A DNA stretch of 64,000 nt. Origin: Anadara kagoshimensis (lineage: Eukaryota > Mollusca > Bivalvia > Arcoida > Arcidae). The notes beneath the pieces are model-generated. The model was not told the origin of the DNA, did no database searches, and saw only the letters and a list, made by a program, of their open reading frames with translations. The position numbers and the translations under genes were made by a program. The stretch covers positions 45,260,310-45,324,309 of the forward strand of contig CM037861.1 in NCBI GenBank assembly GCA_021292105.1, read 5' to 3'. Below, in pieces: positions 1-64,000 of the stretch. Position 1 is the stretch's first letter, and every line of letters begins with the position of its first letter.

Positions 1-19
1 AGATCTTGGGAAAAAATTC

Positions 20-110
20 TGGTTTCACAATTTTGTTCCAACTACTACTGATTAGGAATTGTATTCCTAAACGGCCGTCTAGTGCTGTAAAATGAATTAA
101 AATTTAATTA
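20..110 (+). repeat. Dispersed 'ACGGCCGTC' repeat, copy 1
   Basis: About 90 bases that recur in this window with the core GGAATTGTATTCC(G/T)AAACGGCCGTC followed by TGGTGCTGTAAAAT. Same-orientation copies lie at about 20,385-20,515 and 37,640-37,765. Opposite-orientation copies lie at about 22,560-22,690, 23,400-23,475, 39,835-39,945 and 40,640-40,710. No coding sense is apparent. The type of element is unknown to me. Confidence 0.7.
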
Positions 111-615
111 GTTCAATTCATCTTGAACAGTCTGTAGTTATAGAGGGTGTGTAAATGGAATGTGTAATTCATTGAAGATTTCACAGCTACCGACTAGATG
201 GACATCTGCAATTCAAAGCAATTATGTATTCTTATTTCATGACTTTTTAAGTTCTGGTGAACCCTATACACGTTAAGATTAAACTTTAAGAAATTATGTT
301 TAGAATGTCTTATATATGTAAAACAAAATTGCCATCATTTTATTTTTTTATTTTTTTTCTTGTAAAAATCCCAAAACCCTGCTTATACAGTTGAATTTAA
401 ATTTAAGTTAAATTGAACAACAGATGTTACCTTCAAGGAAATCTAGGACTCTGTCCGTATTTTTAAGCGTGCGGTTAATGATCGCACCGCCTCTCACCAA
501 GTAGGTTCAATTCCAACCCGGTCAGAACCTAGCACGACAACGCTTCAGTTCGCTTGCCGAAACTTCTGGTAATCTGATTTCCTTCACCACCCCAGAACTG
601 ACCCTTCGATATATA
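111..615. other. Non-coding stretch, nothing recognised
   Basis: AT-rich sequence without a usable frame or a recognisable repeat. The missing first exons of gene A1 would be expected here or to the left of the window, but I could not find a match to the signal-peptide exon of the C genes. Confidence 0.4.
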
Positions 616-620
616 CATAT

Positions 621-778
621 TATATACACAGTGTGTATGTACAACCCTCAGTATCAGGTCGAGTCCTTTTTTCGTAGTCGTATCACTACGAGTCGCGCTT
701 ACGCGACGAGTAGTGATACAGCTACGAAAAAAGGACGAGACCTGATACGAAGGGTTGTACATACACACTGTGTATATG
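621..778. repeat. Large imperfect hairpin (foldback element)
   Basis: Two arms of roughly 70 bases face each other. The left arm runs TATATACACAGTGTGTATGT, then ACAACCCT, CAGGTCGAGTCC, TTTTTTCGTAG and TATCACTAC. The right arm returns GTAGTGATA, CTACGAAAAAA, GGACGAGACCTG, AGGGTTGT and ACATACACACTGTGTATA. The loop is the short GC-rich centre near 690-702. It looks like a foldback MITE. The equivalent place in units 2 and 3 does not show it. Confidence 0.85.
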
Positions 779-900
779 ATATTTTTATCTAACATTTTAT
801 ATTAGATAATTAAAATAATAAAAACCCAATATTTATGTGAAAAAAAATACATTTTACCACAGAAAACCACTGAACTATGTTATGACATGTTTTGTAGTAA

Positions 901-949
901 TGACGTCATTGTTTACATTTGACAAATCGGAGATTCCACAATGACGTCA
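901..949. promoter_or_regulatory. Pair of CRE/ATF-type palindromes
   Basis: TGACGTCA occurs at 901-908 and again at 942-949. This is the full palindromic cAMP-response/ATF site. The pair lies about 310 bases upstream of the first recognised exon of A1. Whether it drives A1 or simply belongs to the surrounding palindromic element is unknown. Confidence 0.35.
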
Positions 950-983
950 CAACGAGAAGTGCACGTGTACTTTACCGCCAATG

Positions 984-1010
984 TTGTATCACCACAGTGT
1001 GGTGATACAA
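984..1010. repeat. Perfect 13+1+13 palindrome
   Basis: TTGTATCACCACA, one central G, then its exact complement TGTGGTGATACAA. The GTATCAC word recurs in both arms of the hairpin at 621-778 and at about 1015, so these palindromes probably belong to one foldback-rich element. Confidence 0.8.
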
Positions 1011-1255
1011 GATTCTGTATCACGCGTGTTCGATAAAACTTGTATTTCATCAAATACAGACAGAAAAACTAGTCTAATGTTAGATAAAAGTGAAATATTG
1101 GCACGTAAAGCAAAATAATACACTCAAATATCCTCGGATACTACACTCCACGCCACTCCTACTTGGTATAGCAGAATCACATCTTCCGAAGTGAAACGCT
1201 GCTCATGCCTTTTATTAGTAAAGTATTTATGTGAAATCTGATTTCTCTTTTTTAG

Positions 1256-2314
1256 TTGTTTCGATACAAAACGAGCGTCACAGGTACCTGTTTCAAAGAC
1301 GACAGTCGACCGTGAGTAACACTTTACAAGTATCAACATTCGTTTGACTTACAAAGGCTTATTTACGGAAACTGTTGTTATACTTTGGTTAATAAGTGTA
1401 TATACTGTGAAATCACTTACTTTCGTGGAATCCAATTATCATCCAATTATCATGGATCAAAGAAAAAAAATCATTTTTGAGTGATTAATCTTTGATTTGT
1501 GGTTAATAATCTAAGGCAAAAAACGTGTAAATTTGTTGATCAGGATGTCAAAGAAAGCAACGAAATTTTAGTTATTATCAAATATTTTACTACTGGTATC
1601 TGCAACACCCGTAACATACTGATCGTTTATATACCAATCTGATGCTGTACATAGAATGACTACATGTACCTCTGATTAACACAATAATAAAAACAAATTG
1701 GTATCAATATAGATTTGCAAACAAGACTAAGAACATTGGATCTGATGACAACATTAATAATCATTTTAATAATCTATGGGAGCTTTGAGCAAACGGACCT
1801 AGAACGGGAATAACCCACCCGTATTATATTAACTGATTTAAGCTAATTTGTATTTTGTAGAAATTAACAATGAAGTGAAGAAGATAATTATACAAGACTC
1901 AATACCTACTTTAAACGATACTACCCGCGAACTCACAGATTTGGTTAAGGTGTGTGAGGTCAAACTGAATGAAACAGTTGAAAGTTGTAATAGATGTACA
2001 AAAATATCATGTGCCTCTTCAAGGTATGTCACTTAAGTATTAAATGTTTGTACAATGAAGGTAGATCAGGTGGTAGAGTTCTCACTTCGTATGTAGGGTT
2101 TTTTGGGTAGTTACTGTTCTTACACACAGCACCCGGCATTTAGAAATGAAAGTCACGGTGTCCTTCAGAAGAGACCTTAAAAGCCGATGTCCCGATTCAC
2201 ATGTATTACGTCAAATAACCTTCCCAGTGGGTCAAATTGTCTGCAATTTCGCTTATAGCTGGGGAAAACTCGATATAAGTGAGATATTCTTAACTTTTAC
2301 GTAAAATCCTATTC

Positions 2315-2361
<47 letters not shown>

Positions 2362-5300
2362 CAGTCTGAAGTGTTGTAACTCTTACTTGTGTTTTTGTTA
2401 AGTTATTTAGAAACTGTTACGTTGTTGTGAATTGTTTTTGCTAAATAGTAGTTTATAGTTACGGCGCTAGGTTATAGTCAAACAACATTGACTTGACTTA
2501 ATCCATGTCCGAATCACAATCCAGAAGTAAAATAAAAACTTTGGAACTGACAAGTTAAGTTAGACACGTGGACTTCCACCAGGGAAGTGAGGCCGGGTGC
2601 ACCGAGAAGGTAAGCACCTCCTTTTTAGCTAGCCACACCTGTCACGTGGTACCAGGCTCTGTTTTACCGTTGTGGCGATTCTTCTTGTTACATATGATTA
2701 AACTGTTTTGTCTCAACAATGCAATAATATTTTTTTATAAACAGCCAGGAAGTCATAGAGGAAGAAAACACAGATTCACAAACAAAAGCCATGGAGTTAT
2801 TATTTCTACCACTTACTACTGGAGCCATTACATTAAAAGTTTTAGAGGGACAATTAGGGGACATATGTACCTTACTGGGACCTGATGCGGCCAAATTATT
2901 TATAGGACAATTTGGCAATCTTGCAAAGGACGTTAGCAAAGCTCTGTTGAAAGGCGCAAACTCTGTAATAAAGAACTCAGTTAAAGAACTGGTGCAAATT
3001 GGGGAAAATCTTGCCAAGTTTGCAAAAGATATTGGAAAAGGTCTGGGGAAATCATTAAAAGGCATAACTAAAGGCGCTGTTCGTATTTCTAAAGAAGTGC
3101 TCAACAGTATTAAAAATGTTGGCTCAAAAGTGCAAAAAGCAGCCGAAAGCACGATCAAAAATGCAGCAAAAGCCATAAGCAGTGCGACGAAAAAAGTGGG
3201 AAATCTTACTAAAAAAGTTGGAAAGGCTGCCGTGAAGGTAGTACATAGAACAGTCCACAGAGTCGCTCGAGTCGTCCGAAGTAAGTACATATAGCAATTG
3301 TACCTACGTTTTCAGGAATTAGAATTTAATTAGTATAGGACAAAAAATAACCAAGTGTTTTATTGATGTGGGGGTGTATAAAAGTACCAAATTATATATA
3401 GGTGCCTGAGAACACTTTTCGCTGTTTCAAGTTGTCGTGTCGTCACATGCGGACAGCATCGATGTGAGATGTGTTAAATATAATGAGGGGAAAATTTGAA
3501 ATAAAAATCGACGTAGCTATAAGTAGTTCTCATGTTAAATAAGAATGTGCTTCAACAGTATCATAAAAGAATGTTCACAAATATTACACCAATGAATTGC
3601 CGTTTTAGATATGAATAACATTTTTATTTTGCTTTTCAACCCCGATAAGTTTAAAAGGCTTGGTATGTCTAACTGCATACTATAATACGTCCTTACAATT
3701 TTTTTCCAATGCATATATTATACAATGTAATGGTTGACTAGATCTTCTATAAAGGTCAAGTCGGCAATTATGTATAGGATTTTAACAAGGACTATTGAAA
3801 GTCGCAAACTCTACGAGTGTTAAAAGATCCAGTGAAAAAAAAAAACTGATAGAAATCGGGTAAGATTTTGACAATATCACAGATGGTAAACACCACGATC
3901 TATGATTCCATTCCGAAAAATATCTTAGAATTCTGTTTTATTTCTGTATAATTTTTTCCTTCAAATTTTGAATTATAGGCGTGGTTAGATTTAGAAGATG
4001 GGGTAAAAGAAGTATAAGAGAAAGGCGTGGCCTGGAGGAATGCCAGAAGGTCTGTCCTTCCTGTATGAAGCTAGATGGTTCAGACTCTACTCAAACACTG
4101 AGAAAAGGTAGGTTTATATAGAATATTACACTACATACCATTTTCCATGTACTGAGTCCTTCGTAAAAGACCTTAAAACCGACTTTCCCGGTTACGGTAT
4201 GATTGGCACGCTAAAGGAAAACATTTTTGACACTTTACTTATAGCTGGTGACTTTCGATATAAGTGAAATATGTTTGATTAAAACGGAAAACCCCAATCA
4301 ATTAAATAAAAATACTCATATACTGTTAAATTTAACTGCATGTACAGTACAGGCATGTCGAAAGCTTATCACTAAGCTTACGAATCGGTGCCGAATGAGC
4401 AGCTCAATTCCGTCCCTCGTCAGAGTGGTGCCATATATATTAGGACACTTTGTAAAATTCTTCTTTATTTCATATAAAACCATATATTTTCAAAAAATTC
4501 TCAAAAAATTATTTCTTGGTCAATTTCAATGATTTTTTCATCCTTTAATGAAAAATTAGTTGTAGTTTCTTCCAATAATGTTCAAAATATTGTCCGTCTT
4601 ATAACAGTCAAGAAAACATAAGCTGAACAGCATTGTAATTTTTTAACAGCCATGTGAAGCATGATTATATAGTAGATTTCAATTTTAGAAATTTTCCGTT
4701 GAATTTTAAATTATTATCTATTAAAAACAAAGAAACTGTCTTTTTTAATTATTTTTAAGAAAAACTTCAACAAACTTTACATTTAACAGTAAAAAAAATC
4801 ATTCAAATTGACCAAGAAATAAATTTTTGAGAATTTTTATAAAATATATGGTTTTATATGAAATAAAGAAGGGTTTTACAAAGCGTCCGAATATATATGG
4901 CACCACTCTGTATATCTCAACAGCTGGTAGCTTTTCGGCCAGCCGCATTTCCACTTCTCTTTGCTGCTCAGTGTTAAACTTTTGACAGGTCTGTAATGTA
5001 CATTGTATTTTCACATTGAGAATACAAAACCTTTTCTATTACGCCTAATGTTTCTATTTCATAACTCGAGATTCTTTACTTCAGGATTGTTGTGAATATT
5101 TAAATTTTTATACAATGCAGTATTTATGTCTCTATGTTAGTAACTACAATTCAAAAATCATACAGCCACTGAAACTTTGGAGACGTAGTCATGTGACGAT
5201 TACGAGATAATAAAAGAAAACTTAGAATACACAAAATTATTCTCTTAGATACTAACAACAAGCTTTAAAATAGTAACAATAAAAAACTGACCTTGAGTCA

Positions 5301-6647
5301 AGGCCATAAAATGATTTTATAAATACTTTAAAATCTGGAAAATTTACAAAAATTTTACATGGTCACATTCGCATTCTAGTGCATATACTCGTATACCCTA
5401 ATAAACAAGTACTTGTGGTTTTAAAGGCCTCTGCGGTAGCTCAGTTGGTAGAGTCCTCGCTCCGTTAGTGTGAGGTCGTGGGTTTGAACCCCGACCGGGC
5501 CTGACCCAGGACTTGAAAATGGGTAGTGACTGTTCTTTCGCCAAGCACTCGGCATTACGAAATGAAAGTCATGGTTCTTTCGGATGGGAACTTAAAATAA
5601 ACGAGGTCCTGTGTCACGGTGGGCTTGGCACGATAAAGAACACTGCTGTATAATACCATCAACGCAACGCACACGCACAAGCAAAACTCCATGCCATTCT
5701 CAACTCAACTCGTGCTTTATAAATACTATCTATATGTGTTATATTTTAGTTTGTGGAGCTGATCATACCAAGAAACAAGATGAACTAATGAGAAGGATAA
5801 AGCTAAATCAACGCCTGCTTAATATAACGCTAGCTGCTACAGACAACATCGTCAATATGGTAAGGGGTATTTATTAAAACATTTAATTGTCTACAAATGA
5901 CGTTTAAAGTGCTATAACTTCCATTACCATGTACAGCAAATTGAATAACGCAGGTGTTTTATTTTATCTTAATAGACTAATGGTTACAGTTTAATAACCT
6001 CATAATTGGTAATATTTGAACTCTATTGATGAAGTAATTGAAATATTAAAAATTAATTACAAAGGTTGGCTCAAAAGTACAAAAAGCAGCTAAAAGCACG
6101 ATCAAAAATGCAGCAATAGCGCTAAATACTACACCGTAAAAAGATAGAAATCTGACTAAAAAGTTGGAAAGGCCGCCTTGAAGGTGATACATAAACGGTC
6201 CACAGAGTCGCTCGAGTCGTCCGAAGTAAGCTTAAGTTTTCAGGAATTAGAATTTAATCCGTATTAGGCAAGAATTATCCAAGTTACTAACCTCAAATTT
6301 GTATTACATAAAATCTACTGATTAATAATTTCTATTTTTTTCAATGTAAAAGAACCCGGTCAAGCGGCGGCACAGGTGCTCAATTGTAGTCTTAATAATG
6401 TGCACTAGCATACAGCAGTCGTAACGGGTAAATATATTTTGATTTTTATACGTTTTCAATATTACAGGTGACGTTTGATCCGAGCGTTTACAGCATAACC
6501 TCTGGTGGAGTAGTTTACACCGACCCTATAGTAACCTTGAACATCACTGGTGCAATATCAGATTTTGTGAGCAGTGAACCTTTTAATCCGATGGAAATCA
6601 CTCCATTTGCAACAGAAATCATCGACGAGCTATCACTGTTAGTTTAA
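1256..6647 (+). CDS. Clusterin-like gene A1 (5' end missing)
   Basis: Secreted clusterin/apolipoprotein J-like protein, paralogue of the minus-strand C genes. Exons seen: 1256-1311, 1861-2023, 2745-3280, 3979-4107, 5750-5859 and 6468-6647. All have AG/GT borders and the same phases as C1. Exon 1 here codes CFDTKRASQVPVSKT, matching the exon just after the C signal peptide. Exon 2 has TLNDTTREL and C-x10-C-x2-C-x4-C, the vertebrate clusterin spacing. Exon 3 carries ten gap-free 11-residue amphipathic repeats from AKDVSKALLKG to the basic end RVARVVR. Exon 4 has WGKRSIRERRG (RERR is a furin-type site) and CQKVCPSC. Exon 6 has VVYTDPIVTLNITG, like clusterin DSDPITV. Four N-glycosylation sequons are visible. 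AATAAA follows at 6663. The signal-peptide exon was not found, so the gene may start left of the window or be 5'-truncated. No internal stop was seen. Confidence 0.75.
2057..2360 (+). mobile_element. tRNA-derived SINE with (AATC)n tail, A1 intron
   Basis: A decayed tRNA-like head (GTAGATCAGGTGGTAGAG) is followed by the molluscan-type SINE body (AAATGAAAGTCACGGT, then TATAGCTGGGG, CGATATAAGTGAGATATTCTT) and an (AATC)n tail at about 2317-2360. The microsatellite is therefore the SINE tail. Orthologous insertions sit in the same intron of A2 and A3, so it predates the duplications. Confidence 0.75.
2500..2655 (-). repeat. Dispersed 'CCGGCCTCACTTCCCTGG' repeat
   Basis: Contains, in reverse, the conserved blocks ATCCATGTCCGAATCACAATCC, AAAACTTTGGAACTG, CAGGGAAGTGAGGCCGGGTGC and TAGCTAGCCACACCTGTCACGTG. 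The same family occurs many times in this window, in introns and between genes. Confidence 0.75.
4152..4311 (+). mobile_element. SINE 3' fragment, A1 intron
   Basis: Only the body and tail remain: GACCTTAAAACCGAC, TTATAGCTGGTGACTTTCGATATAAGTGAAATATG, then CCAATCAATTAAATAAA. The tRNA head is missing. Present at the same place in A2 (26,311-26,476) and A3 (43,523-43,688). Confidence 0.65.
4421..4910. mobile_element. MITE with ~115-bp terminal inverted repeats
   Basis: The left end CAGAGTGGTGCCATATATATT is mirrored by the right end AATATATATGGCACCACTCTG. The inverted arms extend over roughly 115 bases each (through TTTCATATAAAACCATATATTTT and TTTCTTGGTCAATTT) around about 250 bases without a transposase. 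It lies in the A1 intron between exons 3979-4107 and 5750-5859. A2 carries the same insertion; A3 has only a CAG-like remnant. Confidence 0.85.
5429..5715 (+). mobile_element. tRNA-derived SINE, A1 intron
   Basis: A clear pol III head: box A-like GCGGTAGCTCAGTTGGTAGAG and box B-like GGGTTTGAACCCC. It is followed by GACTTGAAAATGGGTAGTGACTGTT and the body. The 3' end differs from the A2 copy: it stops at ACTCAACTCAACT and lacks the CGATATAAGTG block. The same insertion is in A2 and A3. Confidence 0.85.
6062..6230 (+). pseudogene. Fossil copy of the 11-mer exon in last A1 intron
   Basis: GGTTGGCTCAAAAGTACAAAAAG and CACGATCAAAAATGCAGCAAT, then AAAAAGTTGGAAAGGCCGCC and AGAGTCGCTCGAGTCGTCCGAAG|TAAGC, repeat the 3' half of exon 2745-3280 together with its donor site and following intron (TTTTCAGGAATTAGAATTTAAT). 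Frame is broken by an in-frame TAA (CACCGTAAAAAG) and small indels. It is an old internal duplication, also present in A2 (28,252-28,440) and A3 (50,440-50,635). Confidence 0.8.
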
Positions 6648-6761
6648 AACTTGTTTTGAGATAATAAACAAATGAAACTAAAGATTTTGTTTTGTAGTAT
6701 TTTCATTACATGATTTCAACACATATTTATGTAATGCCAAAGTTTGCTTGTGTGTGAGAAT

Positions 6762-6917
6762 AACCAAAAACAAATATACAAATCCATGTCCAAACCATAA
6801 TACCAAAGCAAAGTAAAGACTTTCAAGCTGTAAAACTAGAACTACCAACAGGGCAGTGAGGCCGGGTGCTAAGGAAGGGTAATCACCTCCTGATTAGCTA
6901 GCTACATCTGCCACATT
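6762..6917 (-). repeat. Dispersed 'CCGGCCTCACTTCCCTGG' repeat
   Basis: Reverse copy: ATCCATGTCCAAACCATAAT, AAAGACTTTCAAGCTG, GTGAGGCCGGGTGC, TAGCTAGCTACATCTGCCACAT. It lies just downstream of A1. Orthologous copies follow A2 (28,946-29,100) and A3 (51,135-51,292). Confidence 0.75.
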
Positions 6918-7264
6918 GGAAATAAAAAGAACATAGATACATGGGACGTCAAATATATCTAGGGGACATATATATATATCAACAAAATTGCGGTGACGGC
7001 CATAAAACGGTAACCTAGCTAGGCCTGCAATATCCTTGCGTCAACAATTTATTCGTAAGCAGCTTCCTTCGTTGTATTAAGTCCTCGTAGTGGGAACAAG
7101 CTCTATCGTAGCGTATTAATTATGGAATTAAATTGTAGTAATTAATATAAAAATTATTAGTCCTTAACGGGGTTTGAGTAATTTTGTATAGTTCCCTGAT
7201 TTTGGGGTGAAAAGGCGGGGTTTTGAGGAAAAGTTGTAACAGATATTTATTTCGATGGTAATTT

Positions 7265-7715
7265 GGTCCGACCTCACTTTCCTAAAGTCAATTCACGTAA
7301 TTGACTTAATACGCTCGTATTTCAGATTTTGGGATTGTGATTTGGACATGAACTTGTACGTTTGTGTTTGATATACATCTACAATTGTTTTGTGTTTTAT
7401 CCTTTATATATTTTACTAAAATTATAAACATGAGTAATTATAATTCAACGTTTTCAGTTTTCCTTATCAACTCACTTACATGCCGGTGTATCGGTATGGG
7501 TATTCACTATTTGGTGACATCAGACATTGTTATAAATCTTCCATATGTACACACTAGTGTTGTGAAAAAACCTTTTCTTCTAAAACACTTAAGCAACATT
7601 GATGGATGCATTTATACTTCACTGGTAAAAGTTCACGTGTTTAACCTAATTTGTCAGTTTCAAAGTATTTACTTGCTTCTGGATTTTGATTTGGATATTG
7701 ATTAGTATGTATCCG
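7265..7715 (+). repeat. Conserved block upstream of B1, with 113-codon ORF
   Basis: Two forward partial copies of the dispersed repeat (CGACCTCACTTTCCTAAAG at about 7,270 and the ACTTCACTGGTAAAAGTTCACGTG copy at about 7,617) flank about 200 conserved bases. An ORF at 7364-7705 reads through it, including TFSVFLINSLTCRCIGMGIHY and LVTSDIVINLP. Related frames occur at 29,430-29,759 (109 aa) and 51,738-52,019 (93 aa); shortened blocks sit at about 10,975-11,260 and 55,090-55,345. Each lies about 1 kb upstream of a B gene. The ORF end is made by the repeat, so coding is doubtful. Confidence 0.5.
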
Positions 7716-7961
7716 GGATTTTATATCCAGTGCCATAGTTAAATGTTTATCATGTGTTTTGATAGAGTTTTGTTTTCTTATTCGCGGGTTTTTTGTTAGC
7801 GGCATTAAATATTATCAATTAAATGAATAATGTTTAAAGTGCAAGTTGATTATTCTATTTTTCCTGCTGCAAATTTTATATTAAAATTTAGAGAAAGTAA
7901 TAATAACTTTTAAATGTATTTCTATTTAAGCAGACGGGTCAAGTCAATGTTGTTTGTCGAC

Positions 7962-8284
7962 CACTGCGGTAGCTCGGTTGGTAGAGTGCTCGCTCCGTTA
8001 GTCTGAGGTCGTGGGTTCGAACCACGACCGGGTCTGACCCAAGACTTGAAAGTGGGTAGTTACTGTTTTTTTGCCAAGCACTCTGCATTACGAAATGAAA
8101 GTCACGGTTCTTTCGGATTGGAACTTAAAATAATCGAGGTCCCGTGTCATGGTTGACTTGGAAGGCTACAGAACTCTTCTGTATAATGCCATCAAAATTT
8201 CTGCACCTTCACCTATAGCTGGCGACGTCTCGATATAAGTGAAATTTTCTTGACCGGGACGTTAAACACCATTACTCAACTCAA
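7962..8284 (+). mobile_element. tRNA-derived SINE upstream of B1
   Basis: Head CTGCGGTAGCTCGGTTGGTAGAG, box B GGGTTCGAACCAC, then the shared body and CGATATAAGTGAAATTTTCTTGACCGGGACGTTAAACACC. Orthologous to the copy upstream of B4. Confidence 0.85.
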
Positions 8285-8548
8285 TGTTGTTTGAACTACC
8301 GCCATACAGAGATTTAAATATTGATAAAATGTACATGGAGATAGTTTATACTAGTGGGTTTACTTCGATTAATCAACTAAGAAATTTATTTTCACAAGTC
8401 ATGTGACACTTATTTATATTTCCACTATGAACTCCATTACGTAACGACATTCTACTTTCTCGCTCCGAGATAAGGTATATTTCCATTTTATGACCTAAGG
8501 TAAATACAGAAAGTGGCTATACCATAAAGTTTGTACGTTAAAAGAAAG

Positions 8549-9121
8549 ATGCCGACAAGAGATGATAAAAAGTCTACCGCTTCCGACCCTGAGAGACAGC
8601 AATATGTGGTTTCAAGAATTATCATGGCACTGGTAACTGCAATAGTGACATTTTGTCTGGGGTATATTTTATACCGTCGCCATCGCCAAGGTTAGAGGCT
8701 CCTGTCGATAGACTTGTATATGCACTGAAATGGCAGATTATATCGGCCATATCTATATTTATAGGAATACATAAAATTGGTAACACACGTTTTAGCACAG
8801 CAGCCATTGATCCTGTATATGGTAACGCCGAGCACCTGTGGAGGTTCCAAGAGGTATTTACAGAATACAGTGGAACAGTTTATCATTCATTTTGTGGGTC
8901 AACTAGTACTTAGTACATACCTATCTCCAGAATCCATGCAAGTTATTCCACTTCTATCACTGCTGTTTTTGGCAGCGAGAATATTATTTTTAATTGGCTA
9001 CCTAAAATCACCGATGCACAGAGCAATGGGATTCGCACTGACACATCTTCCAATTTTATTTACATTTGTGTATTGTTTATTTTGTTTAATTTTCTATGAT
9101 TTGAAAGTCATCAATATATAA
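8549..9121 (+). pseudogene. MAPEG/TMEM79-like gene B1 (three 1-nt deletions)
   Basis: Same single-exon gene as B4 (start MPTRDD) but 573 instead of 576 bases. Three single-base losses against the other copies are visible: near 8,663 (GGGGTATATTTT for GGGGTATTATTTT), near 8,839 (CACCTGTGGAGG for CACCTGCTGGAGG) and near 8,850 (TTCCAAGAGG for TTCCAAAGAGG). They sum to three, so the final stretch (LVLSTYLSPE to KVINI) is back in the first frame, but the middle is frameshifted. It is either a young pseudogene or a set of uncorrected sequencing deletions; the rest of the copy is nearly identical to B4. Family role: see B2. Confidence 0.8.
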
Positions 9122-10318
9122 AATGAACACAATCATTGTATGTATACAAGTAGTTGTAAATACGCTGTGTTTTATAAGGAGACATAAAATGACTGTACTG
9201 GCCAGGAATCATATTAGTGCAAAACGTATATACAAATTGTTGACGTTAATATTTGAAGTGTCAAACATATGATTCCGGACTTGAAGAATTTACTCTTCTA
9301 TGACTAAAAAAATAAAACTATATTCAGCTATATTTTCCGAGTGTTCCATTTTGTATAAAAGAATAAGCCTTACCGGCGGCATTGTCATGTATTTCTACGA
9401 GTGATTATTGCTGAGTTATTGATATTGGTTTGAATGACCTCAACCTACGAAGACTGCATCAATAGGCATATTTTACTGAACATACAATCCACTCTCTTGA
9501 GTATTTATTATATGATGTTCTTGAACACTGTGGTACAGCGTACACGGGATATTAAAGCATAAAGTGAGCAAAACAGCCAGTGTAGACAACACCAGCGTTA
9601 GTCGAAAGTTGATATTTGACTTATCTGTTCATTTTAACATGTGATTGTGTATTGAGTCATCAATAGGACACATAAATGATTCTATTGAAATAGTTAACTG
9701 CATCTGATACACTGTTTAAACATTGAAACAAATTGATAAAGCGCAAGTGCTCACCTGTGATTTTGACGTCGCCGGGAGTTTCTTTCCAATATTTCAAATT
9801 TTACCTGATAATTAAAAATTCTGAAGCGTACAATTCCTCTAGGATGTTCAGAACTACAAGTCCATCAAATTTCAGCTCAATGTATTGAGATATAAAGGAG
9901 CAGGAGACGTTTGAAGATAACACGCGATGCACTGGGAATTGCAAAAAGGTGTACTGGGTATTGGAAATAAAGGAGCACATAGGTGTACTGGGAATTTAGG
10001 CGTCAAATATTTTACCACCTGTGCGATTTTCATGTTTTAATGAATTTATATAGAAATCTATACATCTTTTTCAATGACAAACAAAACAATTAATTATCTA
10101 TTGAAAATCTTCAACTATGTAATGATTAACCATACATTATAGACGAGATGAAGATGAAACATACATAGACCATATTTTAAACACATATTTCCACGATATA
10201 TGTAGATTGAGAGAGATCTAAGTGTTTACTAAACCATTAAAAAGACCCATGTGTAATGTCAAAATATAATCCGTTCTTAAATTGTTAAAGTTTGACATTG
10301 ACATAGCAAATTCAACTA
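9122..10318. other. B1-B2 spacer, no gene seen
   Basis: Non-coding, AT-rich. It is matched closely by the B4-B5 spacer at about 53,515-54,765, including a small internal repeat of GGTGTACTGGGAATT-type words at about 9,925-10,000 (54,375-54,445 in unit 3). Unit 2 lacks it. Confidence 0.5.
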
Positions 10319-10528
10319 GTGAAAGTAAAGAAAAAACTTTGTAGTTTGGAACTGAGCAGGAAAAGATTACACTTTGAGAAATCTTTTAAAATGTTTAACC
10401 TAATGTCATTAGATCGAATCGACCAGCTAAAATATGACTTATTTATATCAAAGGTCCTTCGTCGGAAGGAGGTATCTGGTGTAAAACAGATCCACAAATG
10501 TGACCAGAGTGTTGAAACTGATTTATAA
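10319..10528 (+). other. Small ORF shared with 54,766-54,978
   Basis: A frame of 69 codons (first codon GTG) with KRLHFEKSFK, DQLKYDLFISKVLRRKEVSG and KQIHKCDQSVETDL, ending at a TAA followed at once by AATAAAT. The second copy is 70 codons. The three codon differences I can see after the poly-A stretch (M/I, R/Q, Q/H) all change the amino acid, which speaks against purifying selection. It could be the remnant of a terminal exon or of a transposon. I do not recognise it. Confidence 0.3.
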
Positions 10529-10974
10529 ATAAATAGTTTTAACAATATAACACATTTTTCATTTTTAAAATGTTAAACATAGTCCATAGTGTCATGTGTT
10601 AATTTTGAATTTCTATTTACGAGGGAAAAACCATAAGAAACCAGCTTAATCTTTTTCCCGGATTAGATCCACCTCTTCTTTTTTAATGTAATTCAGTGCC
10701 CTCTAGTGTGATGCACGTATCCGAGTATAAAACATGTATTGAAACAAGGCACAGAAATAATGGCCTTGTCGGACAATCGGAAATGGGTTGGCTGGTTGGT
10801 TGAATGTTGCTTAACGTCGCATCAGCATTTTTCCGGCAGCTATTCGCGACGAGACCTGTTTTTATTAATCTATGAACAAGTTCGTGCATGCATGTGAAGT
10901 GCGAATGTTTTATGGTCTACTTTGTACTAGGGCGCATATATTTATTCTTTATATATTTTACTACAATAAGAAAC

Positions 10975-11260
10975 ATGAGAAAAAATAATTCAACGTTTTC
11001 AGTTTTCCTTATCAACTCGCTTACATGCCGGTGTATCGGTATGGGTATTCACTATTTGGTGACATCAGACATTGTTATAAATCTTCCAAGTGTACACACT
11101 AGTGTTGTGAAAAACACCCTTTCTTCTAAAACACTTGAGCAAAATTGATGGATGCATTTATACTTCCCTGGTAAAAGTTTACGTGTTTAACCTAATTTCT
11201 CAGTTTTAATTTTTTTACTTTGCTTCTGGATTTTGATTTGGACATTGATTAGTATGTGTC
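10975..11260 (+). repeat. Second conserved block, upstream of B2
   Basis: AATTCAACGTTTTCAGTTTTCC, ATGCCGGTGTATCGGTATGG and GTGACATCAGACATTG, then a dispersed-repeat copy (ACTTCCCTGGTAAAAGTTTACGTG). It is the B-beta version of the block at 7,265-7,715; its frame stops early after SSKTLEQN. Confidence 0.6.
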
Positions 11261-11504
11261 CGGAATTTTATATCCAGTACCATAGTTAAATGTTTATCGT
11301 GTGTTTTGATAGAGTTTTGTTTTCTTATTGCGCGGGTTTTGTTGTTAGCGACATTAAATATTATCAATTAAATTAATGTTTAAAGTGTCAAGTTGATTAT
11401 TCTATTTTTCCTGCTGCAAATTTTATATTAAAATTTAGAGAAAGCAATAATAACTTTTTAAATTTATTTCATATTTAAGCGGACAGGTCAATGTTGTTTG
11501 TCGA

Positions 11505-11844
11505 TAACTGCGGTAGCTCCGTTCGTAGAGTGCTCGCTCCGTAAGTGGAAGGTCGTGGGTTTGAACCCCGACCGGGTCTGACCCAAGACTTGAAAGTGGG
11601 TAGTGACTGTTCTTTCGCCAAGCACTCGGCATTACGAAATGAAAGTCACGATTCTTTCGGATGGGACCTAAAATAAACGAGGTCCCTGTGTCACAGTGGG
11701 CTTGGCACCATAAAGAACCCTGCCGTATAATGCCACCAGCGCAACGCACTGGCAAAATTTCTACAGCTTCGCCTATAGCTGGCGACGCCTCGATATAAGT
11801 GAAATATTCTTGACTGGGACGTTAAACACCATTACTCAACTTAA
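11505..11844 (+). mobile_element. tRNA-derived SINE upstream of B2
   Basis: Head ACTGCGGTAGCTCCGTTCGTAGAG, box B GGGTTTGAACCCC, body, then CGATATAAGTGAAATATTCTTGACTGGGACGTTAAACACC. Orthologous to 55,592-55,930. Confidence 0.85.
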
Positions 11845-11950
11845 TCTATATAAGATATGACTGCCGCCGTACAGAGATTTAAATAGGTCACTCGCTATAT
11901 TGATAAAATGTACATGGAAATAGTTTATGTACACAAAGTACATGTGCAAA

Positions 11951-11960
11951 GTCACGTGAC
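11951..11960. promoter_or_regulatory. E-box palindrome GTCACGTGAC upstream of B2
   Basis: A perfect 10-base palindrome around CACGTG about 140 bases upstream of the B2 start. It is conserved at 30,116-30,125 (B3) and 56,052-56,061 (B5). The B-alpha copies have GTCATGTGAC at 8,398-8,407 (B1) and 52,786-52,795 (B4). Confidence 0.4.
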
Positions 11961-12093
11961 ACTTATGTATATTTGTAAAACACAAACTCCACTATGAACT
12001 CCCCTACGTAACGACATTCTATTCGGTGATAAGGTATATTCCCATTTTATGACCTTTGGTAAATACAGAAAGTTTAAACGTTAAAAGAGAAAG

Positions 12094-12669
12094 ATGTCGA
12101 CAAGAGATGATAAAAAGTCTACCGCTTCCGACCCTGAGAGACAGCAATATGTGGTTTCAAGAATTATCATGGCACTGGTAACTGCAATAGTGACATTTTG
12201 TCTGGGGTATTATTTTATACCGTCGCCATCGCCAAGGTTAGAGGCTCCTGTCGATAGACTTGTATATGCACTGAAATGGCAGATTATATCGGCCATATCT
12301 ATATTTATAGGAATACATAAAATTAGTAACACACGTTTTAGCACAGCAGCCATTGATCCTGTATATGGTAACGCCGAGCACATGCTGGAGGTTCCAAAGA
12401 GGTATTTACAGAATACAGTGGAACAGTTTATCATTCATTTTGTGGGTCAACTAGTACTTAGTACATACCTATCTCCAGAATCCATGCAAGTTATTCCACT
12501 TCTAACACTGCTGTTTTTGGCAGCGAGAATATTATTTTTAATTGGCTACCTAAAATCACCGAAACACAGAGCAATGGGATTCGCACTGACACATCTTCCA
12601 ATTTTATTTACATTTGTGTATTGTTTATTTTGTTTAGTTTTCTATGATTTGAAAGTCATCAATATATAA
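12094..12669 (+). CDS. MAPEG-family TMEM79-like membrane protein B2
   Basis: Intronless gene for a 191-aa integral membrane protein. Five hydrophobic helices are visible at about residues 21-43, 58-75, 109-126, 132-152 and 160-184, after a polar N-terminus (MSTRDDKKSTASDPERQQ). The motif RYLQNTVEQF in helix 3, then AARILFLIGY and HRAMGFALTHLP, is typical of the MAPEG fold and closest to TMEM79/mattrin rather than to glutathione-using MAPEG enzymes; MAPEG proteins are trimeric membrane proteins of secretory compartments. The enzymatic activity of TMEM79 is not settled, so I assign none. Nearly identical copies at 30,259, 52,939 and 56,195. It lies tail to tail with C1. A GTCACGTGAC E-box lies about 140 bases upstream. 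Confidence 0.8.
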   Translation: MSTRDDKKSTASDPERQQYVVSRIIMALVTAIVTFCLGYYFIPSPSPRLEAPVDRLVYALKWQIISAISIFIGIHKISNTRFSTAAIDPVYGNAEHMLEVPKRYLQNTVEQFIIHFVGQLVLSTYLSPESMQVIPLLTLLFLAARILFLIGYLKSPKHRAMGFALTHLPILFTFVYCLFCLVFYDLKVINI

Positions 12670-13223
12670 AAATTAACACAATCATTGTACAAGTAGCTGT
12701 ATTTTATAAGGAGACATAAAATGACTGTACTGGCCAGGAATCATATTAGTGCAAAACGTATATACAAATTGTTGACGTTAATATTTGAAGTGTCAAATAT
12801 TTGATTCCAGACTTAATGAAGAAAAACTGTTCTATGAATAAAAAAGTACTCTATTCGGCCAATTTTTTTTTCAAATGTTCCATTTTGTAATTATGTATAA
12901 AAGTGTATAATAGTCGATTAAACAGAGAATAATAAGCCTTACCGGCGGCATTGTTATGTACTTTTATGAGTGATTATTGCTGAGTGATTGATATTGGTTT
13001 GAATGACCTCAACCCGCGGCAAAGAATGTTACCATTGGTTTACAGTAATAGGCGTTATTTAATTGAACATACAATCCACTCTCTTGAGTATTTATTATAT
13101 GATGTTCTTGAATCACACGCAAAGATAATTGACTTCACATAGTTTCATTTTTCTTTCAATCTCAATTTCGATTACACATGGGACAGGTGGAGTCAAACAG
13201 GAGGATCTTGGCCCTAAGAACAC
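12670..13223. other. B2 3' flank, no gene seen
   Basis: Conserved after every B copy (TGACTGTACTGGCCAGGAATCATATTA; CCTTACCGGCGGCATTG) but without an open frame. It probably holds the B 3' UTR. Confidence 0.5.
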
Positions 13224-13330
13224 CATGCCTTACTTCCCTGGTGAAAATTCACTTGTTACACTTAATTTTCCAGTTTCTGCTTTGTTTTAGGACATGGATT
13301 GGTATGTTTGTTTTTGATTCAACTACATTA
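13224..13330 (+). repeat. Dispersed repeat, forward copy
   Basis: CCATGCCTTACTTCCCTGGTG, TTCACTTGTTACACTTAATTTTCCAG and GACATGGATTGGTATGTTTGTTTTTGATT. Orthologous copy at 31,395-31,500. Confidence 0.65.
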
Positions 13331-13477
13331 GAATATGTTTTCCAATATTTAAGACACCATTCTGTTTGGTTAAACAATGCTTTTGTTTGAATACCAAACG
13401 TTGTGACATACGATGACGGGTCAATAAGTGACCAACTTATACCAATTCCGATTATCCAAAAGGTCATGGCTTTAGTC

Positions 13478-13757
13478 TGTCCCGATCCATTAGGCCCATC
13501 AGGCCGGAGTTTATCCCGGTTTCGGTGGCGTTAAGCGACTGAGAGTACAAGACTCTCTCCTGAATGGGACGCCGGTCCATCGCAGGGTTAACCCCCAGCA
13601 TTTTGCTGGTACTCATTTATTTTTCAGCTGAGTGAACTGGAACAACGTGAAATTAAGTGTCTTGCTCAAGGACACAACACATCGCCCGGTCCAGGGATCG
13701 AACCTACGACCTTCGGATCATGAGTCCAACGCCTTAACCACTAGGCCACGCGCTTTC
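13478..13757 (-). mobile_element. Second SINE family, inserted only in unit 1
   Basis: Read on the minus strand it starts with a tRNA-like head (GCGTGGCCTAGTGGTTAAGG; box B GGTTCGATCCC). The body has GTGTCCTTGAGCAAGACACTTAA and CGATGGACCGGCGTCCCATTC. The flanks ATGG(C/T)TTTAGT on both sides look like an 11-base target duplication with one mismatch. Unit 2 (near 31,640) and unit 3 (near 57,310) carry the empty site, so the insertion came after duplication. Confidence 0.85.
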
Positions 13758-15052
13758 ACAATGGTTTTAGTACTTTGTTTCAAATTTTACGCGTATCGAG
13801 TCATTCTTTTATAGGATATTAAATGTGAAATATTGCTATTGATGCAAAACATGCCTTTCATCTAACGTTGAGTGTCGTGCTGTAATATGCTACTTGTGTT
13901 TAAAAGGTAAAACATGCAAAAAATAGAAGGCGTGATAGCCGATGTTTATGAGTCTTCTGCACCATTACAACTTCTTTAGAGGATTAAGCTAGGTCTGAAC
14001 GCCCAATGGTTGCCACCGACGAAGAAATGTGTAACAAATTAAATTTCGTGATCTGATTAAGTCTGAATTCAGATGGAAGAAATAGCGTAGGCATTGGGCA
14101 ATTCAAAAAGCAGCGTATGATCATTTAGGTATGCACAAGCTCACAGCTCGTTGAGTACACAAATCTCTTAGCAATGAGTGAATGGTATTAGTGTGTAGCG
14201 CCTTGTTGAAGTGTTTAAGGTCAAAAGGTGATCTTGTTGCGTCTGGTGACTGTAGATGAGACTTGGGTTCACTATTATGAGTCATAGAAAAACGCTCAAA
14301 GTCGGCACATTCTTATTTTAGTGATTGATGAATGGTAAATATATTAGCGCAATTTAATTTTAGCGTAATCAATTCTAGACCGAACTGTTAGACAATCTAC
14401 CCAAGAGAAGTACAATAACTTGAATGAAATTGCTGAGGTTAACTGTCTTAAGTGTTTTCTCTAACAGGACAATGCAGAGTGCTGTATAGCAAAACGGGTA
14501 TGAGTTAATACCACTTCCTGCCTATTCGCCTGTCCTATCTTCTTTTTCCCAAAATTAAAAAATGATGACGTCGTTTCGATATGACGAAGAAGTCAGTATC
14601 GGATCAATAGAACAAACCTGGTCCTTTTACGGTCTAGGCTGATGTCACTTAAACATCGTTGGTCTAAGTGCATCACATTAGAGGGCAATAACATAAAAAG
14701 GAGGGGTTGATCTCAATCGGAAATAAGTTATTCTGGTACTTATTGACTCGCCCTCGTACTTCGCGATTTGCATTTTTACGCACGTTTACATGCTGGCCGT
14801 TTAATCGTTTCAATTTCTTTTTTTTGTCGAAATATGTCTATTGTCTTATTAACCCATGGATTTTGCAAGCTCAGGATTATCATGACTCTCAAAAGGTTTT
14901 ATGGCCTTCATCACAATATTATTGATAAGGATGTTATTTTTGTATTCAAAATTACACTGGTTATACTTGACGTCCATAGTCCAATATTCCATTCTCAAAT
15001 CAAATTTTGTACGTATCGGATGTATCTTGCTAATCAAGAGGCGCTTACCCTT
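13758..15052. other. B2-C1 intergenic stretch, no gene seen
   Basis: Conserved in unit 3 (57,300-58,600) and shortened in unit 2. There are open stretches at 14,707-15,388 but their translation resembles nothing and runs into the repeat and antisense to the last C1 exon, so I call no gene. Confidence 0.5.
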
Positions 15053-15055
15053 CTG

Positions 15056-15170
15056 GAGCACCCGGCCTCATTGCCCTGGTATACGTTCACATGTTTAACT
15101 TCAAAGTTTTTCTTTGCTTTTTGGGGGATTGTGATTTGGACATGGATTAGTACTGCATGTTTGTTTTGGC
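15056..15170 (+). repeat. Dispersed repeat, forward copy near C1 3' end
   Basis: GGAGCACCCGGCCTCATTGCCCTGG, TACGTTCACATGTTTAACTT, GGGGATTGTGATTTGGACATGG. Unit 3 has the same copy at 58,602-58,713. Confidence 0.7.
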
Positions 15171-15292
15171 TACTTTCTAATGTGTTCTTTGCAGTACTGG
15201 TAATTGCAATATTGAAGAAACAACTTACTGTAGAATTGAATTTGAATGGAATTTACACATTCATTGTAGTTTTATTTAGCATTGTTTACATT

Positions 15293-18200
15293 TTAAATCA
15301 CGAGTGTCTTTGTCATCCGCTCTATGATTTCTTTTGCAAATGGAGTTACCATCATCGGGTTAAAAGGCTCACTGGTCACAAATCTTGATATACACCCAGT
15401 TATGTTCAAGGTCACTACAGGACCTGTGTAGACTACTCCAACAGCGGTAAAGTTGTAAGCGGTTGGATCATACGTCACCTGTAACAAATAAAAACCAATA
15501 CATTATTCCAATTCATAATTTAACTACCATGCTACTTATACTTATACCACCGGTGCCACTCTTTTACTCACCAAAACTCGAATAAAGGAACATCTTCAAA
15601 ACCGGAAACGGAAAGCTAGTAAGTTTATATTTTACCTGTGTTTCTGGTCGCTAGAAGAATTTTCCTTTTTTTAACTAATAAGATATACCAAAAATAAAAT
15701 GAAGTAAAACTAGCTCTACCAAGTACTACAGAATCCAACAACGAAGACACGATTGCAAAGGTATGAACCGATCATAGAAAAACGTAAAGAGCAATCTATT
15801 TGCATATAGAAAAGATCGAAGAATTAGGAGGTGAAGAAAGACAGACCATTATAATTATAACGTGGTTACTATATGTTGTACTAAATTCGTAGTTAAACAG
15901 TTTAGTAACCTTATAGATTATGAAATAATATATTTGAGGATCATTTATTTACCATAGTCACAATGTTTTCTGTAGCCGTGAGCGTAATATTTAGCAGACG
16001 TTGATTCACCTTTATTTTCCTCAATATTTGGTTTTGCTTTTTGGTATGATCCGCTCCACAAACTGAAATATACAAAGCATTGATCATATTTAGAGTACAA
16101 GAGTAGTTAGTTTTCCATTTATTTTAACTATAACAAACTGAAATATGTAAAAGTTTATTAGCTTATTAGAATCTTTCTCATGTGTGTAATTCTGTCGTAT
16201 AAATTCTTTACGGTATCGAAACAAAATAAAACCAATATTACATTAAAATCGAGGAAGAACTAGTACAATATTATGAACACAAATTTAATATCTATTCTTA
16301 GTCAAAAACAAAATCCAATTTTGTCTATACCTTTTGTAAGTGTTTGAGTAGCAGCTGAATTGTCGAGCTTAATACAGGAAGGACATACTTTTTGACATTC
16401 CTTCAGAAGACGATTTTCTTTTAAACTTCTTTTACCCCATCCTCCTCGAAATACATCTACAATAGTTAAAATCAAACACCATAATTATCAAGGCAGAACA
16501 TTAACATAAGTAATTGTATAGAACCTAAAATTAAAACACCATTAATCTTTGGGTTTAACGTTTTGTTGCCGATTTTCGTACTTTTCTTTCGTTGTATGAG
16601 TTACCTTTTTGATAATATATAACCATGAAATAAAGTAAATAACATATTGTGACACATCTATAAAATAGAATACGGAAAACCTAATTGATTTTGGCGTTTG
16701 AACCCAATGAATCTACTTACGTCTTACAAATCCGCCAACAGATCGAACAACATGGTGTACAGCTTTTCCGGCTTCATTTGCAACATGATGAACAGCCTTT
16801 CCAGCATCTGATGCCAGCTTTCCCACTTGGTTTGTTATATGGCCTACAGTCTTTGTGGCTTCCTTGATCGTGTGTTCAGCTGCTTTCTGTACATTTGTAC
16901 CAACATCTTTAATACTATCGAGCGCTTGGTTCGAAATATGGACAGCTCCTTTAGCTAAGTCATCTAACGATTTTGTCAAACCTTTACCAATATCCTCCGC
17001 AAATTTTGCAAGATTTTCTCCAAACTCCACCAATCCTTTTACTGAGTGTTTTATTATGGAATCGGTTTCTTTCAGTAAAACATTACTTACGTCCTTTGCA
17101 ACGTCGGCAAACTGGTTTATAAAGTGTTTTGCTTCATTTCCTAGTATGTTGCATATATCCTTTAGTTTTTCCTCTATAAATTTTACAGTTTCGACTAATA
17201 TAAGCAGCGGCATAAGTAGGAATTGTATTACTTTTTTCACCATCATTTCCTGAATATTTAGGCTGTTGGAAAGAATTGAAATAAAATTATGAAAATCGTT
17301 TACCAATGAAACAGGTAATTCTTACTCTGCAATAAAGATATCGATATAAACAGACAACTGTGCGATGCTACTTACTACGGCTTTATTGTTGTTTATTTGT
17401 TGATTTGTTGTTGAAAAAGTTCTATGAATTGAAATATAAGAAACGAAATTAATTTTCCATTTCTATAACAACAAAGAACAGTACTTATAACTGTTTCTCT
17501 CGGGTCATCTTTATCAGTTATATGCTCCAGGACGGTCAAACAAAGGCGTACAATCACCATTCCAGTCATGAAAGATCCAAACTAATCAACAACTGCATAT
17601 AGGAATACTACAACTAACAAATCATTAAACAAAGTAAAAAAGTGACAATCACGGTTGTATCTAGTCAGTCATGACATACCCTTCGAAGATGGTTTAATAG
17701 GCAACCTTTCACAAGCACAATACCTGAATACAACATCATAAACTAACATACAATAAGAGTAAGTGCAATTTATATTACACACGTGACAGGTGTGGCTAGC
17801 TAAAAAAAGGTGATTACCTTCTCGGTGCACCCGGCCTCACTTCCCTGGTGTAAGTTCACGTGTCTAACCTATTTTGTCAGTTCCAAAATTTTTTACTTTG
17901 CTTCTGGATTGTGATTCGAACATGGATTAGTATGTTTGTTTTTGATTATATGCACGAAATACTCAAACATTGAGATAACACACAAATGCTTTACAAGTCA
18001 CTTAATCCAACATCAATGTTAATGAAAAGCATACCGGACTATGTTCAATCACAATCCAAAAGGCAAAGGAAAGCTTGTACATGCAAAAGTTTATTAAATG
18101 TTAAATTGTTATATGTATAGGCTTTGCGTTTTGTTACATACCTTGATGAGGCACAATGCTCTCTCGAGCAAGCTATACAACTGTCAACTGTTCCATTTAG

Positions 18201-21200
18201 TTTGACCTCGCATATATTATTCAAATCATTAGATTCCCGGGTGGTATCATTTAAAGTAGATATTGCTTCTTTTAAAATTATGGTCTTAACTTGGTTGTTG
18301 ATTTCTAAAATTTAAAATAAAAGCTTACGTTCATTATTTATGGAATATAAATAGAAAACAATTCTGATTCTTTATGTTCATATAAATTTTTAAACAATGG
18401 TTTTAAATAAATGAATTACGAAATTTGTCTTAATATTTTACTTTCATTTGGGTGTTTCAAACAGTTAATGACAACAATTTACCACTATACTTACTATTTA
18501 TTTAGCTTATTTCGGAGAAAGCAAGATCGCAAAATATTTTATATATTTCAATATGACGGGTACAAATCTATGAGTTTTTTACTTATATGAGCCGAGTCGT
18601 TACTAAAATTTCCCGTTTCGGCTCCATCGTTGCTTCATATATCATTTTATGCGACAATATATAACCTGGGTTGGTGTTTACAATGATAAAAAAATGTACG
18701 AAAATTTGACGGGATTCTTTATGTCACGTTGTCATGACGAAGGAGTTGGCTATTTACGTAGGTTGGTGCAGCTCAAGAACGAATTAATTTTGCGTAACTG
18801 GGATGACCAAAATTTATTTAAGAAAGTAATAAAGTGAACTACCTTTCTGCATTTTCAAACTTTGAAAAACCTTGACGTAAATTCAAACATTTAAACTTAA
18901 CCCGACCTTTGAGCTATCCTTCATTGTACCCCTTGCGAACCTATGTAAATAATAAATTCTTCCGTCATCATGACGTCACATGAAAGACTGCCATTTTGTC
19001 CATAGTAAATTATAGTAAACACCCATCTAACATACGTTTTGGTGTATTAAAGGAGTTATAATGCATGAATTAGATTAAAATTAAGATTTTTAGTAACGAC
19101 TCGGTTCATGTAAGTAAATTATTAATTGATTTTAACCTTGTCATTAAAATCTTTGAAATATTAGCGTTGTTCCTGTCTCTGCAGCAGACTAAACAGATAG
19201 CAACTAGAACTGTATCTTGAGAGTCAAAAACCCCCGCCCCAACAACTTGAAGGGGTTGTTTGTTTACCGCGATCTTGGCCTTTCAGGTACATGTATAACA
19301 TTGGTTCAAGGTAATTACACACCTTAGTTTTATGACAGGCGTCCAAAGCAGTTATGAGATATGACAGACAGACAGACAGATAGACGGAACAAAGTATTTT
19401 ATCTTTGTTTGTTCATATAGTTATGGTAAATGGAAGAAATGTTTGTAGACAAATTTTAGTATAAAACAAGTTCTAGTAAACTTTCAATATTTAGATTTTG
19501 GTTAACAGATCCAAAAATCTATATACAGAGATATCCACATTTGTGAAATTTTGAATTATGTATTGATTGTAAAATTGCATTTATCGTGAAACTGATATTA
19601 TTATTCCCAATTAAAACGGAAATGATATGATTTAATTGACCCTTGTATATACATTTGCTCGGGTTCGATTACCTAACGTTTTGGCAACTATAACGACTCT
19701 TGTTTGGAATTTACAAGTTCATAAATAATTGTGTTGACTGTTAGACCTGGTCATTAGGAAGCGTTCATTTACTTACGCCCAACAACCGTCTTTGGTACAG
19801 GTATTTGAGATGATCTTTTTGTATCAAACCCACTGAAAATAAATAAATAATCATACCAAAAGACAAACTTATATCGATTATAAAACACTAAAACACAATG
19901 TCCGTATATATTGTTAGCAGGACGTTTAATTGTTCAAATACACCGTTCTTTATACAAAAATAATATAAAGGACAATCCCGAAATCGCAATCACAAAAAAA
20001 AGCAAAATCTGAAAACCTTTTTTTCGAAAAACGCGAAAATAAATGTATTCCTATTTCTTAAATCTGTTCAGAATTTTTACGTAAATAAGCCATTGGATTG
20101 TATACTGTGGCAGGTTAAAAAATCAGTGACAAAATTCGATTAAAAATAATTAAAAAAATGCTCACCTCACAGAAGCATGTAGCAGCATGGTGGAAAATAC
20201 CATTACCATTGCTGTATAAAACACCTTTCAAAATATGATGTCATTAATTAGTTGTGATAATCATAATTTTGCTTTTGAATAGTTTAATGATAAAATAATC
20301 ACGGAAACAAACTCTATATTGTAGTAATAAGATGTATAAGAATGAAGTGATATTGGTAATTATGTATAAGTTGTTTAATTGTCCAAAACTACCCAAAGTT
20401 TGTCCTTTGGGTAGCTTTTCAACATCTTCAAAATAATTCTGGTTTCATAATTTTGGTCCAAGCACTACTGATGAGGAATTGTATTCCGAAACGGCCGTCT
20501 GGTGCTGTAAAATTAAAACTGGTATAATATGTAATTAATACTGGGTCCAATCGCCGCACTTAGGTAATTTTAGAAATAGTTTATAAAATTAAACTAAAAC
20601 AACCCCAAAGTGCTCTTGGGCCATATTTAAACCAAACATAGGAAACCATGTCCAAATCACAGTTCCAGTAAAGTAAAGACTTTGAGGATTGGCAAATTAA
20701 GTTTAACAACTTTTAAGCTAACTACACCAACTACGTGTGAATTGAGAATGATGGAACTATAAGATGTCAAATATATCCAGCATAGTTTTGGTTACAGTTA
20801 AATCATACTTTCTGACGATCATACAACGTTTTGAGGACGTGATAGGCCTAGGCTCGCAATATCCCCGCGCTGCTATAAGATGCATTCCAATTTTAAAGGA
20901 ATGTAGCTTTTACGTTTAAATGTGAACATTCCAGCCATTTTAAAGACTATGAATGATTACAAACTTTTTAGCAAAACTTTGATATATGATATAGATTTAT
21001 CATTACATATTGCTGATTTTAATCGTGTCTCGAAAGTCTTTTAAGGAATTGTTAATGTTTTATATGTTAAGCAGACGTTATATGTGTTTGTTTCATCTAT
21101 CCCCAAAATAACCGCCTCAATACAAGTTAAGTACTCTTAACAGAGCATAAAACACCAATATTTCGCTTCGTTACTCAAATATTAATTGACAAAGGAATTA

Positions 21201-21472
21201 ATTTATAGATACATACTTTATTGAAAATAAAAATCGATGTTGCCAAATTGTAATTGATAAAAGATTCTTCGGACTTAAGTGTCGATTTATTAGGATTTAG
21301 ATTTCATGCATTCATTATATTTTTATTTACTTTCTAGTAGAAACTTACGAGATGAATAAATTTACTGCCCAATAAAGAAACCAAACAGTACAAAACCATA
21401 AAAATTGGGTGAAATTGTAACTTTAAATACGCAGTAGAGAGGCAGAAAGGAAAAACTTACCGTCAGTGCCAT
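15293..21472 (-). CDS. Clusterin-like secreted protein C1 (417 aa)
   Basis: Eight coding exons, all GT-AG, in transcript order: 21472-21461, 20224-20166, 19832-19777, 18304-18142, 17262-16721, 16456-16331, 16062-15953, 15478-15293 (1,254 bases). Signal peptide MALTVFYTAMVMVFSTMLLH, then ASVSGFDTKR. Residues 74-93 hold C-x10-C-x2-C-x4-C, the spacing of the vertebrate clusterin N-terminal cysteines, preceded by TLNDTTRES. Residues 153-273 are eleven gap-free 11-residue amphipathic repeats (KDVSNVLLKET, DSIIKHSVKGL and so on). CQKVCPSC (298-305), C321 and a C-terminal domain with VVYTGPVVTLNITG follow. Five NxT sequons (61, 79, 344, 365, 381). Human clusterin is a similar length (449 aa) and acts as an extracellular chaperone and apolipoprotein. 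Chaperone or lipid carriage is inferred. The RxxR site of A1/C3 is KENR here. Tail to tail with B2, head to head with A2. AATAAA (minus) at 15,271-15,276. Confidence 0.82.
17778..17955 (+). repeat. Dispersed repeat, best-preserved copy, C1 intron
   Basis: CACGTGACAGGTGTGGCTAGC, GTGCACCCGGCCTCACTTCCCTGG, TGTAAGTTCACGTGTCTAACC, TTTACTTTGCTTCTGGATTGTG, GAACATGGATTAGTATGTTTG. It defines the family for the other copies. A reverse partial copy follows at about 18,035-18,090. The C2 intron has the same at 34,861-35,028. Confidence 0.75.
20385..20515 (+). repeat. 'ACGGCCGTC' repeat, C1 first-intron copy
   Basis: TTGGGTAGCTTTTCAACATCTTC, TTGGTCCAAGCACTACTGATGAGG and CCGAAACGGCCGTCTGGTGC. It is inverted relative to 22,560-22,690, so the pair encloses the C1 first exons and promoter. 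Same arrangement in unit 2 (37,640-37,765 and 39,835-39,945). Confidence 0.75.
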
Positions 21473-22018
21473 GTTTGTTTCTGAAATATAAAATCGGATT
21501 TTTAAAATAATACTTACGTGGGATTTGGTCCTGTTTTTTTTATTTCGTTTTTTTATTTGATTTATTTTTTTATTTTTTGGAATCAAATAGAATGAAGTTG
21601 TAACTGAAAAACATGTATTTGGCTACAGCCAACGCAATTACAAGTAAGACACAATACAAGGTAATGACGCAGCCAACCATACAAGACGTCACAAAAATAT
21701 GACAAACATATTAGAACCACCAACTATAAAAATTTACTTTAAATGGACACTGATGTAAATGTCCCATTGCTACTTCCATTGGGTGGTCATAGTACTGTCA
21801 GAGAATCAAGCACAACCCATCTACTACGCAAGATAATTTCATATTTCTTTTTTAAAAAGGAAAGAAAAAGTAATTATTAAATACTTCTGTAGATTTTTAT
21901 CTAAAAAGCTGAATAATTTTCAGTGTTATCAGATCAACTTAGAGTAACATTGCATAATACATAGAAAAACTTCTGCATGACAAAATTTGGAATAATTCAA
22001 TAAAAAGTTTTCACTTAC

Positions 22019-22075
22019 TTTTGAGGCTTCGACTGTATGAATATGTAAAACCAGGTAGGAATTAGACTTAAATAG
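22019..22075 (-). promoter_or_regulatory. Likely C1 promoter and 5' UTR exon
   Basis: Read on the minus strand, CTATTTAAG (22,075-22,067) is a TATA-like box. About 30 bases later comes a short exon ending in GCCTCAAAA at 22,019, followed by the strong donor GTAAGTGA. The next acceptor (TATATTTCAG) precedes the 20-base exon AAACAAACATGGCACTGACG. An alternative short exon ending CCAAATCCCAC|GTAAGT at about 21,519 is also possible. All of this is repeated upstream of C2. Confidence 0.4.
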
Positions 22076-23242
22076 ATATTGGAACACCGGCTGTTGTCAT
22101 CGATATGTAATAAATATCCAGGATCCGAAAAAAGTACGTGTTTACAATATACAACTGTTTCAATAAAAACACGTTGTATTTCAAATACAAATTTGATATT
22201 TTGTCACAACCTTTTATTTGTTCCTGAAGTTCATTATCTTGCTGATTCAGAAAAATATTAAGTAAATATTCAGTTACATATTATACCAGTTTTATATTTA
22301 CAGCAATATATGAAACCAAACTTATTTCGAAGATGTTGAAAAGCTACCCAAATGACCAAAATATATTTTACCAATTAAGCTAAGGAAATACTTTGCATGA
22401 GGGAGTATACCTTAGTTTTTGAGAAATTTAGAATTTTAACTTGCAGCAAATTTAGACAATTATAGTATATTTCTTACAATAATACGAAATTATGTGATAT
22501 CCTCGGGGTACCAGCCACCAGCAGAGATATCGGCTCAGGGGTTTAAATTACGTATTATACCAGTTTTATATTTACAGTACTAGACGGCCGTTTCAGAATA
22601 CAATTCCTCATCAGTAGTGCTTGGACCAAAATTATAAAACCAAAATTATTTTGAAGATGTTAAAAAACTACCCAAAGGACCAACATCTTATTTTAGTCAA
22701 GCATGTAGCTTTCTAACTATGTGACCACTACTCTCTGTCACATATATTGAACAACATTATACTAGGGTATAGGTGGTGGGGTTAAATTATTCACCCGTTT
22801 ATTTTTACAACGAATATCAAGTTGCATCTAGTCCCTAATTTATGTTAACATCAACAAGAAATTACAGTAAACAAGAAAGTGTCAGAATTTACATCACCAT
22901 TACGAAAAGTTTTTATACTGGTTCAGCAATGAAACAGAAAATGAAGCGTTTATATAAATAATAAGACTGTAGAATGTGATGATGGTAAAGGTATGTATGA
23001 AATCGGAATGTTTAGGGGCAACATAATATACCTTCTGTGTCATAGCAAGTCTCTTCCAGGGATGGCATACTGCCATTCTTTTGTTCGGAGAGCGAGATCT
23101 CATCCAGCAATCACACTGAACTAGAGGATGTTATTTATTTACGCAGTGTATAATCAAAAGTTAATTTATATTGTTATATGGATAAATACGATATATACAC
23201 ATAACATGTACTCTTTATTGTTTGAAATATTTATCTCTCATG

Positions 23243-23249
<7 letters not shown>

Positions 23250-23321
<72 letters not shown>
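23250..23321. repeat. (GA)n microsatellite
   Basis: About 36 uninterrupted GA units. The unit 2/3 counterpart at 40,508-40,558 is shorter and interrupted by GG. Confidence 0.95.
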
Positions 23322-23322
<1 letters not shown>

Positions 23323-23804
23323 AGATATGATTCAGAAAGAGTAAAAGCGATTTGTAACAAACTAACAAACGTGAAATCAAATGATATTACGGGTTTTAAT
23401 TTTACCGCACTAGACGGCCGTTTCGGAATACAAGTCCTCATCAGTATTGCGTGGACTCAAATTGTGAAAATAAAAATTGTATCAAGGCGTTAAAAATATA
23501 AAAAGGAACAAAATACATTTAACCAAATTTTGCTAAGGAAATAGTTTTTGTATCTTGGATTAAAAGTTCTGGTTTTAAGGTATGTAGCCACAGAAGATGT
23601 AACCTGCCCAAATTCTTTGATCGACAGTGATGTAAATTTTGTTTAGCATCCGTGTCTGATTCCATAACATACTGAACTTTTAACAAGAAACGCATACAGA
23701 TGTAGACAATTTTATATACCAATCTGGTGCTCTACGTTAAACAACTGCTTTCGATAAATGCAATATAAAAACAAAATTGGTATCAATATAGCAATGCAAA
23801 ATAA

Positions 23805-23839
<35 letters not shown>

Positions 23840-23860
23840 AATAAATAAATAAATAAATTC
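23805..23860. repeat. (AAAT)n microsatellite
   Basis: Tandem AAAT/AATA units with one slip. Counterpart at 41,040-41,095. Confidence 0.9.
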
Positions 23861-24404
23861 TAATAAAATCAACTGAGAAGATTGGATAACTACACTAAAC
23901 AATATATATTAGAGGGTCTCTATTGTTCAAAGCGCCGTTAGTTAAACCAGTTGGTTAATAAAAAATTGTATATGTATTTTTATGTAAAGGCAATATTTTA
24001 AAAATACTCGTTAAAAGTTAATGCATACAATTGTTACTATCAAAATGAAGCAGTTAAAGTCAAAACTGTCAAAATATCAATTATATTATTTGTAGTTTAT
24101 ATAACATTTTGAATTTTCACTAACCATTTGAATAATCTAATGGAGCTTTGAGCAACCGGGCCTAGAACTGGAATAACCCATCCGTATTATGTTAACTGAT
24201 TTAAGATATTTTGTATTTTTGAGAAATTAACAATGAAGTGAAGAAGATAATTATACATTAAACGATACTACCCGCGAACTCACAGATTTAGTTAAGGTGT
24301 GCGATGTCAAACTAAATGAAACAGTTGAAAGTTGTAATAGATGTACAAAAATATCATTTGCCTCGTCAAGGTATGTCACTTAAGTATTAAGTGTTTGTAC
24401 AATG

Positions 24405-24625
24405 AAGGTAGATCAGGTGGTAGAGTTCTCACTTCGTATGTAGGGTTCGGAGTAGCGACTGTTCTTTCGCAAAGCACTCCGCTTTTAGAAATGAAAATCA
24501 CGGGGAAACCTTAAAAACCAATGTCCCGATTCACGTGTGATACGTCAAAGAACCCTCCCTGCAGCTTCGCTTATAGCTGGGAAATCTCGATATAAGTGAG
24601 ATATTCTTGACGTTTACGTAAAATC

Positions 24626-24709
<84 letters not shown>
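24405..24709 (+). mobile_element. SINE with long (AATC)n tail, A2 intron
   Basis: Orthologue of 2,057-2,360. The tail at about 24,627-24,709 is about 20 AATC units, longer than in A1 (about 11) and A3 (about 13). Confidence 0.75.
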
Positions 24710-24712
<3 letters not shown>

Positions 24713-26310
24713 ACCAATATATCGATTAAGTTTATAGTCTGTGCAAGGGAAATTTATATATTCAAAACTTAAAAATTAGTTAAAATGAAACTTATTCATA
24801 ACCGAATTTATTCTTTGTATAAACTGTTTAACAGGTATGACGATTCTTTTTGTTACATATTATTGAAATGTTTTGTTGCAATAATGCAATTTTATTTTTT
24901 TTATAAACAGTAAGGAAGTCATAGAGGAAGAAAACACAGATTCACAAACAAAAGCCATGGAGTTATTATTTCTACCACTTACTACTGGAGCCATTACATT
25001 AAAAGTTTTAGAGGGACAACTAGGGGACATATGTGCTTACTGGGACCTGATGCGGCAAAAATATTTATAGGACAGTTTGTCAATCTTGCAAAGGACGTTA
25101 GCAAAGCTCTGTTGAAAGGCGCAAACTCTGTAATAAAGAACTCAGTCAAAGAACTGGTGCAAATTGGGGAAAATCTTGCCAAGTTTGCAAAGGATATTGG
25201 AAAAGGTCTGGGGAAATCATTAAAAGGCATAACTAAAGGCGCTGTTCGTATTTCTAAAGAAGTGCTCAACAGTATTAAAAATGTTGGCTCAAAAGTGCAA
25301 AAAGCAGCCGAAAGCACGATAAAAAATGCAGCAAAAGCCATAAGCAGTGCGACGAAAAAAGTGGGAAATCTTACTAAAAAAGTTGGAAAGGCCGCCGTGA
25401 AGGTAGTACATAGAACAGTCCACAGAGTCGCTCGAGTCGTCCGAAGTAAGTACATATAACAATTGTACCTAAGTTTTCAGGAATTAGAATTTAATCAGTA
25501 TATGACAAAAATAACCAAGTGTTTTATTGATGTGGGGTGTATAAAAAGTACCAAATTATATAAAGGTGTCTAAGAACACGTTAAACTGTTTCAAGTTGCC
25601 ATGTCGTCACATGCGGACAGCATCGATGTGAGGTGTGTTAAATATAATGAGGGAAAAATTTGAAATACAAATCGACGTAGCTATAAGCGGTTCTCATGTT
25701 GAATAAGAATGTGCCTCAACAGTATCATAAAAATGTCCACAAACATTACACCAATGAATCGCCGTTTTAGATATGAATAACATTTTTATTTTGCTTTTCA
25801 ACCCCGATAAGTTTGAAAGGCTTGGTGCGTCTAACTGCATATTATAATACGTTCTTACATTTTTTTTGCAATGCATATATTATACAATGTAATGGTTGAC
25901 TAGATTTTCTATAAAGGTCAAATCGGCAATGATGTATAGGATTTTAACAAGGAATATTGAAAGTCGCAAACTCTACGAGTGTTAAAAGGGCCAGTGAAAA
26001 AAACTGATAGAAATCGGGTAAGATTTTGACAATATCACAGATGGTAAACACCACGATCTAGGATTCCATTCCGAAAAATATCTTAGAATTCTTTTTATTT
26101 CTGTATCATTTTTTCCTTCAATTTTTGAATTATAGGCGTGGTTAGATTTAGAAGATGGGGTAAAAGAAGTATAAGAGAAAGGCGTGGCCTGGAGGAATGC
26201 CAGAAGGTCTGTCCTTCCTGTATGAAGCTAGATGGTTCAGACTCTACTCAAACACTGAGAAAAGGTAGGTTTATATAGAATATTACTGTATCTACATACC
26301 ATTTTCCATG

Positions 26311-26476
26311 TACGAGTCCTTCGTAAAAGACCTTAAAACCGACTTTCCCTGTTACGGTATGATTGGCACGCTAAAGAAAAACATTTTTGACACTTTACTT
26401 ATAGCTGGTGACTTTTCGATATAAGTGAAATATGTTTGATTAAAACGGAAAACCCCAATCAATTAATCAATAAAAA
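26311..26476 (+). mobile_element. SINE 3' fragment, A2 intron
   Basis: Orthologue of 4,152-4,311, with the CGATATAAGTGAAATATG block intact. Confidence 0.6.
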
Positions 26477-26583
26477 TACTCATATACTGTTAAATTTAAT
26501 TGCATGTACAGTACAGGCATGTCGAAAGTTTAACACCAAGCTTACGATTCGGGCCGAATGAGTAGCTCAATTCCGTCCCTCGT

Positions 26584-27067
26584 CAGAGTGGTGCCATATA
26601 TATTAGGACACTTTGTAAAATTCTTCTTTATTTCATATAAAACCATATATTTTTAAAAAAATTCTCAAAAAATTATTTCTTGGTCAATTTCAATGATTTT
26701 TTCATCCTTTAATGAAAAATTAGTTGTAGTTTCTTCCAATAATGTTCAAAATATTGTCCGTCTTATAACAGTCAAGAAAACATAAGCTGAACAGCATTGT
26801 AATTTTTTAACAGCCATGTGAAGCATGATTATATATTAAATTTCAATTTTAGAAATTTTCCGTTAAATTTTAAATGATTATCTATTAAAAACAAAGAAAC
26901 TGTCTTTTTTAATTATTTTTAAGAAAAACAAATTTTACATTTAACAGTGAAAAAATCATTGAAATTGACCAAGAAATAAATTTTTGAGAATTTTTATAAA
27001 ATATATGGTTTTATATGAAATAAAGAAGGATTTTACAAAGCGTCCGAATATATATGGCACCACTCTG
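26584..27067. mobile_element. MITE, second copy (A2 intron)
   Basis: Orthologue of 4,421-4,910, from CAGAGTGGTGCC to GGCACCACTCTG. Internal sequence is nearly the same, 484 bases. Confidence 0.85.
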
Positions 27068-27578
27068 TATATCTCAACAGCTGGTAGCTTTTCAGCCAGC
27101 CACATTTCCACTTCTCTTTGCTGCTCAGTGTTTAACTTTCGACAGGTCTGTAATGTACATTGTATTTTCACGTTAAAAATACAAAACCTTTTCTATTACG
27201 CCTAATGTTTCTATTTCATAACTCGAGATTCTTTACTTCAGGATTGTTGTGAATATTTAAATTTTTATACAATGCAGTATTTATGTCTCTATGTTAGTAA
27301 CTACAATTCAAAAATCATACAACCACAAAAACTTTGGAGACGTAGTCATGTGACAATTAAGAGATAACAGAAAACTTAGAATACAAAATTATTCTCTTAG
27401 ATACTAACAACAAGCTTTAAAATAGTAACAATAAAAAACTGACCTCGAGTCATGGCCATGAAATGATTTTATAAATACTTTAAAATCTGGAAAATTTACA
27501 AAAATTTTACATGATCACATTCGCGTTCTAATGCATTTACTCGTACACCCTAATAAACAAGTACTTGTGGTTTTAAAG

Positions 27579-27900
27579 GCCTCTGCGGTAGCTCAGTTGG
27601 TAGAGTCCTCGCTCCGTTAGTGTGAGGTCGTGGGTTTGAACCCCGACCGGGCCTGACCCAAGACTTGAAAGTGGGTAGTGACTGTTCTTTCGCCAAGCAC
27701 TCGGCATTACGAAATGAAAGTCATGGTTCTTTCGGAATGGAACTTAAAATAAACGAGGTCCCGTGTCACGGTGGGCTTGGCACGATAAAGAACACTGCTG
27801 TATAATACCATCAACGCAACGCACACGCACAAGCATAACTTCTGCACCTTCGCCTATAGTTGGCGACATCTCGATAAAAGTGAAATATTCTTGACTGGTG
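27579..27900 (+). mobile_element. tRNA-derived SINE, A2 intron
   Basis: GCGGTAGCTCAGTTGGTAGAG head and GGGTTTGAACCCC. Unlike the A1 orthologue it keeps the body end CCTATAGTTGGCGACATCTCGATAAAAGTGAAATATTCTTGACTGG. Confidence 0.85.
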
Positions 27901-28251
27901 CTTTATAAATACTATCTATATGTGTTATATTTTAGTTTGTGGAGCTGATCATACCAAGAAACAAGATGAACTAATGAGAAGGATAAAGCTAAATCAACGC
28001 CTGCTTAATATAACGCTAGCTGCTACGGACAACATCGTCAATATGGTAAGGGGTATTTATTAAAACATTTAATTGTCTACAAATGACGTTTAAAGTGCTA
28101 TAACTTCCATTACCATGTACAGCAAATTGAATAACGCAGGTGTTTTATTTCATCTTAATAGACTAATGGTTACAGTTTAATAACCTCATAATTGGTAATA
28201 TTTGAACTCTACTGATGAAGTAATTGAAAAATTAAAAATTAATTACAAAGG

Positions 28252-28440
28252 TTGGCTCAAAAGTACAAAAAGCAGCTAAAACCACGATCAAAAATGCAGC
28301 AATAACGCTAAATAATACACCGTAAAAAGATGGAAATCTGACTAAAAAGTTGGAAAGGCCGCCGTGAAGGTAATACATAAAAGGTCCACAGAGTCGCTTG
28401 AGTCGTCCGAAGTAAGCTTAAGTTTTCAGGAATTAGAATT
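28252..28440 (+). pseudogene. Fossil 11-mer exon in last A2 intron
   Basis: Same internal duplication as at 6,062-6,230; the TAA in CACCGTAAAAAG is shared. Confidence 0.75.
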
Positions 28441-28945
28441 TAATCCGTATTAGGCAAGAATTATCCAATTTACTAACCTCAAATTTGTATTATATAAAAT
28501 CTACTGATTAATAATTGCTAATTTTTCAATGTAAAAGAACCCGGTCAAGCGGCACAAGTGCTCAATTGTAGTCTTAATAATGTGCACTAGCATACAGTTG
28601 TCGTAACGGGTAAATATAATTAGATGTTTATACGTTTTCACTATTACAGGTGACGTTTGATCCGAGTGTTTACAGCATAACCTCTGGTGGAGTAGTTTAC
28701 ACCGACCCTATAGTAACCTTGAACATCACTGGTGCAATATCAGATTTTGTGAGCAGTAAACCTTTTAATCCGATGGAAATCACTCCATTTGCAACAGAAA
28801 TCATCGACGAGCTATCACTGTTAGTTTAAAACTTGTTTTAAGATAATAAACAAATGAAACTAAAGATTTTGTTTTGTAGTATTTTCATTACATGATTTCA
28901 ACACATATTTATGTAATGCCGAAGTTTGCTTGCGTGTGTGAGAGT

Positions 28946-29100
28946 AACCAAAACAAATATACAAATCCATGTCCAAACCATAATACCAAAGCAAAGTAAA
29001 AACTTTGAAGCTGTAAAACTAGAACTTTCAACAGGGAAGTGAGGCCGGGTGCTAAGGAAAGGTAATCACCTCCTGATTTGCTAGCTACATCTGCCACATT
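28946..29100 (-). repeat. Dispersed repeat downstream of A2
   Basis: Reverse copy with GTGAGGCCGGGTGC; orthologue of 6,762-6,917. Confidence 0.75.
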
Positions 29101-29339
29101 GGAAATGAAAAGAACATAGATACATGGGACGCCAAATATATCTAGGAGACATCATACATATCAACAAAATTCCGGTGACGGCCATAAAACGATAAGCCTA
29201 GCTAGGTCTGCAATATCCTTGCGTCAACAATTTATTCGTAAGCAGCTTCCTTCGATGTATTAATTCCTCGTAGTGGGAACAAGCTCTATCGCGGCGTATT
29301 AATTATGGAATAAATTGTAGTAATTAATATAAAAAATAT

Positions 29340-29765
29340 TAGTTGGTCCGACCTCACTTTCCTAAAGTCAGTTCACGTAATTGACTAAATATTTCAGAAT
29401 TTGGGATTGTGATTTCGACATGAACTTGTATGTTTGTGTTTGATATACATGTACAATGGTTCTGTGTGTTTATTCTTTTTATATTTTACTACAATAAGAA
29501 ACATGAGAAAAATAATTCAACGTTTTCAGTTTTCCTTATCAACTCGCTTAAATGGCGGTATATCAGTATGGGTATTCACTATTTGGTAACATCAGACATT
29601 GTTATAAATCTTCCAAATGTACATACTAGTATTGTGAAAAAACCCATTCCTTCTAAAAGACTTGAACAAATTGATGGATGTATTTATACTTCCCCGGTGG
29701 AAGTTTACGTGTTTAATCTAATTTGTCAGTTTCAAAATTTTTACTTGGACATGGATTAGTATATA
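29340..29765 (+). repeat. Chimeric conserved block upstream of B3
   Basis: The left part (CGACCTCACTTTCCTAAAGTC; TTTGATATACATGTACAATGG) matches the B-alpha block of unit 1 (7,265). From about 29,475 (ACAATAAGAAACATGAGAAAAA) it matches the B-beta block (10,960). An ORF of 109 codons (29,430-29,759) runs through. Its hybrid make-up marks a recombination point. Confidence 0.6.
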
Positions 29766-30258
29766 TCCAGTGTTCGTGAAGTTTTATATCCAATGTCATG
29801 TTTATTGTGTGTTTTGTTTTCTTATTTCGCGCGTTTTGTTGTTGGCGACATTAGAAATTAACAATTAAATTTTAATACAAAAAGTTTAAAATGTCAAGTT
29901 GATTATTCTATTTTTGCTACAAACTTTATATTAAAGTTTAGAGAAAGCAATAATAACTTTTTAAATTTATTTACTATTTAAGCGGACAGTTTAATGTTTC
30001 TCTATATAAGAGATAACTGTCACCATACAGGGATTTAAATAGGTCACTCGCTATATTGATAAAATGTACATGTAAATAGTTTATACTTGTTGGATTATTT
30101 AAGTACATGTGCAAAGTCACGTGACACTTATGTATATTTGTAAAACACAAGCTCCACTATGAACTCCCCTACGTAACGACATTCTATTCGGCGATAAGGT
30201 ATATTCCCATTTTATGACCTCTGGTAAATACAGAAAGTTTAAACGTTAAAAGAGAAAG

Positions 30259-30840
30259 ATGTCGACAAGAGATGATAAAAAGTCTACCGCTTCCGACCCT
30301 GAGAGACAGAAATATGTGGTTTCAAGAATTATCATGGCACTGGTAACTGCAATAGTGACATTTTGTCTGGGGTATTATTTTATACCGTCGCCATCGCCAA
30401 GGTTAGAGGCTCCTGTCGATAGACTTTTATATGCACTGAAATGGCAGATTATATCGGCCATATCCATATTTATAGGAATACATAAAATTAGTAACACACG
30501 TTTTAGCACAGCAGCCATTGATCCTGTATATGGTAAAGCCGAGCACCTGCTGGAGGTTCCAAAGAGGTATTTACAGAATACAGTGGAACAGTTTATCATT
30601 CATTTTGTGGGTCAACTAGTACTTAGTACATACCTATCTCCAGAATCCATGCAAGTTATTCCACTTCTAACACTGCTGTTTTTGGCAGCGAGAATATTAT
30701 TTTTAATCGGCTACCTAAAATCACCGAAGCACAGAGCAATGGGATTCGCACTGACACATCTTCCAATTTTATTTACATTTGTGTATTGTTTATTTTGTTT
30801 AGTTTTCTATGATTTGAAAGTCATCAATATATTAAAATGA
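30259..30840 (+). CDS. MAPEG-family TMEM79-like membrane protein B3
   Basis: B-beta copy (MSTRDD), 193 aa. A one-base insertion in the usual stop context (ATATATTAAAATGA for ATATATAAAA) adds Leu-Lys before TGA. Five helices and RYLQNTVEQF as in B2. Differences from B2 are few (for example K18 for Q and L57 for V). It is the only B gene in unit 2, tail to tail with C2. Confidence 0.8.
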   Translation: MSTRDDKKSTASDPERQKYVVSRIIMALVTAIVTFCLGYYFIPSPSPRLEAPVDRLLYALKWQIISAISIFIGIHKISNTRFSTAAIDPVYGKAEHLLEVPKRYLQNTVEQFIIHFVGQLVLSTYLSPESMQVIPLLTLLFLAARILFLIGYLKSPKHRAMGFALTHLPILFTFVYCLFCLVFYDLKVINILK

Positions 30841-32335
30841 ACACAATCATTGTACAAGTATTACAAGTAGTTGTAAATACGCTGTATTTTATAAGATAAA
30901 ATGACTGTACTGGCCAGGAATCATATTAGTGCAAAACGTATATACAAATTGTTGACGTTAATATTTGAAGTGTCACATATTTGATTGCAGACTTAATGAA
31001 GAAAAACTCTTCTATGAATAAAAAGTGCTCTATTCGGCCATTTTTTTCGAATGTTCCATTTTGTAATTATTTATAAAAGTCATAATAGTTGATTAAACAG
31101 AGAATAATAAGCCTTACAGGCGGCATTGTTATGTACTTTTATGAGTGATTATTGCTGAGTGATTGATATTGGTTTGAATGACCTCAACCCACAAAGACTG
31201 TTACCATTGGTTTGCATCAATAGGCATATTTTACTGAACATACAATCCACTCTCTTGAGTATTTATTATATGATGTTCTTGAATCACACGCAAAGATAAT
31301 TGACTTCACGTAGTTCCGTTTTTCTTTCAATCTCAATTTCGATTACACATGGGACAGGTGGAGTCAAACAGGAGGATCTTGGTCCTAAGAACACCATGCC
31401 TTACTTCCCTGGTGGAAATTCACTTGTTACACTTAATTTTCCAGTTTCTGCTTTGTTTTAGGACATGAATTGGTATGTTTGTTTTTGATTCAACTACAAT
31501 AGCATATGTTTTCCAATATTTAAGACACCATTCTGTTTGGTTAAACAATGCTTTTGTTTGAATACCAAACGTTGTAACCTACGAGGACGGGTCAATAAGT
31601 GACCAACTTATACCATTTCCGATTATCCAAAAGGTCATGATTTTAGTACTTTGTTTCAAATTTTACGCGTATCGAGTCATTCTTTTATAGGATATTGAAT
31701 GTGAAATATTGCTATTGATGCCCAAGAAAAGTACAATAACTTGAATGAAATTGCTGAGGTTAACTCTCTTAAGGTGTTTTCTCTAATAGGACAACGCAGA
31801 GTGCTGTATAGCAAAACGGGTATGAGTTAATACCATTTCCTACCTATTCGCCTGTCCTATCTTCTTTTTCCCAAAATTGAAAAATGATGACGTCGTTTCG
31901 ATCTGACGAAGAAGTCAGTATCGGATCAATGGAACAAACCTGGTCCTTTTACGATCTAGGCTGATATCACTTGAACATCGTTGGTCTAAGTGCATCACAT
32001 TAGAGGACAATAACATAAAAAGGAGGGGTTGATCTCAATCGGAAATAAGTTAGTCTGGTACTTATTGACTCGCTCTCGTACTTCGCGATTTGCATTTTTA
32101 CGCACTTTTACATACTTATGTATGTAAGTTCACATGTTTAACTTCAAAGTTTTTCTTTGCTTTTTGGGGGATTGTGATTTGGACATGAAGTAGTACTGCA
32201 TGTTTGTTTTGGCTACTTTCTAATGTGTTTTTTACAGTTCTGGTAATTGCAATATTGAAGAAACAACTTACTGTAGAATTAAATTTGAATGAAATTTACA
32301 CATTCATTGTAGTTTTATTTAGCATTGTTTACATT
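30841..32335. other. B3-C2 intergenic stretch
   Basis: B 3' flank as in unit 1, a dispersed repeat at 31,395-31,500 and another fragment at about 32,120-32,210. About 1 kb present in units 1 and 3 is missing here near 31,720. No gene seen. Confidence 0.5.
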
Positions 32336-35300
32336 TTAAATCACGAGTGTCCTTGTCATCTCCTCTATGATTTCTTTTGCAAACGGAGTAACCATCATCG
32401 GGTTAAAGTGCTCACTGCTCACAAATCTTGATATTGACCCAGTTATGTTCAAGGTCACTACAGGACCTGTGTAGACTACTCCAACAGCGGTAAAGTTGTA
32501 AGCGGTTGGATCATACGTCACCTGTAACAAATAAGAACCAATACATTATTCCAATTTATAATTTAACTACCATGCTAATTATACTTATACCACCGATGCC
32601 ACTCTTTTTACTCACCAAAACTCGAATAAAGGAACATCTTCAAAAACCGGAAATGGAAAGCTAGTAAGTTTATATTTTACCTGTGTTTCTGGTCCCTAGA
32701 AGAATTTTCTTTTTTTAATTAATAAGATATACCAAAAATAAAATGAAGTAAAACTAGCTCTACCAAGTACTACAGAATCCAACAATGAAGACACGATTGA
32801 AAAAATTACCAGGTATGAACCGATCATAGAAAAACGTAAAGAGCAATCTATTTGCATATAGAAAAGATCGAAGAATGAGGAAGTGAGAAAGACAGACCAT
32901 TATCATTATAACGTGGTTACTATATGTTGCTCTAAATTCGCAGTTAAACAGCTTAGTAACCTTATAGATCATGAAATAATACAACAAATGTAATATTTTT
33001 GGAACATTTATTTACCATAGTCACAATGTTTTCTGTAGCCGTGAGCGTAATATTTAGCAGACGTTGATTCACCTTTATTTTCCTCAATACTTGATTTTGC
33101 TTTTTGGTATGATCCGCTCCACAAACTGAAATATACAAAGAATTGATCATATTTAGAGTACCAGAGTAGTTAGTTTTCTATTTATTTTCACTACAACAAA
33201 CTGAAATATGTAAAAGTTTATAAGCTTATTAGGATCTTTCTCATGTGTGTAATTCTGTCGTACACATTCTTTACGGTATCGAAACAAATAACAACCAAGT
33301 ATGAAAGATAATCCTTATTAAAATCAAGGAGGAACTAGTACAATATTATGAATACAAATTAAATATCTATTCTTGGTCAAAAACAAAATCCAATTTTGTC
33401 CATACCTTTTGTAAGTGTTTGAGTTGGATTGTGGAGCTTGATACAGGAAGGACAGACTTTTTGACATTCCTTCAGGAGACCTTTCTCTCTTAAACTTCTT
33501 TTACCCCATCCACTAAATATACCTACAATGATTAACAATCAAATACCATAATTTCTAAGGTTAGAACTTAAGTAATTAATGTAGAACCTAACATTAAAAA
33601 AATATATAAATCCAGGGGTTTAACGTTTTCTCACCAATTTCCGAACTTTGTTTTCGTTAATTGAGGTTATCTTTTTCACGATAATATATAACCTTGAAAC
33701 ATAGAATTCAATGTATAACGTCACATTTATAAAATGGAATACGGACAACCTACTAGTAATTGATTTTGGTTTTAACCCAATGAATCTACTTACGTCTTAC
33801 AAATCTGCCAACTGATCGAACAGCATGATGTACAGCTTTTCCGGCTTCATTTGCAACATGATGAACAGCCTTTCCAGCATCTGATGCCAGCTTTCCAACT
33901 TGGTTTGTTATATGGCCTACAGTCTTTGTGGCTTCCTTGATCGCGTGTTCAGCTGCTTTCTGTACATTTGTACCAACATCTTTAATACTATCGAGCGCTT
34001 GGTTCGAAATATGGACAGCTCCTTTAGCTAAGTCATCTAACGATTTTGTCAAACCTTTACCAATATCCTCCGCAAATTTTGCAAGATTTTCTCCAAACTC
34101 CACCAATCCTTTTACTGAGTGTTTTATTATGGAATCGGTTTCTTTCAGTAAAACATTACTTACGTCCTTTGCAACGTCTGCAAACTGGTTTATAAAGTGT
34201 TTTGCTTCATTTCCTAGTATGTTGCATATATCCTTTAGTTTTTCCTCTATAAATTTTACAGTTTCGACTAATATAAGCAGCGGCATAAGTTGGAATTGTA
34301 TTACTTTTTTCACCATCATTTCCAGAATATTTAGGCTGTTAGAAAGAATTGAAATAAAATTATAAAAATCGTTTACCAATTAAACATCTAATTCTTACTC
34401 TGCAATAAAGATATCGATATAAACAAACAACTGTGCGATGCTACTTACTACGGCTCTATTGTTGTTTAATTGTTGATTTGTTGTTGAAAAAGTTCTATGA
34501 ATTGAAATATAAGAAACGAAATTAATTTTCCATTTCTATAACAACAAAGAACAGTACTTATAACTGTTTCTCTCGGGTCATCTTTATCAGTTATATGCTT
34601 CAGGACGGTCAAACAAAGGCGTACAATCACCATTCCAGTCATGAAAGATCCAAACTAATCAACAACTGCATATAGGAATACTGCAACTAACAAATCATTA
34701 AACAAAGTAACAAAGTAAAAAAAGTGACAATCACGGTTGTATCTAGTCAGTCATGACATACCCTTCGAAGATGGTTTAATAGGCAACCTTTCACAAGCAC
34801 AATACCTGAATACAACATCATAAACTTACATACACTTACAGTAAGTACAATTTATATTACACACGTGACAGGTGTGGCCAGCTAAAAAAGAAGGTGATTA
34901 CCTTCACGGTGCACCCGGCCTCACTTCCCTGGTGTAAGTTCACGTGTTTAACCTATCTTGCCAGTTCCAAAATTTTTTTTTACTTCTGGATTGTGATTCG
35001 AACATGAATTAGTATGTTTGTTTTTGATTATATGCACGAAATACTCAAACATTAAGATAACACAAAAATGCTTTACAAGTCACTTAACCCAACATCAATG
35101 TTAATGAAAAGCATACCGAACTATGTTCAATCACAATCCAAAAGGCAGAGGATAGCTTGTACATGCAAAAGTTTATTAAATGTTAAATTGTTATATGTAT
35201 AGGCTTTGCGTTTTGTTACATACCTTGATGTGGCACAATGCTCTCTCGAGCAAGCTATACAACTGTCAACTGTTTCATTCAGTTTGACCTCGCACACATT

Positions 35301-38300
35301 ATTCAAATCATTAGATTCACGAGTGGTATCATTTAAAGTAGATATTGCTTCTTTTATAATTATGGTCTTAACTTGGCTGTTGATTTCTAAAATTAAAATA
35401 AAAGTTTACGTTTATTATTTATGGAATATAAATAGAAAACAATTCTTTATGTTCATATAAATTTTTAAACAATGGTTTTAAATAAATGAATTACGAAATT
35501 TGTCTTAATATTTTACTTTTATTTGGGTGTTTCAAACAGTTAATGACAACAATTTACCACTATACTTACTATTTATTTAGCTTATTTCGGAGAAAGCAAG
35601 ATCGCAAAATATTTTATATATTTCAATATGACGGGTACAAATCTATGTTTTTTACTTATATGAGCCGAGTCGTTACTACAATTTCCCGTTTCGGCTGAAT
35701 CGGTGCTTCATATATCATTTTATGCGACAATATATAACCTGGGTTGGTGTTTACAATGATAAAAAAATGTACGAAAATTTGACGGGATTCTTTATGTCAC
35801 GTGGTCTTGACAAAGGAGTTGACTATTTACGTAGGTTGGTGCAGCTCAAGAACGAATTAATTTTGCGTAACTGGGATGACCAAAATTTATTCAAGAAAAT
35901 AATGAAGTGAACTACCTTTCTGTATTTTTAAACTTTGAAAAACCTTGACGTAAATTCAAACATTTAAACTTAACCCGACCTTTGAGCTATCCTTCATTGT
36001 ACTCCTTGCGAACCTATGTAAATAGTAAAATCTTCCGTCATCATGACGTCACACGAAAGACACTGCCCTTTTGTCCATATTTTTACCATTGTAAACACCC
36101 ATCTAACATACGTTTTGGTGTATTAAAGGAGTTATAATACACGAATTAGATTGAAATTAAGATTTTTAGTAACGACTCATGTAAGTAAAGTATTAACTGA
36201 TTTTAACCTTGTCATTAAAATCTTTGAAATATTAGCGTTGTTCCTTTCTCTGTAGCAGACTAAACAGATTACAACTAGAATGCCATGTTGTCAAAAATTT
36301 TACCATTGTAAACACCCATCTAACATACGTTTTGGTGTATTAAAGGAATTATAATGCATGAATTAGATTGAAATTAAGATTTTTAGTAACGACTCGGTTC
36401 ATGTATTTATTTCTAACCTTGTCATTCAAATCTTTGAAATATTAGCGTTTTTCCTTTCTCTGCAGCAGACTAAACATATAGCAACTAGAATTGTATCTTG
36501 AGAGTCAAATACCCCCGCCCCAAAAACTTGAAGGGGTTGTTTGTTTACCGCGATCATGGCCTTTCAGGTACATGTATAAGCTTGGTTCAAGGTAATTACA
36601 CACCTTAGTTTTATGACAGGCGTCCAAAGCAGTTATGAGATATGACAGACAGACAGATAGACGGAACAAAGTATTTTATCTTTGTTTGTTCATATACTTA
36701 TGGTAAATGGAAGAAAATTCATTTTTGTAGACAAATTTTAGCATAAAACAAGTTCAATATTTAGATTTTAGTGAACAGATCCAAAAACTAAATACAGAGA
36801 TATCCACATTTGTGAAATTTTGAATTATGTATTGATTGTAAAATTGCATTTATCGTGAAACTGATATTATTATTCCCAATTAAAACGGAAATGATATGAT
36901 TTAATTGACCCTTGTATATACATTTGCTCGGGTTCGATTACCTAACTATAACGACTCTTGTTTGGAATTTACAAGTTTATAAATAATTGTGTTGACTGTT
37001 AGACCTGGTCATTAGGAAGCGTTCATTTACTTACGCCCAACAACCGTCTTTGGTACAGGTATTTGAGATGATCTTTTTGTATCAAACCCACTGAAAATAA
37101 ATAAATAATCATACCAAAAGACAAACTTATATCGATTATAAAACACTAAAACACAATGTCCGTATATATTGTTAGCAGGACGTTTAATTGTTCAAATACA
37201 CCGTTCTTTATACAAAAATAAATACAAAGGACAATCCCGAAATTGTAATCACAAAAAAAAAAGCAAAATCTGAAAACTTTTTTTTCGAAAAAACGCGAAA
37301 ATAAATGTATTCCTATTTCTTAAATCTGTTTAGAATTCTTACGTAAATAAGCCATTGGATTGTATACTGTGGCAGGTTAAAAAATCAGTGACAAAATTCG
37401 ATTAAAAATAATTAAAAAAATGCTCACCTCACAGAAGGATGTAGCAGCATGGTGGAAAATACCATTACCATTGCTGTATAAAACACCTTTCAAAATATGA
37501 TGTCATTATTATCATAATTTTGCTTTTGAATAGTTTAATGATAAAATAATCACGGAAACAAACTCTATATTGTAGTAATAAGATGTATAAGAATGAAGTG
37601 ATATTGGTAATTATGTATAAGTTGTTTAATTGTCCAAAACTACCCAAGTTTGTCCTTTGGGTAGCTTTTCAACATCTTCAAAATAATTTTGGTTTCATAA
37701 TTTTGGTCCAAGCACTACTGATGAGGAATTGTATTCCGAAACGGCCGTCTGGTGCTGTAAAATTAAAACTGGTATAATATGTAATTAATACAGGGTCCAA
37801 TCGCCGCACTTAGGTAATTTTAGAAATAGTTTATAAAATTAAACTAAAACAACCCCAAAGTGCTCTTGGGCCATATTTAAACCAAACATAGGAAACCATG
37901 TCCAAATCACAGTTCCAGTAAAGTAAAGACTTTGAGGATTGGCAAATTAAGTTTAACAACTTTTAAGCTAACTACACCAACTACGTGTGAATTGAGAATG
38001 ATGGAACTATAAGATGTCAAATATATCCAGCATAGTTTGGTTACAGTTAAATCATACTTTCTGACGATCATACAACGTTTTGAGGACGTGATAGGCCTAG
38101 GCTCGCAATATCCCCGCGCTGCTATAAGATGCATTCCAATTTTAAAGGAATGTAGCTTTTACGTTTAAATGTGAACATTCCAGCCATTTTAAAGACTATG
38201 AATGATTACAAACTTTTTAGCAAAACTTTGATATATGATATAGATTTATAATTACATATTGCTGATTTTAATCGTGTCTCGAAAGTCTTTTAAGGAATTG

Positions 38301-38722
38301 TTCAATGTTTTATATGTTACGCAGACGTTATATGTGTTTGTTTCATCTATCCCCAAAATAACCGCCTCAATACAAGTTAAGTACTCTTAACAGAGCATAA
38401 AACACCGATATTCCGCTTCGTTACTCAAATATTAATTGACAAAAGAATTAATTTATAGATACATACTTTATTGAAAATAAAAATCGATGTTGCCAAATTG
38501 TAATTGATAAAAGATTCTTCGGACTTAAGTGTCGATTTATTAGGATTTAGATTTCATGCATTCATTATATTTTTATTTACTTTCTAGTAGAAACTTACGA
38601 GATGAATAAATTTACTGCCCAATAAAGAAACAAAACAGTACAAAACCATAAAAATTGAGTGAAATTGTAACTTTAAATACGCAGTAGAGAGGCAGAAAGG
38701 AAAAACTTACCGTCAGTGCCAT
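32336..38722 (-). CDS. Clusterin-like secreted protein C2 (414 aa)
   Basis: Eight coding exons in transcript order: 38722-38711, 37486-37428, 37090-37035, 35386-35224, 34335-33794, 33522-33406, 33125-33016, 32521-32336 (1,245 bases), all open and in phase with C1. Signal peptide as C1 with Pro in LLHPSVS. The C-x10-C-x2-C-x4-C module and the full eleven 11-mers are kept (KDVSNVLLKET first, KAVHHAVRSVG last). The CxxxCxxC exon is three codons shorter than in C1 (KLHNPTQTLTK) and reads WGKRSLREKG, so the RxKR site of C3 is changed to REKG. C-terminus VVYTGPVVTLNITG. The 5' half of the gene is nearly identical to C1; the 3' half differs more. Confidence 0.82.
34861..35028 (+). repeat. Dispersed repeat, C2 intron
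   Basis: Orthologue of 17,778-17,955: CACGTGACAGGTGTGGCCAGC, CACCCGGCCTCACTTCCCTGG, AAGTTCACGTGTTTAACC. Confidence 0.75.
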
Positions 38723-39269
38723 GTTTGTTTCTGAAATATAAAATCGGATTTTTAAAATAATACTTACGTGGGATTTGGTCCTGTTTTTTTTATTTCGTTT
38801 TTTTATTTGATTTATTTTTTTATTTTTTGGAATCAAATAGAATGAAGTTGTAACTGAAAAACATGTATTTGGCTACAGCCAACGCAATTACAAGTAAGAC
38901 ACAATACAAGGTAATGACGCAGCCAACCATACAAGACGTCACAAAAATATGACAAACATATTAGAACCACCAACTATAAAAATTTACTTTAAATGGACAC
39001 TGATGTAAATGTCCAATTGCTACTTCCATTGGGTGGTCATAGTACTGTCAGAGAATCAAGCACAACCCATCTACTACGCAAGATAATTTCATATTTCTTT
39101 TTTAAAAAGGAAAGAAAAAGTAATTATTAAATACTTCTGTAGATTTTTATCTAAAAAGCGGAATAATTTTCAGTTTTATCAGATCAACTTAGAGTAACAT
39201 TGCATAATACATAGAAAAAACTTCTGCATGACAAAATTTGGAATAATTCAATAAAAAGTTTTCACTTAC

Positions 39270-39326
39270 TTTTGAGGCTTCGACTGTATGAATATGTAAA
39301 ACCAGGTAGGAATTAGACTTAAATAG
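39270..39326 (-). promoter_or_regulatory. Likely C2 promoter and 5' UTR exon
   Basis: Same arrangement as C1: CTATTTAAG (39,326-39,318, minus strand), then an exon ending GCCTCAAAA before the donor GTAAGTGA at 39,269. Conservation reflects the recent duplication, so it adds little independent support. Confidence 0.4.
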
Positions 39327-40504
39327 AATATTGTTCTGGAACACCGGCTGTTGTCATCGATATGTAATAAATATCCAGGATCCGAAAAAAGTACGTGTTT
39401 ACAATATACAACTGTTTCAATAAAAACACGTTGTATTTCAAATACAAATTTGATATTTTGTCACAACCTTTTATTTGTTCCTGAAGTTCATTATCTTGCT
39501 GATTCAGAAAAATATTAAGTAAATATTCAGTTACATATTATACCAGTTTTATATTTACAGCAATATATGAAACCAAACATATTTCGAAGATGTTGAAAAG
39601 CTACCCAAATGACCAAAATATATTTTACCAATTAAGCTAAGGAAATACTTTGCATGAGGGAGTATACCTTAGTTTTTGAGAAATTTAAAATTTTAACTTG
39701 CAGCAAATTTAGACAATTATAGTATATTTCTGACAATAATACGAAATTATGTGATATCCTCGGGGTACCAGCCACCAGCAGAGATATCGGCTCAGGGGTT
39801 TAAATTACGTATTACATGTATACCAGTTTTATATTTACAGCACTAGACGGCCGTTTCAGAATACAATTCCTCATCAGTAGTGCTTGGACGAAAATTATAA
39901 AACCAAAATTATTTTGAAGATGTTAAAAAACTACCCAAAGGACCAACATCTTATTTTAGTCAAGCATGTAGCTTTCTAACTATGTGACCACTACTCTCTG
40001 TCACATATATTGAACAACATTATACTAGGGTAGAGGTGGTGGGGTTAAATTATTCACCCGTTTATTTTTACAACGAGTATCAAGTTGCATCAAGTCCCTA
40101 ATTTATGTTAACATCAACAAGAAATTACAGTAAACAAGAAAGTGTCAGAATTTACATCACCATTAAGAAAAGTTTTTATACTGGTTCAGCAATGAAACAG
40201 AAAATGAAGAGTTTATATAAATAATAAGACTGTAGAATGTGATGATGGTAAAGGTATGTATGAAATCGGAATGTTTAGGGGCAACATAATATACCTTCTG
40301 TGTCATAGCAAGTCTCTTCCAGGGATGGCATACTGCCATTCTTTTGTTCGGAGAGCGAGATCTCATCCAGCAATCACACTGAACTAGAAGATGTTATTTA
40401 TTTACGCAGTGTATAATCAAAAGTTAATTTATATTGTTATATGGATAAATACGATATATACACATAACATGTACTCTTTATTGTTTGAAATATTTATCTC
40501 TCAT

Positions 40505-40557
<53 letters not shown>

Positions 40558-41040
40558 CAGATTTGATTCAGAAAGAGTAAAAGCGATTTGTAACAAACTA
40601 ACAAACGTGAAATCAAATGATATTACGGGTTTTAATTTTACCGCACTAGACGGCCGTTTCGGAATACAAGTCCTCATCAGTATTGCGTGGACTCAAATTG
40701 TGAAAATAAAAATTGTATCAAGGGGTTAAAAATATAAAAAGGAACAAAATACATTTAACCAAATTTTGCTAAGGAAATAGTTTTTGTATCTTGGATTAAA
40801 AGTTCTGGTTTTAAGGTATGTAGCCACAGAAGATGTAACCTGCCCAAATTCTTTGATCGACAGTGATGTAAATTTTGTTTAGCATCCGTGTCTGATTCAA
40901 TAACATACTGAACTTTAAACAAGAAACGCATACAGATGTAGACAATTTTATATACCAATCTGGTGCTCTACGTTAAACAACTGCTTTCGATAAATGCAAT
41001 ATAAAAACAAAATTGGTATCAATATAGCAATGCAAAATAA

Positions 41041-41072
<32 letters not shown>

Positions 41073-41462
41073 AAATAAATAAATAAATAAATAAATTTCT
41101 AATAAAATCAACTGAGAAGATTGGATAACTACACTAAACAATATATATTAGAGGGTCTCTATCGTTCAAAGCGCCGTTAGTTAAACCAGTTGGTTAATAA
41201 AAAATTGTATATGTATTTTTATGTAAAGGCAATATTTTAAAAATACTCGTTAAAAGTTAATGCATACAATTGTTACTATCAAAATGAAGCAGTTAAAGTC
41301 AAAACTGTCAAAATATCAATTATATTATTTGTAGTTTATATAACATTTTGAATTTTCACTAACCATTTGAATAATCTAATGGAGCTTTGAGCAACCGGGC
41401 CTAGAACTGGAATAACCCATCCGTATTATGTTAACTGATTTAAGATATTTTGTATTTTTGAG
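39327..41462. other. C2-A3 head-to-head spacer, repeats only
   Basis: Near-identical to 22,076-24,223. It holds 'ACGGCCGT' repeats (39,835-39,945; 40,640-40,710), (GA)n at 40,508-40,558 and (AAAT)n at 41,040-41,095. No gene seen. Confidence 0.55.
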
Positions 41463-41656
41463 AAATTAACAATGAAGTGAAGAAGATAATTATACAAGAC
41501 TCAATTCCTACTTTAAACGATACTACCCGCGAACTCACAGATTTGGTTAAGGTGTGCGATGTCAAACTAAATGAAACAGTTGAAAGTTGTAATAGATGTA
41601 CAAAAATATCATTTGCCTCGTCAAGGTATGTCACTTAAGTATTAAGTGTTTGTACA

Positions 41657-41880
41657 ATGAAGGTAGATCAGGTGGTAGAGTTCTCACTTTGTATGTAGGG
41701 TTCGGAGTAGCGACTGTTCTTTCGCAAAGCACTCCGCTTTTAGAAATGAAAATCACGGGGAAACCTTAAAAACCAATGTCCCGATTCACGTGTGATACGT
41801 CAAAGAACCCTCCCTGCAGCTTCGCTTATAGCTGGGAAATCTCGATTTAAGTGAGATATTCTTGACGTTTACGTAAAATC

Positions 41881-41932
<52 letters not shown>
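41657..41932 (+). mobile_element. SINE with (AATC)n tail, A3 intron
   Basis: Orthologue of 2,057-2,360 and 24,405-24,709. Tail at about 41,881-41,932. Confidence 0.75.
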
Positions 41933-41935
<3 letters not shown>

Positions 41936-43522
41936 ACCAAATATATCGATTAAGTTTATAGTCTGTGCAAGGGAAATTTATATATTCAAAACTTAAAAAT
42001 TAGTTAAAATGAAACTTATTCATAACCGAATTTATTCTTTGTATAAACTGTTTAACAGGTATGACGATTCTTTTTGTTACATATTATTGAAATGTTTTGT
42101 TGCAATAATGCAATTTTATTTTTTTTATAAACAGTAAGGAAGTCATAGAGGAAGAAAACACAGATTCACAAACAAAAGCCATGGAGTTATTATTTCTACC
42201 ACTTACTACTGGAGCCATTACATTAAAAGTTTTAGAGGGACAATTAGGGGACATATGCACTTACTGGGACCTGATGCGGCAAAAATATTTATAGGACAAT
42301 TTGGCAATCTTGCAAAGGACGTTAGCAAAGCTCTGTTGAAAGGCGCAAACTCTGTAATAAAGAACTCAGTCAAAGAACTGGTGCAAATTGGGGAAAATCT
42401 TGCCAAGTTTGCAAAAGATATTGGAAAAGGTCTGGGAAAATCATTAAAAGGCATAACTAAAGGCGCTGTTCGTATTTCTAAAGAAGTGCTCAACAGTATT
42501 AAAAATGTTGGCTCAAAAGTGCAAAAAGCAGCCGAAAGCACGATCAAAATTGCAGCAAAAGCCATAAGCAGTGCGACGAAAAAAGTGGGAAATCTTACTA
42601 AAAAAGCTGGAAAGGCCGCCGTGAAGGTAGTACATAGAACAGTTCACAGAGTCGCTCGAGTCGTCCAAAGTGAGTACATATAGCAATTGTACCTAAGTTT
42701 TCAGGAATTAGAATTTAATCAGTATATGACAAAAATAACCAAGTGTTTTATTGATGTTGGGGTGTCTAAAAGTACCAAATTATATATAGGTGCCTGAGAA
42801 CTCTTTTCGCTGTTTCAAGTTGTCGTGTCGTCACATGCGGACAGCATCGATGTGAAGTGTGTTGAATATAATGAGGGGAAAATTTGAAATACAAATCGAC
42901 GTAGCTATAAGCGGTTCTCATGTTGAATAAGAATGTGCCTCAACAGTATCATAAAAATGTCCACAAATATTACACCAATGAATCGCCGTTTTAGAACATT
43001 TTTATTTTGCTTTTCAACCCCGATAAGTTTGAAAGGCTTGGTGCGTCTAACTGCATATTATAATACGTCCTTAAATTTTTTGCAATGCATTCATTATACA
43101 ATGTTATGGTTGACTAGATCTTCTATAAAGGTCAAGTCGGCAATGGTGTATAGGATTTTAACAAGGACTATTGAAAGTCGCAAACTCTACGAGTGTTAAA
43201 AGAGCCAGTGAAAAAAACTGATAGAAATCGGGTAAGATTTTGACAATATCACAGATGGTAAACACCACGATCTATGATTCCATTCCGAAAAATATCTTAG
43301 AATTCTGTTTATTTCTGTATCATTTTTTTCTTCAATTTTTGAATTATAGGCGTGGTTAGATTTAGAAGATGAGGTAAAAGAAGTATAAGAGAAAGGCGTG
43401 GCCTGGAGGAATGCCAGAAGGTCTGTCCTTCCTGTATGAAGCTAGATGGTTCAGACTCTACTCAAACACTGAGAAAAGGTAGGTTTATATAGAATATTAC
43501 ACTACATACCATTTTCCATGTA

Positions 43523-43688
43523 TTGAGTCCTTCCTAAAAGACCTTAAAACCGACGTTCCCTGTTACTGTATGATTGGCACGCTAAAGGAAAACATTTTTG
43601 ACACTTTACTTATAGCTGGTGACTTTTCGATATAAGTGAAATATGTTTGATTAAAACGGAAAACCCCAATCAATTAACCAATAAAAAT
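43523..43688 (+). mobile_element. SINE 3' fragment, A3 intron
   Basis: Orthologue of 4,152-4,311. Confidence 0.6.
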
Positions 43689-44314
43689 ACTCATATACTG
43701 TAAAATTTAATTGCATGTACAATACAGGCATGTCGAAAGTTTAACACTAAGCTTAGGAATCGGCGCCGAATGAGCAGCTCAATTCCGTCCCTCGTCAGCT
43801 ATATATATCTCAACAGCTGGTAGCTTTTCAGCCAGCCACATTTCCACTTCTCTTTGCTGCTCACTCTTTAAGTTTTGACAGGTCTGTAATATACATTGTA
43901 TTTTCACATTGAAAATACAAAGCCTTTTCTATTACGCCTAATGTTTCTATTTCATAACTCGAGATTCTTTACTTCAGGATTGTTGTGAATATTTAAATTT
44001 TTTATACAATGCAGTATTTATGTCTCTGTGTTAGTAACTACAATTCAAAAATCATACAGCCACTGAAACTTTGGAGACGTAGTCATGTGACAATTAAGAG
44101 ATAACAGAAAACTTAGAATACAAATTATTCTCTTAGATACTAACAACAAGCTTTAAAATAGTGACAATAAAAAACTGACCTTGAGTAAAGGCCATAAAAT
44201 GATTTTATAAATACTTTAAAATCTGGAAAATTTACACAAATTTTACATGGTCACATTCACATTCTAGTGCATATACTCGTATACCCTAATAAACAAGTAC
44301 TTGTGGTTTTAAAA

Positions 44315-44617
44315 GCCTCTGCGGTAGCTCCGTTGGTGTGAGGTCGTGGGTTTGAACCCCGACCGGGCCTGACCCAAGACTTGAAAGTGGGTAGTGACTG
44401 TTTTTTCGCTAATCACTCGGCATTACGAAATGAAATTCAAGGTTCTTTCGGATGGGAACTTAAAATAAACGAGGTCCCGTGTCACGGTGTGCTTGGCACG
44501 ATAAAGAACACTGCTGTATAATACCATCAACGCAAGGCACACGCAAAAGCAAAACTTTTGCACCTTTGCCTATAGTTGGCGACGTCTCGATAAAAGTGAA
44601 ATTTTCTTGACTGGTGC
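44315..44617 (+). mobile_element. tRNA-derived SINE, head deleted, A3 intron
   Basis: Orthologue of 5,429 and 27,579, but GCGGTAGCTCCGTTGGTGTGAGG shows that most of the tRNA-like region between box A and the variable arm (about 25 bases) is gone. Body ends at CGATAAAAGTGAAATTTTCTTGACTGG. Confidence 0.8.
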
Positions 44618-45252
44618 TTTATAAATACTATCTATATCTGTTATATTTTAGTTTGTGGAGCTGATCATACCAAGAAACAAGATGAACTAATGAGAAGGAT
44701 AAAGCTAAATCAACGCCTGCTTAATATAACGCTAGCTGCTACAGACAACATCGTCAATATGGTAAGGGGTATTTATTAAAACATTTAATTGCCTACAAAT
44801 GACGTTTAAAGTGCTATAACTTCCATTACCATTTATTGGAGGATCGGAGTAGTAGTTGACCAGTGTGGACGTGTGTTTACAACATGTAATTGTATATAGC
44901 TTTTAAGGTAGAAAGAAGAGAATGCTGGTCCTATAGAGTGTACCAAAATATCAAGCTCAGCATAAAGCACCTGGTGATGTATGCAAATATACAAATATGA
45001 TCCTTTATAAATGGCACCAAGAAGTTATACACATGAACATTCTATCGCAAAAATAATGGTCGCCATTCGTTATCGTCAGTATATCAATAGTATACATAGT
45101 ATTACCTGTATATTCATTTACCTGTATTAATATAACCAGGTAGACTAGATGATTGACAGTTAGATATCACACTGTATGACATTTATTCACATAATAAATA
45201 AGAATCGTTCTGTTCACTGTCAATTTGAATTTTGAGTGCTAATCGCATCAAT

Positions 45253-46026
45253 ATGGGCAAGCATAAACAAACTAGTGGAGCCCCTGTAAAACGACCCCGG
45301 GCGTCTAGTAGTGAGGACGATCCTGAAGTATTATTGGACACATTTCTTGGAGCCCTATCCAACCCGGATATGTTAGATCGTTTTGTAAACTCGTTGTGTA
45401 GTATTCCTCTATTAAAGGATAAAATCGTACAGTGCCTAATGCCTTCGCTAGAGGACCAAATTACTAATATACTCCAGCCCTTAAAAGAAACTGCAAATGA
45501 TTTAAAATCCTCATTAAAAACTATGCAAACAAACTATGACAAACTTGAAGACCGATATGACGATTTGGAGCAATACTCCAGGCGCCAAAGTGTTAGAATA
45601 GCTGGTGTTGGAGAAATTGACAACGAGAACACCGATGACCTAGTCGTATCGTTTGCCAAGGATGTCCTGGATATCGACCTGGAACACGTCGAAATTGATC
45701 GGTCACACAGAGTCGGCAAAGCTTCACAGAAGAAACCAGTCAGGGATATCATCGTGCGTTTTGTGTCTTATAAATCCCGCCGCAAAGTGCTTAAAGCAAA
45801 GCGTAATATGTTCACTTATAACCAACAGAACAACACTCGCTACCAAATCAACGAAGATTTGACCAAGAAAAGATCTTTTCTAGCATTCCAGGCTCGGCAA
45901 TTAAAACGTAAGGGTCACATAGACGACACATGGACATTTGATGGCAAAATCTTCATCAAACTACCCGACAGTCGTGTACAAGTATGTACAAAGATCTCCG
46001 ACTTGCCAAACGCTGGTTCTACATGA
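45253..46026 (+). CDS. LINE ORF1, RNA-binding chaperone-type protein
   Basis: 257 aa from the ATG in ATCAATATGGGC; an upstream in-frame TTG exists but ATG is the better start. Basic N-terminus (MGKHKQTSGAPVKRPRAS), a coiled-coil-like stretch (LKSSLKTMQTNYDKLEDRYDD), then LEQYSRRQSVRIAG, a junction typical of L1-type ORF1 proteins, an RRM-like region with RDIIVRFVSYKSRRKVL and a basic C-terminal region with NEDLTKKRS. By family, it binds element RNA and helps reverse transcription. The frame is open. Confidence 0.8.
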   Translation: MGKHKQTSGAPVKRPRASSSEDDPEVLLDTFLGALSNPDMLDRFVNSLCSIPLLKDKIVQCLMPSLEDQITNILQPLKETANDLKSSLKTMQTNYDKLEDRYDDLEQYSRRQSVRIAGVGEIDNENTDDLVVSFAKDVLDIDLEHVEIDRSHRVGKASQKKPVRDIIVRFVSYKSRRKVLKAKRNMFTYNQQNNTRYQINEDLTKKRSFLAFQARQLKRKGHIDDTWTFDGKIFIKLPDSRVQVCTKISDLPNAGST

Positions 46027-46388
46027 GACCGTACACATAACTCTCTAATGTTAACTTGACACTTTTCATACCAGATACTCTTCTTTTTACAACCGTAAAA
46101 TGGTTGGTTTTGTCCTATCCATGTTTATTCTCACATTTTTGTGTTATAAATGTAAGAATCTTATAATTTATTTTTATTTTCTCTTAACTTCTCTTTATCG
46201 TGACTCAACTGGTTGTTTTTATACGTGTATTTATAGCTTAGTTACTTTTATGTTACATATTTGTCCCACCATGTTCAAATCCATCTTAATATTTGATACA
46301 CATGATTAACATTATGGAATATAATAAGTACTGGTGGGACAATGTATACTTAAAATATAATTTATATATTTATTATTGTAAGATACCA

Positions 46389-49300
46389 ATGTCTATAGAA
46401 TTGATAATACTTTTATTGCTTATGGGCTGTATTGAAATCAACCCTGGTCCGCAACCGAGTCATTTGTCAAACATTACTATAGTTCACAATAATGTTTGTA
46501 GTGTCTTCTCTAAACTTGATTTAGTTGCAGCTGAACTTAAAGAAGACGTAATCTGTATTACGGAATCACATTTAGATAATACTATAAGTAACTCGGACTT
46601 ATTGTTACCAGGTTATCAAGAACCAATTAGACTTGACAGAAACAGGTCAGGAGGTGGTATAATTGTTTATGTTTCTAATAATTTACATTGTATTACACGT
46701 GCAGATTTAATGATGCCGAATATTGAATTTTATGGGTAGAGCTAACAACAAATAATGAAAAGGTTTTAGTTGGAGTAGTATATAGACCACCTAGTTCCAA
46801 AGTCGAGTGGTTAGATGTGTTTTATGATTCTGTTACGAAAGCAAGTAATTGCAACTTGCCTATGTATATAACTGGTGATTTCAATATGAATATGTTGTCA
46901 ACATGTAACGGTTTTAAACGTCTTTTAAATCGACTAAATCTGTGCAATTTAGTTTGGGAACCTACAAACTTTGATGTTGTACCTGGTACTTGTATAGACC
47001 TTTTTCTAACAAATAGACAACATTCTGTTGACTATGTAAATGTGACAGCTCCTTTTTGCAGTAATCATGCCCCTGTCACAGCAAGTCTGCATGTTAAATG
47101 TTATAAACAAGCTGCTTATAAGCGTAAAGTCAGGAATTATAATTTAGCTGATTATGATGGTCTTAATCAAGAATTATCTAACATCGACTGGGATGATAAA
47201 GTTTTTACATCTACTAACGTCGATGTTGTATATTCTAACTTTCGTAGTACTCTTAATGATTGTATTTCTCGCTTCATTCCGACCAAAACTATTACTGTGC
47301 GTCCCTCGGATAAGCCATTTATGAACAACTTAATCAGGAGAAAAATGCGGTCTAGGAATAGGGCGCACAAAAAAGCAAAAATGACAAACTCTCCTCAACA
47401 CTGGCAGAAATATCGACAATTACGCAATGATGTCATTCATGAAATACGCCATGCAAAACAAAATTATAAAAATAAACTAACATCTCAGTTATTAGATAAA
47501 GACATACCTCCTGGAAAATGGTGGCGCATAACGAAATCTATGGCTAAACTTAACAAAACTCCTTCACTAACCACACCTCTTGAATCTAATGGTAGAATTC
47601 TTTTACATCCTGTTGACAAAGCTGAGTTGCTCAATGACCATTTCTCTTCTGTCTCTAACATAAACCATCCACCAGTGTTTCCAGTATCCAGATCTCGTAC
47701 GAATTCTTCTATGCCTCCAGTTCTTATAACTGATACTGACGTTTCTGACCAACTTAAAATTCTTAATCCTAACAAACCTCCAGGTCCAGATGACATTTCT
47801 CCAAGGATATTACGCCAAATATATCCATCTATCTCCTTGACACTAGCCAAGTTATTTAACTTATCTCTCTCTGAGAGGCAAGTTCCTTTTCCTTGGAAGC
47901 AATCACATATTACCCCTATTTATAAGAGAAAAGGTGATGTAAAGTCAGCTAGTAACTATCGCCCTATTGCTCTTACTTCTGTTCTCTGCAAAGTGATGGA
48001 AAAGATTTTGTTTAAGTCTCTTTTTAATTACATACGACAAAATAGTTTGCTCACACCTAATCAGTCCGGGTTCCAACCTAACGATTCAACTATCTATCAA
48101 CTCTTAGATATCTACAACTCCATCATAAGTAACCTAGATAGTGGTAATGATGTCCGCTTTGTTTTTTGTGATATCTCAAAGGCTTTTAATCGTGTTTGGC
48201 ACGATGGACTTCTGTGTAAGCTTAAAGACTATGGTATCAACGATACCTTAATACACTGGATATCTAGTTACCTTTTAGATAGGCAACAGAAAGTTGTACT
48301 TGATGGACATTCATCCTCCTTTCGGTCAACCAATGCAGGTGTTCCTCAAGGGTCTGTACTTGGTCCTTTCCTATTCTTGTTGTATATAAATGATATTGTG
48401 GATAATCTGAATTCCAATGTTCGTCTCTTTGCTGATTATACTTGTCTATTCGTTATTGTAAACAATGATCCTGGAAATGCTTCTTCGATTCTATCTGACG
48501 ATCTATCTACTATTTCCAGTTGGTCCTTGAAATGGGCAGTAGACTTTAACCCCACAAAGACTGAAAGCATTGTTTTTACAAGGAGGCACCTGTCTCATCC
48601 GCATATTTTTTTCGGCACAGAGCAGGTAACAAGTGCTACCTCTCATTGCCACCTTGGTCTTACCCTTCAGTCAGATGCTACTTGGTCTAAACATATATCT
48701 AACATATACAAAAAAGCTTGTAGCAGAATCACCCTTCTACGTATGTTAAAGTATCAACTTGATAGAAACTCTTTGTTAACACTCTATAAGTCTTTTATTC
48801 GACCAATTCTTGAGTATGGTGATGTGGTATGGGATAATTGCACTCAACAGGATGCTGATCTCCTTGCAAGTGTCCAGGTCGAATGTGCTAGAATTATCAC
48901 AGGTCTTAGACGAAATTGCTCTAGAACTGTTCTTTACTTTGAACTCGGACTGGAATCCCTAGAGGCCAGGCGCAGGCAACATAAACTAATTACTTTCTAT
49001 AAATCTATCAATGGCTATGCCCCTGCTTATTTGCAACATATCATTTATCCCTACTTTCCAACTGATACTGGTTACAACTTAAGAAACTCGGGTCAACTGT
49101 TTCAACTACCTCTTTGTCGAACTTCTTCCTATTACAATAGCTTCCTGCCATCTACAATAAAACTATGGAATGATCTACCGATTACAATAAAATCTGCAAC
49201 TTCTATTGCATCATTCAAGTCTAAACTTAAATCATATTTTTGCACAAGTGAAATGAATTCTTCCTTTAACTATGGTAGTAGAGTTGAGAATATATATCAC

Positions 49301-49618
49301 TGTCAGTTGCGCAATTTCTCGAGCAATCTTAAGCGTCATCTTTTTGATCACTTTATTGAGAATGACCCATCATGTCCTAAATGTGGATCCCCATCTGAAG
49401 ATAATCAGCACTTCTTATTTGACTGTGTAGCTTTTTCTCAACCCAGGCAGAAATTATTTAATGCTATTTATTCTATAACTGGCTTACCTTCTATAGACCT
49501 TCAAATTCTTCTCCATGGTTCTTCAGAATACTCATACGGTAAAAACACTCAATTATTTCAAGCAGTACACAACTTCATTAAAGATTCTCAACGATTTAAA
49601 TCTAATAATTCCAACTGA
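46389..49618 (+). pseudogene. LINE ORF2, endonuclease/reverse transcriptase, dead
   Basis: First part 46389-46739: hydrophobic lead IELIILLLLMG, a 2A-like CIEINPGP, then endonuclease start (HNNVCSVFSKLD, ITESHLD). At about 46,727 a T run seems one base short (GAATTTTATGGG), ending the frame at TAG. The other frame continues to 49,618: VVYRPPSS, GDFNMN, SNHAPV (usually SDH), RT blocks PNKPPGPDDISPRIL, SNYRPIALTSV, FCDISKAFNRVWH and GVPQGSVLGPFLFLLYIND, then LFADYT at 48,428-48,442. The catalytic FADD box has Tyr (TAT) for the second Asp. C-terminal CPKCGSPSEDNQHFLFDC is a zinc-knuckle-like motif. Frameshift plus the FADY change make this copy inactive. Confidence 0.9.
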
Positions 49619-49942
49619 GTCACTCTTTTGTACATATTACTCTTACTTTCTTAACCCTAATAATTCACATCTTCTGTTCTGTTATTTTCAACCTCTTTTT
49701 GTTGTTTAACTTTGCTAACTATTAGCTACTCCCTTTTGTATATATATCTCTCTTTCACTCATTTTCTCTCTTTTTTTCATTTTGTTTTTTTTCATTGTTC
49801 TTTGTTTTCATTCTGTTTTATATTAATTTTTTCTCTTCTTCTTTTTTTTCTACATTTATTTTTCAATATTCCAACAAAAAATGAATTTTTCAAATTTTTA
49901 GTAGTTACAATTATATTATCATAATTATTTGCATAACACTAG

Positions 49943-49945
<3 letters not shown>

Positions 49946-49982
<37 letters not shown>

Positions 49983-50048
49983 TTGTGTATTGATATTATT
50001 ATTCATTGTGTATTATTATTATTAATATTAATATTATTATTATATTGT

Positions 50049-50103
<55 letters not shown>

Positions 50104-50120
50104 TTGTGTATTATTATTAC

Positions 50121-50167
<47 letters not shown>
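49946..50167. repeat. (TTA)n microsatellite in LINE 3' UTR
   Basis: Several TTA runs broken by TCATTGTGTATTG-type spacers; the spacer unit itself recurs about four times, so this is a nested tandem repeat. Confidence 0.9.
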
Positions 50168-50168
<1 letters not shown>

Positions 50169-50439
50169 GAATGTTATTTTTGTTATACTTATTATTATAT
50201 ATATTATGTACTCCGACTAAGGAGAGGACTTATATAGGCAATGCCTGCTGTCCAATCCTTTTCAGCATTTTTTTTTCTGAATAAAATATTGTTTAAATTA
50301 AATTACCATTTACAGCAAATTGAATAACGCAGGTGTTTTATTTTATCTTAATAGACTAATGCTTCCAGTTTAATAACCTCATAATTGGTAATATTTGAAC
50401 TTTATTGATGAAGTAAATGAAAATTAAAAATTAATTACA

Positions 50440-50635
50440 AAGGTTGGCTCAAAAGTACAAAAAGCAGCTAAAACCACGATCAAAAATGCAGCAATAACGC
50501 TAAATAATACACCGTAAAAAGATGGAAATCTGACTAAAAAGTTGGAAAGGCCGCCGTGAAGGTAATACATAAACGGTCCACAGAGTCGATCGAGTCGTCC
50601 GAAGTAAGCATAAGTTTTCAGGAATTAGAATTTAA
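50440..50635 (+). pseudogene. Fossil 11-mer exon in last A3 intron
   Basis: Same as 6,062-6,230 and 28,252-28,440, now just 3' of the LINE. Confidence 0.75.
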
Positions 50636-51134
50636 TCCGTATTAGGCAAGAATTATCCAATTTACTAACCTCAAATTTGTATTATATAAAATCTACTGAT
50701 TAATAATTGCTAATTTTTCAATGTAAAAGAACCCGGTCAAGCGGCACAGGTGCTCAATTGTAGTCTTAATAATGTGCACTAGCATACAGTAGTCGTAACG
50801 GGTAAATATATTTTGATTTTTATACGTTTTCACTATTACAGGTGACGTTTGATCCGAGTGTTTACAGCATAACCTCTGGTGGAGTAGTTTACACCGACCC
50901 TATAGTAACCTTGAACATCACTGGTGCAATATCAGATTTTGTGAGCAGTGAACCTTTTAATCCGATGGAAATAACTCCATTTGCAACAGAAATCATCGAC
51001 GAGCTATCACTGTTAGTTTAAAACTTGTTTTGAGATAATAAACAAATGGAACTGAAGATTTTGTTTTGTAGTATTTTCATTACATGATTTTAACACATAT
51101 TTATGTAATGCCTAAGTTTGCTTGTGTGTGAGAA

Positions 51135-51292
51135 TAACCAAAAACAAATATACAAATCCATGTCCAAACCATAATACCAAAGCAAAGTAAAGACTTTCAA
51201 GCTGTAAAACTAGAACTACCAACAGGGAAGTGAGGCCGGGTGCTAAGGAAGGGTAATCACCTCCTGATTAGCTAGCTACATCTGCCACATTG
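51135..51292 (-). repeat. Dispersed repeat downstream of A3
   Basis: Reverse copy with GTGAGGCCGGGTGC, orthologue of 6,762-6,917. Confidence 0.75.
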
Positions 51293-51639
51293 GAAATGAA
51301 AAGAACATAGATACATGGGGCGTCAAATATATCTAGGGGACATCATATATATATCAACAAAATTGCGGTGACGGCCATAAAACGATAAACCTAGCTAGGC
51401 CTGCAATATATTTGCGTCAACAATTTATTCGTAAGCAGCTTCCTTCGTTGTATTAAGTCCTCGTAGTGGGAACAAGCTCTATCATAGCCTATTAATTATG
51501 GAATGAATTGTAGTAATTAATATAAAAATTATTAGTCCTTAACGGGGTTTAAATAATTTTGTATAGTTCCCTGATTTTGGGGTGAAAAAGGCGGGGTTTT
51601 GAGGAAAAGTTGTAACAGATATTTATTTCGATGGTAATT

Positions 51640-52080
51640 TGGTCCGACCTCACTTTCCTAAAGTCAGTTCACGTAATTGACTTAATACGCTCGTATTTCA
51701 GATTTTGGGATTGTGATTTGGACATGAACCTGTACTTTTGTGTTTGATATACATCTACAATTGTTTTGTGTTTTATCCTTTATATATAAACATGAGTATT
51801 TATAATTCAATGTTTTCAGTCTTCCTTATCAACTCACTTACATGCCGGTGTATCGGTATGGGTATTCACTATTTGACAACATCAGACATTGTTTTAAATC
51901 TTCCATATGTACACATTAGTGTTGTGAAAATACCTATTCTTCTAAAACACTTGAGCAACATTGGTGGATGCATTTATACTTCCCTGGTAAACGTTCACGT
52001 GTTTAACCTAATTTGTTAGTTTCAAAGTATTTACTCTGCTTCTGGATTTTGATTTGGATATTGATTAGTATGTATCCGGG
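51640..52080 (+). repeat. Conserved block upstream of B4
   Basis: B-alpha form, as at 7,265-7,715, with an ORF at 51,738-52,019 (93 aa) that ends earlier than in unit 1. Confidence 0.55.
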
Positions 52081-52330
52081 ATTTTATATCCAGTGCCATA
52101 GTTAAATGTTTATCATGTGTTTTGATAGAGTTTTGTTTTCTTATTTCGCGGGTTTTGTTGTTAGCGGCATTAAAAATTATCAATTAAATTTGAATAAAAA
52201 AATGTTTAAAGTGTCAAGTTGATTATTCTATTTTTCCTGCTGCAAATTTTATATTAAAATTTAGAGAAAGTAATAATATCTTCTTAAATGTATTTGCTAT
52301 TTAAGCAGACGGGTCAATGTTGTTTGTCGA

Positions 52331-52671
52331 CCACTGCGGTAGCTCGGTTGGAAGAGTGCTCGCTCCGTTAGTCTGAGGTCGTAGGTTCGAACCACAACCG
52401 GGTCTGACCCAAGACTTGAAAGTGGGTAGTTACTGTTTTTTTGCCAAGCACTCTGCATTACGAAATGAAAGTCACGGTTCTTTCGAATTGGAACTTAAAA
52501 TAATCGAGGTCCCGTGTCATGGTTGACTTGGAAGGCTAAAGAACTCTTCTGTATAATGCCATCAGCGCAACGCACAGCGCAAAATTTCTGCACCTTCACC
52601 TATAGCTGGCGACGTCTCGATATAATTGAAATTTTCTTGACCGGGACGTTAAACACCATTACTCAACTCAA
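52331..52671 (+). mobile_element. tRNA-derived SINE upstream of B4
   Basis: Head CACTGCGGTAGCTCGGTTGG, box B AGGTTCGAACCAC, body end CGATATAATTGAAATTTTCTTGACC. Orthologue of 7,962-8,284. Confidence 0.85.
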
Positions 52672-52938
52672 TGTTGTTTGAACTACCGCTATACAGAGAT
52701 TTAAATATTGATAAAATGTACATGGAGATCGTTTATACTAGTGGGATTTACTTCGATTAATCAACTAAGATATTTATTTACACAAGTCATGTGACACTTA
52801 TTTATATTTCCACTATGAACTCCATTACGTAACGACATTCTACTTTCTCACTCAGAGATAAGGTATATTTCCATTTTATGACCTAAGGTAAATACAGAAA
52901 GTGGCTATACCATAAAGTTTGTACGTTAAAAGAGAAAG

Positions 52939-53514
52939 ATGCCGACAAGAGATGATAAAAAGTCTACCGCTTCCGACCCTGAGAGACAGCAATATGTGGT
53001 TTCAAGAATTATCATGGCACTGGTAACTGCAATAGTGACATTTTGTCTGGGGTATTATTTTATACCGTCGCCATCGCCAAGGTTAGTGGCTCCTGTCGAT
53101 AGACTTGTATATGCACTGAAATGGCAGATTATATCGGCCATATCTATATTTATAGGAATACATAAAATTGGTAACACACGTTTTAGCACAGCAGCCATTG
53201 ATCCTGTATATGGTAACGCCGAGCACCTGCTGGAAGTTCCAAAGAGGTATTTACAGAATACAGTGGAACAGTTTATCACTCATTTTGTGGGTCAACTAGT
53301 ACTTAGTACATACCTATCTCCAGAATCCATGCATGTTATTCCACTTCTAACACTGATGTTTTTGGCAGCGAGAATATTATTTTTAATTGGCTACCTAAAA
53401 TCACCGATGCATAGAGCAATGGGATTCGCACTGACACATCTTCCAATTTTATTTACATTTGTGTATTGTTTATTTTGTTTAGTTTTCTATGATTTGAAAG
53501 TCATCAATATATAA
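52939..53514 (+). CDS. MAPEG-family TMEM79-like membrane protein B4
   Basis: B-alpha copy (MPTRDD), 191 aa, open; it is the intact counterpart of B1. Differences from B2 include V49 for E, G78 for S, T115 for I, H132 for Q, M139 for L and M157 for K. Five helices and RYLQNTVEQF are kept. The upstream E-box-like site is GTCATGTGAC (52,786-52,795). The preceding SINE and block are as in B1. Confidence 0.8.
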   Translation: MPTRDDKKSTASDPERQQYVVSRIIMALVTAIVTFCLGYYFIPSPSPRLVAPVDRLVYALKWQIISAISIFIGIHKIGNTRFSTAAIDPVYGNAEHLLEVPKRYLQNTVEQFITHFVGQLVLSTYLSPESMHVIPLLTLMFLAARILFLIGYLKSPMHRAMGFALTHLPILFTFVYCLFCLVFYDLKVINI

Positions 53515-54765
53515 AAATTAACACAATTATTGTATGTCTATCACAAGTAGTTGTAAATACGCTGTATTTTATAAGGAGACATAACATGACTGTACTGGCC
53601 AGGAATCATATTAGTGCAAAACGTATATACAAGTTGTTGACGTTAATATTTGAAGTGTCAAATATTTGATTGCAGACTTAATGGAGAAAATATCTTCTAT
53701 GAATAAAAAGTACTCTATTCGGCCAAATTTTTTTCGAATGTTCCATTTTGTAATTATGTATAAAAGTGTATAATAGTTGATTAAACAGAGAATAATAAGC
53801 CTTACCGGCGGCATTGTTATGTAATTTTATGAGTGATTATTTCTGAGTGATTGATATTGGTTTGAATGACCTCAACCCACGAAGAATGTTACCATTGGTC
53901 TGCATCAATAGGCATATTTTACTGAACATACAATGCTCTCTCTTGAGTATTTATTATATGATGTTCTTGAACACTGTGGTACAGCGTACACGGGATATTA
54001 AAGCATAAAGTTAGCAAAAAAGCCAGTGTAGGCAACACCAGCGTTAGTCGAAAGTCGATTTTTGACTTATCTGTTCATTTTAACATGTGATTGTGTATTG
54101 AGTCATCAATAGGACACATAAATGATTCTATTGAAATAGTTAACTGCATCTGATACAATGTTTAAACATTGAATCAAATTGATAAAGCGCAAGTGCTCAC
54201 CTGTGATTTTGACGTCGCCGGGAGTTTCTTTCCAATATTTCAAATTTTACCTGATCATTTAAAATTCTGAAGCGTACAATTCCTCTAGGATGTTCAGAAC
54301 TACAAGTCCATCAAATTTCAGCTCAATGTATTGAGATATAAAGGAGCAGGAGACGTTTGAGGATAACACGCGGTGTACTGGGAATTGCAAAAAGGTGTAC
54401 TGGGTATTGGAAATAAAGGAGCACATAGGTGTACTGGGAATTTAGGCGTCAAATATTTTACCACCTGTGCGATTTTCATGTTTTAATGAATTTATATAGA
54501 AATCTATACATCTTTTTCAATGACAAACAAAACAATTAATTATCTATTGAAAATCTTCAACATCTGTAATGATTAACCATACATTATAGACGAGATGAAG
54601 ATGAAACATACATAGACCATATTTTAAACACATTTTTTCACGATATATGTAGATTGAGAGAGATCTAAGTGTTTACTAAACCATTAAAAAGACCCATGTG
54701 TAATGTCAAAATATAATCCGTTCTTAAATTGTTAAAGTTTGACATTGACATAGCAAATTCAACTA
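53515..54765. other. B4-B5 spacer, no gene seen
   Basis: Matches 9,122-10,318 of unit 1, including the GTGTACTGGG mini-repeat at about 54,375-54,445. Confidence 0.5.
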
Positions 54766-54978
54766 GTGAAAGTAAAAAAAAAAAAACTCTGTAGTTTGGA
54801 ACTGAGCAGGAAAAGATTACACTTTGAGAAATCTTTTAAAATATTTAACCTAATGTCATTAGATCAAATCGACCAGCTAAAATATGACTTATTTATATCA
54901 AAGGTCCTTCGTCGGAAGGAGGTATCTGGTGTAAAACAGATCCACAAATGTGACCATAGTGTTGAAACTGATTTATAA
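54766..54978 (+). other. Small ORF shared with 10,319-10,528
   Basis: 70 codons; see 10,319. The start lies in an A run (AAAGTAAAAAAAAAAAAC) whose length is unreliable, so the frame upstream of CSLELSRKRL is uncertain. Confidence 0.3.
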
Positions 54979-55089
54979 ATAAATAGTTTTAACAATATAA
55001 CACATTTTTCATTTTTTAAATGTTAAACATAGTTCATAGTGTCATGTGTTAATTTTGAATTTCTATTTACGAGAGCAAAACAATAAGAA

Positions 55090-55345
55090 ACCAGTTTTCC
55101 TTATCAACTCGCTTACATGCCGGTGTATCGGTATGGGTATTCACTATTTGGTGACATCAGGCATTGTTATAAATCTTCCAAGTGTACACACTAGTGTTGT
55201 GAAAAACACCCTTTCTTCTAAAACACTTGAGCAAAATTGATGGATGCATTTATACTTCCCTGGTAAAAGTACACGTGTTTAACCTAATTTCTCAGTTTTA
55301 ATTTTTTTACTTTGCTTCTGGATTTTGGACATTGATTAGTATGTG
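55090..55345 (+). repeat. Conserved block upstream of B5
   Basis: B-beta form, starting later than at 10,975 (about 350 bases to its left are missing relative to unit 1), followed by ACTTCCCTGGTAAAAGTACACGTG. Confidence 0.55.
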
Positions 55346-55591
55346 TCCGGAATTTTATATCCAGTACCATAGTTAAATGTTTATCGTGTGTTTTGATAGA
55401 GTTTTGTTTTCTTATTGCGCGGGTTTTGTTGTTAGCGGCGTTAAATATTATCAATTAAATTAATGTTTAAAGTGTCAAGTTGATTATTCTATTTTTCCTG
55501 CTGCAAATTTTATATTAAAATTTAGAGAAAGCAATAATAACTTTTTAAATTTATTTCATATTTAAGCGGACACGTCAATGTTGTTTGTCGA

Positions 55592-55930
55592 TAACTGCGG
55601 TAGCTCCGTTGGTAGAGTGCTCGCTCCGTAAGTAGGAGGTCGTGGGTTTGAACCCCGACCGGGTCTGCCCCAAGACTTGAAAGTGGGTAGTGACTGTTCT
55701 TTCGCCAAGCACTCGGCATTACGAAATGAAAGTCACGATTCTTTCGGATGGGAACTAAAATAAACGAGGTCCCTGTGTCACAGTGGGCTTGGCAGGCTAA
55801 AGAACCCTGCTGTATAATGCCATCAGCGCAACGCACTGGCAAAATTTCTACAGCTTCGCCTATAGCTGGCGACGCCTCGATATAAGTAAAATATTCTTGA
55901 CTGGGACGTTAAACACCATTATTCAACTTA
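55592..55930 (+). mobile_element. tRNA-derived SINE upstream of B5
   Basis: Head AACTGCGGTAGCTCCGTTGGTAGAG, GGGTTTGAACCCC, and body end CGATATAAGTAAAATATTCTTGACTGGGACGTTAAACACC. Confidence 0.85.
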
Positions 55931-56194
55931 ATCTATATAAGATATGACTGCCGCCGTACAGAGATTTAAATAGGTCACTCGCTATATTGATAAAATGTAC
56001 ATGGAAATAGTTTATACCTGTTGGGTTATGTACACAAAGTACATGTGCAAAGTCACGTGACACTTATGTATATTTGTAAAACACAAACTCCACTATGAAC
56101 TCTTCTACGTAACGACATTCTATTCGGTGATAAGATATATTCCCATTTTATGACCTTTGGTAAATACAGAAAGTTTAAACGTTAAAAGAGAAAG

Positions 56195-56770
56195 ATGTCG
56201 ACAAGAGATGATAAAAAGTCTACCGCTTCCGACCCTGAGAGACAGCAATATGTGGTTTCAAGAATTATCATGGCACTGGTAACTGCAATAGTGACATTTT
56301 GTCTGGGGTATTATTTTATACCGTCGCCATCGCCAAGGTTAGAGGCTCCTGTCGATAGACTTGTATATGCACTGAAATGGCAGATTATATCGGCCATATC
56401 CATATTTATAGGAATACATAAAATTAGTAACACACGTTTTAGCACAGCAGCCATTGATCCTGTATATGGTAAAGCCGAGCACCTGCTGGAAGTTCCAAAG
56501 AGGTATTTACAGAATACATTGGAACAGTTTATCATTCATTTTGTGGGTCAACTAGTACTTAGTACATACCTATCTCCAGAATCCATGCAAGTTATTCCAC
56601 TTCTAACACTGATGTTTTTGGCAGCGAGAATATTATTTTTAATTGGCTACCTAAAATCACCGAAGCACAGAGCAATGGGATTCGCACTGACACATCTTCC
56701 AATTTTATTTACATTTGTGTATTGTTTATTTTGTTTAGTTTTCTATGATTTGAAAGTCATCAATATATAA
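56195..56770 (+). CDS. MAPEG-family TMEM79-like membrane protein B5
   Basis: B-beta copy (MSTRDD), 191 aa, open. L109 replaces V in RYLQNTLEQF, which is closer to the usual MAPEG form; K93 and L97 as in B3; M139 as in B4. Tail to tail with C3. E-box GTCACGTGAC at 56,052-56,061. Confidence 0.8.
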   Translation: MSTRDDKKSTASDPERQQYVVSRIIMALVTAIVTFCLGYYFIPSPSPRLEAPVDRLVYALKWQIISAISIFIGIHKISNTRFSTAAIDPVYGKAEHLLEVPKRYLQNTLEQFIIHFVGQLVLSTYLSPESMQVIPLLTLMFLAARILFLIGYLKSPKHRAMGFALTHLPILFTFVYCLFCLVFYDLKVINI

Positions 56771-58601
56771 AAATTAACACAATCATTGTACAAGTATTAC
56801 AAGTACGTTGTATTTTATAAGGAGACATAAAATGACTGTACTGGCCAGGAATCATATTATACAAATTGTTGACGTTAATATTTGAAGTGTCAAATATTTG
56901 ATTGCAGACTTAAGGAAGAAAAACTTTTCTATGAATAAAAAGTACTCTATTCGGCCAATTTTTTTTTCGAATGTTCCATTTTGTAATTATGTATAAAAGT
57001 GTTTAATAGTTGATTAAACAGAGAATAATAAGCCTTACCGGCGGCATTGTTATGTGCTTTTATGAGTGATTATTGCTGAGTGATTGATATTGGTTTGAAT
57101 GACCTCAACCCACGAAGAATGTTACCATTGGTCTGCATCAATAGGCATATTTTACTGAACATACAATCCACTCTCTACAAATGATTATGTTTTCCAATAT
57201 TTAAGACACCATTCTGTTTGGTTAAACAATGCTTTTGTTTGAATACCAAACGTTGTAAACTACGAGGACGACTCAACTTATACCATTTCCGATTATCCAA
57301 AAGGTCGTGGTTTTAGTACATTGTTTCAAATTTTACGCGTATCGAGTCATTCTTTTATAGGATATTGAATGTGAAATATTGCTATTGATGCAAAACATGC
57401 CTTTCATCTAACGTTGAGTGCCGTGCTGTAATATGCTACTTGTGTTTAAAAGGTAAAACATGCAAAACATAGAAGGCGTGATAGCCGATATTTATGAGTC
57501 TTCTGCACCATTACAACGTCTTTAGAGGATTAAGCTAGGTCTGAACGTCCACTGGTTGCCACCAACAAAGAAATGTGTAACAAATTAAATTTCGTGATCT
57601 GATAAAGTCTGATTTCAGATGGAAGAAATAGCATAGGCATTGGGCAATTCAAAAAGCAGCGTATGATCATTTAGGTATGCACAAGCTCACAGCTCGTTGA
57701 GTACACAAATATCTTAGCAATGATCGAATGGTATTAGTGTGTAGCGCCTTGTTGAAGCGTTTAAGGTCAAAAGGTGATTTTGTTGCGTCTGGTGAATGTA
57801 GATGAGACTTGGGTTCACTATTATGAGTCAGACATAAACGCTCAAAGTCGGCGCATTCTTATTTTGGTGATTGATAAATGGTAAATATATTAGCGCAATT
57901 TAATTTTAGCGTAATCAATTCCAGACCGAACTGTTGTACAATCTACCCAAGAGAAGTACAATAACTTGAATGAAATTGCTGAGGTTAACTCTCGTAAGGT
58001 GTTTTCTCTAACAGGACAATGCAGGAGTGCTGTATAGCAAAACGGGTATGAGTTAATACCACTTCCTGCCTATGTGTTTGACCTATCTTCTTTTTCCCAA
58101 AATTGAAAAATGATGACGTCGTTTTGATCTGACGAAGAGTCAGTATCGGATCAATGGAACAAACCTGGTCCTTTTACGGTCTAGGCTGATGTCACTTGAA
58201 CATCGTTGGTCTAACTGCATCACATTAGAGGGCAATAACATAAAAAGGAGGGGTTGATCTCAATCGGAAATAAGTTAGTCTTGTACTTATTGACTCGCCC
58301 TCGTACTTCGCGATTTGCATTTTAACGCACGTTTATAAGCTGGCCGTATAATCATTTTAATTTCTTTTTTTGTCGAAATATGTCTATTTTCTTATTAACC
58401 CAAGTATTTTGCAAGCTCAGGATTATCATGACTCTCAAAATGTTTTATGGCCTTCATCACAATATTATTGATAAGGATGTTATTTTTGTATTCAAAATTA
58501 CACTAGTTATATTTGACGTCCATAGTCCCATATTCCATTCTCAAATCAAATTTTGTACGTGTCGGATGTATCTTGCTAAACAAGAGGCGCTTACCCTTCT
58601 G
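56771..58601. other. B5-C3 intergenic stretch, no gene seen
   Basis: Matches 12,670-15,050 of unit 1 without the 13,478 SINE and without the nearby dispersed repeat. The frame at 58,380-58,715 is not supported by its counterparts. Confidence 0.5.
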
Positions 58602-58713
58602 GAGCACCCGGCCTCATTGCCCTGGTGTACGTTCACATGTTTAACTTCAAAGTTTTTCTTTGCTTTTTGGGGGATTGTGATTTGGACATGGATTAGTACT
58701 GTATGTTTGTTTT
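58602..58713 (+). repeat. Dispersed repeat near C3 3' end
   Basis: GAGCACCCGGCCTCATTGCCCTGG, ATTGTGATTTGGACATGGATTAG. Orthologue of 15,056-15,170. Confidence 0.7.
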
Positions 58714-58839
58714 GACTACTTTCTAATGTGTTCTTTGCAATACTGTTAATTGCAATATTTAAAAAAACAACTTATTGTAGAATTAAATTTGAATGAAATT
58801 TACACATTCATTGTAGTTTTATTTAGCATTGTTTACATT

Positions 58840-61800
58840 TTAAATCACGAGTGTCTTTGTCATCCCCTCTATGATTTCTTTTGCAAATGGCGTTACCATC
58901 ATCGGGTTAAAGGGCTCACTGCTCACAAATCTTGATATTGACCCAGTTATGTTCAAGGTCACTACAGGACCTGTGTAGACTACTCCAACAGCGGTAAAGT
59001 TGTAAGCGGTTGGATCATACGTCACCTGTAACAAATAAGAACCAATACATTATTCCAATTCATAATTTAACTACCATGCTACTTATACTTATACCACCGG
59101 TGCCACTCTTTAACTCGTCAAAATTTGAATAAAGGAACATCTGCAAATGGATCGAAAATGGAAAGCTAGTAAGCTAGCATTTTAGTAGTGGATCTGGTCG
59201 CTAGTACAATTTTCTTTTTTTAATTAATAAGATATACCAAAAATAAAATGAAGTAAAACTAGCTCTACCAAGTACTACAGAATCCAACAATGCAGACACG
59301 ATTGCAAAAATTACCAGGTATGGACCGATCATAGAAAAACGTAAAGAGCAAGCTATTTGCATTTAGAAAAGATCGAAGAATGAGGAAGTGCAAAATGACA
59401 GACCATTATAATTATAACGTTGTTACTATATATGTTGTATATATTCGTAGTTAAACAGCTTTGTAACATTATAGATTGTGAAAAAATAATATTTGAGGAG
59501 CCTTTATTTACCATAGTCACAATGTTTTCTGTAGCCGTGAGCGTAATATTTAGCAGACGTTGATTCACCTTTATTTTCCTCAATAATTGATTTTGCTTTT
59601 TTGTATGATCCGCTCCACAAACTGAAATATATAAAGCATTGATCATATTTAGAGTACCAGAGTAGTTAGTTTTCCATTTATTTTAACTATAACAAACTGA
59701 AATATGTAAAAGTTTATTATTTTATTAGAACCTTTCTCATGTGTGTAATTCTGTCGTATAAATTCTTTATGGTATCGAAAATAAAACCAAGTAGGAAAGA
59801 TAATCCTTATTACATTAAAATCGAGGAAAAACTAGTACAATACTATGAACACAAATTTAATATCTATTCTTGGTCACAAACAAAATCCAATTTCGTCCAT
59901 ACCTTTTGTAAGTGTTTGAGTAGCATCTGGATTGTCGAGCTTGATGCAGGAAGGACAGACTTTTTGACATTCTTTCAGGAGACGTTTCTCTCTTAAACTT
60001 CTTTTACCCCATCCACGAAATATGCCTACAATGATTGACAATCAAATGTCATAATTATCAAGGTAAGAACATAAGTAATTATGTAGAATCTGACATTAAA
60101 AAAATATAAATCCAGGGGTTTAACGTTTTCTCACCAATTTTCGAACTTTTCGTTAATTGAGGTTATCTTTTTCATGATAATATATAACCTTGAAATATAG
60201 CATTCAATGTATAACGTCACATTTATAAAATGGAATACGGACAACCTACTAGTAATTGATTTTGGTTTTAACCCAATGAATCTACTTACGTCTTACAAAT
60301 CTGCCAACTGATCGAACAACATGATGTACAGCTTTTCCGGCTTCATTTGCAACATGATGAACAGCCTTTCCAGCATCTGATGCCAGCTTTCCCACTTGGT
60401 TTGTTATATGGCCTACCGCCTTTGTGGCTTCCTTGATCGTGTGTTCAGCTGCTTTCTGTACTGTTGTACCAACATCTTTAATACTATCGAGCACTTGTTT
60501 CGAAATATGGACAGCTCCTTTCGCTAAGACATCTAACGATTTTGTCAAACCTTTACCAATATCCTCCGCAAACTTTGCAAGATTTTCTCCAAACTCTACC
60601 AATCCTTTTACTGAGTGTTTTATTATGGAATCGGCTTCTTTCAGTAAAACATTACTTACGTCTTTTGCAACGTCGGCAAACTGGCTTATAAAGTGTTTTG
60701 CTTCATTTCCCAGTACGTTGCATATGACCTTTAATTTTTCTTCTATAACTTTCAAAGTTATGACTCCAACAGTCACAGGCAGATATAGTAACTGTGTTGC
60801 TGCCGTTAGTGAAGTTATCGCTTTCGTTTGAATAATTCTTTGGCTGTTAAAAAGAGTTGAAATAAAGTTATGAAAACAAATTTACTAATTCAACATGCAA
60901 GTCGTAATATTCTTACACTGCAATATCGATAAAATTAAAAAACATGCCCAATTTACAATCAGAAAAAAATGAAAACTGGAAAATTAAGTTTACACATGAA
61001 CTGCCTCAGTGAAGAAAGATCGGGTGCTGCTCTGGAAGGGTGTTTGATTCCATTTTAGCTACAGACACCAGTCACATGTGCAATAGAGACACTTAACACA
61101 TATTTTCTAACAACTGTTTTTTGGGGATAGTGTAAATCATCCATATGCCCAAGGGCCAAACAAAAAAGTACAAAGCCACCATCACAGACATGATAGATCG
61201 AAACTAACTTGGTTACTGGAAATACATTACTATTATCAAAACCAAATATACCAATCCATGTCCAAATTATAACAGCTACTAAATTATCAAAGTCAAAAAG
61301 TAACATCTCCGGATTTATAAAACATGTTTATCTAGTCAATTGTGACATTCTTTTGAAAGAAACTTCAATGGACAACTTGAAATTAGCCCAATACCTCGAT
61401 ACAGCATCATAAACTAAATTACAATTTCAGTGAGTGAACATTGATATATACGGACTAATCAACCACAGAAAAAACAGAAAAATTCTTCACAAATCCGGTT
61501 TAACCTAACTTCTCATGGATGCAAATATAACATACTGGTTCATGCTCAAATCACAATCTCATAGGCAAATAAAAACTTTGTACATGTAAAATGTTTAAAT
61601 AGTGCATATACATGTATATGCTTTTTGACTTTTTATATGTGACATACCTTGACGAGGCACAAGACTCTTTCGTGCATTTATTACAACTTTCAACTGTCTT
61701 GTTCAGTGTGTCCTCGCATACTTTTACTAGACTTTTAAGATCCTGGGTGGTATCATTTAAAGTAGGTATTGCTTCTTTTATAATTATCCTCTTAACCTGG

Positions 61801-63801
61801 TTATTGATTTCTAAAATTTAAAAATATACGTACAACAGCTAACGAACGTATACAGATCCAACGCAAAAGTTAAGAGCCCATTCCAGTTTGTTTATGTTTA
61901 TATAACTTTCAATAGAATTGACATGGTATTTTACAAAACTGTTTTAAATGAATGGATTACGGATATTGTCGTAATAGTTTATCTTAAATTTTGTGCTCTT
62001 TCAAATAAAAAGTTGTTAACAATTTTACCATTTTTTAAATTAGAAATCAATAGGTAAAACCATAAACGAATTGATAGTCGGATCGAGAAATTATTTCTTC
62101 TTTCTTTTGTAAATATAGTCACGGTAAATGGAAAAACACGAATCTGTACAGCCGAACCGCAGCATAAAACAAGTTCAAATAATTTTCCAGTATTTCGATT
62201 GTAGTGAAAAGATCCCAAATATTTAAGAATACGGAAATGATATGTTTAATTTGGCCCCTGTATATGCCTTTGATTGTAGTCGATTCACCGAACGTTTTGG
62301 CAACTATAAAGACAATTTGTATACAAAGCACAAATAAGTACTTTAGTACTTTAACATGTTAATAAATAATTGTTGTGTCTGTTAGACCTGGTCATTAGGA
62401 ATTGTTCATTTACTTACGCTCCAGAACCGCCTTTGGTACAGCTATTTGTGATGCTCTTTTTGTATCAAAACCACTGAAAAAAATAACCGAAAAAAGCTAT
62501 TATCGATTATAAAACATTAAAACACAATGTCCTTATATATTGTTTGCAGGGCGTTTCATTGTTAAAATAGCCTATTCTTCATAAAAATCAAACACAAACG
62601 TTGACACTGAAATCACAATCCTAAATCAAAACAAAAGCTTTTTTTCGAAAGTGCAAAAACAAATATATGATGTTAACTCTAATTTTTTAAGTTGTTCAAA
62701 GTTCTTACGTAAATAAAATATTGAAGTATACACGGTGCCAGTTTAAAAAAATCAGTGACTAGATCAGATTAAAAATAGGCTTACCTCACAGAAGCATGAA
62801 GCAATATCGTGAAAAATACCATTACCGTTGCTGTATAAAACACCTGTTAAAATATGATCTCATTAATTAGTTATGATAATCATAACTTTGGTTTTGAATC
62901 GTTTAATGATAAAAATAATTAAAACGGAAACATACTCTGTATTTTAGTTATATGTTATATAAAAAAGGCGCGATACTGGTAATTATGTATAAGTTATTTT
63001 ATACAGGGACCAAAGTGCTCTTGGGCAAAAACCAAAACCAAACATAAGAAGTCACGGCGAAATCGAAATCCCAAGCAAAGTAAAGAAATTAAAAATTAGC
63101 AAATTAACACGCAAAATTTCACCAGGGAAGTCAGATCAGCCGCCTCTCCAACCACGTGTGGGAACATAAAAATATCGGACGTCAAATATATCTAGGATAA
63201 TTTGGGATACAGGGACATCATACTTATCAACAATATTGTACTGAGGGCCATACAACGTTTTGAGGACCATGATAAGCCTAGGCTTCGATATCCTTGCGTC
63301 AAAGACAGAAAATAGCTACAAGATGTGTCCCTTGGTTACCATTCTAAATGGAATGTAGTTTTAAGGTTTATTGAACTGTAAATATTTGAATTCATTTTTA
63401 AGAGTGATTACAAACTTTTTAGCAAAACTAAGATATTTGATCTAAATTTTGAATTACATTTTAACGTTTTTAATCGTGTCTAGAAATCCTTTTAAGAAGA
63501 GTGTAATTTGTCATTGCTTGCAGTTGTTTTTAAAATGTGTTTTTCACACCAGCCCAAAAATTACCTCCTCAAAATAAGTAAAGTATGCTCAACAGGGCCA
63601 AAACAATAATTCATTCATTATATATTTTTACTTTCTTTTCAGAAACGTACGTATAAATTCACTTCCAAATCACAAAAAAGAAATAAAAAAAAAAAAAAAT
63701 AAAAATCCCAAACAGTACAAAATGATAAAAAATTGCAAAATTGCAAATTCTATTTTACATACAAGTTGAAAGACAGACAAAAAACTTACCGTCACTACCA
63801 T
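58840..63801 (-). CDS. Clusterin-like secreted protein C3 (420 aa)
   Basis: Eight coding exons in transcript order: 63801-63790, 62843-62785, 62473-62418, 61810-61648, 60843-60290, 60025-59903, 59621-59512, 59025-58840 (1,263 bases). It is the most divergent C gene. Signal peptide MVVTVFYTATVMVFFTILLH. The cysteine module ends CNKCTKESC. The 11-mer exon begins differently from C1/C2 (QRIIQTKAITSLTAATQ, then LLYLPVTVGVITLKVIEEK), closer to A1 (LLFLPLTTGAITLKVLEGQ), suggesting that this is the older form. All eleven 11-mers are present. WGKRSLREKRLLKECQKVCPSC has REKR, a good furin-type site at the place expected between the two clusterin chains. C-terminus VVYTGPVVTLNITG. The 5' UTR exon lies outside the window. 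Confidence 0.82.
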
Positions 63802-64000
63802 GTTTGTTTCTGAAATATAAAATCAGATTTTTTAAATACTACTTTCGTGCTTGTTGGTCCTGCTTTTTTACTTCATTTTTTTTATTTTTTGTTATTTTTT
63901 TAATTCAAATTTTTCTTTGTTTGTTTTCTTGAAATAATTAAAATGAAGTTGTACCTGAAAAAACGTGTACTTGGCACGCCCAACGCAACTAGTAATAGGG
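63802..64000. other. C3 5' region, cut by the window end
   Basis: Corresponds to the C1 sequence between 21,473 and about 21,640. The acceptor before AAACAAACATGG is conserved; the TATA-like promoter seen for C1 and C2 would lie beyond the window. Confidence 0.5.

Follow-up and report, generated by a model that had tools for sequence, protein, structure and literature searches.

Putative secreted proteins with a clusterin-like first cysteine cluster are encoded by a tandem gene family in the bivalve Anadara kagoshimensis

According to an excerpt of PMC12527946, clusterin is a conserved secretory glycoprotein of vertebrates, in which two sets of cysteines are joined by five antiparallel disulfides and the disordered tails at the furin site, enriched in F, H, R, P and S, serve the chaperone, receptor and lipoprotein functions. 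Among molluscan proteins, the SepECP cuttlefish egg case proteins are secreted glycoproteins, which have been likened to clusterin for their cysteine-rich domains and their disulfide dimer, as stated in an excerpt of PMC4500399. With calculated masses of 71 and 74 kDa and with 50 and 55 cysteines (same excerpt), they differ from the proteins described here and were rejected as relatives, since such cysteine numbers indicate a different kind of protein.

Long amphipathic helices are shared between the family reported here and apolipophorin-III (PF07464) together with other amphipathic lipid-coat proteins, which show weak matches to exon 5 of our genes. However, these matches lie far below the cut-off of 36.3 bits and are of the kind expected from composition. 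To our knowledge, apolipophorin-III-type families have neither cysteine clusters nor two-chain processing.

We analysed a window, i.e. the whole stretch of DNA under study, of 64,000 nucleotides on contig CM037861.1 of Anadara kagoshimensis (positions 45,260,310 to 45,324,309). The proteins predicted from it resemble clusterin (PF01093; structures 7zet and 7zeu) in being putatively secreted and of similar length, in the C-x10-C-x2-C-x4-C spacing of cluster 1, in having N-x-T sites and two cysteine clusters that flank a predicted processing site, in their short segment at the C terminus and their positively charged tail before the cut, and in the order of these modules with the clusters on the same sides of the cut. 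Unlike clusterin, they have a long amphipathic helix in the region that separates cluster 1 from the cut and no counterpart of clusterin's alpha-chain tail and helix 7, and the stretches upstream of cluster 1 and downstream of cluster 2 are shorter. From the sequence, support for an architecture like that of clusterin comes from cluster 1 and from the order of the parts. We do not grant membership in the clusterin family, because we tested for the fifth disulfide, for clusterin's cluster-2 spacing and for a Pfam score above the cut-off and found none of the three.

Gene models and the duplicated array

The sequence-only reading had proposed an eight-exon gene at 15293-21472, and this open reading frame is real: the gene C1, on the reverse strand, starts with an ATG at 21472 and ends with a stop codon at 15293, encodes 417 amino acids, and has seven introns, all of which are of the GT-AG type with compatible splice phases. 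Exon 1 (21461..21472) carries the ATG and the first four codons up to a GT donor, exon 2 (20166..20224), bounded by GT-AG, the hydrophobic core of the putative signal peptide, and exon 3 (19777..19832) the N terminus of the mature protein. Cysteine cluster 1 is located in exon 4 (18142..18304), which in C1 has no Pfam Clusterin match of its own, unlike its homologue in C3. It is followed by exon 5 (16721..17262) with a hydrophobic segment and a long amphipathic helix, exon 6 (16331..16456) with the W-G-K-R|S site and a CxxxCxxC motif, exon 7 (15953..16062) with the last cysteine of cluster 2 and a helix-like stretch containing R-L-L-N-I-T, and exon 8 (15293..15478) with the C-terminal segment and the stop; all of these exons lie on the reverse strand.

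The same reading had spoken of a multigene family, and the array indeed extends beyond the C1 interval, comprising the open copies C1, C2, C3 and A1 as well as the broken copies A2 and A3. On the reverse strand, C2 (32336..38722) is a second open eight-exon copy of 414 amino acids. C3 (58840..63801, reverse strand) is the third, with exons 2-8 at 58840-62843 and exon 4 at 61648..61810. Its exon 1 (four codons, 63790-63801) was located as a pattern match with two mismatches, a match that occurs on average 0.06 times in shuffles of the window; the C3 protein used in all searches has 416 amino acids and excludes these four codons. A1 (1256..6647) is a forward-strand relative with open exons 3-8, and no exon 2 was found upstream inside the window. 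Both remaining copies are on the forward strand and broken. A2 (24224..28829) has gaps of 16 bases in exon 4 and of one base in exon 5, whereas A3 (41463..51021) is interrupted by a gap of one base in exon 5 and an in-frame stop in exon 6; a retroelement is located between exons 7 and 8 of A3, and exon 3 was found in neither copy. The window contains three units of A (forward), MAPEG (forward) and C (reverse), which make up a segmentally duplicated array with matching stretches about 17 to 26.5 kb apart, and the family is recently duplicated.

For the mature part, dN/dS ranges from 0.22 to 0.56 in the six pairs among C1, C2, C3 and A1, and therefore the exons are very probably coding. C1-C3 have an N-terminal hydrophobic core (seen by inspection, with hydropathy computed for C3), which is predicted to be signal-peptide-like; the start of A1 was not found in the window. 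Judging from the sequence, the gene family is well established, and its products are probably secreted glycoproteins with a signal-peptide-like start and an N-x-T site.

Synonymous divergence between C2 and C3 is uneven along the gene, with a dS of 0.47 in exon 4, 0.17 in exon 5 and 0.08 in exons 6-8, for which gene conversion could be the cause. The start of exon 5 exists in two forms, one shared by C1 (16721-17262) and C2 (33794-34335), the other found in C3 (60290-60843) and A1. Since C1 and C2 share the different start, C3 keeps the form that it has in common with A1, and it is also the copy that best matches Clusterin.

Cysteine clusters and sequence similarity to clusterin

The claim that cluster 1 has exactly the spacing of clusterin is correct. 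Cysteines 74, 85, 88 and 93 of C1 correspond to 102, 113, 116 and 121 of the human protein, and these first four cysteines are identically spaced in C1, C2, C3, A1 and clusterin, whose fifth (-x7-C) is absent here. When nine cysteines are scattered over 393 residues with uniform probability, C-x10-C-x2-C-x4-C arises in 15 of 400,000 trials, a null which ignores the natural clustering of cysteines and concerns a motif chosen after being seen; given a four-cysteine cluster of span 20, this spacing is one of 153 arrangements. The N-D/E-T-x-E/S sequence reported in front of cluster 1 is found as N-D-T-T-R-E-S in C1 and C2 (N-E-T-R-E-S in human clusterin), whereas C3 reads N-D-T-T-Q-D and A1 N-D-T-T-R-E-L.

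A second cluster had likewise been noted as CxxxCxxC, and C-x3-C-x2-C is present in exon 6 of C1, C2, C3 and A1. The distance to its fourth cysteine, with which exon 7 starts, is 16 residues in C1, C3 and A1 and 14 in C2, so that cluster 2 as a whole is C-x3-C-x2-C-x15-C, with x13 as the last gap in C2. Here the family departs from clusterin: the human cysteines are at 102, 113, 116, 121 and 129 and at 285, 295, 302, 305 and 313, and the steps of 4-3-16 (C1, C3, A1) or 4-3-14 (C2) contrast with 10-7-3-8, the agreement with C-x9-C-x6-C-x2-C-x7-C being limited to CxxC. Instead of the 5 + 5 cysteines of clusterin's five interchain disulfides, there are 4 + 4. Neither cluster has the fifth cysteine, as would be the case with one disulfide fewer, and we count this in favour of a clusterin-like build. 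Outside the clusters there is one cysteine in exon 5; C1 has an extra one in exon 8, and A1 has one at its N terminus.

The homology to clusterin, for which a profile search of the spliced proteins had been proposed as a check, is partly supported. In a scan against all 24,736 Pfam models, Clusterin (PF01093; gathering cut-off 23.6 bits) is the top match of the C3 protein, at E 0.0022 with a score of 17.5 bits, which is below the cut-off, and the C1, C2 and A1 proteins do not match it at E up to 10. Since E values near 1e-3 also come from exon 5, the whole-protein value of C3 alone says little: this low-complexity amphipathic exon draws unrelated amphipathic families at E 4e-4 to 1e-3, and suprabasin repeats match C1 at 0.001 and C3 at 0.0032. 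Exon 4 is not of this low-complexity kind. The sole Pfam match of C3 exon 4 is Clusterin (E 1.1e-4, 21.8 bits, again below the cut-off), with residues 50-90 collinear on profile positions 53-93. None of 30 shuffles of this exon with fixed cysteines matched Clusterin, the best E for any family being 0.03. Exon 4 of A1 matches at E 0.032 and that of C1, C2 and A3 has no Clusterin match in Pfam, so that two of the five copies match, one of them strongly. When exons 5-8 of C3 and A1 were scanned one at a time (8 pieces), none matched Clusterin in Pfam.

A profile that we built from 26 clusterins gives C3 a score of 8.2 bits, above 400/400 full and 400/400 cysteine-fixed shuffles; C1, C2 and A1 do not exceed their own shuffles. 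Aligning human clusterin 63-135 with cluster 1 of C1 yields a score reached by 1 of 1000 shuffles, in which the cysteines were not kept in place, and for exon 6 to the end against the alpha-chain part the C1 score is reached by 436 and the A1 score by 137 of 1000. Profile-profile comparison with hhalign gives P 0.0016 (probability 16%) for the N-terminal part, P 0.012 (3.6%) for the full length and no signal for the C-terminal part against clusterin (P 0.49). In the reverse search, the 99th percentile of the shuffles is exceeded by 6 of 120 clusterins with exon 4, all closely related to each other, by 16 of 120 with the full profile, again closely related entries, and by none of 118 with exons 6-8; these counts exclude sequences that hmmsearch did not report (for exon 8, 42/120 real and 429/1200 shuffled ones were reported). 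Searches of the PDB returned no clusterin for C1, nor at E up to 10 for the family profile or the exon-4 profile. With C3 exon 4, 7zet came last of seven matches (E 8.8), with ribosome-recycling factor ahead at 0.02.

The likeness claimed for the C-terminal segment could not be upheld in its original form. DPIVTLNITG is carried by the A copies and not by C1-C3, which read GPVVTLNITG, and the alignment to clusterin's DPITVTVPV is not beyond chance: for the C-terminal segment alone, 325 (C3), 305 (C1) and 445 (A1) of 2000 shuffles score as high against the human segment. After global and local alignment we do not regard this likeness as significant. With R-L-x-N-x-T included, a score as high comes from 12 to 14 of 2000 shuffles, this motif having been picked after being seen. 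For C3 against 13 clusterins the figure is 7 of 300, with 13 of 26 sequences dropped for lacking R-L-x-N-x-T. The segment after this motif has 69-78 residues in the 13 clusterins and 69-71 in the family. The C-terminal segments may be homologous. The AF2 model of exon 8 (six copies; first GTG codon read as M) had a pLDDT of 43, too poor for a fold search.

In a collection of 5.8 billion proteins, C1 at full length had no relative at E <= 0.01 among 5515 candidates, and residues 282-416 of C3 had none at E <= 10 among 125. As the search method depends on 5-residue words in common, it can overlook distant relatives. A clusterin query showed that the collection contains nr, UniRef and other eukaryote entries, which suggests that the family is rare, fast-evolving or unannotated. 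Viral and prokaryote contigs held no relatives, and the four NCBIfam families matched by C3 are all far below their cut-offs. No invertebrate clusterin appeared in the titles and abstract starts among the literature matches listed, which is thin evidence of absence, as subscription journals are mostly uncovered.

Exon 5, the putative processing site and competing explanations

In exon 5, a hydrophobic stretch precedes about 150 residues whose periodicity is that of an amphipathic helix. Hydrophobic moments were calculated for C3 and A1 and climb to 0.91 and 0.80, respectively, beside W-G-K-R. The last 35 residues before the cut carry a net charge of +5 to +13 and 2-5 histidines in C1, C2, C3 and A1; this tail is rich in Val, Arg and Gly/Ala and shares His and Arg with the clusterin tail, but not its bias for Phe and Pro. 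W-G-K-R|S, a predicted site of the processing type, is invariant in the same four copies and lies between the two clusters, with 10 residues to cluster 2 compared with 57 in human clusterin. Gly-Lys-Arg is a site of the amidation type. A low-confidence model of exon 5 (four copies) shows three helices at pLDDT 46, too poor for a fold search. The best match of exon 5 to ApoLp-III (PF07464) is that of A1 (E 5.4e-4, 20.6 bits, short of the cut-off), followed by C3 (E 0.0025); other matches below the cut-off are to Senescence, phasins (some of these families being lipid-associated by name), the suprabasin repeat and unrelated helical families.

We tentatively explain these features, with a confidence that stops just short of even, by a family built like clusterin, i.e. 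two-chain, secreted and disulfide-linked, with a clusterin-type hairpin, an amphipathic helix, a cationic tail and a role at lipid or hydrophobic surfaces. Clusters 1 and 2 may pair antiparallel through four disulfides, positions 0, 3 and 8 of cluster 1 facing 0, 3 and 7 of cluster 2 with an additional outer bond. Cleavage of the precursor at GKR would give two chains that these four disulfides keep together, and the freed cationic tail, possibly amidated, could together with the amphipathic helix coat lipid or exposed hydrophobic protein surfaces outside the cell in the manner of clusterin. We infer cleavage, amidation, cysteine pairing and activity, and by analogy a chaperone or lipid role with a tail that binds lipids or unfolded proteins.

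Whether this build reflects ancestry is a separate matter. The homology that had been proposed is backed by the match of C3 exon 4 and by the spacing of cluster 1, and what speaks against it is that exons 5-8 show no significant similarity to clusterin, that the scores are below the cut-off, that the fifth disulfide is absent and that the 5.8 billion proteins yielded neither relatives nor intermediates. We favour common descent with clusterin, which is unproven and to which we give somewhat less than an even chance. A similarly guarded estimate applies to the specific form of a deeply diverged non-vertebrate clusterin homologue, in which a four-disulfide scaffold would have been tandemly expanded and the binding tail would be a long amphipathic helix with a cationic, possibly amidated end.

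Another reading, which we rate only a little below the clusterin-like build, holds that the proteins are an orphan secreted family of amphipathic helices, resembling apolipoproteins or lipid-coat proteins and not descended from clusterin, and that cluster 1 is a convergent helical hairpin stapled by disulfides. It would account for exons 5-8 having no Clusterin match, for the sub-cut-off matches of exon 5 to amphipathic families (e.g. ApoLp-III, Senescence and phasins), for the cluster-2 spacing unlike that of clusterin and for the zero relatives in a database with nr and UniRef entries. However, it leaves unexplained that C3 exon 4 picked out Clusterin from an unbiased library and passed the shuffle control, and that the order of modules and the sides of the cut on which the clusters lie are the same as in clusterin. 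The charge of the tail (+5 to +13 in 35 residues, with 2-5 His), the hydrophobic moment of up to 0.91, the W-G-K-R with its amidation-type Gly-Lys-Arg in all four open copies and the occurrence of broken copies among the tandem duplicates are also what one would see in the precursor of an antimicrobial amphipathic peptide, from which the Val/Arg/His helix before W-G-K-R would be released or exposed, amidated at Trp and membrane-lytic, while the cysteine clusters would only serve to fold or silence it. We regard this as unlikely: by inspection there is no second processing site upstream that would bound a short peptide, and therefore the helix remains attached to the chain that carries the cysteines (R-R does occur inside the tail of C2, C3 and A1), and no peptide family is among the Pfam matches listed. 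Finally, the gene models could be wrong or the copies decayed, in which case the protein would not be produced at all, as A2 and A3 are broken and the models rest on sequence rather than transcripts; the open frames of C1, C2, C3 and A1, their dN/dS well below 1 and their matching splice phases make this very improbable.

If the proteins are indeed related to clusterin as we favour, the origin of a main extracellular chaperone and the clusterin architecture would predate vertebrates, and the array would offer natural variants of the disulfide domain and the tail for testing. If they are not, they would form a secreted orphan family whose likeness to clusterin is a remarkable case of convergence.

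Neighbouring elements in the window

A tRNA-like Rfam match (13687-13750, reverse strand, 36.5 bits) was not called by ARAGORN and may represent a repeat of tRNA origin. The retroelement located between exons 7 and 8 of A3 is a remnant of the non-LTR type (46290-49618, forward strand) and contains a reverse transcriptase frame of 963 residues (PF00078, E 1.4e-32), and the frame preceding it encodes GCIEINPGP, which we take to be similar to a 2A ribosome-skipping peptide. Single-frame MAPEG genes (PF01124) are arranged in tandem on the forward strand at 12085-12669, 30250-30840, 52930-53514 and 56186-56770, with a broken copy near 8593-9121. The two copies scanned match the family at E 8.5e-11 and 9.9e-11, and these genes have been duplicated along with the A and C genes.
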